From Bryopsis sp. KO-2023 (Eukaryota > Chlorophyta > Ulvophyceae > Bryopsidales > Bryopsidaceae): a stretch of 64,000 nt of DNA. Position numbers and translations under genes: made by a program. The notes under the pieces are model-generated. The model was not told the origin of the DNA. It searched no databases and worked only from the letters and a program-made list of their open reading frames with translations. The DNA is taken from NCBI GenBank assembly GCA_030272585.1, contig BSYQ01000013.1:496001-560000 (forward strand), written 5' to 3'. Numbering within the stretch: the first letter of the stretch is position 1; every line of letters starts with the position of its first letter. Positions 1-64,000 of the stretch are shown in pieces.

Positions 1-1281
1 TGCAAAGTATCCCTGCAGCTAACAGGTTCTGCACCTGCAATTTACCAACTGCCCATAACATTGCCAGATCTGCCTGCAAAAATTTTCACAGTCCCTTGTG
101 TTTCTTCATATGTAGAGCTGAACCTGACCACCAAATGTCATAACCTTCAGCTCCTGATCTTTGACACCATGCTATCCATGCATCAAATTCAAACACGACC
201 GCCCATTGTGTTTACCATCTCATCATGAAATAAATGAGCTGCCAACTTCATGTCTAACCACTGCAAACAAACTCAAGAAGAAATTCACCTGAAAATCTGA
301 TTCCTGCCTGAAAATCAAACACCAAATCAGATATAGATCTTCAGAAACTGAAAATCCTTTTGCTTTTCCTTCTGAGCTTTATATTTCTCACAATAAAATT
401 TGAACTACCGCTGGTCCACGTATATATATACTTCTCAAAGAAATCAGACATATACACTTCACTCCTGATTTTCTTTCTTGATCTCCTGAAAATCTGCAAC
501 TCAAACCAGATCTAATGTATCGAATCAAAATAAAGCATTTTCCAGATTTTAGTCACTACCAATTAAGTCCAAAAGTGACTGCAACAATACCAAACTCTGT
601 CACTGAAAATTGCTATCTCTGATGCCCTTTGGCACAATCATAAGTTTTCTAGGGAACCCTGAATGTCCCTCAGAAATGTTTCAGCCCAACAACCAGTCTA
701 TGGACCTGTAAAATAGAGATCAGAGTCCTCCTTTCGAGTACAAAACTGCAACTCCATCTGCAGTCTGAAATAGAGCCCAAATCTCTCATTTTCCAGCCTT
801 TTAAATGTTGTCATTCTGCCACTGATTTGCCAAACCAATTTCCATATTCAAAACTGAAATGAAAGCTCTTATGTAGGTGGTTGTATCTGCCCTTTTTATC
901 AGCCATACTCAGGTGGCACCAAATACTAACACCACAAAGATAAATCTCATAATGCATCAGATATTTTTCTAAACCAATACTCTGATCCTCTTTCCTTTAG
1001 AGCTGAGGTCTTGCATACTCTGCAACTCCTAGAAAAGATCATTGTATTTTCCTTCGACTCAACTACATTCCTTCATCAATCTGAAAAGGTGATATCAGAT
1101 GCAGTTCACATGTTACTGCATCCACTGAAAATTTCTCTAGCCAATTTCAGAATCCTAGCTAGCTTCTAGTTTGTAGGCGAGATGTAGCTATTCTGATTCT
1201 ACATCCACGCCTATCGTATAAACAATTTTTCTCCACGTCATGAAATCACCGACAATCAAAAGTTCAGTTCCTTCTCAAAAC

Positions 1282-1479
1282 ATCAATCGCATGCCGTACA
1301 CAATCTGCCTGGCATGTATTCTCATTTCAGCCGCACGCCGCACACGGCCTGCCTGGCATGTCCACTGCACTTCCATAAAGATCAATCGCACGCCGTACAC
1401 AATCTGCCTGGCATGTATTCTCATTTCAGCCGCACGCCGCACACGGCCTGCCTGGCATGTACACTTCACTTCGAAGTTT
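1282..1479. repeat. 99-bp tandem duplication inside LARD1
   Basis: Two adjacent copies begin ATCAATCGCA at 1282 and 1381. Each contains two variants of a subrepeat with CGCACGCCG and GCCTGGCATGT. The same duplication is in LARD2 at about 23679-23876, so it predates the spread of the family. The short ORFs here on both strands are translations of the repeat. Confidence 0.85.
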
Positions 1480-4400
1480 AGACTATGTCCTTTAAAGTAG
1501 ACTTCATTAGGTCTACCCAGCCCATAACTCCTCGCTCACAAAAACAAATCTGATGTGCCTGCAGAACACATCATGCAGGTCAGGTGTGGCCCCACATGAC
1601 CACACACCCCCTGCCTCCGAGAGCTGAGCAGTCGTGGCTACACTCGGCCCAACAACCCCCTCAAGCTCAGAATCCTCCTCCAAAAATTCTGCAAGTCAGT
1701 ACTCCCCGCACTGCACCTCAGAACTTTTCCTTGAAAATCTGCAGATGCTGCGACTCCCCGCCCAGCATCTACCAACTCACAGTCTGCAGGTCCCACGCGT
1801 CGCCTAGTGGGTACCTCCTGCAACACTGCTCACCTTCTCCTCAAGGTCTCCAGAATTCCCTGCACCAGTGTCCTTGCCCGGACCACCACCTGCAGAAATT
1901 CCATCCACCAGACTTACACACTTCTCCGTAGTTGCGGCTGCACCGGCACTCCAACTTCGGAATGGACTCCGCGCCCATAGGCTACCCTCCCCTGAGGTAA
2001 CACCCTGTGTGAGTGGCTACGCCGGCCTTCTCACACTCCACTTCTGTCCTCCTTCGCCTCTTTTCTCACTCCTGCAAGTCCTCCCTGGACTTCCATCCCC
2101 GCGAAAACTTGGGGCTGAGCAACTTTCTTGAGGGATGCTGATCTTAGCTTCCCCGCTCAGTTGTCCTACATGAGTGTATGCTTCCCATGGCACTCCACTC
2201 ATGCACCATCTCCTCAGATGTAGCTACACATGGCTTTCATCTGCAAGAGATATCTGCAAGTCTTGCTCTCCTTTTCTCACTTCACAACCCATAAGCACCA
2301 CCTGGTGCTATCACCTTAAACTCTCTTTTTTTTTTTAACTTGTACTCTTCTCGTAAAAAGCACCTGACTACAATGTGACTGCAAAAAGAATATAAAACCT
2401 GCCACATTTAACTTCCTTTCTTTTCCTCCTATTTTACCCTAATAAATCAGCAAAATACTGAGTGCACCTCTTTCTTTTGTCACAACAAACCACTAAGTAT
2501 ATTATGGCAGTCCAAACACAAAAATCTGCCACAGTTTCTTTGTGTAAAGAATGCATGAAAACTTCAGGTGACTCCAGCATATCACTAATATACTTTCTAT
2601 CGCCAACAGGATAGAAACTCTACCAAAATAACTATCAGAAATATACTCCCTTTGAAAATCAGCAACCACTCTGCATCCAAATGAAAAAGGAAGAACAGAA
2701 CTATACCAAACAAGCAAAGAAAACTTCTCTTTTGTTCAGCCATCTGCCCTTTAGACTGCTGCCCTTTTTCTGTGCCTCAAGAGTACCACTGCTAGTTCAA
2801 TATCTGACCTGAAATTTTCTGGAAACCTGAATAAACTTCCAGAATGAGATATATCCTGAAAACCTATTTTCCAACACCTCAAAGACAAATAACCAAGAGT
2901 GTAACCAGAAATTTCTTTTCTCTAAGACCAAGCTTCTTCAACCAACTCTGCTACCACCAAAGTCTTGTTGAAATAAAACCTAGTACCGAGAAAATGCTGC
3001 CATCAACCAAAGAAAATACCCTCTTAATCAATGGGTAGGATGTGGCTGCTTTATCACTTCATCCTCCCCATCTGATTTCTTTTCTCTTTGAAAGACAATC
3101 AGTATTTTCAAACAGCTTAATTTCCAGAATTCCCTACACTATCTTTGAAAATTCAGTCTCTAACAATACTACCACAATTGAGTATTGTTCCCTTCCAGAA
3201 AATTCTCTAATCACTAGCAACCGTTTACTGCTCAATAAGGGGCATCCTTGAACAAAATAACCTGCCCTCATATCAATGTATCTGACTGAAAATTTTCTGC
3301 TAGCGAAAATAGAAGATGTCCTATTTCAGAACACCCATAATAGAAGAAAAGATCAGCTACTGCTGTACCAAACATTTCTTCACTTCACCACTATCACTCA
3401 GCCTACTAAAGAAGAGTTCCATGGACCTATTGGTCCCTTCAAAAATCTACATCTTTTCCTGACCTGAAAAGCAAGGCTGCCACAGAAAAATACCTTGCCA
3501 ATACATCTAATATTTGCCCTGCCAACAACAGAAAATGATCTGCCACTGATCTATAAAAAGACTGATATTCTGTCATTTGTCCCACCAAACAACAGAAAAT
3601 AATCTGCCACTAGTCTATTATAGAACGAAAACTTCATGTCATTGACATTCTTCTGAGAATAACCTGCCACTGGTCTATTCAGAAATCAGAGCAATATACC
3701 ATAGGGTCCATCAAGAAAAAGACAAGACAAGACAACCCTTCCACAGAAACACAAACACTATACCTCAACTGACCAATAGAGTAGAACTGAAAAGTGCCTT
3801 AGCTTTCTGCAAGCAACTCTAAAATAAGTTCTGACCTTCAGTTCTCCTCATTTCAAGTTCAGAAACGACTCTGAAAAATTCCCTCAAGCTATTGTGCATT
3901 CACTGAAACACCTGAAAATGTTCCCACAATCAACACAAATGTAGCAAGTGTTCCTGATGTACAAACATCCAAAATATGTATGCACAATCACATCAAAGCT
4001 GATGTGACACATGTTCTGACCTGCCACTAAAGCCAAGAATTTTTCCACTGCAACCTTCAACACTCTGAAATGATAAGTCACCACTACTGCTCAAATCCAC
4101 TGAGCCAAGGATAAATCTCCACTAACAAATGCACAATTCCAAGCAAACAAACAAGGGGGAACTTCTGATCAGAAAAATCCTAACTTCTGACCAATAAAGC
4201 TGTCAAATATCACCACCAGACTTTTGAAAGAATATATCAAAACTTCCTGAAAAATCTGCCTGGTCTCAAAGACTCTTTCCAGAATTTTCACCACTGACTT
4301 GTAATCAATCAAAGCCTTTCAGAACATCTCCCTCACTTCAGCCTGAAAATTTGACTGCAACTCTGAAATCCTTTATAAAGTGATCAAACATCTTTTCCAG

Positions 4401-4529
4401 AATGTGTACTGCAATCAGAAGATCATAGATCACCTGATCCTGAAATCAATCTGAAGCTCACTACTTCTAAAGTCACTTCAATCAACCAACGAAATGATCA
4501 GATCACTCAAATGTAACCCTGCAAGCACG

Positions 4530-5650
4530 TAACACTCTTGCATCTCGCGTCTGCGCTCAACTTACGCTCAGCCTGCGCTCAACCTGCGCTCAACCTGAGT
4601 CAGTTAAGCGATGCCTGCATCAGTCGCACTCACTGCGTACACTGCAACTCTTCCTGGTCGCACCAACTTAATTTGTGCTACACAATTCTCACTCTCGCAC
4701 ACATCCTGCCACGTTCTGTGCAAGTCCATCAGATCCTGCACCTTGTGCCGACCTTGCACACAGCTGCGCGTTCCTGCGTCAACTGCGCGATCCCTGCATC
4801 AGCTGTTCCTTCAATCGACACGCAGTCCCAACATCGTCTGCGAACTTCCATCAAGAGCTGCACAGTTCCATAAACACTGCGCAGTCCCTGCATCCTGCAT
4901 AGGCTGCCCAGCCTGCATCTGCGCGAAATGTCCCATCGACATTGCAATCCGCTGCACGCAGCGTAACTCTGTCGTCTGCAGTGCAATTTCGCATGTGCAG
5001 CGCTTTCCTGTGGCTGCTGCGCGTCACATCATCCACTTACGCAGTGCCAACATTCGCTGCGCACTTCCAGCAAAACCTGCGCACGTTCTGTCTGCGACGC
5101 AATCCTGCACGCGGTACATTTCCATATTCGCTGCGCAACCTTGTATCAACAGCGTAATTCCACATCTGCGGTACAACTCTGCATCTGCGGCGCAATCCTG
5201 GATCTGCTGCGCATTCCTGGATCTGCTGCGCAGTTCTACACCTGCGACGCAATCCTCCAAATGCTGCGCCACCCAACGTCTCCTGCGACGCTGCATAGTC
5301 GTGCTGCGCTTGACAATGCTGCGCGCCTGTGTGTAAGCTGCGCTTCTACATACTCCAATGTATTGCCCTGCGCTCTACACATCACTTCTGCGAAATCTGT
5401 CTGCCGCAGTGTTCTTACACACACTGCGCCCATTCTACTCCTGACGCTGATTCAGCGACTTTCCTTCACACAGCACACTCGAACACTCCAATAGATAACT
5501 GCAAATCTGCAAAGCACTGGCGTTTGTCTGCCTTGCAAACCTCTGCTTTGCACTGTGCTGTGTGCCTGCTAGTGTCCTGCGCCTCTGCGCCTTCTCACTG
5601 CGCGCCTGCCGCGCATACTACTGCCTCTGCAGCCTGCCAGACTCGTTTGT
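4530..5650 (-). repeat. Leader of LARD1: dense degenerate array of GCGCAG/TGCGC words
   Basis: About 1.1 kb immediately downstream of the primer-binding site (minus-strand sense) is packed with dozens of short GCGCAG-type words at irregular spacing of about 10-30 bp. No coding signal is apparent. The same array is in LARD2 at 19430-20530, and the element 3 leader (32640-32990) is rich in the same words. A role in RNA packaging is inference. Confidence 0.6.
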
Positions 5651-5680
5651 GATCTTGTCACAAGCCTGCTCCGAAACCAA

Positions 5681-6293
5681 TGTAACGACTCTGCCCCTGC
5701 AGATCGCTTTTTCTGCTTCAATACACTGAAGACTGCGACCCTGCCGGTCTGCCAGTCTGAACTGCCGTTCTATTGAACGACCATGGGAGAGACACTTGAA
5801 CCTAGCAAGGTTCAAGGGCGAGATCAGGTTCCAAACTAAGGTTAGGTTAAGTTACAAGAATGTCCAAGCCCCAACAACTTATACCGTTTCTTCCAACCCT
5901 GATCCAAACTGATCCTAAGCCATAACATCAGTCTGCATCAGTGTTGCAGACCATCAAACTACCAAGTTCCTTTCAGTCCCCTTTCATGACATGCAGCCTC
6001 AGACACCTTGCACAGTACTGCGGTCCTGAGTCTGCCACCTAAGACCTTCTAGAACCTTGTGCCTGCCAGCTCTGCAGCCCACGTTCTGCAACGCTGCCAG
6101 CACCTGTCTGCCATCAGCAACCCTGTCAGCCCGACTACTCTGCCACTTCGTCAGTCTGCCAATCTGCTGACTACCAGTCCTTTAGTCTGCAGGTCTGAAG
6201 GACCTGAACCATTCCTGCTTCTGCAGAATCATAGCAGTCAACCTGCAGCCTAATCTGTCAGCCCAATCACTGCCAGTTCTGCAAGCCTGCAGG
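5681..6293 (-). repeat. 5' LTR of LARD1, main part (continues at 14085-14122)
   Basis: Matches the reverse complement of the 650-bp LTRs of LARD2. It starts TGTAAC next to the primer-binding site and is broken at 6293 by element 2. The last 38 bp, ending ATTACA, follow element 2 at 14085-14122. The two parts total about 651 bp. Confidence 0.85.
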
Positions 6294-6808
6294 TGATACC
6301 AGCTGCTGACGTCCAGGGACGTCAGACGTCAAAAGCGTCATGCATCTGACGTCTGTGAAGCGTCAGATGCATCCCCGGTGAATGACAGCATCCTCCCAAG
6401 GAGGTACTACTGAACTACAGCGAGGAAACCACCGCAAGAGCACAGAGTCAAGACAGTGGTTCGATCAGCCAGATTAGGACTTGCGAGACTGAGGTCTTGT
6501 GTTCGAGTCTGAGTGGGAACGTGCTTTGGTCTGGGCCTGTGTGTGAGAGTGTGAGTGAGTCAGGAGTAGAACTGGCGGCTGTGAGTCAGGGTAGTGGGAG
6601 TGTTACGGGTGGTTAGTCACCCTCGGGAAAGTCGAACTGGGAGTTGAAATGATGGGACGCTTGATGTAACCTTGCTTTTTCAGTGATCTGTTGGTGTGAC
6701 CCCGAGTCTGTGACCCGTGCGATTTTGTGTGACTGTTCCGCCGCCGCCTCACTCTTTTCCGAGATAGGAGACGTCGCTCGCGGACGTCAGTCCTCCCGAG
6801 CGATAACA
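6294..6808 (+). repeat. 5' LTR of element 2
   Basis: 515 bp, TGATACC...GATAACA, near-identical to 13565-14079. The first 90 bp contain several inverted and direct copies of GACGTC/ACGTCAGA words, possibly regulatory. Confidence 0.93.
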
Positions 6809-6810
6809 TT

Positions 6811-6825
6811 TTTGGTTTCGGAGCC
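6811..6825 (+). other. Primer-binding site of element 2
   Basis: TGGTTTCGGAGCCC starts within five bases of the LTR end. The same 12-mer TGGTTTCGGAGC follows the 5' LTRs of elements 3 and 4 and of the LARDs, so all use one tRNA primer whose 3' end would read GCTCCGAAACCA. I cannot name the tRNA. Confidence 0.75.
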
Positions 6826-7279
6826 CGAAGGAACCGACTGGACTGGAGCTCTCCGCTGGTTTGACCAGCAGGTTTGTTCGAGGCGCTTAACGCCAGTCGT
6901 AAGGTCGTGGGAAAACGGAAAAAAAGGCAAACGCAGTGAACGGGAAAAAAGGAAAACGTGTGGTAGCAACGTTGGAAAAGAATCACACCCATAAAAAGAG
7001 AGAAAAGAGGGTGCCAACGTTCAGTCGTGTGACAGGACGTTTGGGAAAAAGGTTACCCTGTAACCTGCGTCGCTGTCAGCGAACTGTAGTACTCAGGTTC
7101 GAAGGGTTAGAGTCGGACGTGAAGGGGTATAGTAGTATTACGTATAGTAACTCTCACGGCAAGGGCACGTGGGTTATCCGTTCACAGTTCGGCAAGGACA
7201 GGTCGTGGCGCGAAAGTCAACGGTCTACAGTTGACAGTAACCGTTGCCTGGAAAGTCAACTGAAAGTCAAGCGACCAGA

Positions 7280-9526
7280 ATGGCTCTGGTTCCGGTCGTT
7301 ACGGAAAGCGACATGGTCGCGATAAGCGACGAAGTTATGGAAGGGTCAGAAGTGCAACCAATGGTGCACCAGCAAATTCAGAATATACAGATCAATGGTT
7401 CTGATCACACTGAAATGCAAAGACAGATTGAGGTCTGGGGTGGAACAGTAACCAACCACCTCCAGCAATCATTGACCTCCATGCAGAGCCAGGTTCAACA
7501 AGTCCAGGTTGAACTCTATACACACAGAGAGCAAGCAGAGCTATATCAGTCAACTCTAAAGGAAGAGTTGCAGTCAGCCTTAGTGCACAGTTTGGAAGAA
7601 CAGAGTCGAAAACTACAGCAGACTCAAGAGCTACATGCAAAGGACTTTTATCAAAGCCTCACTGCAAATACAAACACTCAACTGAAGGACCTTGGTGAAC
7701 AGTTGAGAAGTACAGGAAAAGATCATGCTGTGGGCATGGCTCAGTGGAAAAATAAGAACCAAACAGAGCTGGAACTATTCCAGAAGAAGCAGTTAGCTCT
7801 ACAGGAGCAACTGATGTTGGTTCAAAAGAAACAACAGGAAGATATTAATGCCCAACTATATGAAGTGTCTCAGCACATGCAAAGAATGCAAAAACAGCTG
7901 ATGGAAGAGAGGGAGAGTATGACAAACACAATGACTAGTATACTACAAGGAGAATTGGACTCCTATCCTGCAGTCATTCAGAAAATGGTAGCTACAGCAG
8001 TGGATGAAACCACCACAGCTATTGAGGACAAGTATAACAATGCTGAAGGACAGAAAGCAGATCTAGAAGAGACTAGATGGGCTTTAACTGATCCAGAATA
8101 TCAGAAAGCAGTTGATGGCTGGATGAAGGATGGAATCCTGAGAACACCTATTCCTCCACAAGTGATGCAAGTGCATATGATGCAAGCAACACAAACAGTA
8201 CAGAATACAGAGGAAGGAGAAACTGAGGGACAAACTCAGGATATCCCAACATCTGGTCAGCCACCAGTACAGCAAGTTATACCTGCCACAAGTACTGGAG
8301 CAGTACCTCCAGGACCCTCTTCTTTAGGTCTGATAGACCTCACTTCAGGACAACAACTGTCCATGGGTTTACCACCCCCTATACTGCAACCACCAGCAGT
8401 AACTATAGCACCTCCAGCTACCTTTACTTTAGGTACTACCCCAGCACCATCAGGAATGGGAATTAGACCACCAAATCCCTTTGAACAGTTAACAAGTCAA
8501 AGAGCACCCAGTGGTGGTGCACCTGGAGGAAATCCAGGGGATCCAAATGGATCAAATGGACCAAATGGCCCAGACAGACCAGGCATGCCTAGAGCATCTG
8601 GTTCTGGACATCCAGGGCCAGGGAATGGTGGTGATGGTGGTGGAGGTGATGGAGGAGGTCCCCCAGGAGGAGGACCACCTGATAGAGATCCTAGTGGTAC
8701 ATCAGGAGGTTCAGGACAAGGTCCTGATAGACCTTACAGCAAACAGATTAAGCTCACTCCCCCAGAGAAATTCACAGGAGATGAAAGGATGTCTGCAACA
8801 GAATGGATACTAGGAATGAAGAGATGGTTGCAGAATCAACACATCTTAGAGAGAGACTGGTTATCCTGTTTTCAGTCACATCTCCAGGGAGATGCACTTA
8901 GCTGGTTAAACCTGATGGATATACAGATCATGAATCAGGAAAAAGCAGAGTATGCTAGCTGGCAAGAGTTCACTCAAGAACTAAGGAATGTTTTTGAGCC
9001 AGTCTCCCTAATAGAGACTGCCAGAAAACAATTAAGAACTCTAAGGCAGACTGGAACTGCCTTAGGCTACATCAGACTCTTCAGAAAGCTGATGTTTAGA
9101 CTCCCCAATCTACCTCAAGAAGAAAGATATGCAGCCTTTGTGGATGGGCTCTCAGATAGAAATATGCAAGCACAGGTTATGACCCTGTGTGATGGAGATC
9201 TGGATAAGGCCATCCTCACAGTCCAAAGACTCTCTGCAACTATAGGCAGTAGAGGTGGCACTACTAGCAATTTTAGAGGCAGAGGTAGAGGGAGGGGAAG
9301 ATTTGGACAGAGAAATACACAGATGTCAGCAATGATGTCTGCTGCAACATCGCAACTGCCTCCTGCAGCAAATTCAGTTAAGGCTGTGCAGCAGAGAGGT
9401 CAGATGGGATCTAGGCCCTCAAGGGGAGGATCCTTCAAGTGTTTTCTATGTGGAAGCACAGAGCATGGGGTGAGACAGTGTCCCAAACTGTCCCAAGCTC
9501 AGAAAGCCCTGAAGAAGGGAAACTAA
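7280..9526 (+). CDS. gag: Gag polyprotein of element 2
   Basis: 748 aa from the ATG at 7280; the frame is open upstream, but this is the first ATG after the leader. It is the structural capsid/nucleocapsid protein of the retrotransposon. Residues about 40-270 are Q/E/K-rich and look like a long coiled coil. About 290-480 is a P/G-rich linker with a glycine-rich stretch. About 485-620 is a retrotransposon gag domain with the W...L...W pattern. About 670-690 is RG-rich. A CCHC zinc knuckle (C-x2-C-x4-H-x4-C) lies at about 721-734. The long coiled-coil N-terminus makes it larger than typical chromovirus Gags and than the Gags of elements 3 and 4. It ends AAG GGA AAC TAA, the frameshift site into pol. 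Confidence 0.9.
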   Translation: MALVPVVTESDMVAISDEVMEGSEVQPMVHQQIQNIQINGSDHTEMQRQIEVWGGTVTNHLQQSLTSMQSQVQQVQVELYTHREQAELYQSTLKEELQSALVHSLEEQSRKLQQTQELHAKDFYQSLTANTNTQLKDLGEQLRSTGKDHAVGMAQWKNKNQTELELFQKKQLALQEQLMLVQKKQQEDINAQLYEVSQHMQRMQKQLMEERESMTNTMTSILQGELDSYPAVIQKMVATAVDETTTAIEDKYNNAEGQKADLEETRWALTDPEYQKAVDGWMKDGILRTPIPPQVMQVHMMQATQTVQNTEEGETEGQTQDIPTSGQPPVQQVIPATSTGAVPPGPSSLGLIDLTSGQQLSMGLPPPILQPPAVTIAPPATFTLGTTPAPSGMGIRPPNPFEQLTSQRAPSGGAPGGNPGDPNGSNGPNGPDRPGMPRASGSGHPGPGNGGDGGGGDGGGPPGGGPPDRDPSGTSGGSGQGPDRPYSKQIKLTPPEKFTGDERMSATEWILGMKRWLQNQHILERDWLSCFQSHLQGDALSWLNLMDIQIMNQEKAEYASWQEFTQELRNVFEPVSLIETARKQLRTLRQTGTALGYIRLFRKLMFRLPNLPQEERYAAFVDGLSDRNMQAQVMTLCDGDLDKAILTVQRLSATIGSRGGTTSNFRGRGRGRGRFGQRNTQMSAMMSAATSQLPPAANSVKAVQQRGQMGSRPSRGGSFKCFLCGSTEHGVRQCPKLSQAQKALKKGN

Positions 9527-9560
9527 AAGAGGAGGCTAGTGTTGGGTCAGCTAAGCCTCC
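9517..9560 (+). promoter_or_regulatory. Programmed -1 ribosomal frameshift signal between gag and pol
   Basis: The heptamer G GGA AAC (9517-9523) is in the gag frame, directly before the gag TAA stop (9524-9526), and fits the X XXY YYZ slip rule. After a 7-nt spacer a stem forms between GGAGGCT (9531-9537) and AGCCTCC (9554-9560); it can extend by two pairs with one bulged A. Loop bases TGGGT (9543-9547) can pair with ACCCA (9582-9586), giving a possible pseudoknot. pol is in the -1 frame and opens exactly here. Confidence 0.8.
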
Positions 9561-12500
9561 AGATGATATTGAAATGAAAGAACCCACTACAAAAACACCA
9601 GCCTCACTAAATGATGGTGTTCAAGAGACACCTGTGGTTGCAGCCCCTATTGCAACAGAACAGGAAGCATACACACTGGATGGGGTCACTCCAGGAGTGT
9701 TAATTCAAAAGAAAAAGCAGTCTCAAAAGAGAGTGGATAAACAAACAGAGGCCACTGTGAGTTTACCCACTAGAGTGGAAGGAAATGTTGAGGGAAAGGA
9801 ACCAGTTCAGACTGCAGTAGCTCAGGCTACAGCAGCATATAGAGGATATGAACTGGCAGGATTTATTGGTGCAAAGAAAGCTACAGCATACATTGATACA
9901 GGATCCACTGCTAACTATATTAGCATGGATGCAGTCAAGGAACTGGGACTACAATACAAACCACAAGAAACTCCTGTTAAGTTTCTAGATGGTACAGAAA
10001 GGAAATCAGTGGGGAGATGTTTTGGCATCCCATTTGTCTGTGGAAAGATCCAGCTCTCATTTGATGCTGATGTCTTTCCAGACAGTAATCACCCAATCCT
10101 ACTGGGATTGCCCTGGCTCATACACTATAATCCCAAAGTGGATTTTAAGTCAGGAATAATCACAGTAAACAAGGGCAAAAAGAGTGTAAAATTACCACTC
10201 TCAGTGATGCCTGAATATCAGCTCAAACCCACTGGAGCTACAGAACTTTCCTTTTGTTCTAGTGGCAGAATCAAAAGACAGATAGAAAAAGGGGAAATCA
10301 AACACATCATCATGGTGGTGATTAGGCCAGAGGATGAATCAAAGACTGGAGTAGAAACAATCCCAGAACAAAGGGAAGGGGATGATCTACAGAAAATCCT
10401 GCAGGAGGATATGGATCCCAGGATTAAGGAAGTACTGACTCAGTACAGAAAAGTATTTGCAAAAGATTTGCCTAAGGGTGTACCTCCTACCAGGCTGGGT
10501 CATGAATTCAGGATTGATCTGGAGGAGGGTACAGAACCCATGTATAGACCCCTATACAAACTGTCTCCTCTTGAGTTAGATGAGGTTAAAAGACAGTTAG
10601 ATTACCTGTTGGAGATGGATTTCATAGAACCATCACAGTCACCATTTGGGGCACCAATCCTGTTTGTCCCTAAGAAAGATGGAGGGCTCAGGATGTGCCT
10701 GGATTACAGATGGCTCAATAAGAAAACCATCAAAAACAGATACCCTCTGCCCTTACCAGAGGAGATGATTGACAGGGTACATGGGGCTAGATATTTCACT
10801 AAGATTGACCTGAGATCAGGCTACTGGCAGATGCCTCTAAGGGAAGAGGATAGGCCTAAGACTGCCTTCAGAAGTAGATTTGGACACTATCAGTTCAAAG
10901 TGCTTTCTTTTGGACTTACTAATGCTCCAGCACAATATATGAACATGGTTAATGACATCTTCAAGGATATGCTGGATATCTTTGTGCTGATCTTCATTGA
11001 TGATCTCTTAATCTATTCTAAGAGCATCTCTGAGCATGTAGAGCATTTAGCAGCAGTCTTAGCCAGGCTACAGAAGTATAGTCTGTTTGCCAAGGCCACC
11101 AAAAGTGAAATCTGTGTGAAGGAAACAGATTTCTGTGGATTTTGGTTGAGTGAAAAAGGGATCTCAGCAATGGATGTGAAAGTTAAGGCAATCAGGGATT
11201 GGAAGCCCTTAAAAACAGTTACTGATGTCAGGAGTTTTCTGGGGATGGTATCCTTCTATAGAAGATTCATCCCAGACTTTGCAAAGATAGCAGGCCCTCT
11301 GCATGACTTAACTAAGAAGGATGTCATGTGGGAGTGGGGCTCTGCTCAGGAACAAGCTTTTCAATCACTTAAAACTGCATTGATGGGGAAACCAGTGCTG
11401 ATCCATCCTAATCCAGTGAAAGATTACACTGTGATTAGTGATGCATCTGGGGAAGCAACTGGAGGAGTCCTTTGTCAGGATCATGGCTCTGGATTACAGC
11501 CCATAGCCTTCTGCAGTAGGAGATTATCAAAGTCAGAACAGAATTACTCAGTATATGAAAGGGAACTCCTGGGAATAGCCTACTGCTTGATGCAGTGGAG
11601 GCACTATTTAGAGGGCTGCCCAGGAGAAGTCACAGTCTTTACAGACCACCAGCCACTAACTAATTTCATGGATCAAAAGATGATGTCAAGACCCCAAGCC
11701 AGGTGGCTCAGGGCAGGACATTTCCTCAGCATCAAACCAAAAATTCAGTACATCCAAGGGAAACTGAATCTGGTTGCTGATGCACTATCAAGAAGTCTTC
11801 CAGCAGAGCAGGAACTCAAAGTAGTGAGTTCATTACAGCCTAGCACAGAAGAGATTACACTCTGGGAACAAGCAACACTGGCAGATGTTGAGATCAAGGA
11901 CATCTACACTCAAATACTGGATGGGGAGAGAATTCCAGGCTATGGAATTAATGAATCAGGATTATTGATTTATCAAACTCAGGATGGACTTATGAAATTA
12001 TGGGTTCCTCAGGAACTGAGGATGAAAGTCCTTACAGAAGGACATGATAATCAAATCTCTGGACATTTGGGAATAGAGAGAACTCTGGAGCTGATGTCCA
12101 GGAAATACTACTGGAATAATATGAAAAAGGATGTCCAGGAATATGTCAGGACATGTGAGGTTTGCCAGCAAATGAAACCTGAGTTAAGAGCTCAGAAGGG
12201 ATTGCTGCAACCTATTCCAGTAGCTGATAAGAAATGGGATCAGATCACTACTGATCTAGTGACTGATTTACCCCCTGTGGATGGATTTGATTCAATTGCA
12301 GTGTTTGTTGATAGATTGACTAAGATGGTAAAGTTTATACCCTGCAGCAAAACAATAGATGCACCAGGGTATGCAAGGATATTCTTTGATCACATCTTCA
12401 GGAATCATGGGATTCCCAGTGTGATAATCAGTGATAGGGACACTAGATTTGCTAGTAAATTCTGGCAGGAATTAATGAGATGTGTGGGGACTAAAGTAAG

Positions 12501-13308
12501 GATGTCCACAGCCTTCCATCCTCAAACAGATGGACAAAGTGAAGTCAGCATCAGAACATTAGAGAATTTCCTAAGACCCTATGTGGAAGAGCATCCAGAG
12601 ACATGGATGCAGGGATTAGGGATGGCTGAATTTGCAGCCAACAATGCTGTACACACATCTACAGGATACAGCCCCTTCTACTTGATGTATGGGGTGCATC
12701 CTCAGCTGCCAGGAGATTTACTGGCTGGAAAAGCTCAAGCTGAAGCAGAATCAGTGCAAGAGATGATATCTCATATGCAGGAAGTCATCAATGATGCCAA
12801 AGACAGATATAAGACAGCTCAAGAGAAGATGAGGCAGCAAGCTAATAAGAAAAGGAGGGATGTACAGTTTCAAGTGGGAGAAAAGGTGTTGCTCTCCACA
12901 AAGACATTGAATTTATCAGTCTTGAAACACATCCCAGCAAAAATCAGAAGAAGATATATAGGGCCTTTTGTTATTGCTGCTGCAGTGGGATCTGTGGCAT
13001 ATAGATTGGTGTTACCAGATGGATGGAAATTACATCCTGTATTTCATGTATCAAAGTTGAGAAAACTTCAGGAGAGTTCAAAGTTTCCTAGGGAGGTAAT
13101 GGCACCTCCAGCAGAATTAGATTCTGAGGGAGAAGAAGAATTTGAAGTTGAGGCTGTAGTAAGACATAAGTTTTCAGGAAGAAAAAGGAGATTTTTAGTA
13201 GTCTGGAAGGGGTATCCACTTAGTGAAGCAACATGGGAACCCCAAGACAATTTACTAAATGCATCAGAGATCCTGGCTGATTATAAGAGGAGAGCTGGGA
13301 TCAGGTAG
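9523..13308 (+). CDS. pol: Pol polyprotein of element 2 (protease, RT, RNase H, integrase, chromodomain), made by -1 frameshift
   Basis: About 1261 aa from the slip site; there is no well-placed ATG, consistent with Gag-Pol fusion. Aspartic protease active site DTG is at 9895-9903. Reverse transcriptase runs about 10480-11040 with FIDD at 10993-11004. RNase H is about 11420-11780. The integrase zinc domain (H..H, then C-x2-C near 12157-12171) is followed by the DDE core (D near 12250, DRDTRF near 12436, E in the TDGQSE block near 12540), then a GPF-type module near 12960. A chromodomain at about 13138-13300 ends the protein. Domain order PR-RT-RH-IN-CHD places it among chromoviruses, whose chromodomain directs integration to marked chromatin. 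No breaks are seen. Confidence 0.93.
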   Translation, partial: LKEEASVGSAKPPDDIEMKEPTTKTPASLNDGVQETPVVAAPIATEQEAYTLDGVTPGVLIQKKKQSQKRVDKQTEATVSLPTRVEGNVEGKEPVQTAVAQATAAYRGYELAGFIGAKKATAYIDTGSTANYISMDAVKELGLQYKPQETPVKFLDGTERKSVGRCFGIPFVCGKIQLSFDADVFPDSNHPILLGLPWLIHYNPKVDFKSGIITVNKGKKSVKLPLSVMPEYQLKPTGATELSFCSSGRIKRQIEKGEIKHIIMVVIRPEDESKTGVETIPEQREGDDLQKILQEDMDPRIKEVLTQYRKVFAKDLPKGVPPTRLGHEFRIDLEEGTEPMYRPLYKLSPLELDEVKRQLDYLLEMDFIEPSQSPFGAPILFVPKKDGGLRMCLDYRWLNKKTIKNRYPLPLPEEMIDRVHGARYFTKIDLRSGYWQMPLREEDRPKTAFRSRFGHYQFKVLSFGLTNAPAQYMNMVNDIFKDMLDIFVLIFIDDLLIYSKSISEHVEHLAAVLARLQKYSLFAKATKSEICVKETDFCGFWLSEKGISAMDVKVKAIRDWKPLKTVTDVRSFLGMVSFYRRFIPDFAKIAGPLHDLTKKDVMWEWGSAQEQAFQSLKTALMGKPVLIHPNPVKDYTVISDASGEATGGVLCQDHGSGLQPIAFCSRRLSKSEQNYSVYERELLGIAYCLMQWRHYLEGCPGEVTVFTDHQPLTNFMDQKMMSRPQARWLRAGHFLSIKPKIQYIQGKLNLVADALSRSLPAEQELKVVSSLQPSTEEITLWEQATLADVEIKDIYTQILDGERIPGYGINESGLLIYQTQDGLMKLWVPQELRMKVLTEGHDNQISGHLGIERTLELMSRKYYWNNMKKDVQEYVRTCEVCQQMKPELRAQKGLLQPIPVADKKWDQITTDLVTDLPPVDGFDSIAVFVDRLTKMVKFIPCSKTIDAPGYARIFFDHIFRNHGIPSVIISDRDTRFASKFWQELMRCVGTKVRMSTAFHPQTDGQSEVSIRTLENFLRPYVEEHPETWMQGLGMAEFAANNAVHTSTGYSPFYLMYGVHPQLPGDLLAGKAQAEAESVQEMISHMQEVINDAKDRYKTAQEKMRQQANKKRRDVQFQVGEKVLLSTKTLNLSVLKHIPAKIRRRYIGPFVIAAAVGSVAYRLVLPDGWKLHPVFHVSKLRKLQESSKFPREVMAPPAELDSEGEEEFEVEAVVRHKFSGRKRRFLVVWKGYPLSEATWEPQDNLLNASEILADYKRRAGIR

Positions 13309-13564
13309 AAGTTAGATGCACTTTTGATTCTGTGGCTGAAGGATCAGGAATCCCAGAGACTAGGGGATGGGTTGCATAAGGGCAGTGAAGTGTTTTCTGA
13401 ACTTCTGTGGGTTAAGGATTTTATGGGGATCTAATTATCCTTTCAGAAGTGCAGGGAGCTTGGGATTTGCATCACCCTAGTTCAGAGTTACTTTTACAGA
13501 ATCAGAAGGATGCATTTGATGGATACTTGGTGAGGGCACCAACTGCCCCCAGGGGGGAGGCAAT
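13309..13564 (+). other. 3' untranslated region and polypurine tract of element 2
   Basis: 256 bp with no ORF. It ends in the purine-rich AGGGGGGAGGCAAT directly before the 3' LTR, the plus-strand priming site. Unlike elements 3 and 4, there is no extra ORF after pol. Confidence 0.8.
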
Positions 13565-14079
13565 TGATACCAGCTGCTGACGTCCAGGGACGTCAGACGT
13601 CAAAAGCGTCATGCATCTGACGTCTGTGAAGCGTCAGATGCATCCCCGGTGAATGACAGCATCCTCCCAAGGAGGTACTACTGAACTACAGCGAGGAAAC
13701 CACCGCAAGAGCACAGAGTCAAGACAGTGGTTCGATCAGCCAGATTAGGACTTGCGAGACTGAGGTCTTGTGTTCGAGTCTGAGTGGGAACGTGCTTTGG
13801 TCTGGGCCTGTGTGCGAGAGTGTGAGTGAGTCAGGAGTAGAACTGGCGGCTGTGAGTCAGGGTAGTGGGAGTGTTACGGGTGGTTAGTCACCCTCGGGAA
13901 AGTCGAACTGGGAGTTGAAATGATGGGACGCTTGATGTAACCTTGCTTTTTCAGTGATCTGTTGGTGTGACCCCGAGTCTGTGACCCGTGCGATTTTGTG
14001 TGACTGTTCCGCCGCCGCCTCACTCTTTTCCGAGATAGGAGACGTCGCTCGCGGACGTCAGTCCTCCCGAGCGATAACA
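13565..14079 (+). repeat. 3' LTR of element 2
   Basis: 515 bp, near-identical to 6294-6808, followed by the target duplication GCAGG at 14080-14084. Confidence 0.93.
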
Positions 14080-14122
14080 GCAGGTCTGCCTGAATCGCCT
14101 TTGATTCTGCCGAATCATTACA

Positions 14123-14450
14123 TCAACCCCAAAATCGAGTTACAAGAATACCCTGAGGTGCTGCCCAAATACCCTAGGCTGCACCTCTGATCCAAACTGA
14201 TCGTTCAAGGTCCTATCCATCAACATGACCTGACAGTCTGCCTCAGTGTCAGGTCCCCTGTCTGAAACCTTCTGAGCTGCCAGCCCTGCAGAAAAGCGTC
14301 TGCTGAGCTGTCAGCCCCCATTCACAGATCTAAGGGTTCCGCCCTGCTGCAGCAAACCGGCTGCAGCATTGCTGGTTCCCCTGAACTGCAGGTCTACCAG
14401 TTCTCTGAACTGAGGATCTGACAGTTCCCCTGAACTGTAGAATCCTTACA
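14123..14450 (-). repeat. 3' LTR of element 3a, truncated by LARD1
   Basis: Corresponds to the distal two thirds of 33022-33484 and ends CCTTACA. It lacks about 35 bp, one copy of a degenerate direct repeat around TTCCCCTGAACTGCAG, that is present in the other two LTR copies. Confidence 0.9.
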
Positions 14451-15430
14451 TTCCTCCCCATCTAGTTGGCAGTAGTCCCTTACTGCCCCAAGAGATTATA
14501 ATAACAACCTTTGCCCCTTTTTGGATGTCAACTTTTTTTTTTTTAACTTTTCTTCCACAGAAAATGGGTTTCAAAAGTGATTATGTTAATATAAGGAAGT
14601 CAAAACAGTTCTTCAAAAACACTGTGTCAGGAAATTGTCCTAATGCAATAGAAACCCAAAATACCCTGAAAAATCAATTGGTAACACCCTTGCTGGAAAA
14701 TTACAACCTGAAGTGTTTGTTTCTGTCACCATCTTGCACTACCCAGAAAATCCAGAAAAACTACCTTATAAAAAGTTCAAAGCAACAAGGAAATCATAGT
14801 CAGTTTAATTCTGCCTTCCCTAGAAGATTTTCATACAGCCCACAAGGTCAGCTGAGACACCAAAACTTCTTGGCAAACAAAAACCCCCTTTTCCTGCAGA
14901 ATACCTGAGTCACCTGATTACCCAATCCATTGCAAACTCTGTATAATAAAAACCCATTTGACTGGACTTCCCTCAAAGGTCACCATGCAATTCCTTACTC
15001 TCCCTTTTGCTAATTCAGTAACTCTTATTTCAGATTGCAAATATGGAATTCTCTAGCAATAACATTTTACCCCTGCTGGACTTGCAATGTATCAACAGGT
15101 GAACCATTTTCATAACCAAAACAGGTTGCAGAAGAACTTCAGAGTTTTCATCTCAACCTGACCAGAAACTGCAAAAAAAAGATCCTTGTCCACCTCCAAC
15201 ACACTGATCACCAGAAACTGGACAGCCCTAAGGGTTTAACCCTGCCTGAAAAATTCCACTTCCAACACACTGATCACCAGAAACTGGACAGCCCTTGAAA
15301 AATTCCACTTCCAACACACTGATCACCAGAAACTGGACAGCCCCAAATCACCAACTCTTTCACTGCACCCCCTGAGCAAACCACATTCAATCATCAACTC
15401 CCATGGTCACACCTCCTGTCGATTCCTGCC
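14451..15430 (-). other. Polypurine tract and 3' UTR of element 3a
   Basis: TTCCTCCCCATCTAG (14451-14465) is the complement of the polypurine tract beside the 3' LTR. The remaining ~950 bp holds no sense gene. It contains three tandem copies of a unit with AACACACTGATCACCAG between about 15197 and 15345. An antisense ORF (plus strand, 14564-14908) is intact in both element copies but has no recognisable domain. Confidence 0.7.
15197..15345. repeat. Tandem repeat in the 3' UTR of element 3a
   Basis: Three copies of CCAACACACTGATCACCAG followed by AAACTGGACAGCCC, spaced about 68 and 48 bp apart. Element 3b has the same array at about 50682-50830. Confidence 0.85.
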
Positions 15431-16297
15431 TCAGGTCGCCGGACGTTTCAAGCCCCTCTTTGGCGCAAGCGCGGGCACACTCCAGCGGATCTCTCGAAGT
15501 GGCACGCAGTCACGATTGGTTCGTCCCGGGGAGGCTGGCTGCGTTGGCAGGGGTGGACTGATGACCGCAATCCGCAAGGACGTCAGCACCCTCGGCGCCA
15601 TGACCGTGTGCTCCCGCAGCTGGCACAGCCCGCACTCTTTCGTCGCATCCACCGAGATCCCCTTTCGCGTTTCGCTGAGTCGTCCAACCACCTCCAAGCT
15701 CCCGTCTGGGTTCGTTCTCTCCACCGTTACGTCTGGCGCGTACCAGAGTCTCTGGACACAGAGGTCTCTGCAGCATACCCGGTGCTTCCCACATGGAAGC
15801 TCCCGCACTGGTGCCCCAAGAGATCGCGCCGTCTTGAAGCAGAGCGAACAGCCGCGTCCCGTTTCTTTCAGCGCCGTCTCCATCTCACTCTTTTGGCTTG
15901 CTGCAGGTTTTTCTGGTTCAGGGAGCCCTGTGTCCAGGAAGCCGAAGGACACCTCCTCTTCGGAATCCAACCGCGTTACCGGCATTTTCTTCGCCCACTC
16001 TCGCCACGCTTTCAGCTCACTCTCGGCGGCACTCAGAGACCCTTGCAGCTTCCACTTTTCCTGCTCCACCTTTTGACACTTGCTCCTCAGCCTTTCCAAC
16101 TCCGCGACGTCGACTGCCCTCTTCCGCAGGACCTGCACCGCCTCCTCAAACGCCACAACCTCATCTGCCCCCTTGATCACGTCGGCTTTCTCCACCGCTG
16201 CCGCAGGGATAACCACAGGGGCAGCCTCTGCTGGCTCACTGCTGCTGGCGGGGGTTGAGACGATAAGGGCGGCCTGGTTTGCTGGTTGCTGATCCAT
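15431..16297 (-). CDS. ORF3 of element 3a: coiled-coil protein with RING-like Cys/His cluster
   Basis: 288 aa, located 185 bp after the pol stop, in the position where retroviruses carry env. It has no signal peptide and no hydrophobic membrane segment, so it is not an envelope protein. Residues 1-45 are A/P-rich; about 45-105 is charged and leucine-heptad-like (predicted coiled coil). A cysteine/histidine cluster follows: C150-x2-C153-x15-C169-x2-H172-x2-C175-x4-C180-x4-W185-x36-C222-x2-C225. The order C,C,C,H,C,C,C,C resembles a C3HC4 RING cross-brace with slightly altered spacing. ORF3 of element 4 has the same pattern with little other similarity, so the cluster is conserved. Ubiquitin-ligase or nucleic-acid-binding activity is inference. 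The identical ORF is in element 3b. Confidence 0.8.
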   Translation of the reverse strand: MDQQPANQAALIVSTPASSSEPAEAAPVVIPAAAVEKADVIKGADEVVAFEEAVQVLRKRAVDVAELERLRSKCQKVEQEKWKLQGSLSAAESELKAWREWAKKMPVTRLDSEEEVSFGFLDTGLPEPEKPAASQKSEMETALKETGRGCSLCFKTARSLGAPVRELPCGKHRVCCRDLCVQRLWYAPDVTVERTNPDGSLEVVGRLSETRKGISVDATKECGLCQLREHTVMAPRVLTSLRIAVISPPLPTQPASPGRTNRDCVPLREIRWSVPALAPKRGLKRPAT

Positions 16298-16482
16298 GTT
16301 GATTCCTTTTTTCTTTTCCCTTTCCGAACGATAGGCTCCTCTTTCTCTCTTCTTGCTCTGCGCACGTAACTTGCTAGACAGTTTCCAACTCCAGTATACT
16401 GCACACCTATTTCCGTTTCTGTCAGAGGTTGCTTCAGTCTGTCAGAGACATCAACCTGTCACCTCTGCTTGATCTAGTCCTT

Positions 16483-18749
16483 TCAGCTTCTTATCTCAAA
16501 CTCACGTAACTTGTCCGGTGCGTTTCGCAAGTTTCTGGCAGGTTCCCAGGTGTCCTCCGATTGATCATAACCCTGCCATCTGACAAGGTACTGCTTCCTG
16601 CCCCTGACAGTCCTATCTGCCAGAATCCTGTCAACCAGATACTCCTCTTGGCCTGCCACCATTTCAGGCTCAGGTTGCCACCTGGGTGCCTCCCTGTCAG
16701 GAAAGCTGCCCTCCTGATCTTCGAAAGCAGGTTTCAGCTTGGACACATGGAAGGTGTTATGAATTTTCCAATGACCTGGCAGCCTCAGCCTGACTGCAAC
16801 TTCAGATAACCTCTTCAGAACTACAAAAGGTCCACAGTATTTTGCAGTCAATTTCCTGCTCAACACCTGTGGTAGGGGTAAGTCCTTTGTGGCGAGAAAA
16901 ACTTTGTCGCCCGGCTGAAAGCCCCCTCCCCTTCTGTTTTCGTCCGCCCCCTGGCGTTGACGTGCCTGAGCAGAAGCAATGTTCCTTCTGCAGGTTTGCA
17001 ATGCAGTCTGCCAAGTAGACCACCAATCATCCACTGCAGGGCAAGCTGTAGCAGCTACAGCACTTGCAGGAGTCCTGGGTTGCTGTCCATTCATCAAATA
17101 GAAGGGAGAAAACCCAGTTGTAGCATTTATGCTGGAATTGTATGCAAATTCTGCAGCATCCAAATGCATATCCCAGTCTGTGCCTGCAGGTTCCACATAA
17201 CTGCGCAGAATTTCCTGCACTGTTCTGTTAGCTCGCTCAGTCTGACCATCTGTCTCAGGATGATAACTGCTAGACATTGCTAACCGAGTGCCTGCCTTCT
17301 TCCAAAGAGCCCTCCAAAAATTGCTAGTGAAACGACTATCCCGATCAGAAACAATTTCTTGAGGCAATCCAAAGAAACGAACCACATGTTGGAAAAACAA
17401 ATCTGCTACCCCTGCAGCAGTAACTGTCTGCTTTGTTGGAATGAGTCTGATCATTTTTGTGAACCGATCCACAACCACCAGCAAATAATCTGACCCTTTC
17501 TGAGTCCTTGGCAAAGGTCCAACAAAGTCCAATGAAACACTAGTCCACCTGCCATCTGGAATTGGCAAGGGCTGCAGCTTACCCAAAGGCTTCTGAGTAG
17601 AGGCCTTGTTTCGTTGGCAGGGAATGCAATTCCTCACATACTTCTGCACAGATCCTGAAATGAGTGGCCAGAAGTAATACTGCTGAACCCTGTGCAGGGT
17701 CTTCCTCCTGCCCAGATGTCCTGCCAATGCAGACTCATGGCAAGCATGCAGTATCTTTTCCCTGAGCCCATCTGCTTCAGGTATCCACCATTTCCAGGAA
17801 TGACCAACATGTCTCCAAAGTTTCAGACCATCCCATTTCACATGTGGAGGTCTGGAAGGTGCTCCAATCAGCTGCCAACATAATGGATCCTTCTTGTAAG
17901 CTGCCAGCACTGCCTGCTGAAATTCCCGATCTGCTGTCAACCTTATCCTTGCATTCAGCTGAGGACCATGTTCCTCTGCCTGATGTGTGGCCCTGCTCAA
18001 CGCATCTGCCACCACATTGTCTCTGCCTGGTCGGTACTTGATATCAAACTTGAAGGATTGCAGAGTCTCCATCCATCGTGCTTGCCTCTGTGACAGGTGA
18101 GGCTGGGTGTGCAAAAATTTTAGAGGTGCATGATCGGTGTGCACGGTGAACTCCTGAGCATCCAAGTAGTGCCTCCACACTTTCAGAGCATGCACCACAG
18201 CCAACAGCTCCTTTTCATGAGTCGCATAGTTGAGCTCTGCCGGTTGCAGTTTCCTGCTTTCATATGCCACTGGTTGCTGACCCTGCCCCTGGTCCTGTGT
18301 TAGGACTGCTCCAATAGCATAGTCTGAGGCATCTGTGATCACCTCGAATCTCAGACTTGGGTCAGGCACCAAAAGCACTGGTGCAGACATTAACGCCTCC
18401 TTGACATCCTGCATTGCTGCAGCTTCTGCCTCAGTCCATTTCCACACTGCCTCCTTTTTCAATAGAGCAGTGAGTGGTTTGGCTCTTGCAGAAAAATCCT
18501 TGATGAATCTTCTGTAATAGTTTGCCAATCCCAGAAATGACCTGAGATCCTTCACTGAAGTCAAAGGTGGCCAGTCCCTGATGACCTGCACCTTACTCTG
18601 CAACACCTGTACTCCTGCAGCACTCAACTCATGCCCCAGAAACTCAACTTGCTCCTTGCAGATTTCACATTTGGAAGCTGAAGCATATAATTTCTGCTCC
18701 CTCAATCTCTGCATCACCTTTTCCAAGTGAACCTTGTGTTCTGCCCAAC
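16483..18749 (-). pseudogene. pol: pol of element 3a, 3' part (end of RT, RNase H, integrase, chromodomain)
   Basis: An open fragment of about 755 aa beginning just after the RT active-site block, where LARD2 is inserted. It holds the RT thumb/connection, RNase H, the integrase zinc domain and DDE core (QKG..DYLLVVVDRF block, SDRDSRF, TDGQTER) and a chromodomain ending in a YLVRWQGY..SEDTWEP block. The stop is at 16483. The sequence agrees with 51968-54235 of element 3b. The frame reads into the LARD2 LTR on its 5' side but has lost its own start, so it is broken by insertion rather than by mutation. Confidence 0.92.
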
Positions 18750-19399
18750 TGTAAGGATTCGGCAGAATCAAAGGAGATTCAGGCAGACCTGCAGGCTTGC
18801 AGACTGGCAGTGATTGGGCTGACAGATTAGGCTGCAGGTTGACTGCTATGATTCTGAAGAAGCAAGAATGGTTCAGGTCCTTTAGACCTGCAGACTAAAG
18901 GACTGGTAGTCAGCAGATTGGCAGACTGACGAAGTGGCAGAGTAGTCGGGCTGACAGGGTTGCTGATGGCAGACAGGTGCTGGCAGCGTTGCAGAACGTG
19001 GGCTGCAGAGCTGGCAGGCACAAGGTTCTAGAAGGTCTTAGGTGGCAGACTCAGGACCGCAGTACCGTGCAAGGTGTCTGAGGCTGCATGTCATGAAAGG
19101 GGACTGAAAGGAACTTGGTAGTTTGATGGTCTGCAACACTGATGCAGACTGATGTTATGGCTTAGGATCAGTTTGGATCAGGGTTGGAAGAAACGGTATA
19201 AGTTGTTGGGGCTTGGACATTCTTGTAACTTAACCTAACCTTAGTTTGGAACCTGATCTCGCCCTTGAACCTTGCTAGGTTCAAGTGTCTCTCCCATGGT
19301 CGTTCAATAGAACGGCAGTTCAGACTGGCAGACCGGCAGGGTCGCAGTCTTCAATGGACTTGAGTGGAAAAAGCGATCTGCAGGGGCAGAATCGTTACA
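18750..19399 (+). repeat. 5' LTR of LARD2
   Basis: 650 bp, same as 27246-27895. It contains GATCAGTTTGGATCAG and ATTCTTGTAACT, both also found in sense orientation in the element 3 LTR, and a weak TATA-like GGTATAAG near 19195. Confidence 0.93.
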
Positions 19400-20530
19400 T
19401 TGGTTTCGGAGCAGGCTTGTGACAAGATCACAAACGAGTCTGGCAGGCTGCAGAGGCAGCAGTATGCGCGGCAGGCGCGCAGTGAGAAGGCGCAGAGGCG
19501 CAGGACACTGGCAGGCACACAGCACAGTGCAAAGCAGAGGTTTGCAAGGCAGACAAACGCCAGTGCTTTGCAGATTTGCAGTTATCTATTGGAGTGTTCG
19601 AGTGTGCTGTGTGAAGGAAAGTCGCTGAATCAGCGTCAGGAGTAGAATGGGCGCAGTGTGTGTAAGAACACTGCGGCAGACAGATTTCGCAGAAGTGATG
19701 TGTAGAGCGCAGGGCAATACATTGGAGTATGTAGAAGCGCAGCTTACACACAGGCGCGCAGCATTGTCAAGCGCAGCACGACTATGCAGCGTCGCAGGAG
19801 ACGTTGGGTGGCGCAGCATTTGGAGGATTGCGTCGCAGGTGTAGAACTGCGCAGCAGATCCAGGAATGCGCAGCAGATCCAAGATTGCGCCGCAGATGCA
19901 GAGTTCTACCGCAGATGTGGAATTACGCTGTTGATACAAGGTTGCGCAGCGAATATGGAAATGTACCGCGGGCAGGATTGCGTCGCAGACAGAACGTGCG
20001 CAGGTTTTGCTGGAAGTGCGCAGCGAATGTTGGCACTGCGTAAGTGGATGATGTGACGCGCAGCAGCCACAGGAAAGCGCTGCACATGCGAAATTGCACT
20101 GCAGACGACAGAGTTACGCTGCGTGCAGCGGATTGCAATGTCGATGGGACATTTCGCGCAGATGCAGGCTGGGCAGCCTATGCAGGATGCAGGGACTGCG
20201 CAGTGTTTATGGAACTGTGCAGCTCTTGATGGAAGTTCGCAGACGATGTTGGGACTGCGTGTCGATTGAAGGAACAGCTGATGCAGGGATCGCGCAGTTG
20301 ACGCAGGAACGCGCAGCTGTGTGCAAGGTCGGCACAAGGTGCAGGATCTGATGGACTTGCACAGAACGTGGCAGGATGTGTGCGAGAGTGAGAATTGTGT
20401 AGCACAAATTAAGTTGCTGCGATCAGGAAGAGTTGCAGTGTGCGCAGTGAGTGCGACTGATGCAGGCATCGCTTAACTGACTCAGGTTGAGCGCAGATTG
20501 AGCGTAAGTTGAGCGCAGACGTGAGGTGCA
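19400..20530 (+). repeat. Primer-binding site and GCGCAG-rich leader of LARD2
   Basis: TTGGTTTCGGAGC lies directly after the LTR, and GACAAGATC a few bases on also occurs at the same place in element 3. Then follows about 1.1 kb of dense irregular GCGCAG words. ORFs here are low-complexity C/R/A-rich products of the repeat in several frames and are not called as genes. Confidence 0.65.
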
Positions 20531-22968
20531 AGAGTGTTACGTGCTTGCAGGGTTACATTTGAGTGATCTGATCATTTCGTTGGTTGATTGAAGTGACTTT
20601 AGAAGTAGTGAGCTTCAGATTGATTTCAGGATCAGGTGATCTATGATCTTCTGATTGCAGTACACATTCTGGAAAAGATGTTTGATCACTTTATAAAGGA
20701 TTTCAGAGTTGCAGTCAAATTTTCAGGCTGAAGTGAGGGAGATGTTCTGAAAGGCTTTGATTGATTACAAGTCAGTGGGGAAAATTCTGGAAAGAGTCTT
20801 TGAGACCAGGCAGATTTTTCAGGAAGTTTTGATATATTCTTTCAAAAGTCTGGTGGTGATATTTGACAGCTTTATTGGTCAGAAGTTGGGATTCTCTGAT
20901 CAGAGGCTTTTCCTTGCTGATATGAGATAAAGGTCTCTTCTTGATTGCTTGGATTTGTGCATCTTCTAGTGGAATATTATCCTTGGCTCAGTGGGATTGA
21001 GCAGTAGTGGTTGACTCAGCATTTCAGAGTGTGGAAGGTTGCAGTGGAAAAAAAATTCTTGGCTTTAGTGGCAGGTCAGAACATGTGTCACATCAGCTTT
21101 GATGTGATTGTGCATACATATTTTGGATGTTTGTACATCAGGAACACTTGCTACATTTGTGTTGATTGTGGGAACATTTTCAGGTGTTTCAGTGAATGCA
21201 CAATAGCTTGAGGGAATTTTTCAGAGTCGTTTCTGAACTTGAAATGAGGAGAACTGAAGGTCAGAACTTATTTTAGAGTTGCTTGCAGAAAGCTAAGGCA
21301 CTTTTCAGTTCTACTCTATTGGTCAGTTGAGGTATAGTGTTTGTGTTTCTGTGGAAGGGTTGTCTTGTCTTTTTCTTGATGGACCCTATGGTATATTGCT
21401 CTGATTTCTGAATAGACCAGTGGCAGGTTATTCTCAGAAGAATGTCAATGACATGAAGTTTTCGTTCTATAATAGACTAGTGGCAGATTATTTTCTGTTG
21501 TTTGGTGGGACAAATGACAGAATATCAATCTTTTTATAGATCAGTGGCAGATCATTTTCTGTTGTTGGCAGGGCAAATATTAGATGTATTGGCAAGGTAT
21601 TTTTCTGTGGCAGCCTTGCTTTTCAGGTCAGGAAAAGATGTAGATTTTTGAAGGGACCAATAGGTCCATGGAACTCTTCTTTAGTAGGCTGAGTGATAGT
21701 GGTGAAGTAAAGAAATGTTTGGTACAGCAGTAGCTGATCTTTTCTTCTATTATGGGTGTTCTGAAATAGGACATCTTCTATTTTCGCTAGCAGAAAATTT
21801 TCAGTCAGATACATTGATATGAGGGCAGGTTATTTTGTTCAAGGATGCCCCTTATTGAGCAGTAAACGGTTGCTAGTGATTAGAGAATTTTCTGGAAGGG
21901 AACAATACTCAATTGTGGTAGTATTGTTAGAGACTGAATTTTCAAAGATAGTGTAGGGAATTCTGGAAATTAAGCTGTTTGAAAATACTGATTGTCTTTC
22001 AAAGAGAAAAGAAATCAGATGGGGAGGTTGAAGTGATAAAGCAGCCACATCCTACCCATTGATTAAGAGGGTATTTTCTTTGGTTGATGGCAGCATTTTC
22101 TCGGTACTAGGTTTTTATTTCAACAAGACTTTGGTGGTAGCAGAGTTGGTTGAAGAAGCTTGGTCTTAGAGAAAAGAAATTTCTGGTTACACTCTTGGTT
22201 ATTTGTCTTTGAGGTGTTGGAAAATAGGTTTTCAGGATATATCTCATTCTGGAAGTTTATTCAGGTTTCCAGAAAATTTCAGGTCAGTTATTGAACTAGC
22301 AGTGGTACTCTTGAGGCACAGAAAAAGGGCAGCAGTCTAAAGGGCAGATGGCTGAACAAAAGAGAAGTTTTCTTTGCTTGTTTGGTATAGTTCTGTTCTT
22401 CCTTTTTCATTTGGATGCAGAGTGGTTGCTGATTTTCAAAGGGAGTATATTTCTGATAGTTATTTTGGTAGAGTTTCTATCCTGTTGGCGATAGAAAGTA
22501 TATTAGTGATATGCTGGAGTCACCTGAAGTTTTCATGCATTCTTTACACAAAGAAACTGTGGCAGATTTTTGTGTTTGGACTGCCATAATATACTTAGTG
22601 GTTTGTTGTGACAAAAGAAAGAGGTGCACTCAGTATTTTGCTGATTTATTAGGGTAAAATAGGAGGAAAAGAAAGGAAGTTAAATGTGGCAGGTTTTATA
22701 TTCTTTTTGCAGCCACATTGTAGTCAGGTGCTTTTTACGAGAAGAGTACAAGTTGAAAAGAGAAAACAAAGGAAAGAGTTTAAGGTGATAGCACCAGGTG
22801 GTGCTTATGGGTTGTGAAGTGAGAAAAAGAGAGCAAGACTTGCAGATATCTCTTGCAGATGAAAAGCCATGTGTAGCTACATCTGAGGAGATGGTGCATG
22901 AGTGGAGTGCCATGGGAAGCATACACTCATGTAGGACAACTGAGCGGGGAAGCTAAGATCAGCATCCC
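20531..22968. other. LARD2 interior, non-coding, part 1
   Basis: AT-rich sequence with scattered degenerate motifs such as GTGGCAGATTATTTTCTG repeated around 21417-21570. No ORF looks like a protein. The homologous part of LARD1 is at about 2130-4530, with clear divergence around 20890-21000. Confidence 0.6.
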
Positions 22969-23665
22969 TCAAGAAAGTTGCTCAGCCCCAAGTTTTCGCG
23001 GGGATGGAAGTCCAGGGAGGACTTGCAGGAGTGAGAAAAGAGGCGAAGGAGGACAGAAGTGGAGTGTGAGAAGGCCGGCGTAGCCACTCACACAGGGTGT
23101 TACCTCAGGGGAGGGTAGCCTATGGGCGCGGAGTCCATTCCGAAGTTGGAGTGCCGGTGCAGCCGCAACTACGGAGAAGTGTGTAAGTCTGGTGGATGGA
23201 ATTTCTGCAGGTGGTGGTCCGGGCAAGGACACTGGTGCAGGGAATTCTGGAGACCTTGAGGAGAAGGTGAGCAGTGTTGCAGGAGGTACCCACTAGGCGA
23301 CGCGTGGGACCTGCAGACTGTGAGTTGGTGGATGCTGGGCGAGGAGTCGCAGCGTCTGCAGATTTTTTGGGGAAAAGTGCTGAAGGTGCACTGCCGGAGG
23401 TAGTGATCTGCAGACTTTTCAGAGAAAAGTTCTGAAGTGCAGTGCGGGGAGTACTGACTTACAGAATTTTTGGAGGAGGATTCTGAGCTTGAGGGGGTTG
23501 TTGGGCCGAGTGTAGCCACGACTGCTCAGCTCTCGGAGGCAGGGGGTGTGTGGTCATGTGGGGCCACACCTGACCTGCATGATGTGTTCTGCAGGCACAT
23601 CAGATTTGTTTTTGTGAGCGAGGAGTTATGGGCTGGGTAGACCTAATGAAGTCTACTTTAAAGGA
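22969..23665 (+). pseudogene. Relic of element 3-type pol N-terminal region carried by LARD2
   Basis: About 700 bp in sense orientation match the element 3 region from just after gag to just before the protease. Shared blocks include GGAATTTCTGCAGGTGGTGG, GGTGCAGGGAATTCTGGAG and GTAGACCTAATGAAGT versus GCAGACCTAATGAAGT. At about 23275, where both element 3 copies carry the foldback insertion, the LARD sequence is uninterrupted (AAGGTGAGCAGTGTTGCAGG). Stops break the frame. This ties LARD ancestry to an element 3 relative that lacked the foldback element. LARD1 has the same relic at about 1500-2130. Confidence 0.75.
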
Positions 23666-26600
23666 CATAGTCTAAACTTCGAAGTGAAGTGTACATGCCA
23701 GGCAGGCCGTGTGCGGCGTGCGGCTGAAATGAGAATACATGCCAGGCAGATTGTGTACGGCGTGCGATTGATCTTTATGGAAGTGCAGTGGACATGCCAG
23801 GCAGGCCGTGTGCGGCGTGCGGCTGAAATGAGAATACATGCCAGGCAGATTGTGTACGGCGTGCGATTGATGTTTTGAGAAGGAACTGAATTTTTATTGT
23901 CGGTGATTTCGTGACGTGGAGAAAATCGTATATCGATAGGTAGGGATGTAGAATTGGAATATCTACATCTTGCCTATAAACTGGAAGCTAGCTGGGGTTC
24001 TGAAATTGGCTAGAGAAATTTTCAGTGGATGCAGTAACATGTGAACTGCATCTGATATCACCTTTTCAGATTGATGAAGGAATGTAGTTGAGTCGAAGGA
24101 AAATACAATGATCTTTTCTAGGAGTTGCAGAGTGTGAAGAGACCTCAGCTCTAGAGGAAAGAGGATCAGAGTATTGGTTTAGAAAAATATCTGATGCATT
24201 GTGAGATTTATCTTTGTGGTGTTAGTATTTGCTGCCTTGAGTATGGTTGATTGAAAAGGGCAGATACAGAAACCTACAGAAGAGTTTTCATTTCAGTTTT
24301 GTTGATGGAAATTAGTTTGGCAAATCAGTGGCAGAATTACAACATTTGAAAGGCTTGAAAATGAGAGATTTGGGCTCTATTTCAGACTGCAGATGGAGTT
24401 GCAGTTTTTGCTTGAAAGGAGGACTCTGATTTCTATTTTACAGGTCCATAGACTGGTTGCTGAGCTGAAAATTTTCTGAGGGAAATTCAGGGTTCCCTGT
24501 GAAAGATATGGTTGTGTCAAACTGCATCAGAGATAGCAATTTTCAGTGACAGAAGTTGGTATTGTTGCAGTCACTTTTGGACTTGATTGGCAGTGACTGA
24601 AATCTGGAAAATGCTTTATTTTGATTCGATACATTAGATCTGGTTTGAGTTGCAGATTTTCAGGAGATCAAGAAAGAAAATCAGGGGTGAAGTCTATATT
24701 TCTGATTTCTTTGAGAAGTCTAAATATACATGGACCAGCGGTAGTTCAAATATTATTGTGAGAAATATAAAGCTCAGAAGGAAAAGCAAAAGGATTTTCA
24801 ATTTCTGAAGATCTATCTCTGATTTTGTGTTTGAATCAGTGGAAATCAGCAGAGTTAAAGAAAAGAAAAGAATAGTTCTTTCAGATTTTCAGGCAGGATT
24901 CAGATTTTCAGGTGGATTTCTTCTTGAGTTTGTTTGCAGTGGTTAGACATGAAGTAGCATGAGTTGGCAACTCTTTTATTTCATGACGATGTACTAGTAA
25001 ACAATGGGCTAGTGTTTGAACTTGATGCATGAATAGCATGGTGTCAAAGATCAGGAGCTGAAGGTTATGACATTCGATGGTCAGGTTCAGCTTTACATAC
25101 AAAGAAACAAAAGGGACAGTGAAAATTTTTGCAGGAGATCTGGACATTTGTTATGGGCAGTTGGTACATTGCAGGTGCAGAACCTGTTAGCTGCAGGAAC
25201 ACTTTGCAGGGCTGCAAAATTTTCTGTGTTTTCTTTCTTTTCTATTTCTTTTCTAGTCAATGAATCAGAAATAGCTTTGATCTTTGGTGACGTAGTTGGT
25301 GTATATTTGTGTGAGAACAAAACAAATCAGAAAGGTTGAGAACTGAACGTTTGGTTACAATCTGGGGCAGCAGATTATTCTGACTTTGGCAGAGCAAATT
25401 CAGGCCTTCAGTTTTTCAGGCTTGTTTTCTGAAGTAGTTTGTTCAGTTGTTTGGGGTTATTTTGGCTGCTCCGAACAGCTCAACTTTCTGTAGCTGGTAC
25501 AGTGATATGGTTTTGCATGGTTGCATGGTTGCTTGAGGACAAGCTCCATTTCAGATGGGGAGGGGGCCTCGGTTCAACCGATGCGTTTCATTTTTGTTTT
25601 TCCAAAATTGCATTTGTTTCAGTAGGTGTTGCAAAGAGACACACACCTTCATTAAGGTTTCTGAGAAAAGGAAGAGGTTGTTAGTAATACTCTTTCAGAG
25701 CTGATGGGAATTCATGGATAGTGTTTGCAATATCTTGGTGGTCAGTAAATATGTGTTTTCAGTTCTACAGTTCTTGCAGAGTGGATTAAGGAACTAGGCA
25801 TAGTTCACTACTTTAGGACGATGCAGAAGTGAACATTTGCAGTCTTAGCAAGGGTGTTTCTGGTGGACTGAAATATTCTGGTTCACGACACATATTTTGC
25901 TGTGGATTTAGTTGGTTTGGAATTGATTGAATCAGTTAGATCGGTGCTTACTTGAGGTTTACTGAATTTCAGAGGGTACATTGGTATGGATTCTTTCAGC
26001 ACTCAGTTGTTGGATATTTATCAAAGAAAAAGGAAATATCACTGAGTGAAGTCTTGCTGGTTGAAAGAAAGGGTTGATTTCATTAAGTCAGGATAGGCCA
26101 AGTGGAATTTCTGGGTTTTCATATACTCTGGTTTGTATAGATTCATATATGGGAAAACCGGAGAAGGCATAGAAGAACTCGGGAACAATTAATGCAATCA
26201 ATCTGTAGGTACTCTGAACATTCATGACTCAGGAGAGAGCAAGCAGGAACAGAAGGGAGCATGCTTCAGGGAAAAATTGAGGAGCAAGCTCACTTCTTCA
26301 TTGAAGAACATCTGGAGACTTGTTGTTGCAAGATCCTATCGCTCGCTTTTCATTGCTATGCGGAAGGCTAACTTGGTGGAGACATGTGGCAGCTCAGTAT
26401 GCAGCAAGGAGCTTCAACTCTGAGGAGCTGCTGGAGTGACTGGTGATCTCTTGGTTTTCAAAAGGTTGGAAACTTCTTTTGGGAGACAGAACTTCAGTCA
26501 TTCAACCTTCTTCTTTACTCCAAGACAGTTTGCATATTGTGAAAGTGGTATTTTGCTGAGTTGCAAATTTTGGCAGCAACAGTTTGTAGAGTTCTGGATT

Positions 26601-27245
26601 GTGGCAGCACCAGTTTGCTGGGTTGCAGACTGTGGCAGTAGTTGCAGAGAATTTGCAGATTGTGGTAGTGGCAGTTTGCAGGTTTTCAATATGCAAATGT
26701 TGCTTTTGAAATTATGGGGCAACATGAAGTTTCAGAAGTTTGGGTAGTTGCAAAATATTTGAGCAGAATAGCAACATTCTTATCTTAAAGAAGGCAGAAA
26801 AGTGAATTGCTGAGACTCTGAAAGCTGCAGCAGATTTTTGCTATTTTTCTGTTGGATTTTCTTATGGTCAAAATAAAAATCTGTTGAGTTAACAGGCTGC
26901 AGAAAGGAATTGAATTTTGTTCAGTAGCACAGTACAATTCCGAAAGAGAAGTTCATTCGGGTTTCTTGTTTGTGTTATTGGGATTTTTCTGAGCAGTTTT
27001 CTAGGCAATTCAAAGGTACACATCAGAATGTTGAGAAAGAGGCTATATTTTATTTTGCAATTTTTGTCGAAAAGATATTTTCAGTGGTCAGTCCTTCCAA
27101 AAGGTGTTTGGCAGTTGGCAAGATGGGATAGCAACTTTTCAAACTGAACTTTGAGTGTTTCTTTGGGTGTTTGAAATCCAAGGGACAAGGTTGTTATCGT
27201 TCTCTTAGGGCAGTAAGGGACTACTGCCAACTAGATGGGGAGGAA
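23666..27245. other. LARD2 interior, non-coding, part 2, with polypurine tract
   Basis: Contains the 99-bp tandem duplication (about 23679-23876) and then AT-rich sequence. A degenerate cluster around TTTGCAGATTGTGGCAG lies at 26530-26700. No credible gene is seen. The last ~50 bp, including GGGGAGGAA before 27246, is shared with element 3. Confidence 0.6.
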
Positions 27246-27895
27246 TGTAAGGATTCGGCAGAATCAAAGGAGATTCAGGCAGACCTGCAGGCTTGCAGAC
27301 TGGCAGTGATTGGGCTGACAGATTAGGCTGCAGGTTGACTGCTATGATTCTGAAGAAGCAAGAATGGTTCAGGTCCTTTAGACCTGCAGACTAAAGGACT
27401 GGTAGTCAGCAGATTGGCAGACTGACGAAGTGGCAGAGTAGTCGGGCTGACAGGGTTGCTGATGGCAGACAGGTGCTGGCAGCGTTGCAGAACGTGGGCT
27501 GCAGAGCTGGCAGGCACAAGGTTCTAGAAGGTCTTAGGTGGCAGACTCAGGACCGCAGTACCGTGCAAGGTGTCTGAGGCTGCATGTCATGAAAGGGGAC
27601 TGAAAGGAACTTGGTAGTTTGATGGTCTGCAACACTGATGCAGACTGATGTTATGGCTTAGGATCAGTTTGGATCAGGGTTGGAAGAAACGGTATAAGTT
27701 GTTGGGGCTTGGACATTCTTGTAACTTAACCTAACCTTAGTTTGGAACCTGATCTCGCCCTTGAACCTTGCTAGGTTCAAGTGTCTCTCCCATGGTCGTT
27801 CAATAGAACGGCAGTTCAGACTGGCAGACCGGCAGGGTCGCAGTCTTCAATGGACTTGAGTGGAAAAAGCGATCTGCAGGGGCAGAATCGTTACA
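27246..27895 (+). repeat. 3' LTR of LARD2
   Basis: 650 bp, same as 18750-19399, followed by target duplication CCAAC. Confidence 0.93.
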
Positions 27896-29507
27896 CCAAC
27901 TCTTGCTAAAAATCAAGATGTCATCTAAGTAAACGATGCAAAAGGCGTCCAGAAAATCATGCAACACATGATTCATTGTGTTCATGAATGTGGCAGGAGC
28001 ATTGGTCAGCCCAAAAGGAAGAACTATGTACTCATACAGACCATACCTGGTGCGGAAGGCCGTTTTCTCACAGTCTGCAGGGTCCAACCGCACCTGATGG
28101 TAGCCTGCGCAGAGATCAATTTTGCTGAAGCAGCGAGCTCCCTGAATCTGATCCAGCAATTCCTCTATCCTTGGGATAGGGTACCTGTTCTTCACCGTTA
28201 GTTTGTTAAGTGCCCGAAAGTCTACGCACATCCTAAGCTTTCCGTTCTTCTTAGGAACAAACAAAATTGGTGAACCCCAGGGTGACTTGCTAGGTCTGAT
28301 AAAACCCTGCTTCAGTAACTCTGCCAACTGCTTCTTCAATTCTTCCCTTTCTGCAAAACTGGCTCTATAAAGCCCCTTTTTCACTGGTTCTGCCCCTTCT
28401 ACCAATTCAATCTTATGGTTCACACCCCTGTCAGGAGGCAATTCCTGCGGCAGTTCCTCTTTAAACAAATCCTGAAACTCCTTTCTGATCTGTTTTTCTA
28501 GCTCAACTGCCTCTTTCTGTTCCTCTGACAAGGTTTCTGGTTCACTGCCTCTCACTGCATCAGTACTTTCCAAACCATTTATTGAACATCCATTATTTAC
28601 TTCCCGTAAATTCAATAGGTACATCGGCAGGCCCTTGCGAGCTGCCCGAGCTACCTCATGTGCAGACATGAGGTCCAAATTTGCTGTACTGCAATCTTCC
28701 AATCTGCCTGTTTGCATTCTAAGTTTAACGACTCTACCCTGAGGCCCCTGCAAAGCCACTATCTTTTCCTGCCAATCTATGGTGGGGTTATGTTTGATCA
28801 ACCAAGACATACCCAGCACCAGGTCATATCTGCCCAGTGTTACTGCATACATCTTTTCTTCAGACACAAACCTCCCCATCTTGACACTGGCCTGCAGTTC
28901 TTTTTCTACCTTTTCTGAAGTCCTGCCATCTGCCAACTGAACTTCAGAAACTGCCTCAGAGTGTTGTGTCTGTATGCTGTTTTCCTGCAACCAATCTTTC
29001 GAAACAAAATTGTCGGTTGCACCACTATCTATCAAAATTCTAGCAAAACAATCTGCCACAAACCCTGTGGTCTTCAACATTCCCTGAGTCCCCCCATGGA
29101 CTCCTCTCAACTTCAAAAGTGGGGGTTCATCCAAGCTATATCCTTTAAAGCAAACTTCATTAGGTCTGCCCAGCCCAGATTCCTCTCTCACTGAAAACAG
29201 GTCTGCGGTGTCTGCCCTCAGATCACCAGCAGCACCAACATGCACTGAAAAATCATGCAAGTCAGGTGTGGCCCCGCCTGGCCCTGCACCTACTGCCTCT
29301 GAGAATTGAGTAGTTGTGGCTACCGTAGGCACATCAACCCCCTCAATCTCACTCCATGACCCTGCAGGTGTCAGTGCCTCCTGCACTACACCTTCAGAAT
29401 CCTTCTCTGAAACATCTGCAGATGCTGCGACTCCGCGCCCAGCATCTACCATTGCACTCTTCAAACAAACTGCAAGCCTCCCCAACTTCGGCAGACCACT
29501 TGCAGTA
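27896..29507 (-). pseudogene. pol: pol of element 3a, 5' part (protease and RT through the YLDD block)
   Basis: An open minus-strand segment bounded by the foldback element (right) and LARD2 (left). It contains the aspartic protease with a DSGATDN active site near 29020-29035, and the RT palm up to YLDDILIFSKSW, where LARD2 interrupts. It matches 54231-55841 of element 3b with few differences, e.g. one C/G change in a run of Glu/Leu/Lys codons near 28336 and one T/C near 28680. The frame is otherwise intact. Confidence 0.9.
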
Positions 29508-29515
29508 CTGCTCAC

Positions 29516-30817
29516 CAGACCTGGGCCCGACCGGACCGGCAGCGAAAAACCGGTCCGGTCCGGTCCAACCTGTCTAAGGACCGGCCGACCTGTCCGGTCC
29601 TGTCCGGTCCAACGAAAAAACGCCGGTCCTTGCAAGACCGGACAGGTTGCGACCTGTCCGGTCCTGTCCACTCCGGTCCAGTCAACCTCGGAAATCTGCA
29701 GAAATCTGGACCGGTTTTCTGACAGATTTTCCGTTTTTAGACAGGTCACACCCACATTTCGCCTTTATTAGACCGGCGATGTGACCTGTCTAAAACCGGA
29801 ACGACCCTGTCTTGACAGGGTTGTTCTCCTGTTTTAGACCGGCTCCAGGTCGGTCTGGACAGGTGGGCTGCCTGTCCAGACCGACCTGGCGCCTGTCTAG
29901 AACAGGTCACACAATTAAGCACTTTTAGCGTGCCAATTGTGTATCAATTGACTGGGAACTGAGTTAATTAATTAAACAACAAATAATATTGTTACATGTA
30001 TTTTCATTGCATGAATGACGTGAGCCAAGCTCACCAGCCACCGACTGGAGGGAGTCGGTCGACTCTGGGAGGACTCGAACTCGGGTTGGCTAAGTCCGAG
30101 TCGAGAGCACTACAAGGTAGCGGACCCCACCATAGGGACGCTCAAATGGGTTCCGCTACCTTTAAGTACCTACTTTTTGTAATGGAAAATAACGGGTACT
30201 TAAAGGTAGCGGACCCCATTTGAGCGTCCCTATGGTGGGGTCCGCTACCTTGTAGTGCTCTCGACTCGGACTTAGCCAACCCGAGTTCGAGTCCTCCCAG
30301 AGTCGACCGACTCCCTCCAGTCGGTGGCTGGTGAGCTTGGCTCACGTTATTCATCCACTAAAAATATATATAATAGTATTACTTGGTGCTTTAATTAATT
30401 CAATCACTTCCCAACTGATTGATTCCCAGTTATGTGCTTAATTGTGCGACCTGTTCTAGACAGGCTCCAGGTCGGTCTGGACAGGCAGCCCACCTGGCCA
30501 GACCGACCTGGAGCCGGTCTAAAACAGGTCAAACTAGGCCTCACACCGGTCTAAAACAGGGTCACACCGGTCTAAAACAGGTCACACGAGTATGACCTGT
30601 CCAGACAGGCGACAACCTGTCTGGACAGGTCAGACCGGTCTAGAAAGGTCAAATCCGGTCTAAGAAAGGTGTTCTTTACTAGACCGGATTTGACCTTTCT
30701 TAGACCGGATTTGACCTTTCCAGACCGGTTTGACCTGTCTAAGAAAGGTCAAATCCGGTCCAAGACAGGTTTTCCGGTCCGGTCCGGTCCTTTAAAACTT
30801 GCCGGCGCCCACGTCTG
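29516..30817. mobile_element. hAT-like non-autonomous foldback element in element 3a pol
   Basis: 1302 bp with 8-bp target duplication CTGCTCAC (29508-29515 and 30818-30825) and imperfect terminal inverted repeats CAGACCTGGGC / CAGACGTGGGC. An 8-bp duplication and CAGR-type ends fit the hAT superfamily. Subterminal zones are crowded with ACCGGTC/GACCGGT and AACAGGTCACAC words on both strands. The centre (about 30012-30352) is a nearly perfect palindrome with arms of about 160 bp around a short loop; translating either strand gives nearly the same 70-aa string, confirming the symmetry. It encodes no transposase. The same insertion is in element 3b. Confidence 0.85.
30012..30352. repeat. Long palindrome at the centre of the foldback element
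   Basis: Arms of about 160 bp start GACGTGAGCCAAGCTCACC and end in its reverse complement, with about 25 bp of loop near 30170-30195. Each arm contains GTTCGAGTC, which fits a pol III B-box consensus (GWTCRANNC), and TGGCTAAGTCCG, a partial A-box match. Confidence 0.85.
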
Positions 30818-30825
30818 CTGCTCAC

Positions 30826-31107
30826 CTTCTCCCTAAGGCCTCCAGAATTCCCTGCACCGGTGTCCCTGCCTGGACCACCACCTGCAGAAATTCCATCCAT
30901 GAATCTTACACACTTCTCCTCGGTTACGGCTACACACGGCTCATCAACCTTAGAATGGACTCCACGCCCATAGGCTACCCTCCCCTGAGGTAACACCTTG
31001 TGTGGGTGGCTACGCCGACCTTCCCACACTCCACTTCTGTCCTCCTGCTTCTCTTCTCCACGGCTGGCAGTCTCTCCAGACTCCAGCCTGCTCAGTTTTC
31101 CTGACAA
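30826..31107 (-). pseudogene. pol: pol N-terminal segment of element 3a, cut by the foldback insertion
   Basis: The -1 frame relative to gag is open from the end of gag to the foldback insertion, running into a stop inside it (30739). It encodes a charged, G/R-rich linker that would precede the protease. There is no ATG at its start, so expression as a Gag-Pol fusion is likely. GGAAAAC (31095-31101, minus strand) precedes the gag TGA, resembling the element 2 arrangement but not a perfect slip heptamer. Both copies of the CTGCTCAC duplication lie in the same codon phase relative to the pol frame on their side. Confidence 0.7.
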
Positions 31108-32261
31108 TCAACAGCAAAATGGCCCAACTTGCCGCAGTTATAGCACCGCACATTTGCTGCAGCGCGACCTGCGTCCATTCTGCTTCTGCCTGCTGACGAA
31201 CTTTCTCCAGACTTTCGCCTCTGTCTGCGAGGACTGCCACTGCGTCCCCTGCTCTTGCTGCGACTTGCGTCACGGCGTTTGCCGTCGTCAAAACCCACAC
31301 GGTTTCGCTGGAGGCCATCAACCTCCATGCGGTCACCTGATTGGGGAATATAACGCGGTGTCTGCCGATCGTCAAATCTGCCACGGTTGAAACTCTGAGA
31401 CCTGCCTCTGCTCTGCGAGCGTCCTCTGCTCTGTGAGCGTCCTCTGCTCTGGGATCGTCCCCTGCTTTGGGACCTGTCCCTGCGTGAACTTTCACGCCTG
31501 CCTCTGGGACTGCGGCCTCTGCGTCCTTCTCTGCGGTATATCTCTAGAGGTCCTTCCCATGTAGCGGCAAGTGCTATTGCACGCTCCAAATCTGCAGGAT
31601 CTTCCATTTCAACCTTAGTGCGCAAACGATCATTCAGACCTTCTATGAAACGAAACAGCTGCTCCCCAGCATTGCTGTCGTTGATCTGCAACATGAGCCT
31701 GCGAAAATCGTGCACATATTCTGCGACAGACATTCGACCCTGCTTCAGGCGTGACCATTCACGTCTGAAGTCCTTGTTCTCGTTGGTCTTGCCGAACTGC
31801 CGTCTGAGATCTGCGACTAGTGCGGTCAGATCTGTAGGCAAAGCCCTCTGGCCTGCCATTGCCTCTTCGTAACGACTTCTCCACCATGTTCCTGCGGCAC
31901 CTCTTAAACAGCCTGCAGCCACCAAAACCTGCTGTTCCCTGTCTCTGGTTGCAGTCAGATCATAATATGTCTGCAACTGAACCTGCCACTCGTTCAGAGG
32001 AACATCCTGTGGATCACCATACCAGGAGTCAGGGCCTTTTGCCCTTGCTTTACCCAGAGCTGCCGGCGGATGCTGCTCGGCCAACCTAGTCCGTACTGCG
32101 TGCCGGACTGCATCGTCCATCTGCGCGTTGACATTAGCGGCGACCTGCCTCAGGTGCAGGATCTCTTCCTGCATCTCTGCCATGCCCCGCCTCAGACCCT
32201 GAAGATCGAACGGATCTGGGGCTGGCGTTCCCATCTGCGGGTGCTCGTCTGTGCCTGACAT
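31092..32261 (-). CDS. gag: Gag of element 3a
   Basis: 389 aa from the ATG at 32261 (minus); the frame is open upstream without a better ATG. A retrotransposon gag domain of about 150 aa contains the TWWRSRYEE block, also recognisable in element 4 Gag (TWWRTRVEE). It is followed by an R/S-rich tract with perfect RGRSQS repeats (31405-31490) and a CCHC knuckle C-x2-C-x4-H-x4-C just before the stop. The RS repeats come from near-identical 24-bp DNA repeats. The protein packages the RNA and, by inference, LARD RNA. The frame appears intact. Confidence 0.9.
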   Translation of the reverse strand: MSGTDEHPQMGTPAPDPFDLQGLRRGMAEMQEEILHLRQVAANVNAQMDDAVRHAVRTRLAEQHPPAALGKARAKGPDSWYGDPQDVPLNEWQVQLQTYYDLTATRDREQQVLVAAGCLRGAAGTWWRSRYEEAMAGQRALPTDLTALVADLRRQFGKTNENKDFRREWSRLKQGRMSVAEYVHDFRRLMLQINDSNAGEQLFRFIEGLNDRLRTKVEMEDPADLERAIALAATWEGPLEIYRREGRRGRSPRGRRESSRRDRSQSRGRSQSRGRSQSRGRSQSRGRSQSFNRGRFDDRQTPRYIPQSGDRMEVDGLQRNRVGFDDGKRRDASRSKSRGRSGSPRRQRRKSGESSSAGRSRMDAGRAAANVRCYNCGKLGHFAVDCQEN

Positions 32262-32607
32262 TCCTCCTGTTCCGCTCACGCCTTTCCTGCGTTGCCCTCT
32301 GCGATCTGTAGATCGGACACTGAGGGTCAGAACAGTCGTAGTATCTGATAATATTACCACTGCGTTCTGCCTTCCTGTGGCCGTGAGGAGGCGCTCTGAG
32401 AGGAGGTGGAGGTACCACTGCCAATGGGTGTCTCACCGGACCCAAAACCTGCACTGGTCTGGGTAACCTGAAAGGGGCTGAAACCCAGTCCCCTGAGAAA
32501 GTAAACAGATCAGGTGGCAGCCCTGCCTCACACTGGATAACAGTCTCTACGTCTGATTCTGCTTCACTTCCACTACTCTCCACTGTCACAGGTTTCCCAA
32601 AACTCAT
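32134..32607 (-). CDS. Pre-gag ORF of element 3a
   Basis: 157 aa from the ATG at 32607. It overlaps the start of gag by 128 bp, with gag one nucleotide further along. Its first ~125 residues have protein-like composition: acidic/serine N-terminus, a P/R/L-rich middle, a C-x4-C pair (CSDPQC) and an R-rich segment. I recognise no family. Element 4 also has ORFs between leader and gag, which supports this being real. It could be translated separately or joined to gag by +1 frameshifting. Confidence 0.5.
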   Translation of the reverse strand: MSFGKPVTVESSGSEAESDVETVIQCEAGLPPDLFTFSGDWVSAPFRLPRPVQVLGPVRHPLAVVPPPPLRAPPHGHRKAERSGNIIRYYDCSDPQCPIYRSQRATQERRERNRRNVRHRRAPADGNASPRSVRSSGSEAGHGRDAGRDPAPEAGRR

Positions 32608-32616
32608 GCAGCACAC

Positions 32617-33021
32617 TTCTGCAGAAAGCCACTACAACACCGGCTAATTCCGACTAACCAAGAAGCCTTGCGCAAAACCTGCGTCTTCTAGATCTGCGCC
32701 GCCGCGCCTACTCTGATTAACCTAGAAAACTTGCGCAAACCTGCGTCTTCTAGACCCTGCGCCGCTGCGCCTAGTCAAACCTGCACTCAGGCAGTACTGC
32801 GATTTCGACCTTTTAGAAAGCTGCGCCTGCCTGCGCCAAACCTTTCTGGGATCTCTCTGAAAGCTGCGCCTATCTGCGCTGAACCTTTCTGCGACCTCTC
32901 CTTTGAAAGCTGCGCCTGCCTGCGCTACCTTTCACCAGAACTTCGTTCTCCTCTTTTGCTTCCTCCTGAAGCCTTTCAGGAACGCTGCGATCTTGTCGCC
33001 AGCCCTGAGCTCCGAAACCAA
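32617..33021 (-). other. Leader and primer-binding site of element 3a
   Basis: GCTCCGAAACCAA (33009-33021) is the complement of the primer-binding site, directly beside the 5' LTR. The leader is rich in CTGCGC/GCGCAG words; a ~60-bp unit around AACCTGCGTCTTCTAGA is tandemly repeated at about 32640-32770. This matches the word content of the LARD leaders. Confidence 0.75.
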
Positions 33022-33484
33022 TGTAAAGACTGCGCTGTAGACTGCGACTCTGAAGCAGTCTGCCAGCCTGAAACAACAGCCTAGAAGGCTGCAACAAGTT
33101 CTGACACGAGAGAGCGGGAGAGAGAGAGTGTTCAACCCCAAAATCGAGTTACAAGAATACCCTGAGGTGCTGCCCAAATACCCTAGGCTGCACCTCTGAT
33201 CCAAACTGATCGTTCAAGGTCCTATCCATCAACATGACCTGACAGTCTGCCTCAGTGTCAGGTCCCCTGTCTGAAACCTTCTGAGCTGCCAGCCCTGCAG
33301 AAAAGCGTCTGCTGAGCTGTCAGCCCCCATTCACAGATCTAAGGGTTCCGCCCTGCTGCAGCAAACCGGCTGCAGCATTGCTGGTTCCCTAGAACTGCAG
33401 GCCTGTCAGTTCCCCTGAACTGCAGGTCTACCAGTTCTCTGAACTGAGGATCTGACAGTTCCCCTGAACTGTAGAATCCTTACA
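33022..33484 (-). repeat. 5' LTR of element 3a
   Basis: 463 bp, TGTAAAG...CCTTACA on the plus strand; appears identical to the 3' LTR of element 3b (49473-49935). The outer flank is GGGCA. Confidence 0.95.
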
Positions 33485-33838
33485 GGGCATTCCCGACGGA
33501 CGGCTGTTCAATCCATCTGAGATCAAGACTGGATTTCGATTTTTTATTTGTTTTCGTTTTCGTTTTTTTTTTGCTGAGGTTGATACAGGATTCCTGGTAA
33601 GCAATTCATGCGTACATTGCCACATGTATCGATGATCTCCCTTCTGACAGCACCAGCAGAAATCGTTCATGGAAAAGACCCAACCGACAGCCTCCTTTTT
33701 CCCCTCCTGATCCCATACCTCCCAAACATCCTTTGAATGTATGGTAAGACTCCGGACTCACCAAGGCAGCAGTATCTTTCTGGAAAGCTGGGATGAATTT
33801 CTTTTGTATGTCGCCATCCACAAAAGATTTCCAAACGT
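33485..33838 (-). other. Host DNA downstream of the ankyrin frame
   Basis: Contains a 78-aa minus-strand frame (33606-33842) that may be the shifted continuation of the ankyrin gene, then T-rich sequence with TTTTCG runs at 33538-33575. It starts with GGGCA beside the element 3a LTR. Confidence 0.4.
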
Positions 33839-34068
33839 TCATCCCCCTTGGCAGATTGCAGTGTCAAATCCTTTCAAATCCTGAGCATCGATCTCAGCCC
33901 CTTTCCCAGTTTTCGATCCAACATCAGCCCCACTGTCGATGAGAGCATCAATGAACAAGGATTCCCCGCCGCCACATGGGAAATGCAGGGGAGTCCATCC
34001 TTCGCTGTCTTTGGCATTCACGCCGCATTTTGCCTTGATCGGCTCCTGTACGATGTCTGGACTGTTCC
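33839..34068 (-). pseudogene. Ankyrin-repeat host gene, exon part downstream of element 4
   Basis: A minus-strand frame encodes ankyrin repeats: a VNAKDSEGWTPLHFPCGGG block, then LIDSGADVGSKTGKG, ending IDAQDLKGFDTAICQGG and a stop. It continues upstream at 42302-42324 in the same frame across the element 4 target site, with TSD copies at 34064-34068 and 42302-42306, so element 4 interrupts the exon inside a repeat (between IVQ and the preceding GNS block). Another minus-strand frame (33606-33842, NVWKSFVDGDIQKKF...) takes up just where this one ends, suggesting a frameshift or an unrecognised intron. Ankyrin repeats mediate protein-protein binding; the partner is unknown. Confidence 0.75.
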
Positions 34069-34638
34069 TGAAACGGCTGACTTAGTAGGCGAAGATCTAG
34101 GCGGAAAACAGAGGTTACAGTCTGAGAGTTCCAGGTAGTCGCGGACTGACTGGAATGGGGTAGTTACGTGATGCTCAATGAGAGGCTGAAACGTAGTGAA
34201 AAGAGTTCGAACCAGGTTCAGTATATTCAGTGTCAGGTCTCAGATGGCTGAGAGTTTGGGTAGAGAGTCGGGAGTCAGACTGGAAGGAGCTTCAGTCTGG
34301 GTCCTTAGTCTAGAGGTTATCAAGGGTTATAAAGGGTTAGTCGGAGCTCTGGCTAGAAGGGCTGAGCTGAGAAATGATAGAGACGTTTTGGGGAGAGCTA
34401 GATGATAGCTAGTATTTGTAAGGTTAGGAGATGGGCTGGGAGTTTCTAGAAGCTCTGGGCTGAGAGTATAAAAGGCTGGGGATCGTTGTAAAGAACAAGC
34501 TTGTTGAAATAAGATTCAGTTGTATACTCTCGTGTCTCAGACCTTTCTTACAGAACTTCTGGTCGTCTCCCAACGTGTGTGAAGAACGGTTTAAGTGGCG
34601 GCTGGAAGTATTCAGCCTCAGGAAACAAATCCGTTTCA
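34069..34638 (+). repeat. 5' LTR of element 4
   Basis: 570 bp, matches 41732-42301. Ends in the 6-bp inverted TGAAAC / GTTTCA. Confidence 0.95.
34467..34474 (+). promoter_or_regulatory. TATA box in the 5' LTR of element 4
   Basis: TATAAAAG about 165 bp before the LTR end, a good match to a pol II TATA box; the 3' LTR copy is at 42130-42137. Transcription would start about 30 bp downstream, defining the U3/R boundary. Confidence 0.6.
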
Positions 34639-34659
34639 CTGGTTTCGGAGCGAGTTTCT

Positions 34660-34890
34660 ATGCCTATAATCAGAGAAGAAGAATACTGGTTTGGCAAAGA
34701 AGGAGATCCTAGGTTACTGCTTGTAGACCTCTGGCTGGAAGAGAACCCGTTGGAAGTTCTGCACATAGGCGAAGACAATAGTGATACTGAAAGCACAGGA
34801 TCAAGCGAATCGAGAACTGAGACAGAGGCGACAGTTGATCTTCCGCTTACCCCTGAAACCCCAACTCAGGAGGAACCCCAACATCAGTGA
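34660..34890 (+). CDS. Pre-gag ORF a of element 4
   Basis: 76 aa from the ATG 9 bp after the primer-binding site. Acidic, with an S/T/E/P-rich C-terminal half; no domain recognised. The TGA at 34888 is followed in the same frame, 12 nt later, by ORF b, so readthrough or reinitiation could link them. Confidence 0.5.
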   Translation: MPIIREEEYWFGKEGDPRLLLVDLWLEENPLEVLHIGEDNSDTESTGSSESRTETEATVDLPLTPETPTQEEPQHQ

Positions 34891-34902
34891 GTTTTGTTGT
34901 CT

Positions 34903-35202
34903 ATGGACCCTTGGCTGGCTCACCTTCTCGATCTTTATTACAGAGTAGAGTGGCAGTATCCCGACGAGGAGCTGGGATTACCGATTGTGCGGAGGGAAGC
35001 TAGGAGGAACGAGGTTCAGTTGAACTACGAAGAACTCGACCTACTCTGCTTTCTGAAAGAGCTGGAAGAACAGGCTGACAAGGAGAATCAGCCAACCCCA
35101 ACTACCGAGTCACCTCTCGACTTTCCCACTACATCAAGGTTTTACCGCTACGACGAGGAGGAACGGAACTCCTTGGCCCTGACATCGCTTTTTCACCAAT
35201 GA
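34903..35202 (+). CDS. Pre-gag ORF b of element 4
   Basis: 99 aa in the same frame as ORF a. L/E/Y-rich with a predicted helical middle (LDLLCFLKELEEQADK). Its TGA (35200-35202) overlaps the ATG of ORF c as ATGA. No known family. Confidence 0.5.
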   Translation: MDPWLAHLLDLYYRVEWQYPDEELGLPIVRREARRNEVQLNYEELDLLCFLKELEEQADKENQPTPTTESPLDFPTTSRFYRYDEEERNSLALTSLFHQ

Positions 35203-35558
35203 AAGAGGAGAGGATCCACGAACTAAACGACACCTACCAAGTAAAGTGGACGCTCGCGCAGCCAGGAGTACATAACGTACGGGGGCACGAGCAAGAGCCG
35301 GTCGTAAACTCAGAGGGTCTGGAAATCCCAACTATCAGACCTCTGGGTTTGTTTGGCGACAAGTTTCTGCAGCTGACCCAAGAGGAGCGGCAGATTGTCA
35401 GGACGTGCACCGGAGATCCAGAGAGGAAGAGGGTTCCAGACACCCTCGTAAATCAGGAAGGAGAGTCAGTGGAGCTCCTTGATCGGAAAAGGCAGTCGAA
35501 GAAAGTTAGGGTATCCGAATTTACCTATCCGCGGAATACCCTAACCGAGGATTTTTGA
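35199..35558 (+). CDS. Pre-gag ORF c of element 4
   Basis: 119 aa starting on the ATGA overlap. Charged, with a basic C-terminal third (DRKRQSKKVRV). Ends 7 nt before the gag ATG. No family recognised. ORFs a-c together could be an expanded N-terminal part of Gag expressed in pieces. Confidence 0.5.
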   Translation: MKEERIHELNDTYQVKWTLAQPGVHNVRGHEQEPVVNSEGLEIPTIRPLGLFGDKFLQLTQEERQIVRTCTGDPERKRVPDTLVNQEGESVELLDRKRQSKKVRVSEFTYPRNTLTEDF

Positions 35559-35565
35559 GGCTGAG

Positions 35566-36564
35566 ATGGAGCAACAGGTGGCTGAGTTGAGGGCGGCGTA
35601 TGAGGAGGTAATGGGAAGGTTGAACCGAGTGCAAGGCGTGGTCGAAGAAGTACCGGGAATGCTGAGCACGGCGGTCAATGAGGCTGTGGGAAGCTCCATT
35701 TTGGAGCAACTAACCGACAAAGTGGGAACAGCAATCGGGGCGGCAACTGCAGCACAGGCTGGAACGGCGGCTGGAAGTGGTGGTCGAGGTAATGACCTGA
35801 GAAGCAAGCCAGCCCGACCTGATCTGTGGGGAGGCAGGCAGAATGACCCTCCTATCCAGGACTGGTTGTTCAGCCTCCGAGTGCATTTTGACGCCACCCA
35901 CGTCGAAGATGGAGTCTCGAAACTCCGCCTGGCAGGATCTCTACTGAGAGGGCCAGCCGCGACATGGTGGAGGACAAGAGTGGAGGAGTCGGAGACTGAT
36001 GGAGGCCGACCTTTGCCGACGTATGAGGACTTCTGTGAGGAGCTGAAAAACCAGTTCGGAGAACCACATTTTTTGCGCCGCACACGGACAGAATGGGCGA
36101 ATTTACGCCAAGGCGGAATGTCTGTGCGGGAATACACGCATCGCTTTAGGCAGCTGATGTTGTATATTTCCGACGCATCGGAGGGCGAAAAAATACACAG
36201 GTTCGTCGATGGTTTGCGAGGGAGGGTTGGTATCGAGACCGACCTCCAAAACCCCAAGACCTTGGATGAAGCTATTCGAGTGGCGGAAAGGTGGGGAGGA
36301 GCTCAATCTGGGAGTTCGATCTTGAATCGAGATCGCGGCGGCGGCGGCGGCAGCAGCGGCGGCGGCGGAAATCGCAGATCGGATCACATGGAATTGGACT
36401 ACGTCGGAAGAAGGCGACAACAGAGACAGCAGAAACAGCGAGGTGATAAAGAGAGAGAAAGAAATAAGCCAGTCTGGAAGAAAGAAAAAGCAGACGGAGA
36501 GGTGAAGTGTTACAAGTGTGGGCGTCGAGGGCATTACGCTCGAGACTGCCCCTCGCGAAAATGA
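35566..36564 (+). CDS. gag: Gag of element 4
   Basis: 332 aa. Short N-terminal helix (residues 1-45), A/G-rich linker, gag domain at about 85-245 (TWWRTRVEE block and a [13 protein letters not shown] block), G/S-rich tract near 265 from a GGC repeat, basic segment, then a CCHC knuckle C-x2-C-x4-H-x4-C at about 316-329 just before the stop. Clearly homologous to element 3 Gag, less so to element 2. The stop TGA (36562-36564) overlaps an ATG (36561) in the pol frame, giving ATGA. Confidence 0.92.
36561..36564 (+). promoter_or_regulatory. ATGA stop/start overlap between gag and pol
   Basis: The gag stop TGA and an in-frame pol ATG share two bases. pol is in the -1 frame and no clean X XXY YYZ heptamer is present (the bases before are CGC GAA AA), so coupled termination-reinitiation is a better fit than frameshifting here. 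Confidence 0.55.
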
Positions 36565-39500
36565 GTATGTTAGGTAAACTCGCAGGGTGTGAAGTTAAGG
36601 GGAAGCCTGCGAGTTCGAGGAATTCTAGGAATTCGAGGGATTTTTCGTTGGAAGAAACGTCCAAGGAACCGACTAGACCTGATAACCAAGATAACCTAGA
36701 AGTCCATTCATTTGATGGGACAGATTTAGACATGACTAAGTTCGGATTTCTAGCAGTGGCTGAAACTGATAACCGAACTAGACAACTGATTACTGTGAAA
36801 GGGGAAATCTCAGGTTTTGCAGCTGAGATATTAATAGACTGTGGAGCAACTGATTGCTTTTTGGCTCGGAAATTTTGCGAGAAAAATAAGCTGGAATTAG
36901 AAGCACAAGAAGAAAAAGTTAGCCTGGCTGGGGGAAGTACCTTAGAATCTAAAGGGAAGATCAGGGCTACTCTCAGATTTGGAGATTTTGCTAGTAGGGA
37001 GATTTTTCATGAAATGTCTCTTGCTAAGTATGATGCTATATTGGGAAAAACTTGGCTGGCTAAGCATAATCCCCGGGTTGATTTTCGAACGAATGAGGTA
37101 GTGGTTTCAGACGGGCTGAAAGAACATTTGATTCCTCCGGCAAACCCCGGAGAGGAGGAAGAGGAACAGTGTGTGCTGATGGTGTTTGAAACATGTTTGA
37201 ACAGAACTGACTCTGAACAAAATGTTTCCAGACAAGCTGAACTTACAGCAGAAATCAGACAGGAATTTCCTAACACTTTTGTGGAAGAATTACCCAGTGA
37301 GATACCCCCTTCCAGAGGTATCGAACACACGATCCAGTTGGAACCAGGCACGGTTCCACAAAGTAAAGCACCTTATCGACTAGGCATCAAGGAAATGGCA
37401 GAACTGAAAACTCAGATTGCAGACATGTCGGGAAAAGGGTTTATTCGACCGAGTAGATCACCTTGGGGAGCACCGGTAATTTTTGTACCGAAGAAGAACG
37501 GGAAACTACGCATGTGTGTAGATTATCGGGCATTGAATAAGGTGACGGTGAAAAACTCTTATCCGATTCCGAGGATAGATGAACTGATAGATCAGCTTCA
37601 TGGCGCAAAATACTTCTCGAAAATAGATTTGTGTTCGGGATACTATCAAGTCAGGATGGCGAAAAAGGATTGGGCGAAAACTGCTTTTCGAACTAGATAT
37701 GGATCTTACGAATACACAGTTATGCCAATGGGTTTGACAAATGCACCAGCAACTTTTATGAATGTGATGAACGATGTTTTTCGACCACATCTGGATAAGT
37801 TTGTTATAGTTTATCTCGATGATATCTTAGTTTACAGTCGGAACTGGGAAGAGCACAAGGAACATCTTAGACAAGTGTTTCAGCTACTCGAAAAACACAA
37901 ACTTTACGTTTCACCGGACAAATGTGATTTGGGGATGACAGAAGTCGAATTTTTGGGACACATAGTCGGAAGAGAGGGACTCTCCGTGGTACCTAAGAAA
38001 GTTTTAGCCATTAAGGAGTGGGCACAACCTCAGACAGTTCGGGATATTAGGTCGTTTTTGGGTTTAGCGAATTATTATCGGAAATTTATTAAGGGATACT
38101 CTGGGATTGCAACGCCGTTACATGAACTAACAAGGAAGGAAGTTAAATGGCAGTGGACTGAAAGTCAGGAGAAAGCGTTTCAGACGCTAAAGAAGAGCAT
38201 GCAGGAGGCACCTGTGTTAATAATTCCAGATCCGGAGTTGAGTTTTGAAGTAACTACAGACGCATCGGATTTTGCTATTGGAGGAGTTCTGACGCAAGAT
38301 CAAGGTCAGGGGCAACAACCAGCCGCGTTTGAAAGTCGGAAATTAAATTCAGCTGAGAGGAATTATCCGACACACGAAAAAGAACTGTATGCGATAGTCT
38401 ATTGTTTGAAAACTTGGCGACATTATTTGGGGGCGAGGAAATTTGTGGTTCACACGGACCACGCTCCGCTGAAATATATTCAGACGCAGCCTAAATTATC
38501 CAGTAGACAGGCTAGGTGGATGGAAACTTTACAGGAATTTGATTTTGAGATTAAATACAAACCTGGAAAAGAAAATACAGTTGCAGATGCATTAAGTCGA
38601 AGGTCGGAAATGGAATTAAACGCTGTGGCAAAAGTCCGAGCAGGCGTAGTATTTCAGGATCAGGTTAGACTTGCGTATCAAGGGGATGAACATTGCAGAG
38701 AAGTTATAGCTAATTGGGAAGCTGGTGAAAAAGATCCGCGTTATAGGTGGGATGGCACAAAATTGTGGTATAGTCTGAAAGACAAATGGTTTTGGTATAT
38801 TCCAAAGGACAAAGAAATTAGACAAACAGTGTTGGCTGAATGTCACGATCAGGCTGGACATTTTGGGAGACACAAGACTGTCGCAAATGTTCGAAAAAGA
38901 TATTATTGGCCTAGATGCACTGAGGATGTCGAACGATATGTTAGGACTTGTGTTGGTTGTCAGAAAAACAAGTCTAGCACTCAAAAACCATTGGGGTTAT
39001 ATCAGCCGATTCCAGTTCCAGACGAACGCTGGAAAGAAGTTTGTTTAGATTTTGTGGGACCTTTACCTATGACACAAAAGGGTCATGATTATTTAGTGGT
39101 TATGGTCGACCGTTTTAGTCGAATGATCCACTTGGTAGCCACCACTACTGCAGTTACAGCTAGTGGGGTAGCTGAAATTTTCTTTGATACAATTTTCAGA
39201 CATCATGGGTTGCCAGAGGCTATTATTTCCGATCGAGATACTCGTTTTACAGGCCAGTTTTGGCGAAAACTGTGGGAATTAGCGGGAACTCGTTTAGCCA
39301 TGTCATCGGGATATCACCCTGAAACTGATGGAATGACTGAAAGGGCAAATCGAGTAGTCGGAGACATGTTGCGAATTTATATTTCGACCATAGGGGGTGA
39401 TTGGGACACTAAATTAGTGGCGGCTGAGTTTGCTTATAACTCATCCGTTCACTCATCAACAGGTTTTACACCTTTTTATTTGGTTTATGGGCAACATCCC

Positions 39501-40106
39501 AGATCCCCTCAGGATTTGTTAGACTCAGGTCCAGTTTCAGATGAATGGTGGACAGTTTGGGCTAAAAGTTTACAGCTGGCTCGGAAAGCGATTTTGAAAA
39601 GCCAACAGCGACAGAGGGCTGTCGCAAACCGAGGGCGGAGGGATGCAAGTTTTGCATTAAATCAGTATGTCTTTTTATCGACAGCTGATTTACCTTTACC
39701 GCCAATGATGGGCCGGAAGTTGGTATCTAAGTTTTGTGGACCTTTTAGAATTATTGATATTGTGACATCAGTAACTTACAGGTTGGAACTTCCTAATCAC
39801 TGGAAAATACATGATGTTTTTCATGTTTCCAAGCTAAAAGCATTTGAAGATGGATCAGAAGAGTTTCCAGCCAGGGCTATTTCTCCACCTCCAGATCCAG
39901 TGGTGTTGGAAGGAGTCGAGGAATATATCGTCGAAAAGATCAAGACACATCGAACCAAACGGCGGAAAAAGAAGAATGTGACAGAGTACTTGGTTTCCTG
40001 GGAAGGATACGGATCGGAAGAGGACCAGTGGCTCCCGTCACATCACTTGGGTAATGCGCAGCAAGTGCTGCAGGAGTATTTACGTCAAAAATCTTCCATG
40101 GACTAG
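36561..40106 (+). CDS. pol: Pol of element 4 (protease, RT, RNase H, integrase, chromodomain)
   Basis: 1181 aa from ATG 36561. Protease active site reads DCGATD (D93), with Cys in place of the usual Ser/Thr. RT YLDD is at residues about 418-421. RNase H spans about 38240-38610. The integrase zinc domain ends C-x2-C near 38950-38960. The DDE core has its first D near 39046, SDRDTRF near 39228 and the TDGMTER block near 39325. A chromodomain at about 39910-40090 ends with a [15 protein letters not shown] block. Frame and motifs are intact apart from the protease variant. Same domain order and strong similarity to element 3 pol; a different subfamily from element 2. Confidence 0.93.
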
Positions 40107-40200
40107 CTCCTGTTTTCCTGAGTTCGGGTTGAGTGTGTGCGAGTGCGAGTGTGTGCGAGAGACAGTTTGGAGTTCGAAAAAGAAAAAGAAAGCAGACAAC

Positions 40201-41220
40201 ATGGTTGAGTTTGGTGGAGGAGTCAAAGCACTGTTGGAGGAGATTAAAAAGAATGCTGGAGCGATCGAGGGAGTGTCGGAAAGGATCAACAAAATGCTGG
40301 AGGAGTACCTGAAGGAAGGAACCAGACTGGAAAGAATCCAAGAAAGAGATGAGCAGGAGGCCCTGGAAAAAATGGCAAAGCTGGAGGAGGAAAAAGAACA
40401 ACTCAAGCAAAAGATCGGCGAGCTGGAAGAAGAAGGGGGATTTCAGGCGGAAAGAGATAGCTGGGAGGCTGAACGCACTCGGTTGCTCGACGACCGGGCG
40501 AAATATTTGGCGGAAAATGAGGACCTCAGCGTAAAATTGGCGATGGCGGAAACTTCAGCGGACGCGGCGAAAAGAGAGGCGGAAAAGCTGCTGATGGAGG
40601 GGGCAGATGAGGAAATGCGCCACAAGCTCGACGGGGTCGAAGACAAGCTGCGGGAAGAGCAAATGCGGAACCAACAGCTCAAGGGCCAGGTAGACTTGTT
40701 GAAGAGTATGGTGGAGTCCATGTCGGGAAAACCAAGCGGAGAAGTGAAGCACGAAGAGGGGGAAAAACACACTTGCGTGTTTTGTCGCACCCCAAGCAGC
40801 AACTGTCAGCCGACCGGAGAAGACTGCCAACGGCACTGGGTGTGCTCGAATATCGGGTGTCGGGATCGGGTGTGGCTGAGTATCAGTCTGGAAGTCGATG
40901 AGGAAAAACGAGACTGGCGAAGAATGTGGGTACCAGCTGAAACAGGGCCACCAATGGTGCTACACTCGGAAACCTGCAAACTCTGCGCCTTGGGTTTCAA
41001 GTTGGGGTCGGATTATACTCGGGGAGTGTATTTAAAGGCCAAGCGGACCGTGGGCCCCCTGAGAAAATTCGAGGCAGCCGAAGACGATGCAGAACCAACG
41101 GACTACGATGGGGATTGGGTCGTCAATGAGCCAGGCGGAGACAGTGGACCAGAAGGAAAGAAAAGGAAACCTCCTGGAAGTTCAGGGGGATCCAGAAATG
41201 TGAAACTCAGAAAAGCCTGA
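40201..41220 (+). CDS. ORF3 of element 4: long coiled coil plus RING-like Cys/His cluster
   Basis: 339 aa; I chose the ATG at 40201, which begins the coiled-coil region, over an in-frame ATG at 40054 inside pol. Residues about 20-175 are almost wholly E/K/L-rich heptads. Then C192-x2-C195-x13-C209-x2-H212-x2-C215-x4-C220-x4-W225-x33-C259-x2-C262. Residues 263-339 are basic/acidic, ending in a K/R-rich tail. The cluster spacing from C209 to W225 is identical to that in ORF3 of element 3, and both lie after pol. No signal peptide or membrane segment. An oligomerising, zinc-binding accessory protein is the conservative reading; E3-ligase-like function is inference. Confidence 0.85.
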   Translation: MVEFGGGVKALLEEIKKNAGAIEGVSERINKMLEEYLKEGTRLERIQERDEQEALEKMAKLEEEKEQLKQKIGELEEEGGFQAERDSWEAERTRLLDDRAKYLAENEDLSVKLAMAETSADAAKREAEKLLMEGADEEMRHKLDGVEDKLREEQMRNQQLKGQVDLLKSMVESMSGKPSGEVKHEEGEKHTCVFCRTPSSNCQPTGEDCQRHWVCSNIGCRDRVWLSISLEVDEEKRDWRRMWVPAETGPPMVLHSETCKLCALGFKLGSDYTRGVYLKAKRTVGPLRKFEAAEDDAEPTDYDGDWVVNEPGGDSGPEGKKRKPPGSSGGSRNVKLRKA

Positions 41221-41731
41221 GTTGAATATAAAAAAAAAAAAAAATATAGGATCAAGAGTGGAATATGATTTTCTGTTGGTAATTGGGTGTTTGAATTTTA
41301 TTTTGTTTTTGGAAGAAAAAGGAAAAGAACAGTGAATGGATCAAGTGAGGGTAGAGGGAATTTCTGGAAAACAATTAACATACTGAGTGTGTAAAAACAC
41401 TTGTGAGAATTACAGTTTGACTAGAGCTGAGACTGTGTGATTTCCAGTGTGGGCTGTGAAGTCTATTGAACAGGGTTGGGTTTATGTGTGAACGGGCTGG
41501 GATGGGATGTCACAGCGGCAGAAGTAACCATAAGCAGAAACCAACATTCAGCTCAAGTCGCAATCGGGAAGTTGTTACGGAAAACGTCGGAGAATATTGC
41601 TTACAGCTATATCAGAGGTATTCTCAGAATAAGCGAGTTAAGTCACTTGGCAGTTCTGGTGAAGTCGTGCAATACGAACTTAGTGTACAGAACATCGCTG
41701 GGTCAGCGATCTCTCTCTAAGGGGGGAGGAG
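41221..41731 (+). other. 3' UTR and polypurine tract of element 4
   Basis: An A-run at 41230-41243, then about 480 bp without a convincing gene, ending AAGGGGGGAGGAG before the 3' LTR. Confidence 0.75.
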
Positions 41732-42301
41732 TGAAACGGCTGACTTAGTAGGCGAAGATCTAGGCGGAAAACAGAGGTTACAGTCTGAGAGTTCCAGGTA
41801 GTCGCGGACTGACTGGAATGGGGTAGTTACGTGATGCTCAATGAGAGGCTGAAACGTAGTGAAAAGAGTTCGAACCAGGTTCAGTATATTCAGTGTCAGG
41901 TCTCAGATGGCTGAGAGTTTGGGTAGAGAGTCGGGAGTCAGACTGGAAGGAGCTTCAGTCTGGGTCCTTAGTCTAGAGGTTATCAAGGGTTATAAAGGGT
42001 TAGTCGGAGCTCTGGCTAGAAGGGCTGAGCTGAGAAATGATAGAGACGTTTTGGGGAGAGCTAGATGATAGCTAGTATTTGTAAGGTTAGGAGATGGGCT
42101 GGGAGTTTCTAGAAGCTCTGGGCTGAGAGTATAAAAGGCTGGGGATCGTTGTAAAGAACAAGCTTGTTGAAATAAGATTCAGTTGTATACTCTCGTGTCT
42201 CAGACCTTTCTTACAGAACTTCTGGTCGTCTCCCAACGTGTGTGAAGAACGGTTTAAGTGGCGGCTGGAAGTATTCAGCCTCAGGAAACAAATCCGTTTC
42301 A
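41732..42301 (+). repeat. 3' LTR of element 4
   Basis: 570 bp, matches 34069-34638; TATAAAAG at 42130-42137. Followed by the target duplication GTTCC. Confidence 0.95.
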
Positions 42302-42324
42302 GTTCCCGATCGCAGCCCCAGCGG
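42302..42324 (-). pseudogene. Ankyrin-repeat host gene, exon part upstream of element 4
   Basis: The remaining 23 bp of the exon cut by element 4. Its minus-strand frame (AGAAIGN) joins that of 33839-34068. A splice acceptor (ATTTAG) precedes it at 42325-42330. Confidence 0.65.
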
Positions 42325-42368
42325 CTAAATAATACCAATGCGAAAAAAACACTCAATCGGACGATTAC

Positions 42369-42461
42369 TGAGTCGAAGCACCGAAAGCCCTCCGTCCACG
42401 AGCCCATCATGCTTGGCCATTACGTCCCGGTCTCCGATGCCCAAAATCATTTGGCGGCGAC
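42369..42461 (-). CDS. Ankyrin-repeat host gene, upstream exon (partial gene)
   Basis: A 93-bp minus-strand exon between an acceptor (TTTTCGCAG) and a donor (GTAATC). Starting with two carried bases it reads RRQMILGIGDRD...GLSVLRL and ends one base into a codon, which joins in phase to the next exon across a 44-bp intron (42325-42368). The GLSVLRLTAGAAIGN junction fits the G-x-T-x-L-H-x-A-A-x-x-G-N ankyrin pattern loosely. Exons further upstream are not resolved. Confidence 0.5.
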
Positions 42462-43637
42462 CTGCGAAAATGATGATTGGCACCTAACATGCGGCCAAGC
42501 AGAGCAGCCGTTCATGATCACATATCCACAGAGAAAGCGCCAAATTCCCCCAATTCGAGGGGAAAACGAAATAACAAAGCGGCGCCATCCAGCCAAACGT
42601 TTGCCAGCTGGATGGTTGGCCGAAAGAAATTCTTTTCCATTTCCCACCGCCGACACGGCGCTGTTTTCTTTTCCTATCGAATCGAGGAGCAGACAGCGAT
42701 ATCATTCGAATCACCCCTCCACGCTCACCCACGATCGATCAAGAGCGCAGCCGCCTTCTTTTTCGCGACTTCCATCACGAGCTCCTTTCACATGACATCG
42801 CGCGGTGGCAGTCTTCACAATAGAGCGATATTCACGAAGCGCGACTGGATCGAGAACAAAAACGGCTTTGGGGGGGGGGGGTTTCTGTGGATGAGCGGAT
42901 CACGGTTCTGCGGACTGATGCGGCTCATCCACAGAAAGTGGAGTCAAAATACAGTCACTTGTTTCTGGAAAAAAAACGTCTCAAACAACGAAACGCAAAA
43001 AAGATTAATACGGACACAGTCAACAACCATTGTCAGGATAGCTCAGTGAAGCACCCTTGTTCCGTGTCCCCGATTGGCCGGGCCATCATCGACGACGGTA
43101 ACAGGGGGGCGGAGAGCGGGACCCTCGAAAGAGAAACAGTGGCGAGGGGGGAAGCCAGCGGGTGGGACGGCTGCCAAAGTTTTTGTTCGTTCTTTTGTTT
43201 GTTTGTGTGTTTGTTTGTTCGTTCGCCAGCGGGAAAGACCGACGGAGCTTTTTGGGCAGAATGTTTTCCGACGCACGAAACGTATAGATGTGGGAAAAAC
43301 CTCCCTTGTCTTCTTTTTCCCCCTCCACAGAAATCTAAAACACTTTTTAAGAATCAGAAAAAGATGATTTTTAATCCAGCATCCCACAATCTCCGAGCAC
43401 CTGGAAGGAATCTACAAAAATATATACAAAATCTAATGTACAAATTTTACCAAAAAAACAGTGCCACCATCCATGCAAGCCTCCCAACAACAAAACAAAA
43501 AACAAAAACCCTTTTTCACAATGTTTTTTTTTCGACGCCAATAATCGGCATTGGTTTCCATTATCATCCCCGTTGTTCTTTCTGGCAAGCAGTAAATCCG
43601 GCTGCAAGCTGGCTTGACCACCACCTACCGACAAAAA
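42462..43637 (-). other. Intergenic DNA and 3' UTR of the next host gene, with repeat unit A1
   Basis: A G-run at 42870-42881, a 15-bp inverted repeat TTTCTGTGGATGAGC at 42881-42937, and GTTTGTTTGTGT microsatellite at 43190-43225. From about 42882 onward the sequence recurs at 45817-46690 and in part at 48495-48960. The part next to 43637 looks like the 3' UTR of the minus-strand frame ending there. Confidence 0.5.
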
Positions 43638-43847
43638 TTAAATTTGGTTCTGCCCCACCGGATCCAGTTGGCCACCTTGCTCGAATCCCACTCCTTGCTC
43701 AGCAATCGAAAAAATTTCCTTACACTCACACTCGCTGCTCTGCACCACCGTATCCTCAGCATTGGCAGCCATGAATTGACCAGGATGCAAAGTAGGGGAT
43801 GTTGGCAGCAGATCCTTCACTTTGGCTGCCATGTCAGACATCGGGGA
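43638..43847 (-). CDS. C-terminal exon of a duplicated host gene, copy 1 (function unknown)
   Basis: A minus-strand frame reads MSDMAAKVKDLLPTSP... and ends DTVVQSSECECKEIFSIA..GGQLDPVGQNQI. The last ~30 residues recur at 48903-48996 with an 8-residue in-frame deletion, and the following 3' sequence is conserved too, which supports coding status. No domain recognised. The upstream splice site is not clear. Confidence 0.45.
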   Translation of the reverse strand, partial: SPMSDMAAKVKDLLPTSPTLHPGQFMAANAEDTVVQSSECECKEIFSIAEQGVGFEQGGQLDPVGQNQI

Positions 43848-44166
43848 TGCCGGATCGTTCTTGATCGTTCTTCTTCAAGGCTCTCAGGCCTGGTGGATTC
43901 AACCCTGGAGGCAAATCTAAATTCTGATCGGGATGTCGATTGCTGACTGGACATTCCATTTCAAACATCCTGGAGGCAGGTCGAGCCCGGGTGGGTGGCA
44001 GCCCTGGAGCTCGCTTGCATTCGTTTGCTGCCAGCTGGCAGAGTTGTGGATGCCTCCAACTTTGGGAGGAATTTTCCCATAGCAGTCCATCATCACCCAG
44101 CGTGGCTGCCTCTCCTCCCTCCTTTGCACTCGATTCTTCCCACCCCATCCGAGATTGAGTCGGTCT
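43834..44166 (-). CDS. Candidate exon upstream of copy 1 (function unknown)
   Basis: Open minus-strand frame of about 110 codons directly after an acceptor-like GATTTTCAG. The intron-side sequence (44170-44300) is conserved at 47161-47290, before a similar exon start (AGCTGRGG). The product is G/P/R-rich and two frames are open, so the frame is uncertain. It overlaps the 43638 exon by 14 bp in another frame, which suggests a frameshift or missed intron. Confidence 0.3.
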   Translation of the reverse strand, partial: RPTQSRMGWEESSAKEGGEAATLGDDGLLWENSSQSWRHPQLCQLAANECKRAPGLPPTRARPASRMFEMECPVSNRHPDQNLDLPPGLNPPGLRALKKNDQERSGIPDV

Positions 44167-44169
44167 TTC

Positions 44170-44880
44170 CTCAGCTCTGAAAATCTAATCTCGTTAATCA
44201 ACAACGAATGCCAGCACACCAATGAGTCACAGATTTTGACGCTGCAATAAATTTTCTGTTAACAACCTATTCGATCGTTTGCCCCATTTGCACCGTTTTT
44301 TTTGTTTTACACACAGATGATTATCAAGAGTGTGTCACACCACATGCACACATCAAGCAAATACGATGGAGCATTATGGAGCCTTATTCTGCCATAATAA
44401 TTCTGTGGATTCTATTCGTTTGGGCTTCCCCAACAAAGAGCTCGGAGCCATCCACTTTTTTTTCATGCATCTCCGTTGAAAACGGCGGTTGCTGCTGCCT
44501 GAAAAACTGGTAGAAAAACTCTTTCAACACCTATGTGTCGAAAAATCACTACATGAATCTGCATGCATGTTGAGGGATCGGCTGAATCTTCAGGTACACC
44601 TTGGTTTATTGTTAATAATACTTATTCTTGTTGTTTTTTATTTCTTGGGGGGGGGGGGATAATATGAAAAATGAAGAATTAAAGGGAGAAGCACTAATAG
44701 GAAAAAGAGGTGGGTCTGACAGACCCACTCCAATGCAACTCTCGACGAAAGCTACATGCGCCGAATCGTGAACATCTTGGAGCAGGCAAAAAGAAAACCC
44801 GACTGCTTGATAATTTCAAAAGCGCAACCGTGAAACTTCCATATACACATATGTTCAGAAGGTTGAAAAAAAAAAAAAAA
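44170..44880. other. Host DNA with repeat unit B1 and homopolymer runs
   Basis: 44170-44300 recurs at 47161-47290. There is a G-run at 44647-44658 and an A-run at 44868-44882. No gene supported. Confidence 0.5.
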
Positions 44881-44882
44881 AA

Positions 44883-45816
44883 TGGATCTGGATCCATACC
44901 TGGAGCCTCATCGCCAGCACCGGCTTCCTTCGACTTCCACCAGCCCCCCTCTATAAAACCAGGAAAAAAAATATAAAACAAACACCACATTTTCTCATAT
45001 CACAACCATTTTCACATCCCATTTTTTTTTTTTTTTTTTTTGTCAGAATCAAATCTATAGGTTCGGTCCAACCTTCTGGCAAGCTGTATAGCCTCGAACC
45101 TTCTGGGAAGTCTGTTCAAGCATTCGTCTTGGGCAGCTCTGCCTCTGTAGTCCTCCCACCAAGGTTGCTTTCTCGGTCGATAAGCTTCGGCCAATTTCAC
45201 GTCTGTTTTGATGGCCAACAGATCGCTCCTGTGTTTTTAACATCATCATAATTATTAAACATATCCGGGAAGGAAAAAAACATGGCACCAAAATTAAAAA
45301 GAAAGACGTAGATGTTGCAGGCCCGTTGCATATACAAATCAGATATTGCATCCATTGTATATCTGGACTCTCTTTTCTTTATGGTGCTGTAAACATACAA
45401 ACAACATCTCCACGAAATCCACGAAATCCACGAAATCCACACAAGAAGAAAAACAACAGAAAATGAGAAGACAAAAAAAGACACCAATCGTCACCTCAAT
45501 ACTGGCCCAATCCAACACTTGCATCCCTTCTTTTTAAATTCTGGATGAATTCGACCAACAGCCGACCGCAGTTTCTCCAGGAAATCGACTTCTCTTGACT
45601 TTTTCAATCCAAGTGGCTGTAAACCAGGGAAAAAAAAAAAAAAACCAGAAATAATCCCTCCCAATACTCAAGTTCAAAAAGTAAAAGCTGCCACCTTGTT
45701 TTTGAACAAGGTAATGCCATCGAACTGCAGCGCGGCTGCCCGAAGCATGCCGACGTCCCCAGAGTATATCGTTTTGTCGGCGGATTCGTGTCGTTGATTC
45801 GAACGGCTTGTGTTTT
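44883..45816 (-). CDS. Fragments of a spliced host gene, at least four short exons (function unknown)
   Basis: Minus-strand segments with protein-like composition are bounded by plausible splice sites: 45695-45815 (SADKTIYSGDVGMLRAAAL...) ending at donor AAG/GTGGCAG; about 45520-45616 (PLGLKKSREVDFLEKLR...) after acceptor GGTTTACAG; about 45310-45400 (MDAISDLYMQRACNIY); about 45070-45228 (DLLAIKTDVKLAEAYRPRK..) after acceptor AACACAG; about 44886-44950 (WWKSKEAGAGDEAP) after TTTATAG and before GTATGG. No family recognised. Exon limits are approximate and the gene may be degraded. Poly-A/T tracts sit in the introns. Confidence 0.4.
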
Positions 45817-46690
45817 CTGTGGATGAGCGGATCACGGTTCTGCGGACTGATGTGGCTCATCCACAAAAAGTGGAGTCAAAATACAGTCACTTGTTTCTGG
45901 AAAAAAAACGTCTCAAACAACGAAACGCAAAAAAGATTAATACGGACACAGTCAACTACCATTGTCAGGATAGCTCAGTGAAGCACCCTTGTTCCGTGTC
46001 CCCGATTGGCCGGGCCATCATCGACGACGGTAACAGGGGGGCGGAGAGCGGGACCCTCGAAAGAGAAACAGTGGCGAGGGGGGAAGCCAGCGGGTGGGAC
46101 GGCTGCCAAAGTTTTTGTTCGTTCGTTCGTTCTTTTGTGTGTTTGTTTGTGTGTTTGTTCGGGAAAGACCGGTGTTGTTTGTTTGTTACGTTTGGTGCTT
46201 GGTAGCAAACCTATCCACTTGCCTCGGCTTTTTCATAAGAGGCAGTCGCTGAGACCCGACGGAGCTCTTTGGGCAGAATGTTTTCCGACGCACGAAACGT
46301 ATAGATGTGGGAAAAACCTCCCTTGTCTTCTTTTTCCCCCTCCACAGAAATCTAAAACACTTTTTTAAGAATCAGAAAAAGATGAGCCCCTCATCGTTCA
46401 GCAACAACGAATTTTAATCCAGCATCCCACAATCTCCAAGCACCTGGAAGGAATCTACAAAAATATATACAAAATCTAATGTACAAATTTTACCAAAAAA
46501 ACAGTGCCACCATCCATGCAAGCCTCCCAACAAAAAACAAAAAGCAAAAACCTTTTTCACAATGCTTTTTTTTCGACGCCAACAATCGGCATTGGTTTCC
46601 ATTATCATCCCCGTTGTTCTTTCTGGCAAGCAGTAAATCCGGCTGTAAGCTGGCTTGACCACCACCTTGACAAAAATTAAATTAAAGTTG
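45817..46690. repeat. Repeat unit A2 (second copy of 42882-43640)
   Basis: Begins TTTCTGTGGATGAGCGG like 42882 and ends near GACAAAAATTAAATT. Differs by an ~85-bp insertion (46165-46250) and microsatellite length near 46110-46160. About 2.94 kb from unit A1. Confidence 0.8.
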
Positions 46691-46895
46691 GGCTCCAGCC
46701 TGGACATCTTGAAAAACACACACACACATCCAAAACCGCAGCTTTGCCCGAATTCATTCACCATCACCTGTTGGTTGGGAACGGGAAATCATATTACATT
46801 CCATGTTTCTTGCGTTTGATCCATGAAAATCTATCTCACTTTGAATATCAGTCATTTGGTTTTTGAAAGTTGTACACAGCTGTGCAATTAAGATA
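46691..46895. other. Host DNA between repeat A2 and the next exon
   Basis: Contains a short ACACAC run (46718-46728). No gene supported. Confidence 0.5.
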
Positions 46896-47160
46896 TTATC
46901 CTTCAGCCATTGATTTCAACAATGGCTCCATAACATCCGCCACTTGGACTGGCTGGGAAATTTCTGCCAGTCCAACAAACTCAAGTGAATAATAATGGAT
47001 TAAATCAAAAAAAGAAGGTGAATAGTTTTTTGACACACCAAAAAAAGGTACCTTTTGCAGAGCTGATCTTTCCGAAGCTTGTTCTCGAACAAGCTTCTGT
47101 AGGTCTTTCACATACACGCTCCAATCCCTGGATGCGTCTCCACTTGTTGTTTCCCCAGCT
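46896..47160 (-). CDS. Terminal exon of a duplicated host gene, copy 2 (function unknown)
   Basis: After acceptor GATTTTCAG an 87-codon frame reads AGETTSGDASRDWSVYVKDL..., with a helical KLVREQASERSALQK segment and a C-terminal VADVMEPLLKSMAEG before the stop. Its upstream intron sequence is homologous to that of the exon at 44166. An internal GT..AG pair would shift the frame, so I read it unspliced. No domain recognised. Confidence 0.4.
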
Positions 47161-48902
47161 CTGAAAATCTACACATGAACCACGTTAATTAACAACGAAT
47201 GGCAGCACACCAATGAGCCACAGATTTTGACGCTGCAATAAATTTTCTGTTAAACGACCTATTCGATCGATCGCCCCATTTGCACACAGATGATTATCAA
47301 GAGTGTGTGACACCATCCATTCTATTCACTCATCAAGCAGAGTTTCCACCGATCAGAAACGCCCCCCCCCCCCCCCCACGCAAGCCAACCCCTGCGGTGT
47401 GAGACTTGCACAGGACATGGCAGCAGGGATTCAGAGCAATTCCAATGAATTTATGAAATTTATGTGGTGTCATACCCTTGGTTGTTGCTTTCTGTTGAGA
47501 AAAAACTGGTCCATGCTGCTTAGCTTACTCCATCCTTGCAGATTTTCATTTCCTTTAGAAAACCCAGATCGAATTCGTCCCTTGCGACATTTCTGTCGCT
47601 CATCAGAGCCCCCACCCACCCACCCACCCACATTCGCATGCCTTTTCGTACAATGGAGATCCTCTCCCACTTGGGAGGTAAGAACCACTGACGCCACCCT
47701 CATAGAAGCCCCGGCTTGGGGAAGATATTATGGCCACCACCATTGGAACGGCCTCCTCCTCCTCCTCCTCCGCCGCCGCCGCCGCCGCCACCCCTGGACC
47801 CACCACCTCCCCCAGATGAGTTGGAAGTAAACAACAAGATCGACAGAACAGCACAGCAGAAACAGGAATTCCAACTTCCTGGCAAGACCCATACACCAAA
47901 CATACGACTGAACTTACAAGGGAGACCCGGTCGGGTCAAGCAACGATCACTGGGGACCAAGTTGCAGCATCGTCGAGGTGTCTGCAGAAGAAAGCGTAAA
48001 ACGTTAAGCCGTCAACCCGATCCGCAGTGCTGAACAGCCAGAGCAATGTTCCTCAGCGCACCAGTAGGGTGAACAGAGTGGCACGCGGCCAAGGCTCCGA
48101 CGACGGAGAGCAACAACCACATGGTGTTCATTGTGTTGCGTCGGGATTCGATGTTTGGAAAGCCTCCGGAGCTTGGAGTATTTGAGCGCACTCTGTGCTT
48201 TCACCCTGGCCGGTCCCCTCCAGTCCTCACCACCGGTCCGCGGCCATTGGAATTCTTCAAGTCTTGTTTAACCAACAACGTTGGGACTGCTGCTTCCAAG
48301 GTTCTTCAAACCTTGCGTCTCTTTTCATTGTTGTTTGTTTGGTCTGACTCAGGGTTGTTTTGGTCCTGGGAGAAACCTTTTCTTATCCCAATCCTGATGA
48401 GACTGTGAAGAGGCAAAATTGAATTCATATGAATTTGTTCACTGGGTAAAGCAGCAACAGTTCAGAGTTGAGGAGGCAGGGGAGTGAATTAAGACTCCCG
48501 ATGTGGGAAAAAACAAACTTCCCTCCCTGTCTTCTTTTTCCCCCTATCTACAAAAATCTAAAACACTTTTTAATAGCCCTCGTTTCAGTCAGAATCAGGG
48601 AGAATATAGATGAGCAACGAATTTTTAATCCAGCAGCAACAACGGATTTTTAATCCAGCATCCCACAATCTTCAAGCACCTGGAAGGAATCTACAAAACC
48701 TAATGTACAAATTCTACCAAAAAAACAGTGCCACCATCCATACAAGCCTCCCAACAACAAACAAAAAACAAAAACCTTTTTCACAATGCTTTTTTTTCGA
48801 CGCCAATAATCGGCATTGGTTTCCATTATCATCCCCGTTGTTCTTTCTGGCAAGCAGTAAATCCGGCTGCAAGCTGGCTTGACCACCACCTACCGACAAA
48901 AA
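47161..48902. other. Host DNA with repeat B2, microsatellites and unresolved gene fragments
   Basis: 47161-47290 repeats 44170-44300. C-run at 47363-47378. GA/GC-rich triplet microsatellite at 47750-47795 gives poly-Pro or poly-Gly in shadow frames. 48495-48902 is the third copy of the 3' UTR unit A. No complete gene can be supported. Confidence 0.5.
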
Positions 48903-48996
48903 TTAAATTTGGTTCTGCCCCACCGGATCCAGTTGGCCACCAGCAATCGAAAAAATCTCCTTACACTCACACTCGCTGCTCTGCACCACCGTATCA
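48903..48996 (-). pseudogene. C-terminal exon of the duplicated host gene, copy 3 (partial)
   Basis: Minus-strand frame GDTVVQSSECECKEIFSIA then GGQLDPVGQNQI and stop. It is the same C-terminus as 43638-43847 minus 8 residues (24 bp). Upstream similarity stops at about 48996, so the copy is truncated. Confidence 0.45.
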
Positions 48997-49472
48997 CCCT
49001 GCAACTCAGAAAAACAACATCACTGGAAAAAAGTAGGAAAAAAAAAATGAATGAATGCTGGAATTGCATGTCCCCGACACGTTATTATGAGCGGTATATC
49101 AAGAAATTCATCACAGTACATCTGCTGCGTAATCAAGCACTAATGCTTCCCTGAGCATAGCCAGATGACCCGCAAAAAAAAACATAACCAAATGCCATGG
49201 AACGTAAAAAAAGAAAAAAAAAACAGATGCGTCTTTCCAAAAAGGGATGGCGAGAATTTGGCACCAGCAGGAGAAAAATGCAACAACTCCCCCAAAAGTT
49301 CGATGGGCAGTACGACTACGCACAGATATTTCATCAGTAAACCACAGCAAACATTATGTCGTTCCTCTGCAAAAAACTTGTTTTTCTTTCACTTCCAATA
49401 GATAACTATAAAACTTCATTTCTATCCAATACATAAGTCTCCAATTTCAATTCTTAATTTTTTGAGGGGGCA
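48997..49472. other. Host DNA up to element 3b
   Basis: AT-rich with A-runs; no gene supported. Ends GGGGGCA beside the element 3b LTR. Confidence 0.5.
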
Positions 49473-49935
49473 TGTAAAGACTGCGCTGTAGACTGCGACT
49501 CTGAAGCAGTCTGCCAGCCTGAAACAACAGCCTAGAAGGCTGCAACAAGTTCTGACACGAGAGAGCGGGAGAGAGAGAGTGTTCAACCCCAAAATCGAGT
49601 TACAAGAATACCCTGAGGTGCTGCCCAAATACCCTAGGCTGCACCTCTGATCCAAACTGATCGTTCAAGGTCCTATCCATCAACATGACCTGACAGTCTG
49701 CCTCAGTGTCAGGTCCCCTGTCTGAAACCTTCTGAGCTGCCAGCCCTGCAGAAAAGCGTCTGCTGAGCTGTCAGCCCCCATTCACAGATCTAAGGGTTCC
49801 GCCCTGCTGCAGCAAACCGGCTGCAGCATTGCTGGTTCCCTAGAACTGCAGGCCTGTCAGTTCCCCTGAACTGCAGGTCTACCAGTTCTCTGAACTGAGG
49901 ATCTGACAGTTCCCCTGAACTGTAGAATCCTTACA
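49473..49935 (-). repeat. 3' LTR of element 3b
   Basis: 463 bp, apparently identical to the 5' LTR of element 3a (33022-33484) and carrying the ~35 bp missing from the element 3a 3' LTR. Confidence 0.95.
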
Positions 49936-50915
49936 TTCCTCCCCATCTAGTTGGCAGTAGTCCCTTACTGCCCCAAGAGATTATAATAACAACCTTTGCC
50001 CCTTTTTGGATGTCAACTTTTTTTTTTTAAACTTTTCTTCCACAGAAAATGGGTTTCAAAAGTGATTATGTTAATATAAGGAAGTCAAAACAGTTCTTCA
50101 AAAACACTGTGTCAGGAAATTGTCCTAATGCAATAGAAACCCAAAATACCCTGAAAAATCAATTGGTAACACCCTTGCTGGAAAATTACAACCTGAAGTG
50201 TTTGTTTCTGTCACCATCTTGCACTACCCAGAAAATCCAGAAAAACTACCTTATAAAAAGTTCAAAGCAACAAGGAAATCATAGTCAGTTTAATTCTGCC
50301 TTCCCTAGAAGATTTTCATACAGCCCACAAGGTCAGCTGAGACACCAAAACTTCTTGGCAAACAAAAACCCCCTTTTCCTGCAGAATACCTGAGTCACCT
50401 GATTACCCAATCCATTGCAAACTCTGTATAATAAAAACCCATTTGACTGGACTTCCCTCAAAGGTCACCATGCAATTCCTTACTCTCCCTTTTGCTAATT
50501 CAGTAACTCTTATTTCAGATTGCAAATATGGAATTCTCTAGCAATAACATTTTACCCCTGCTGGACTTGCAATGTATCAACAGGTGAACCATTTTCATAA
50601 CCAAAACAGGTTGCAGAAGAACTTCAGAGTTTTCATCTCAACCTGACCAGAAACTGCAAAAAAAAGATCCTTGTCCACCTCCAACACACTGATCACCAGA
50701 AACTGGACAGCCCTAAGGGTTTAACCCTGCCTGAAAAATTCCACTTCCAACACACTGATCACCAGAAACTGGACAGCCCTTGAAAAATTCCACTTCCAAC
50801 ACACTGATCACCAGAAACTGGACAGCCCCAAATCACCAACTCTTTCACTGCACCCCCTGAGCAAACCACATTCAATCATCAACTCCCATGGTCACACCTC
50901 CTGTCGATTCCTGCC
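49936..50915 (-). other. Polypurine tract and 3' UTR of element 3b
   Basis: Equivalent to 14451-15430, including the tandem repeat (50682-50830) and the antisense ORF (50049-50393). No sense gene. Confidence 0.7.
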
Positions 50916-51782
50916 TCAGGTCGCCGGACGTTTCAAGCCCCTCTTTGGCGCAAGCGCGGGCACACTCCAGCGGATCTCTCGAAGTGGCACGCAGTCACGA
51001 TTGGTTCGTCCCGGGGAGGCTGGCTGCGTTGGCAGGGGTGGACTGATGACCGCAATCCGCAAGGACGTCAGCACCCTCGGCGCCATGACCGTGTGCTCCC
51101 GCAGCTGGCACAGCCCGCACTCTTTCGTCGCATCCACCGAGATCCCCTTTCGCGTTTCGCTGAGTCGTCCAACCACCTCCAAGCTCCCGTCTGGGTTCGT
51201 TCTCTCCACCGTTACGTCTGGCGCGTACCAGAGTCTCTGGACACAGAGGTCTCTGCAGCATACCCGGTGCTTCCCACATGGAAGCTCCCGCACTGGTGCC
51301 CCAAGAGATCGCGCCGTCTTGAAGCAGAGCGAACAGCCGCGTCCCGTTTCTTTCAGCGCCGTCTCCATCTCACTCTTTTGGCTTGCTGCAGGTTTTTCTG
51401 GTTCAGGGAGCCCTGTGTCCAGGAAGCCGAAGGACACCTCCTCTTCGGAATCCAACCGCGTTACCGGCATTTTCTTCGCCCACTCTCGCCACGCTTTCAG
51501 CTCACTCTCGGCGGCACTCAGAGACCCTTGCAGCTTCCACTTTTCCTGCTCCACCTTTTGACACTTGCTCCTCAGCCTTTCCAACTCCGCGACGTCGACT
51601 GCCCTCTTCCGCAGGACCTGCACCGCCTCCTCAAACGCCACAACCTCATCTGCCCCCTTGATCACGTCGGCTTTCTCCACCGCTGCCGCAGGGATAACCA
51701 CAGGGGCAGCCTCTGCTGGCTCACTGCTGCTGGCGGGGGTTGAGACGATAAGGGCGGCCTGGTTTGCTGGTTGCTGATCCAT
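50916..51782 (-). CDS. ORF3 of element 3b: coiled-coil protein with RING-like Cys/His cluster
   Basis: 288 aa, same sequence as ORF3 of element 3a (15431-16297). The key residues C150, C153, C169, H172, C175, C180, W185, C222 and C225 are all present. It starts 185 bp after the pol stop. Exact preservation reflects the recent duplication; conservation of the cluster against element 4 is the functional evidence. Confidence 0.8.
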   Translation of the reverse strand: MDQQPANQAALIVSTPASSSEPAEAAPVVIPAAAVEKADVIKGADEVVAFEEAVQVLRKRAVDVAELERLRSKCQKVEQEKWKLQGSLSAAESELKAWREWAKKMPVTRLDSEEEVSFGFLDTGLPEPEKPAASQKSEMETALKETGRGCSLCFKTARSLGAPVRELPCGKHRVCCRDLCVQRLWYAPDVTVERTNPDGSLEVVGRLSETRKGISVDATKECGLCQLREHTVMAPRVLTSLRIAVISPPLPTQPASPGRTNRDCVPLREIRWSVPALAPKRGLKRPAT

Positions 51783-51967
51783 GTTGATTCCTTTTTTCTT
51801 TTCCCTTTCCGAACGATAGGCTCCTCTTTCTCTCTTCTTGCTCTGCGCACGTAACTTGCTAGACAGTTTCCAACTCCAGTATACTGCACACCTATTTCCG
51901 TTTCTGTCAGAGGTTGCTTCAGTCTGTCAGAGACATCAACCTGTCACCTCTGCTTGATCTAGTCCTT

Positions 51968-54900
51968 TCAGCTTCTTATCTCAAACTCACGTAACTTGTC
52001 CGGTGCGTTTCGCAAGTTTCTGGCAGGTTCCCAGGTGTCCTCCGATTGATCATAACCCTGCCATCTGACAAGGTACTGCTTCCTGCCCCTGACAGTCCTA
52101 TCTGCCAGAATCCTGTCAACCAGATACTCCTCTTGGCCTGCCACCATTTCAGGCTCAGGTTGCCACCTGGGTGCCTCCCTGTCAGGAAAGCTGCCCTCCT
52201 GATCTTCGAAAGCAGGTTTCAGCTTGGACACATGGAAGGTGTTATGAATTTTCCAATGACCTGGCAGCCTCAGCCTGACTGCAACTTCAGATAACCTCTT
52301 CAGAACTACAAAAGGTCCACAGTATTTTGCAGTCAATTTCCTGCTCAACACCTGTGGTAGGGGTAAGTCCTTTGTGGCGAGAAAAACTTTGTCGCCCGGC
52401 TGAAAGCCCCCTCCCCTTCTGTTTTCGTCCGCCCCCTGGCGTTGACGTGCCTGAGCAGAAGCAATGTTCCTTCTGCAGGTTTGCAATGCAGTCTGCCAAG
52501 TAGACCACCAATCATCCACTGCAGGGCAAGCTGTAGCAGCTACAGCACTTGCAGGAGTCCTGGGTTGCTGTCCATTCATCAAATAGAAGGGAGAAAACCC
52601 AGTTGTAGCATTTATGCTGGAATTGTATGCAAATTCTGCAGCATCCAAATGCATATCCCAGTCTGTGCCTGCAGGTTCCACATAACTGCGCAGAATTTCC
52701 TGCACTGTTCTGTTAGCTCGCTCAGTCTGACCATCTGTCTCAGGATGATAACTGCTAGACATTGCTAACCGAGTGCCTGCCTTCTTCCAAAGAGCCCTCC
52801 AAAAATTGCTAGTGAAACGACTATCCCGATCAGAAACAATTTCTTGAGGCAATCCAAAGAAACGAACCACATGTTGGAAAAACAAATCTGCTACCCCTGC
52901 AGCAGTAACTGTCTGCTTTGTTGGAATGAGTCTGATCATTTTTGTGAACCGATCCACAACCACCAGCAAATAATCTGACCCTTTCTGAGTCCTTGGCAAA
53001 GGTCCAACAAAGTCCAATGAAACACTAGTCCACCTGCCATCTGGAATTGGCAAGGGCTGCAGCTTACCCAAAGGCTTCTGAGTAGAGGCCTTGTTTCGTT
53101 GGCAGGGAATGCAATTCCTCACATACTTCTGCACAGATCCTGAAATGAGTGGCCAGAAGTAATACTGCTGAACCCTGTGCAGGGTCTTCCTCCTGCCCAG
53201 ATGTCCTGCCAATGCAGACTCATGGCAAGCATGCAGTATCTTTTCCCTGAGCCCATCTGCTTCAGGTATCCACCATTTCCAGGAATGACCAACATGTCTC
53301 CAAAGTTTCAGACCATCCCATTTCACATGTGGAGGTCTGGAAGGTGCTCCAATCAGCTGCCAACATAATGGATCCTTCTTGTAAGCTGCCAGCACTGCCT
53401 GCTGAAATTCCCGATCTGCTGTCAACCTTATCCTTGCATTCAGCTGAGGACCATGTTCCTCTGCCTGATGTGTGGCCCTGCTCAACGCATCTGCCACCAC
53501 ATTGTCTCTGCCTGGTCGGTACTTGATATCAAACTTGAAGGATTGCAGAGTCTCCATCCATCGTGCTTGCCTCTGTGACAGGTGAGGCTGGGTGTGCAAA
53601 AATTTTAGAGGTGCATGATCGGTGTGCACGGTGAACTCCTGAGCATCCAAGTAGTGCCTCCACACTTTCAGAGCATGCACCACAGCCAACAGCTCCTTTT
53701 CATGAGTCGCATAGTTGAGCTCTGCCGGTTGCAGTTTCCTGCTTTCATATGCCACTGGTTGCTGACCCTGCCCCTGGTCCTGTGTTAGGACTGCTCCAAT
53801 AGCATAGTCTGAGGCATCTGTGATCACCTCGAATCTCAGACTTGGGTCAGGCACCAAAAGCACTGGTGCAGACATTAACGCCTCCTTGACATCCTGCATT
53901 GCTGCAGCTTCTGCCTCAGTCCATTTCCACACTGCCTCCTTTTTCAATAGAGCAGTGAGTGGTTTGGCTCTTGCAGAAAAATCCTTGATGAATCTTCTGT
54001 AATAGTTTGCCAATCCCAGAAATGACCTGAGATCCTTCACTGAAGTCAAAGGTGGCCAGTCCCTGATGACCTGCACCTTACTCTGCAACACCTGTACTCC
54101 TGCAGCACTCAACTCATGCCCCAGAAACTCAACTTGCTCCTTGCAGATTTCACATTTGGAAGCTGAAGCATATAATTTCTGCTCCCTCAATCTCTGCATC
54201 ACCTTTTCCAAGTGAACCTTGTGTTCTGCCCAACTCTTGCTAAAAATCAAGATGTCATCTAAGTAAACGATGCAAAAGGCGTCCAGAAAATCATGCAACA
54301 CATGATTCATTGTGTTCATGAATGTGGCAGGAGCATTGGTCAGCCCAAAAGGAAGAACTATGTACTCATACAGACCATACCTGGTGCGGAAGGCCGTTTT
54401 CTCACAGTCTGCAGGGTCCAACCGCACCTGATGGTAGCCTGCGCAGAGATCAATTTTGCTGAAGCAGCGAGCTCCCTGAATCTGATCCAGCAATTCCTCT
54501 ATCCTTGGGATAGGGTACCTGTTCTTCACCGTTAGTTTGTTAAGTGCCCGAAAGTCTACGCACATCCTAAGCTTTCCGTTCTTCTTAGGAACAAACAAAA
54601 TTGGTGAACCCCAGGGTGACTTGCTAGGTCTGATAAAACCCTGCTTCAGTAACTCTGCCAACTGCTTCTTGAATTCTTCCCTTTCTGCAAAACTGGCTCT
54701 ATAAAGCCCCTTTTTCACTGGTTCTGCCCCTTCTACCAATTCAATCTTATGGTTCACACCCCTGTCAGGAGGCAATTCCTGCGGCAGTTCCTCTTTAAAC
54801 AAATCCTGAAACTCCTTTCTGATCTGTTTTTCTAGCTCAACTGCCTCTTTCTGTTCCTCTGACAAGGTTTCTGGTTCACTGCCTCTCACTGCATCAGTAC

Positions 54901-55841
54901 TTTCCAAACCATTTATTGAACATCCATTATTTACTTCCCGTAAATTCAATAGGTACATCGGCAGGCCCTTGCGAGCTGCCCGAGCTACCTCATGTGCAGA
55001 CATGAGGTCCAAATCTGCTGTACTGCAATCTTCCAATCTGCCTGTTTGCATTCTAAGTTTAACGACTCTACCCTGAGGCCCCTGCAAAGCCACTATCTTT
55101 TCCTGCCAATCTATGGTGGGGTTATGTTTGATCAACCAAGACATACCCAGCACCAGGTCATATCTGCCCAGTGTTACTGCATACATCTTTTCTTCAGACA
55201 CAAACCTCCCCATCTTGACACTGGCCTGCAGTTCTTTTTCTACCTTTTCTGAAGTCCTGCCATCTGCCAACTGAACTTCAGAAACTGCCTCAGAGTGTTG
55301 TGTCTGTATGCTGTTTTCCTGCAACCAATCTTTCGAAACAAAATTGTCGGTTGCACCACTATCTATCAAAATTCTAGCAAAACAATCTGCCACAAACCCT
55401 GTGGTCTTCAACATTCCCTGAGTCCCCCCATGGACTCCTCTCAACTTCAAAAGTGGGGGTTCATCCAAGCTATATCCTTTAAAGCAAACTTCATTAGGTC
55501 TGCCCAGCCCAGATTCCTCTCTCACTGAAAACAGGTCTGCGGTGTCTGCCCTCAGATCACCAGCAGCACCAACATGCACTGAAAAATCATGCAAGTCAGG
55601 TGTGGCCCCGCCTGGCCCTGCACCTACTGCCTCTGAGAATTGAGTAGTTGTGGCTACCGTAGGCACATCAACCCCCTCAATCTCACTCCATGACCCTGCA
55701 GGTGTCAGTGCCTCCTGCACTACACCTTCAGAATCCTTCTCTGAAACATCTGCAGATGCTGCGACTCCGCGCCCAGCATCTACCATTGCACTCTTCAAAC
55801 AAACTGCAAGCCTCCCCAACTTCGGCAGACCACTTGCAGTA
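51968..55841 (-). CDS. pol: Pol of element 3b (protease, RT, RNase H, integrase, chromodomain)
   Basis: Continuous frame of about 1290 aa from the edge of the foldback insertion to the stop at 51968; the frame also runs ~164 bp into the foldback element, which adds a D-R-T-G-rich artefact. Protease DSGATDN near 55355-55370; RT YLDD near 54257-54268; RNase H about 53560-53850; integrase zinc domain near 53100-53230 and DDE core about 52690-53040; chromodomain about 51975-52130 with a YLVRWQGY block. All catalytic motifs are present. Because the foldback element separates it from gag, a normal Gag-Pol cannot be made unless the insertion is removed from the RNA or an internal start is used. Confidence 0.9.
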
Positions 55842-55849
55842 CTGCTCAC

Positions 55850-57149
55850 CAGACCTGGGCCCGACCGGACCGGCAGCGAAAAACCGGTCCGGTCCGGTCC
55901 AACCTGTCTAAGGACCGGCCGACCTGTCCGGTCCTGTCCGGTCCAACGAAAAAACGCCGGTCCTTGCAAGACCGGACAGGTTGCGACCTGTCCGGTCCTG
56001 TCCACTCCGGTCCAATCAACCTCGGAAATCTGCAGAAATCTGGACCGGTTTTCTGAGATTTTCCGTTTTTAGACAGGTCACACCCACATTTCGCCTTTAT
56101 TAGACCGGCGATGTGACCTGTCTAAAACCGGAACGACCCTGTCTTGACAGGGTTGTTCTCCTGTTTTAGACCGGCTCCAGGTCGGTCTGGACAGGTGGGC
56201 TGCCTGTCCAGACCGACCTGGCGCCTGTCTAGAACAGGTCACACAATTAAGCACTTTTAGCGTGCCAATTGTGTATCAATTGACTGGGAACTGAGTTAAT
56301 TAATTAAACAACAAATAATATTGTTACATGTATTTTCATTGCATGAATGACGTGAGCCAAGCTCACCAGCCACCGACTGGAGGGAGTCGGTCGACTCTGG
56401 GAGGACTCGAACTCGGGTTGGCTAAGTCCGAGTCGAGAGCACTACAAGGTAGCGGACCCCACCATAGGGACGCTCAAATGGGTTCCGCTACCTTTAAGTA
56501 CCTACTTTTTGTAATGGAAAATAACGGGTACTTAAAGGTAGCGGACCCCATTTGAGCGTCCCTATGGTGGGGTCCGCTACCTTGTAGTGCTCTCGACTCG
56601 GACTTAGCCAACCCGAGTTCGAGTCCTCCCAAAGTCGACCGACTCCCTCTAGTCGGTGGCTGGTGAGCTTGGCTCACGTTATTCATCCACTAAAAATATA
56701 TATAATAGTATTACTTGGTGCTTTAATTAATTCAATCACTTCCCAACTGATTGATTCCCAGTTATGTGCTTAATTGTGCGACCTGTTCTAGACAGGCTCC
56801 AGGTCGGTCTGGACAGGCAGCCCACCTGTCCAGACCGACCTGGAGCCGGTCTAAAACAGGTCAAACTAGGCCTCACACCGGTCTAAAACAGGGTCACACC
56901 GGTCTAAAACAGGTCACACGAGTATGACCTATCCAGACAGGCGACAACCTGTCTGGACAGGTCAGACCGGTCTAGAAAGGTCAAATCCGGTCTAAGAAAG
57001 GTGTTCTTTACTAGACCGGATTTGACCTTTCTTAGACCGGATTTGACCTTTCCAGACCGGTTTGACCTGTCTAAGAAAGGTCAAATCCGGTCCAAGACAG
57101 GTTTTCCGGTCCGGTCCGGTCCTTTAAAACTTGCCGGCGCCCACGTCTG
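55850..57149. mobile_element. hAT-like foldback element in element 3b
   Basis: 1300 bp at the same site as 29516-30817, with the same CTGCTCAC duplication (55842-55849 and 57150-57157). The palindrome is at about 56344-56684. Differs from the 3a copy by a few substitutions and a short deletion near 56056. It therefore inserted before the two element 3 copies separated. Confidence 0.85.
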
Positions 57150-57157
57150 CTGCTCAC

Positions 57158-57578
57158 CTTCTCCCTAAGGCCTCCAGAATTCCCTGCACCGGTGTCCCTG
57201 CCTGGACCACCACCTGCAGAAATTCCATCCATGAATCTTACACACTTCTCCTCGGTTACGGCTACACACGGCTCATCAACCTTAGAATGGACTCCACGCC
57301 CATAGGCTACCCTCCCCTGAGGTAACACCTTGTGTGGGTGGCTACGCCGACCTTCCCACACTCCACTTCTGTCCTCCTGCTTCTCTTCTCCACGGCTGGC
57401 AGTCTCTCCAGACTCCAGCCTGCTCAGTTTTCCTGACAATCAACAGCAAAATGGCCCAACTTGCCGCAGTTATAGCACCGCACATTTGCTGCAGCGCGAC
57501 CTGCGTCCATTCTGCTTCTGCCTGCTGACGAACTTTCTCCAGACTTTCGCCTCTGTCTGCGAGGACTGCCACTGCGTC
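57158..57578 (-). pseudogene. pol N-terminal segment and gag 3' end of element 3b, truncated
   Basis: Equivalent to 30826-31248. It includes the CCHC knuckle at the end of gag and the -1 frame toward pol. gag is cut at 57578 by element 5, leaving about 50 residues. Confidence 0.85.
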
Positions 57579-57808
57579 TGATAGGGGCCCTTCCCCCAGA
57601 GGGGGAAGGGTAGATAGGGGCCCTCCTCCAAGTGGAGGAGGGTAGAACGTGGGAACACAACACAATAGCAAACCCAGCCCCAAAGGTTACACAATGTCAA
57701 AAATACAACCCTTTAAGTACCGTCCACAACACACTAACCCCTTACTCTACAGTGACACACCCACTCACCGATGGGACATCTAGACACTAACCTCGTCACC
57801 TCGTATCA
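57579..57808 (-). repeat. 3' LTR of element 5, a minus-strand LTR element inserted in element 3b gag
   Basis: 230 bp with inverted ends TGATA...TATCA, followed by a long C-run (complement of a purine tract, 57812-57827), as expected for a 3' LTR on the minus strand. The likely target duplication is GCGTC (57574-57578), but the other end is outside the window. Its first 70 bp hold two tandem 33-bp hairpin units. Without the other LTR this remains a structural prediction. Confidence 0.6.
57580..57645. repeat. Two tandem hairpins with compensatory differences
   Basis: Units GATAGGGGCCCTTCCCCC...GGGGGAAGGGTA and GATAGGGGCCCTCCTCCA...TGGAGGAGGGTA. The loops and stems differ, but each stem is perfectly paired. 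Confidence 0.8.
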
Positions 57809-60065
57809 ACTACTCCCCCCCCCCCCCGAGTGGTGTCCTCAGCACTCAAGAAAGTTAATCGCGAAAGAAAAACCCGAAAGAAATAAAGAATAAGTAGTTT
57901 GATTGGCCGCTAAAAAGAGAAACAGGGCCATCCACTGAACAAAACACGAAGAAAAATAGAAAAATAGAAAACAAACCTCACAATCATGCAAACAAGATGA
58001 TTTTCAAACGGCATAACAGATCCCATACTCTGTGAAATCCAAAAACCTTGTGTCTCTTGCTTGGACGGATGCCCGCTTCTTCGTCTGCTTGCTTCATCAG
58101 GGCATTTAGTAATAGCCCGCTCAAGCCTCTCCTAACTCGTGGTTCTATGGTGCGGATGTGGATTCCGCCCACGAGTACCGCCAAGGAGAAGGTTAAACAT
58201 GGCATAAGCATTGCTTGCAATGTCTTCTTGCTCGTGATTCAGCACACGAACATGAAGAAATGCCCGCTATGCTTTATCCGTTCAAGACTCCAAGTCCGCG
58301 CAAGCTTAGATTATAACTTCCGCTCGCTACCTCGCTTCGCAGTTTCACTTAGTCGGAAACCATAAGCTTCGCTCTTGTCAGACACTCTCCTGTAGTCCGC
58401 TGCTGTTGATATCCGCTGCGGCTTTTCATCCATTGCAGTTTTGGTCAATTCCAATGCCGCTGCAATTCCTTGGTCAGATTTCCACTTCCGTTTTCTTCAT
58501 TTACAACTGATATTTTTCCTTCCTTCCACGGTACATCTTCGTTCTTCGCTCGGTAAAACGCTTGGTCGGATATCACTTAGGCACAACACTCCATTCGTTA
58601 CGTTTATCCGCTAGTATATAAGCGGTCATCAGTGTAGAGATTTGTCCGAGGCCAAATCCTATGCGGATACCCCCAGGATCTCACTAAGCTGGTTGACTGC
58701 TAGAGTCCCCACTTAGCAGCGAGAGCCAGTACACCGATGAGAAGTCCGGCTGATCTCTCAGCTTCTTCTCTCTTCAACGTCCCTACGAATCTCCCATGAG
58801 TTTCTCCGCCGCAACACCTCAGAACAATAGCCGCTCGAGCATATCCATAACATGTATGGCCACTGCTATAGAGATTTGTCTGAGGCCTACATTTCCCCCA
58901 GGATCTCATCGAATCACAATCCGCTGGTTGGCTACTAGAGTCCCTACGTAGCAGCGAGAGCCAGTATATGCAGCAGAGCGTCCGGCCATTCCCTGACCTC
59001 TTCGTCCTTTCTGCTCCAGTGCTATTGTCTTCAGTGGTCCGCTCCAATGTTTTTCCGAGTTTGGGTCTTCAAATAATGTCCGCTCCTTCTTCGGCGGTTT
59101 GAATTAATCCGCCCTGGTGGTCCAATTTAATCCACCCTGGCGATTCTTTGTTGTCTTCGGCCAATCCTCTGATGCTTTGGTAAACCCCCATAAGTCTCCA
59201 ATACATCCTCAGCTTCAGAACATCCATAATCCGCTCGTGACTGAGTCAATCGTTGCATAGCTACCCTCACGCCTCCAAGTCGGTTGTTGATCAGAACTTC
59301 CGCTTAGTGTTGTCCGCTAGGTCGCTCCAACGTTCGCTTTGACGCCCTTTCATTCGTTCCTAATTGTACGTGCGACCGTGATCCTCAAATTCCGCCGTGG
59401 CTGATATTTTCCGCCTTGACTGATTTTTTCCCGCTTTGGCTCTTTGAGATCATCAATTCCGCCTTCATATTCCGCTCACTGGAATTGTGTCGCTTCTTCA
59501 GGCACAATATCCGCTTCCACAGGCACAATTCCGCTTCTGCAGCACAATTTCCGCTTCTGCAGGCACGATATCCGCCTTAAGTACTGGATTTTGTCCGCCC
59601 AAATGCTTCTTGTCTTCGTATTCGCTAGCAATGTGATTCCGCCAAGATTAACCCGCCAGTCATATCCCAACAGGCTTAATCCGCTGGTCACAATCCGCCA
59701 GTCGAATACCCTTCAAGTTCTCTTCAGAACTTCGCTTCTTCCGCCGTAGTCGAAGTTGCTTTTTTCCTGACAAGTGCATTATCCGCTTCAGTTGCTGTTT
59801 CCGCCAACTGATGTACAATTAATCCGCCCGAACGAATTCAGTCACTCAGCTGTATGTGTCTTCCGTCTGCACGGGTCATAGTTCAGGATTTATTTCGGTT
59901 TCTTTCTTTGCTCGGCTTCTGTGATAATCCGCCCTTCGGTCAGTTCCACGTCCGCTCGAGGTTCCTTCGTTGGAGAAGAGTAATTTTTGAATGTCCGCAC
60001 ATTCCTTCTTTTGTTTTCCATTGCATGAGCCGCCACCTCCGTCGTCTTTGGATCCTTCTCACGGC
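57809..60065 (-). other. Interior of element 5, non-coding in the window, with TCCGC-word array
   Basis: No retrotransposon domain is seen. From about 58060 to 60000 the sequence is crowded with TCCGC/GCGGA words at irregular spacing, reminiscent of the LARD arrays but with a different word. A ~118-bp block is duplicated (58634-58752 and 58869-58986). TATATAAG at 58615-58622 is TATA-like. Probably another non-autonomous LTR element. Confidence 0.5.
58634..58986. repeat. Diverged tandem duplication, unit about 118 bp, offset about 235 bp
   Basis: Shared blocks TAGAGATTTGTC, CCCCCAGGATCTCA, CTAGAGTCCC and AGCAGCGAGAGCCAGTA occur in the same order in both copies. Confidence 0.75.
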
Positions 60066-60079
60066 CAGAGATAGGACTT

Positions 60080-60400
60080 TACGGTTACGGTACCGTAAAC
60101 CGTACCGTAACCTCACTCCGGTCACTTACGGTTACGGTCACTCCGGTCCGGACCGGAGTGGTTTTCGTGCTCGGAACCGGACCACCGTAAATGTTATCCG
60201 TAGTACTACGGCGTCATTACGGCGGTCCGGAGCATGAAATGACGGATTTACGGTTCGGTTATCACCGTACACCGGAGCATGCCGTAAACTCACCGTAAAT
60301 CAACAACCGTAGCACCGTAAATCATCCACCGTAGCGCCGTAATCACGTGACCGTAACACCGTAAACCGCAAACCGGAGTCCGTTCCACCGTAAAGAGGAG
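60080..60400. repeat. Subterminal ACCGTAA/TTACGGT repeat zone of the hAT element
   Basis: More than a dozen copies on both strands, plus the palindrome CTCCGGTCCGGACCGGAG near 60142. In hAT elements such as Ac, short subterminal repeats bind the transposase; that role here is inference. Confidence 0.8.
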
Positions 60401-60529
60401 TTACGGTGGGAAGCTGTCCCGTCGTACGCAACCTCCCTTATAACCTAGCCACTCTCCCATCGCTAGTTTCTCCTTTGGTTTTCTACTGTCTCGCGGTGTG
60501 TTTTCGTTTTTTTCCGGAGTGTGTTCAGT

Positions 60530-63500
60530 ATGTCGGCGACGTCGGATGTTCAGTTGATGGGCGAGGTCAGAAAGGATGCGGGGTTGCGTCTTGTCGACTA
60601 CGCACCGCTGGCGACCCTGGTGGTGCAGCTCGACGACGGCTCGTGGGAGGCCTATGTAAAAGGAGAAAAGGGGAAGAAAAAAGAGGACAGGCTGGTCAAG
60701 CTGAAGTGTTTGCTGTGCGGACACATGTGCTCTTGGTGTAAGTATTTTGTATTTTTTTTTTTTTTCTTTTTCTGGGTTAATATTTCTGGAGTAGTTTTTT
60801 ATTTTGGTGTGGATGTCTGCAGCCAAGGGGTCCTACAGTGGCCTCAAGTCCCACTGCTCTGGGAGGCATGGTGTGAAAGACCATGATGTCCTCACCACTG
60901 CCAAGGGGTGGATCGATGATGCTGCGAAGGATGGGAAGGACTTCCCACTAGCAGAATGGACGTCGAAAATGGCAGCAGCAGGCCATTTGAAGCCAGGAAA
61001 GGGGGGGAAGTCAAGCGAGGACCCATCCGAGACGCTGATATCCAAGTCTCTACACCGGGTAGGTTTGTGATTGCTTGTGATGTTAATGCATGTGTTGTTG
61101 TGTTGCTGGATGCTGGAATTTCCAGCCTGATTTTTGGGGGACTGCATGTGTTGTTGTGTTGCTGGATGCTGGAATTTCCAGCCTGATTTTTGGGGGACTG
61201 CATGTGTTGTTGTGTTGCTGGATGCTGGAATTTCCAGCCTGAATTTTGGGGGACTGCATGTGTTGTTGTGTTGCTGGATGCTGGAATTTCCAGCCTGAAT
61301 TTTGGGGGACTGCATGTGGTGCTGATGTGCATGTGTGATGTACAGAATGTGCGCTACCAAGCCGGCAGTGCCGGATACAAGAGGTTCGTCAGGGAAGCGG
61401 CAAAGTGGGTGGCGAGGGACTCCCTTCCTTTTGGGACTCCATGCACTCCAGCCTTCCTCGAGTTCGCCAGGGTGCTTGAACCCAAATGCCCAAAAGTGGA
61501 TCCCAAAACCATAAAGCGCGAGATCAGTTCTGTCTACAAGAGCGAGATGGAAAGGTTGACGAGGTCCGTCCCATGGAAGGTAACCGCTTTTACGACCGAC
61601 CTGTGGAAGAGTAGGACTTCATGTGAATATATAACATTCACATGCAGCTGGGTAGATACAGAGTGGGTTTTGCAGACTAGGACATTAGGATCGCATAGGT
61701 TAGAGTATACAAGCATAACCGCAGAGGTTCTTTCGGTGGAAATTCCAAAACTGCTTCAGGGGTACTTTGGGGGGTCAGCTCAGTTAGGAGAAATGAGGCC
61801 GACCATAATTTCAGATTGTGGATCGAATATTAGGAAGGCCCTTCAAGAAGAATTAGAATTTGACTGGCTCAGGTGCTCCTTGCACATGCTCCACAATGTG
61901 GTGCAGCTGGGCTTAGGGCATATAGGCGTTATTGGGAGGGTCAATAAACACACGGCCTTACTACTAGAGGCAATAGATGTGTTGAAAGGGGTAGCAGCCC
62001 ATGTACGGCGCTCCTCTACTTTTAAAACTAAGTTCAGTCAGGCTCAGGTAGAGATGTGGGAAAGGGGGGAAGGGGGGGAAGGGGGGGAGGGGGGGGAGGT
62101 GGAGTACATGCCGGCGGACCTCGGGGAGGAGGAAAGCGAGGACTCGCTGGAGGATGCACAGGATATGGCGCCACAGGTGGATAAACTCTCCTTTATTTTC
62201 TGTTGCTTCCATTCACTTCCCTTTTTCTGTGTTGCTGCTTGCTTCTTGTTATAAGTTGAATTTTTTCTGACATCTAAATGGCTTGTTTTGGGTGTTGTTT
62301 GGCTGCAGGGTCCCACCAGTCAGGATCTTGATGATATTGCTGCAGCTGCTGCTGCTGCTGCTGCTGTGGAAGATCTGACATCACAGGTGATTATTGAGTT
62401 GTATTTTTTTTTCCAAAATTTTGGTCCGGTTCCGGTTTTTTCCGGTTTTTTCCGGTTTTTTACGGTGTTTTACGGTGTTTTACGGTTTTTTACGGGTGTT
62501 TTACGGGTGTTTTACGGGTTTTTTACGGTTTTTTACGGTTTTTTTACGGTGTTTACGGTGTTTACGGTGTTTTACGGTGTTTACGGTTTTTTACGGTTTT
62601 TTACGGTCGAACAAATTTTCACTATCATTGACATGTTGTGTTCCAATCGATTTCAATGCATGTCTGTGAGGTGACAAGTGTTGTGTGATCTGCAGGGAGA
62701 GGGCACGGCAGAGACCATGGATGTGGAAGTGGTTGGCCCTTCTCAACAGGCTGGTGGCCCTTCGCAACAGTCTGGTGCACCATCATCGCAGCCGGCACCC
62801 CCACCAAGAAAACCTAGGGTGCTGCAACTCCCCACGATCGTGAGCACACGGTGGAACAGCACCTTCATCATGCTCCAGAGAGCCGTGAGGCTCAGGCCAG
62901 CAATCGATCGATTGCTAGCTGAGCAACATGGGGAGGGGGATGAGCACCGTGAAATAACACCACGGCAGTGGACGCTGCTGGAGAGCCTGTTGGAGTTGCT
63001 GAAAATTGCGAGGGATGCCACACACCTGTAAGTACAACATTGCAGAAAAAAAACCAAACAAAAAACTTGATTATTGAGAAGATGTATGATTTTTCAAGTA
63101 GTGTGAACAAAACGACAAAAGAAAAAACAGGGAATAACAAACTGAACTGCAGCCCGTTATTTATCAAGTATTCATTCAATGTGATGTCTTGTTTTAGATT
63201 GGAGGCATCGAAAACAGTGACAAGCGGGAGGGTGGTCCTGACGTTCGCGAGGATCCACAGTTTTTGGAAAGACTGGATCAGAACAAATGTGGAGGCCGTG
63301 AAGGAGGGGAGATCCCCCCCACCGAACATCCAGGCGCTGTCGCCAATTGTGTATGCCATGGTGGACAAGCTGGAGAAGGAATGGAGCGACCCGCAGCTCG
63401 GGCTGGCCTGGATGTTGTGCGCTCTTATGGATGTGTCAGTGCGGTGGCGATCCCTCGAAGAAGCGTACCTGTTTTTGCAACTGCTGCCCGACAACCAAGC

Positions 63501-64000
63501 TGATTTTCCTGCTCCCCAGGGGATGCTCCGGTTTTACCCTGAGAGACTCCTCTTCCACAAGTCCTCCATGCTGAGGCACCTCAGGATACTGCTTTCGGAT
63601 CATGCACGTGATCTGATCGAGAAGGGGGAGATCACCGTCCAAGCCACACAAACCAAAAAAAGAAAAGGGAACATAAGCACAGTCTTGTGCAGCGATGACA
63701 GCGATGACGGTGGTGGTGGGGGTGACAGGACCTTGGCTTTGCATGAAATAGACAGATTTCTGGGTGAGAGACAGAATATGGGCAAGTGTAGTGAACCCCT
63801 GGTGTGGTGGCGGGAAAATAAAAGTCGACTTCCGATAGTCAGTGAGTTGGCTCGTCGGTATCTTGCTGTCCCAAGCAGCTCAGCTGCTAGTGAGCGTGCG
63901 TTTTCAAAACTGGGACACATAGTGCGTTCTAGAAGGTCACGGTTATCCGATGATCACGTCACCGAGCTTTCACTTTTATCGGGCTGGTGTGAAGAGCGGG
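60530..64000 (+). CDS. hAT transposase, six exons, 3' end outside the window
   Basis: Exons by splice signals and frame: 60530-60737, 60823-61058, 61346-62176, 62309-62386, 62696-63027, 63198-64000; all phases match, giving about 829 aa to the window edge. A BED-type zinc finger (C60-x2-C63-x16-H80-x4-H85) spans intron 1. The first catalytic Asp is in FTTDLW (about 233), the second in IISDCGSN (about 305), followed by the C-x2-H of RCSLHMLHN (325/328). A G/E-repeat and a poly-Ala run lie at the end of exon 3 and in exon 4. The last exon has the dimerisation region: WWRENKSRLPIVSELARRYL, then SSSAASERAFSKLG. No stop interrupts it, so the copy may be active. It cuts and pastes hAT DNA in the nucleus. 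Confidence 0.88.
61087..61310. repeat. 56-bp minisatellite in hAT intron 2, four copies
   Basis: Near-perfect units starting TGCATGTGTTGTTGTGTTGC, each containing the palindrome CTGGAATTTCCAG. It lies wholly within intron 61059-61345. Confidence 0.92.
62420..62610. repeat. TTTTACGG array in hAT intron 4
   Basis: About 190 bp of irregular GGTTTTTTCC / GGTTTTTTAC / GGTGTTTTAC units. The core word TTACGG equals the subterminal word at 60080-60400. The first units read CCGG and later ones ACGG. Confidence 0.85.

Follow-up and report, generated by a model that had tools for sequence, protein, structure and literature searches.

A putative zinc protein family common to retrotransposons, a Helitron and a probable KDZ-type DNA transposon in the green alga Bryopsis sp. 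KO-2023

Four types of mobile element in Bryopsis sp. KO-2023 carry related genes, here called ORF3, for a predicted zinc protein: chromoviruses, another Ty3 LTR element, a Helitron and a probable DNA transposon of the KDZ type. Across these carriers the domain is conserved, the gene occupies defined positions, its reading frame is under purifying selection, copies lie in recent insertions, and its synonymous divergence is discordant with that of neighbouring genes. The reading placed first here, with a probability of roughly 0.4, is that ORF3 is a laterally exchanged accessory protein directed at the host and acting against silencing; a RING-like ubiquitin ligase and a cofactor of the elements' own mobility are ranked below it. 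The initial annotation had described the gene in two chromoviruses, a scope that is now widened to at least nine families.

The window, a stretch of 64,000 nucleotides, holds three ORF3s. One belongs to element 4, a Ty3-type element extending over 34069-42301 on the forward strand. Its two 570-bp LTRs (34069..34638 and 41732..42301) are 100% identical and the target-site duplication GTTCC brackets it, at 34064-34068 before the 5' LTR and at 42302-42306 after the 3' LTR, so that it looks like a complete recent insertion. On the same strand lie gag (35566..36564; Pfam Retrotrans_gag, Ty3_capsid and a CCHC knuckle), pol (36507..40106; Pfam protease, RT, RNase H, integrase and chromodomain) and ORF3 (40201..41220, 339 codons), which consists of a coiled coil, a linker, a zinc domain (residues 192-262, 40774..40986, placed by alignment and pattern) and a C-terminal tail with a basic cluster. 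This gene represents family A, and its frame is open further upstream, with an extra in-frame ATG at 40054.

The other two ORF3s, of family E, lie on the reverse strand, for which the initial annotation had given no orientation, in two copies of element 3 (15431..16297, with a zinc domain at about 15623-15850, and 50916..51782, with a zinc domain at about 51108-51335); both have 288 codons and their translations are identical. The first copy retains the 3' part of pol (16483..18771, reverse strand), which is broken by a 9.1-kb insertion at 18750-27895, together with gag (31092..32360, reverse strand, by Pfam) and, upstream of gag, an LTR (33021..33484, reverse strand) that is 100% identical to the LTR downstream of the second copy (49472..49935, reverse strand). 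In the second copy, pol with its chromodomain spans 51968..56005 (reverse strand, by Pfam), and homology to the first copy ends at about 57578. ORF3 had been reported to follow pol in both elements, which was confirmed, and both pols bear a chromodomain by Pfam (E 7.3e-10 in element 4 and 4.2e-16 in element 3, scanned in the second copy; the pol of the first is interrupted). Little other similarity between the two proteins had been noted, in agreement with a BLASTP match of E 0.004 and 31% identity over 49 aa. The 9.1-kb insertion itself has identical 650-bp LTRs and a CCAAC target duplication; long frames are few in it, and it resembles a non-autonomous LTR element.

The spacing proposed for the zinc domain, C-x2-C-x13/15-C-x2-H-x2-C-x4-C-x4-W-x33/36-C-x2-C, was found at every interval in both ORF3s. 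Within the window, the three ORF3s are the only matches among 444 stop-free stretches of at least 60 aa, and none of 20,000 composition-preserving shuffles reproduced the nine-position pattern for any of 10 family proteins. In a recheck that made no use of the pattern, 52 loci were fetched by homology and 47 alignments span all nine positions, L029, L049, L050, L051 and L052 covering part of the zinc domain only and standing outside this number. The eight Cys/His residues and the single Trp are all kept in 45 of the 47. One exception, L030, is a decayed A-like sequence; the other, L046 of family E, has an open frame in which Phe occupies the position of the sixth ligand, and thus not every open copy keeps an intact domain. 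The nine columns are also invariant in a 24-row alignment whose rows had been chosen by the nine-position pattern; alignments A1 and A3 drew their rows in the same manner, and full conservation there is partly a product of that choice. By our own reading of the alignments, a C-terminal motif resembling (L/Y)-x-G-x-(W/F) is common to families A to D, and one resembling N-x-D/N, after which comes a strand-like end, to families E to I.

Upstream of the zinc domain, a heptad-like stretch is present in all 10 proteins, with p of 0.04 or less against shuffles in nine and 0.08 in family I. In element 4 the best heptad window covers residues 137-171 (40609..40713, forward strand; p 0.007 against 300 shuffles), and in family E none of 300 shuffles equalled the observed score. 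The coiled coil claimed at the start of both proteins was therefore recovered as a coil, although in family E it follows an Ala/Pro-rich start and does not itself begin the protein. Basic clusters (4 of 5 residues K/R) occur in six of the 10 proteins, in the C-terminal tail of only three. The general build would accordingly be a coil, a variable linker, a zinc domain and, in several families, a basic patch; the coil probably makes the protein a dimer, and the eight-Cys/His domain probably binds two zinc ions.

These features invite comparison with RING fingers, and the initial annotation had suggested a RING-type, perhaps ubiquitin-ligase-like protein. As such, ORF3 would be a divergent ligase or adaptor that dimerises through a TRIM-like coil, recruits an E2 and has a host restriction or silencing factor destroyed. 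The consensus of the RING C3HC4 finger prescribes both an order of ligands and a C-x2-C interval between ligands 5 and 6. The order, C-C-C-H-C-C-C-C, and the number of ligands are shared by 45 of the 47 domains; a Trp follows the sixth ligand, Pro-Val precedes the third in families E-H, and a helix across the sixth ligand and the Trp is predicted in both structure models. However, the 45 intact domains have C5-x4-C6, with four residues and not two (the two exceptions are not x2 either), and a long loop precedes the last ligand pair. Pfam RING models scored over their cut-off in 0 of 11 and 0 of 10 domains, the best score being that of family I (PF24921, 18.3 bits against a cut-off of 50). The two predicted structures, of mean pLDDT 64 and 72, gave no significant Foldseek or VIA match: the top Foldseek rows of the first model include chains of MAGE-G1/NSE-1 (E 1.4) and MSL1-MSL2 (E 1.9), both non-significant, and the better model had no match at all. 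PDB sequence searches with two profiles gave no match, and when two single domains were included one row was returned: RGLG5 (E 1.7), in which the aligned segment of the chain lacks the cysteines. The ligand order fits, but with the altered spacing and no profile match a RING ligase is an unlikely reading; if correct, it would describe an unusual ligase borne by mobile elements.

Other collections were equally poor in relatives. NCBIfam gave only choice_anch_V (E 0.027, in two of 24 rows), and the zinc-domain rows matched no CxC model. A search of 5.8 billion proteins, which needs shared 5-residue words and may miss distant algal relatives, returned nothing at E 1 among 3,419 candidates for P0001 as lone query, and nothing among 745 candidates for the family G zinc region. 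With the 11-row profile A2, at least two proteins reached E 1 or better among 7,992 candidates scored, both from Bryopsis sp. KO-2023. A scan of viral contigs with family H matched 11 stretches, none of them a relative. Among the matches listed in these short-word-limited searches, relatives in protein collections thus appear to be Bryopsis fragments only, and as far as these collections go the zinc-protein family has not been seen before. The open-access literature yielded no description; a Bryopsis nuclear genome paper, of which none was found there, might hold one. Two database proteins, BSKO_13661 and BSKO_07799, start like the ORF of the Helitron zinc protein and have no zinc domain.

The initial annotation had asked whether other copies hold homologues of ORF3, and many copies across the assembly do. 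Searching the 91.09-Mb, 28-contig assembly with families A, E, I, C, G and D as queries gave at least 210 copies in nine families, as counted by hand from the search listings. Light-harvesting proteins encoded in this assembly have siphonaxanthin complexes labelled Bry-Lhcb among their best solved relatives, in keeping with a Bryopsis host. Family A accounts for at least 52 full-length stop-free copies out of at least 120 matches, and family E for at least 59 copies spanning at least 284 of 288 residues. The remaining hand counts are at least 36 for F, 29 for B, five each for C and C', seven for D, three for G, eight for H and six for I. These numbers leave out shorter A and E matches as well as single short fragments and decayed pieces of B and F, and the B and F counts take in some truncated frames.

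Families A and E-I are chromoviruses, as indicated by a Ty3-type RT and a chromodomain after the integrase (Pfam, one pol for each of the six families), with 59-62% RT identity between family A and E-I. In all six, ORF3 lies between pol and the 3' LTR. The copy read of each of F, G, H and I contains gag, a chromodomain pol, ORF3 and 100% identical LTRs, and an LTR pair matching at 100% was seen in one copy for each of six families (A, B, F, G, H and I); at a second family I locus the repeats are 99.4% identical. Family B is a Ty3 LTR element of another kind, its RT being 36-39% identical to those of the six chromoviruses. Gag-protease, RT-RNase H and integrase occupy separate frames in both copies read, and the LTRs, of about 1.38 kb, are 100% identical in one copy, at which no target duplication was recognised. 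No chromodomain was found in the family B integrase ORF of the one copy scanned (L058). In both L058 and L069, one of which has identical LTRs, pol is split into three frames, for RT-RNase H, for some 190 aa and for integrase; introns or frameshifts may be real here.

Families C and C' are carried by a Helitron, whose Rep (PF14214, E 1e-42) and PIF1 helicase (PF05970, E 1.6e-51) reside in one protein in which no chromodomain was found. C' and C flank the helicase in all five long copies, one of them interrupted; this count covers the long copies, beside which there are 25 further helicase matches, decayed or distant. Both zinc ORFs lie inside a 23.1-kb Helitron at C15:202705-225818, and likewise between the ends of its homologous copy, the ends being set by comparing the two. 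In both, the 5' end reads TCTCTACC immediately after an A, and the 3' end comes after a hairpin with a 7-bp stem (recognised by eye) and is followed by T. Insertion between A and T, a 5' TC end and a 3' hairpin are therefore all present. The consensus of the Helitron 3' terminus is CTRR; this is absent in the two copies compared, which end in CTTG. The 23-kb Helitron (L059-L060, L074) also contains long minisatellite arrays, and its two zinc ORFs are 14 kb apart.

The carrier of family D is a probable DNA transposon of the KDZ type. In all seven long copies D has a DUF3987 gene as its neighbour, in the same orientation and at a distance of 1.6 to 11.5 kb, and six of the seven have between the two a gene with weak chromo and KDZ matches. 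The KDZ match (PF18758) scores 20.6 bits, below the cut-off of 26.6, and a CxC5 match beside it 19.7 bits, below 26.9. Two D copies share the same termini and have 8-bp target duplications, a length typical of KDZ elements: the C10 copy reads TCTAATTG and the C8 copy AACCCCCT. The inverted ends are imperfect, as judged by eye. The CxC clusters of KDZ transposases (PF18718 CxC5) resemble the zinc domain in being a cysteine-rich module tied to KDZ, but the CxC5 match in the D element falls in an ORF separate from the D zinc protein.

This range of carriers bears on two earlier proposals drawn from the position of the gene. The description of ORF3 as a chromovirus feature in the place of env holds for A and E-I, and does not hold for the family as a whole, as family B without a detected chromodomain, the Helitron and the KDZ-type DNA transposon also carry it. 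In A and E-I, a location after pol and before the 3' LTR would suit an env-like or virion protein; yet a membrane-spanning segment is absent from all 10 proteins (maximum Kyte-Doolittle 19-window 0.66-1.39) and relatives exist in a Helitron and a DNA transposon, and an env-like identity was rejected as having almost no probability. A role in assembly had also been suggested, and retroviral-type assembly alone is unlikely, since the Helitron and the KDZ-type DNA transposon carry the same protein.

Purifying selection acts on the gene. The possibility of a dN/dS near 1 had been raised; whole-ORF values (Nei-Gojobori) lie instead at 0.15-0.35 in six families: A stands at 0.19 and I at 0.15, B spans 0.18-0.28, E 0.20-0.28 and F 0.24-0.35, and C against C', at dS 1.07, gives 0.28. 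Taken alone, the zinc part often has smaller values, with 0.024 for A, 0.13 for C/C' and 0.08-0.13 for E, though this does not hold throughout (0.15-0.29 for B, 0.22-0.32 for F). The highest N-terminal values come from single pairs, 0.58 in F and 0.87 between two close E copies separated by 8 changes. The conception of a retrotransposon-borne zinc protein that is common to families and under selection is thus borne out, zinc binding being probable only. Helitrons are known for gene capture, and ORF3 might accordingly stem from a host gene that elements picked up on several occasions and that hitch-hikes as a passenger with no role for the element. These constraints within families and between C and C' weaken that explanation, as does the retention of ORF3 in recent copies of several families, and we regard it as very improbable. 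No single-copy host relative was noticed in the assembly searches, where introns or divergence could hide one.

Synonymous divergence (pS) often differs between ORF3 and the genes around it. Between families E and F, pS is 0.46 for pol (95% bootstrap 0.42-0.49; the opening 150 residues of the frame, aligned at 25%, are dropped) and 0.82 for ORF3 (0.76-0.91), the latter being rough because the alignment stands at about 40% identity. Two B copies differ by 0.53 in RT, 0.23 in integrase and 0.06 in ORF3, and within family A the coil part reaches 0.39 and the zinc part 0.10. In the D element, the C5 and C8 copies are 99% identical across 2.3 kb including the D ORF, and their DUF3987 proteins 87%. 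Such discordance points to different histories of ORF3 and its neighbours, and the mosaics fit an exchange of segments between elements. To reach four element types, the gene must have crossed between types three times or more, or else have been captured repeatedly from a source that this analysis did not uncover. A tree of the zinc domain splits {E-I} from {A,B,C,D} with support of 98/97, at a point where long branches meet, and the AU test rejects neither a chromovirus clade (p 0.38) nor a retroelement clade (p 0.40). Given this result and the shortness of the domain, topology alone cannot prove transfer or decide its route; the claim of transfer is based on the occurrence in different element types and on the discordant synonymous divergence.

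Concerning expression, the ORF3 frame opens after the pol stop in the copies read of E, F, G, H, I and B, and ORF3 therefore needs its own start or message in these families. No splice site for ORF3 was established. Fusion of ORF3 to pol by frameshifting was rejected as a general solution, being possible only in A, whose ORF3 frame overlaps pol.

As its carriers include LTR retrotransposons, a Helitron and a KDZ-type DNA transposon, ORF3 is not part of the catalytic machinery of any one element. The family accompanies integrase, Rep/helicase and KDZ-type transposase alike, so that the host is its most likely shared target; what the carriers have in common is the host nucleus and its silencing, which makes an action of the protein on host chromatin or defence the most likely one. 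A competing explanation is that ORF3 serves the mobility of its own element, as a cofactor that binds nucleic acid or tethers to chromatin and brings the integration or transposition intermediate to its target or assists its nuclear passage. The zinc domain, the coiled coil and some of the basic patches would agree with this, and most carrier families have a chromodomain match in the integrase or beside the transposase. Nevertheless, the family B integrase ORF and the Helitron protein are exceptions, and element 1 (6294-14079, LTRs 99.8% identical) has a chromodomain and manages without ORF3, for which the 256 bp between its pol and LTR leave no room. Moreover, the transposition intermediates of integrase, Rep/helicase and KDZ systems differ. 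A mobility cofactor is for these reasons improbable, about as much so as the ligase.

Under the preferred host-directed reading, we infer that the protein binds zinc, dimerises, resides in the nucleus, is expressed from a message or start of its own and acts against silencing. The favoured form of it is modelled on VANC, which belongs to one superfamily: the ORF3 protein would recognise the non-coding DNA of its own element and relieve silencing there. For VANC of Arabidopsis VANDAL elements, the available text reports that anti-silencing was shown, and that the targets are often tandem repeats which vary between related elements (PMC5735166). The likeness lies in an accessory protein within the element and in repeats as targets, related VANC proteins affecting different elements; the difference is that anti-silencing is shown there and would be an extrapolation for ORF3 (PMC5735166).

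Tandem repeats stand beside the zinc ORF in six of the nine families (B, C, D, E, G and I), the array of family E comprising just two 49-bp units; in A, F and H no clear tandem array adjoins ORF3. Arrays are also present elsewhere in the window, and element 1, the sole non-carrier examined, has no tandem repeats of note. CpG in the window is at 0.55 of expectation, with an excess of TpG and CpA, and this depletion suggests that cytosine methylation acts on the elements. Observed/expected CpG is 0.27 in element 1, 0.44-0.47 in the carriers E, F and B, and 0.75-0.97 in A, G, H, I, C and D, a comparison that is suggestive only, having one non-carrier. The clear depletion in E, F and B indicates that carrying ORF3 does not simply protect. 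A more extended proposal, that chromoviruses, other Ty3 elements, the Helitron and the KDZ-type element trade a class-crossing anti-silencing zinc gene whose versions evolve with their own repeats, is tentative and on the whole doubtful. If true, such an exchangeable module would be the first in retrotransposons and DNA transposons of one genome, as far as the literature searched goes.

By analogy, the closest precedent is the set of TET/JBP dioxygenase genes of fungal transposons. According to the available part of the source, these are carried by diverse DNA transposons, including KDZ types, and by Helitrons, move between superfamilies, and in the author's view probably help them to escape silencing (PMC12730594). 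ORF3 resembles them as one accessory gene on unrelated superfamilies, KDZ and Helitrons among them, with transfers; there, however, the protein is a known enzyme and its carriers are DNA transposons, whereas the ORF3 family has no relative found and occurs in retrotransposons too (PMC12730594, same part). The ORF3 of bdelloid rotifer LTR retrotransposons is similar in following pol, in not being env, in being a type of ORF common to retroelement classes and in that one type is labelled CC; in the available text, it differs in being common to retroelements only and in falling into GDSL, DEDDy, TM or CC types, with mention of neither zinc nor RING (PMC5408684). Accessory genes common to unrelated transposons point to one obstacle set by the host. 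The ORF3 family, which is under selection, resides in very recent insertions and has seemingly been exchanged between copy-and-paste and other elements, perhaps represents a new class of silencing-overriding protein, and offers a testable handle on transposon survival in a giant-celled (coenocytic) green alga.

Further features were observed in passing. In the window, long inverted repeats link 1-6277 and 18803-25135, with 92-100% complementarity over several kb, and an ORF at 61190-62254 resembles, by eye only, part of a hAT-type transposase. On contig C2, at roughly 1.2-6.2 Mb, decayed fragments of the zinc ORF, the Helitron and DUF3987 with stop codons appear by eye to be concentrated, a pattern of decay that might suit a chromosome which is sex-linked or does not recombine.
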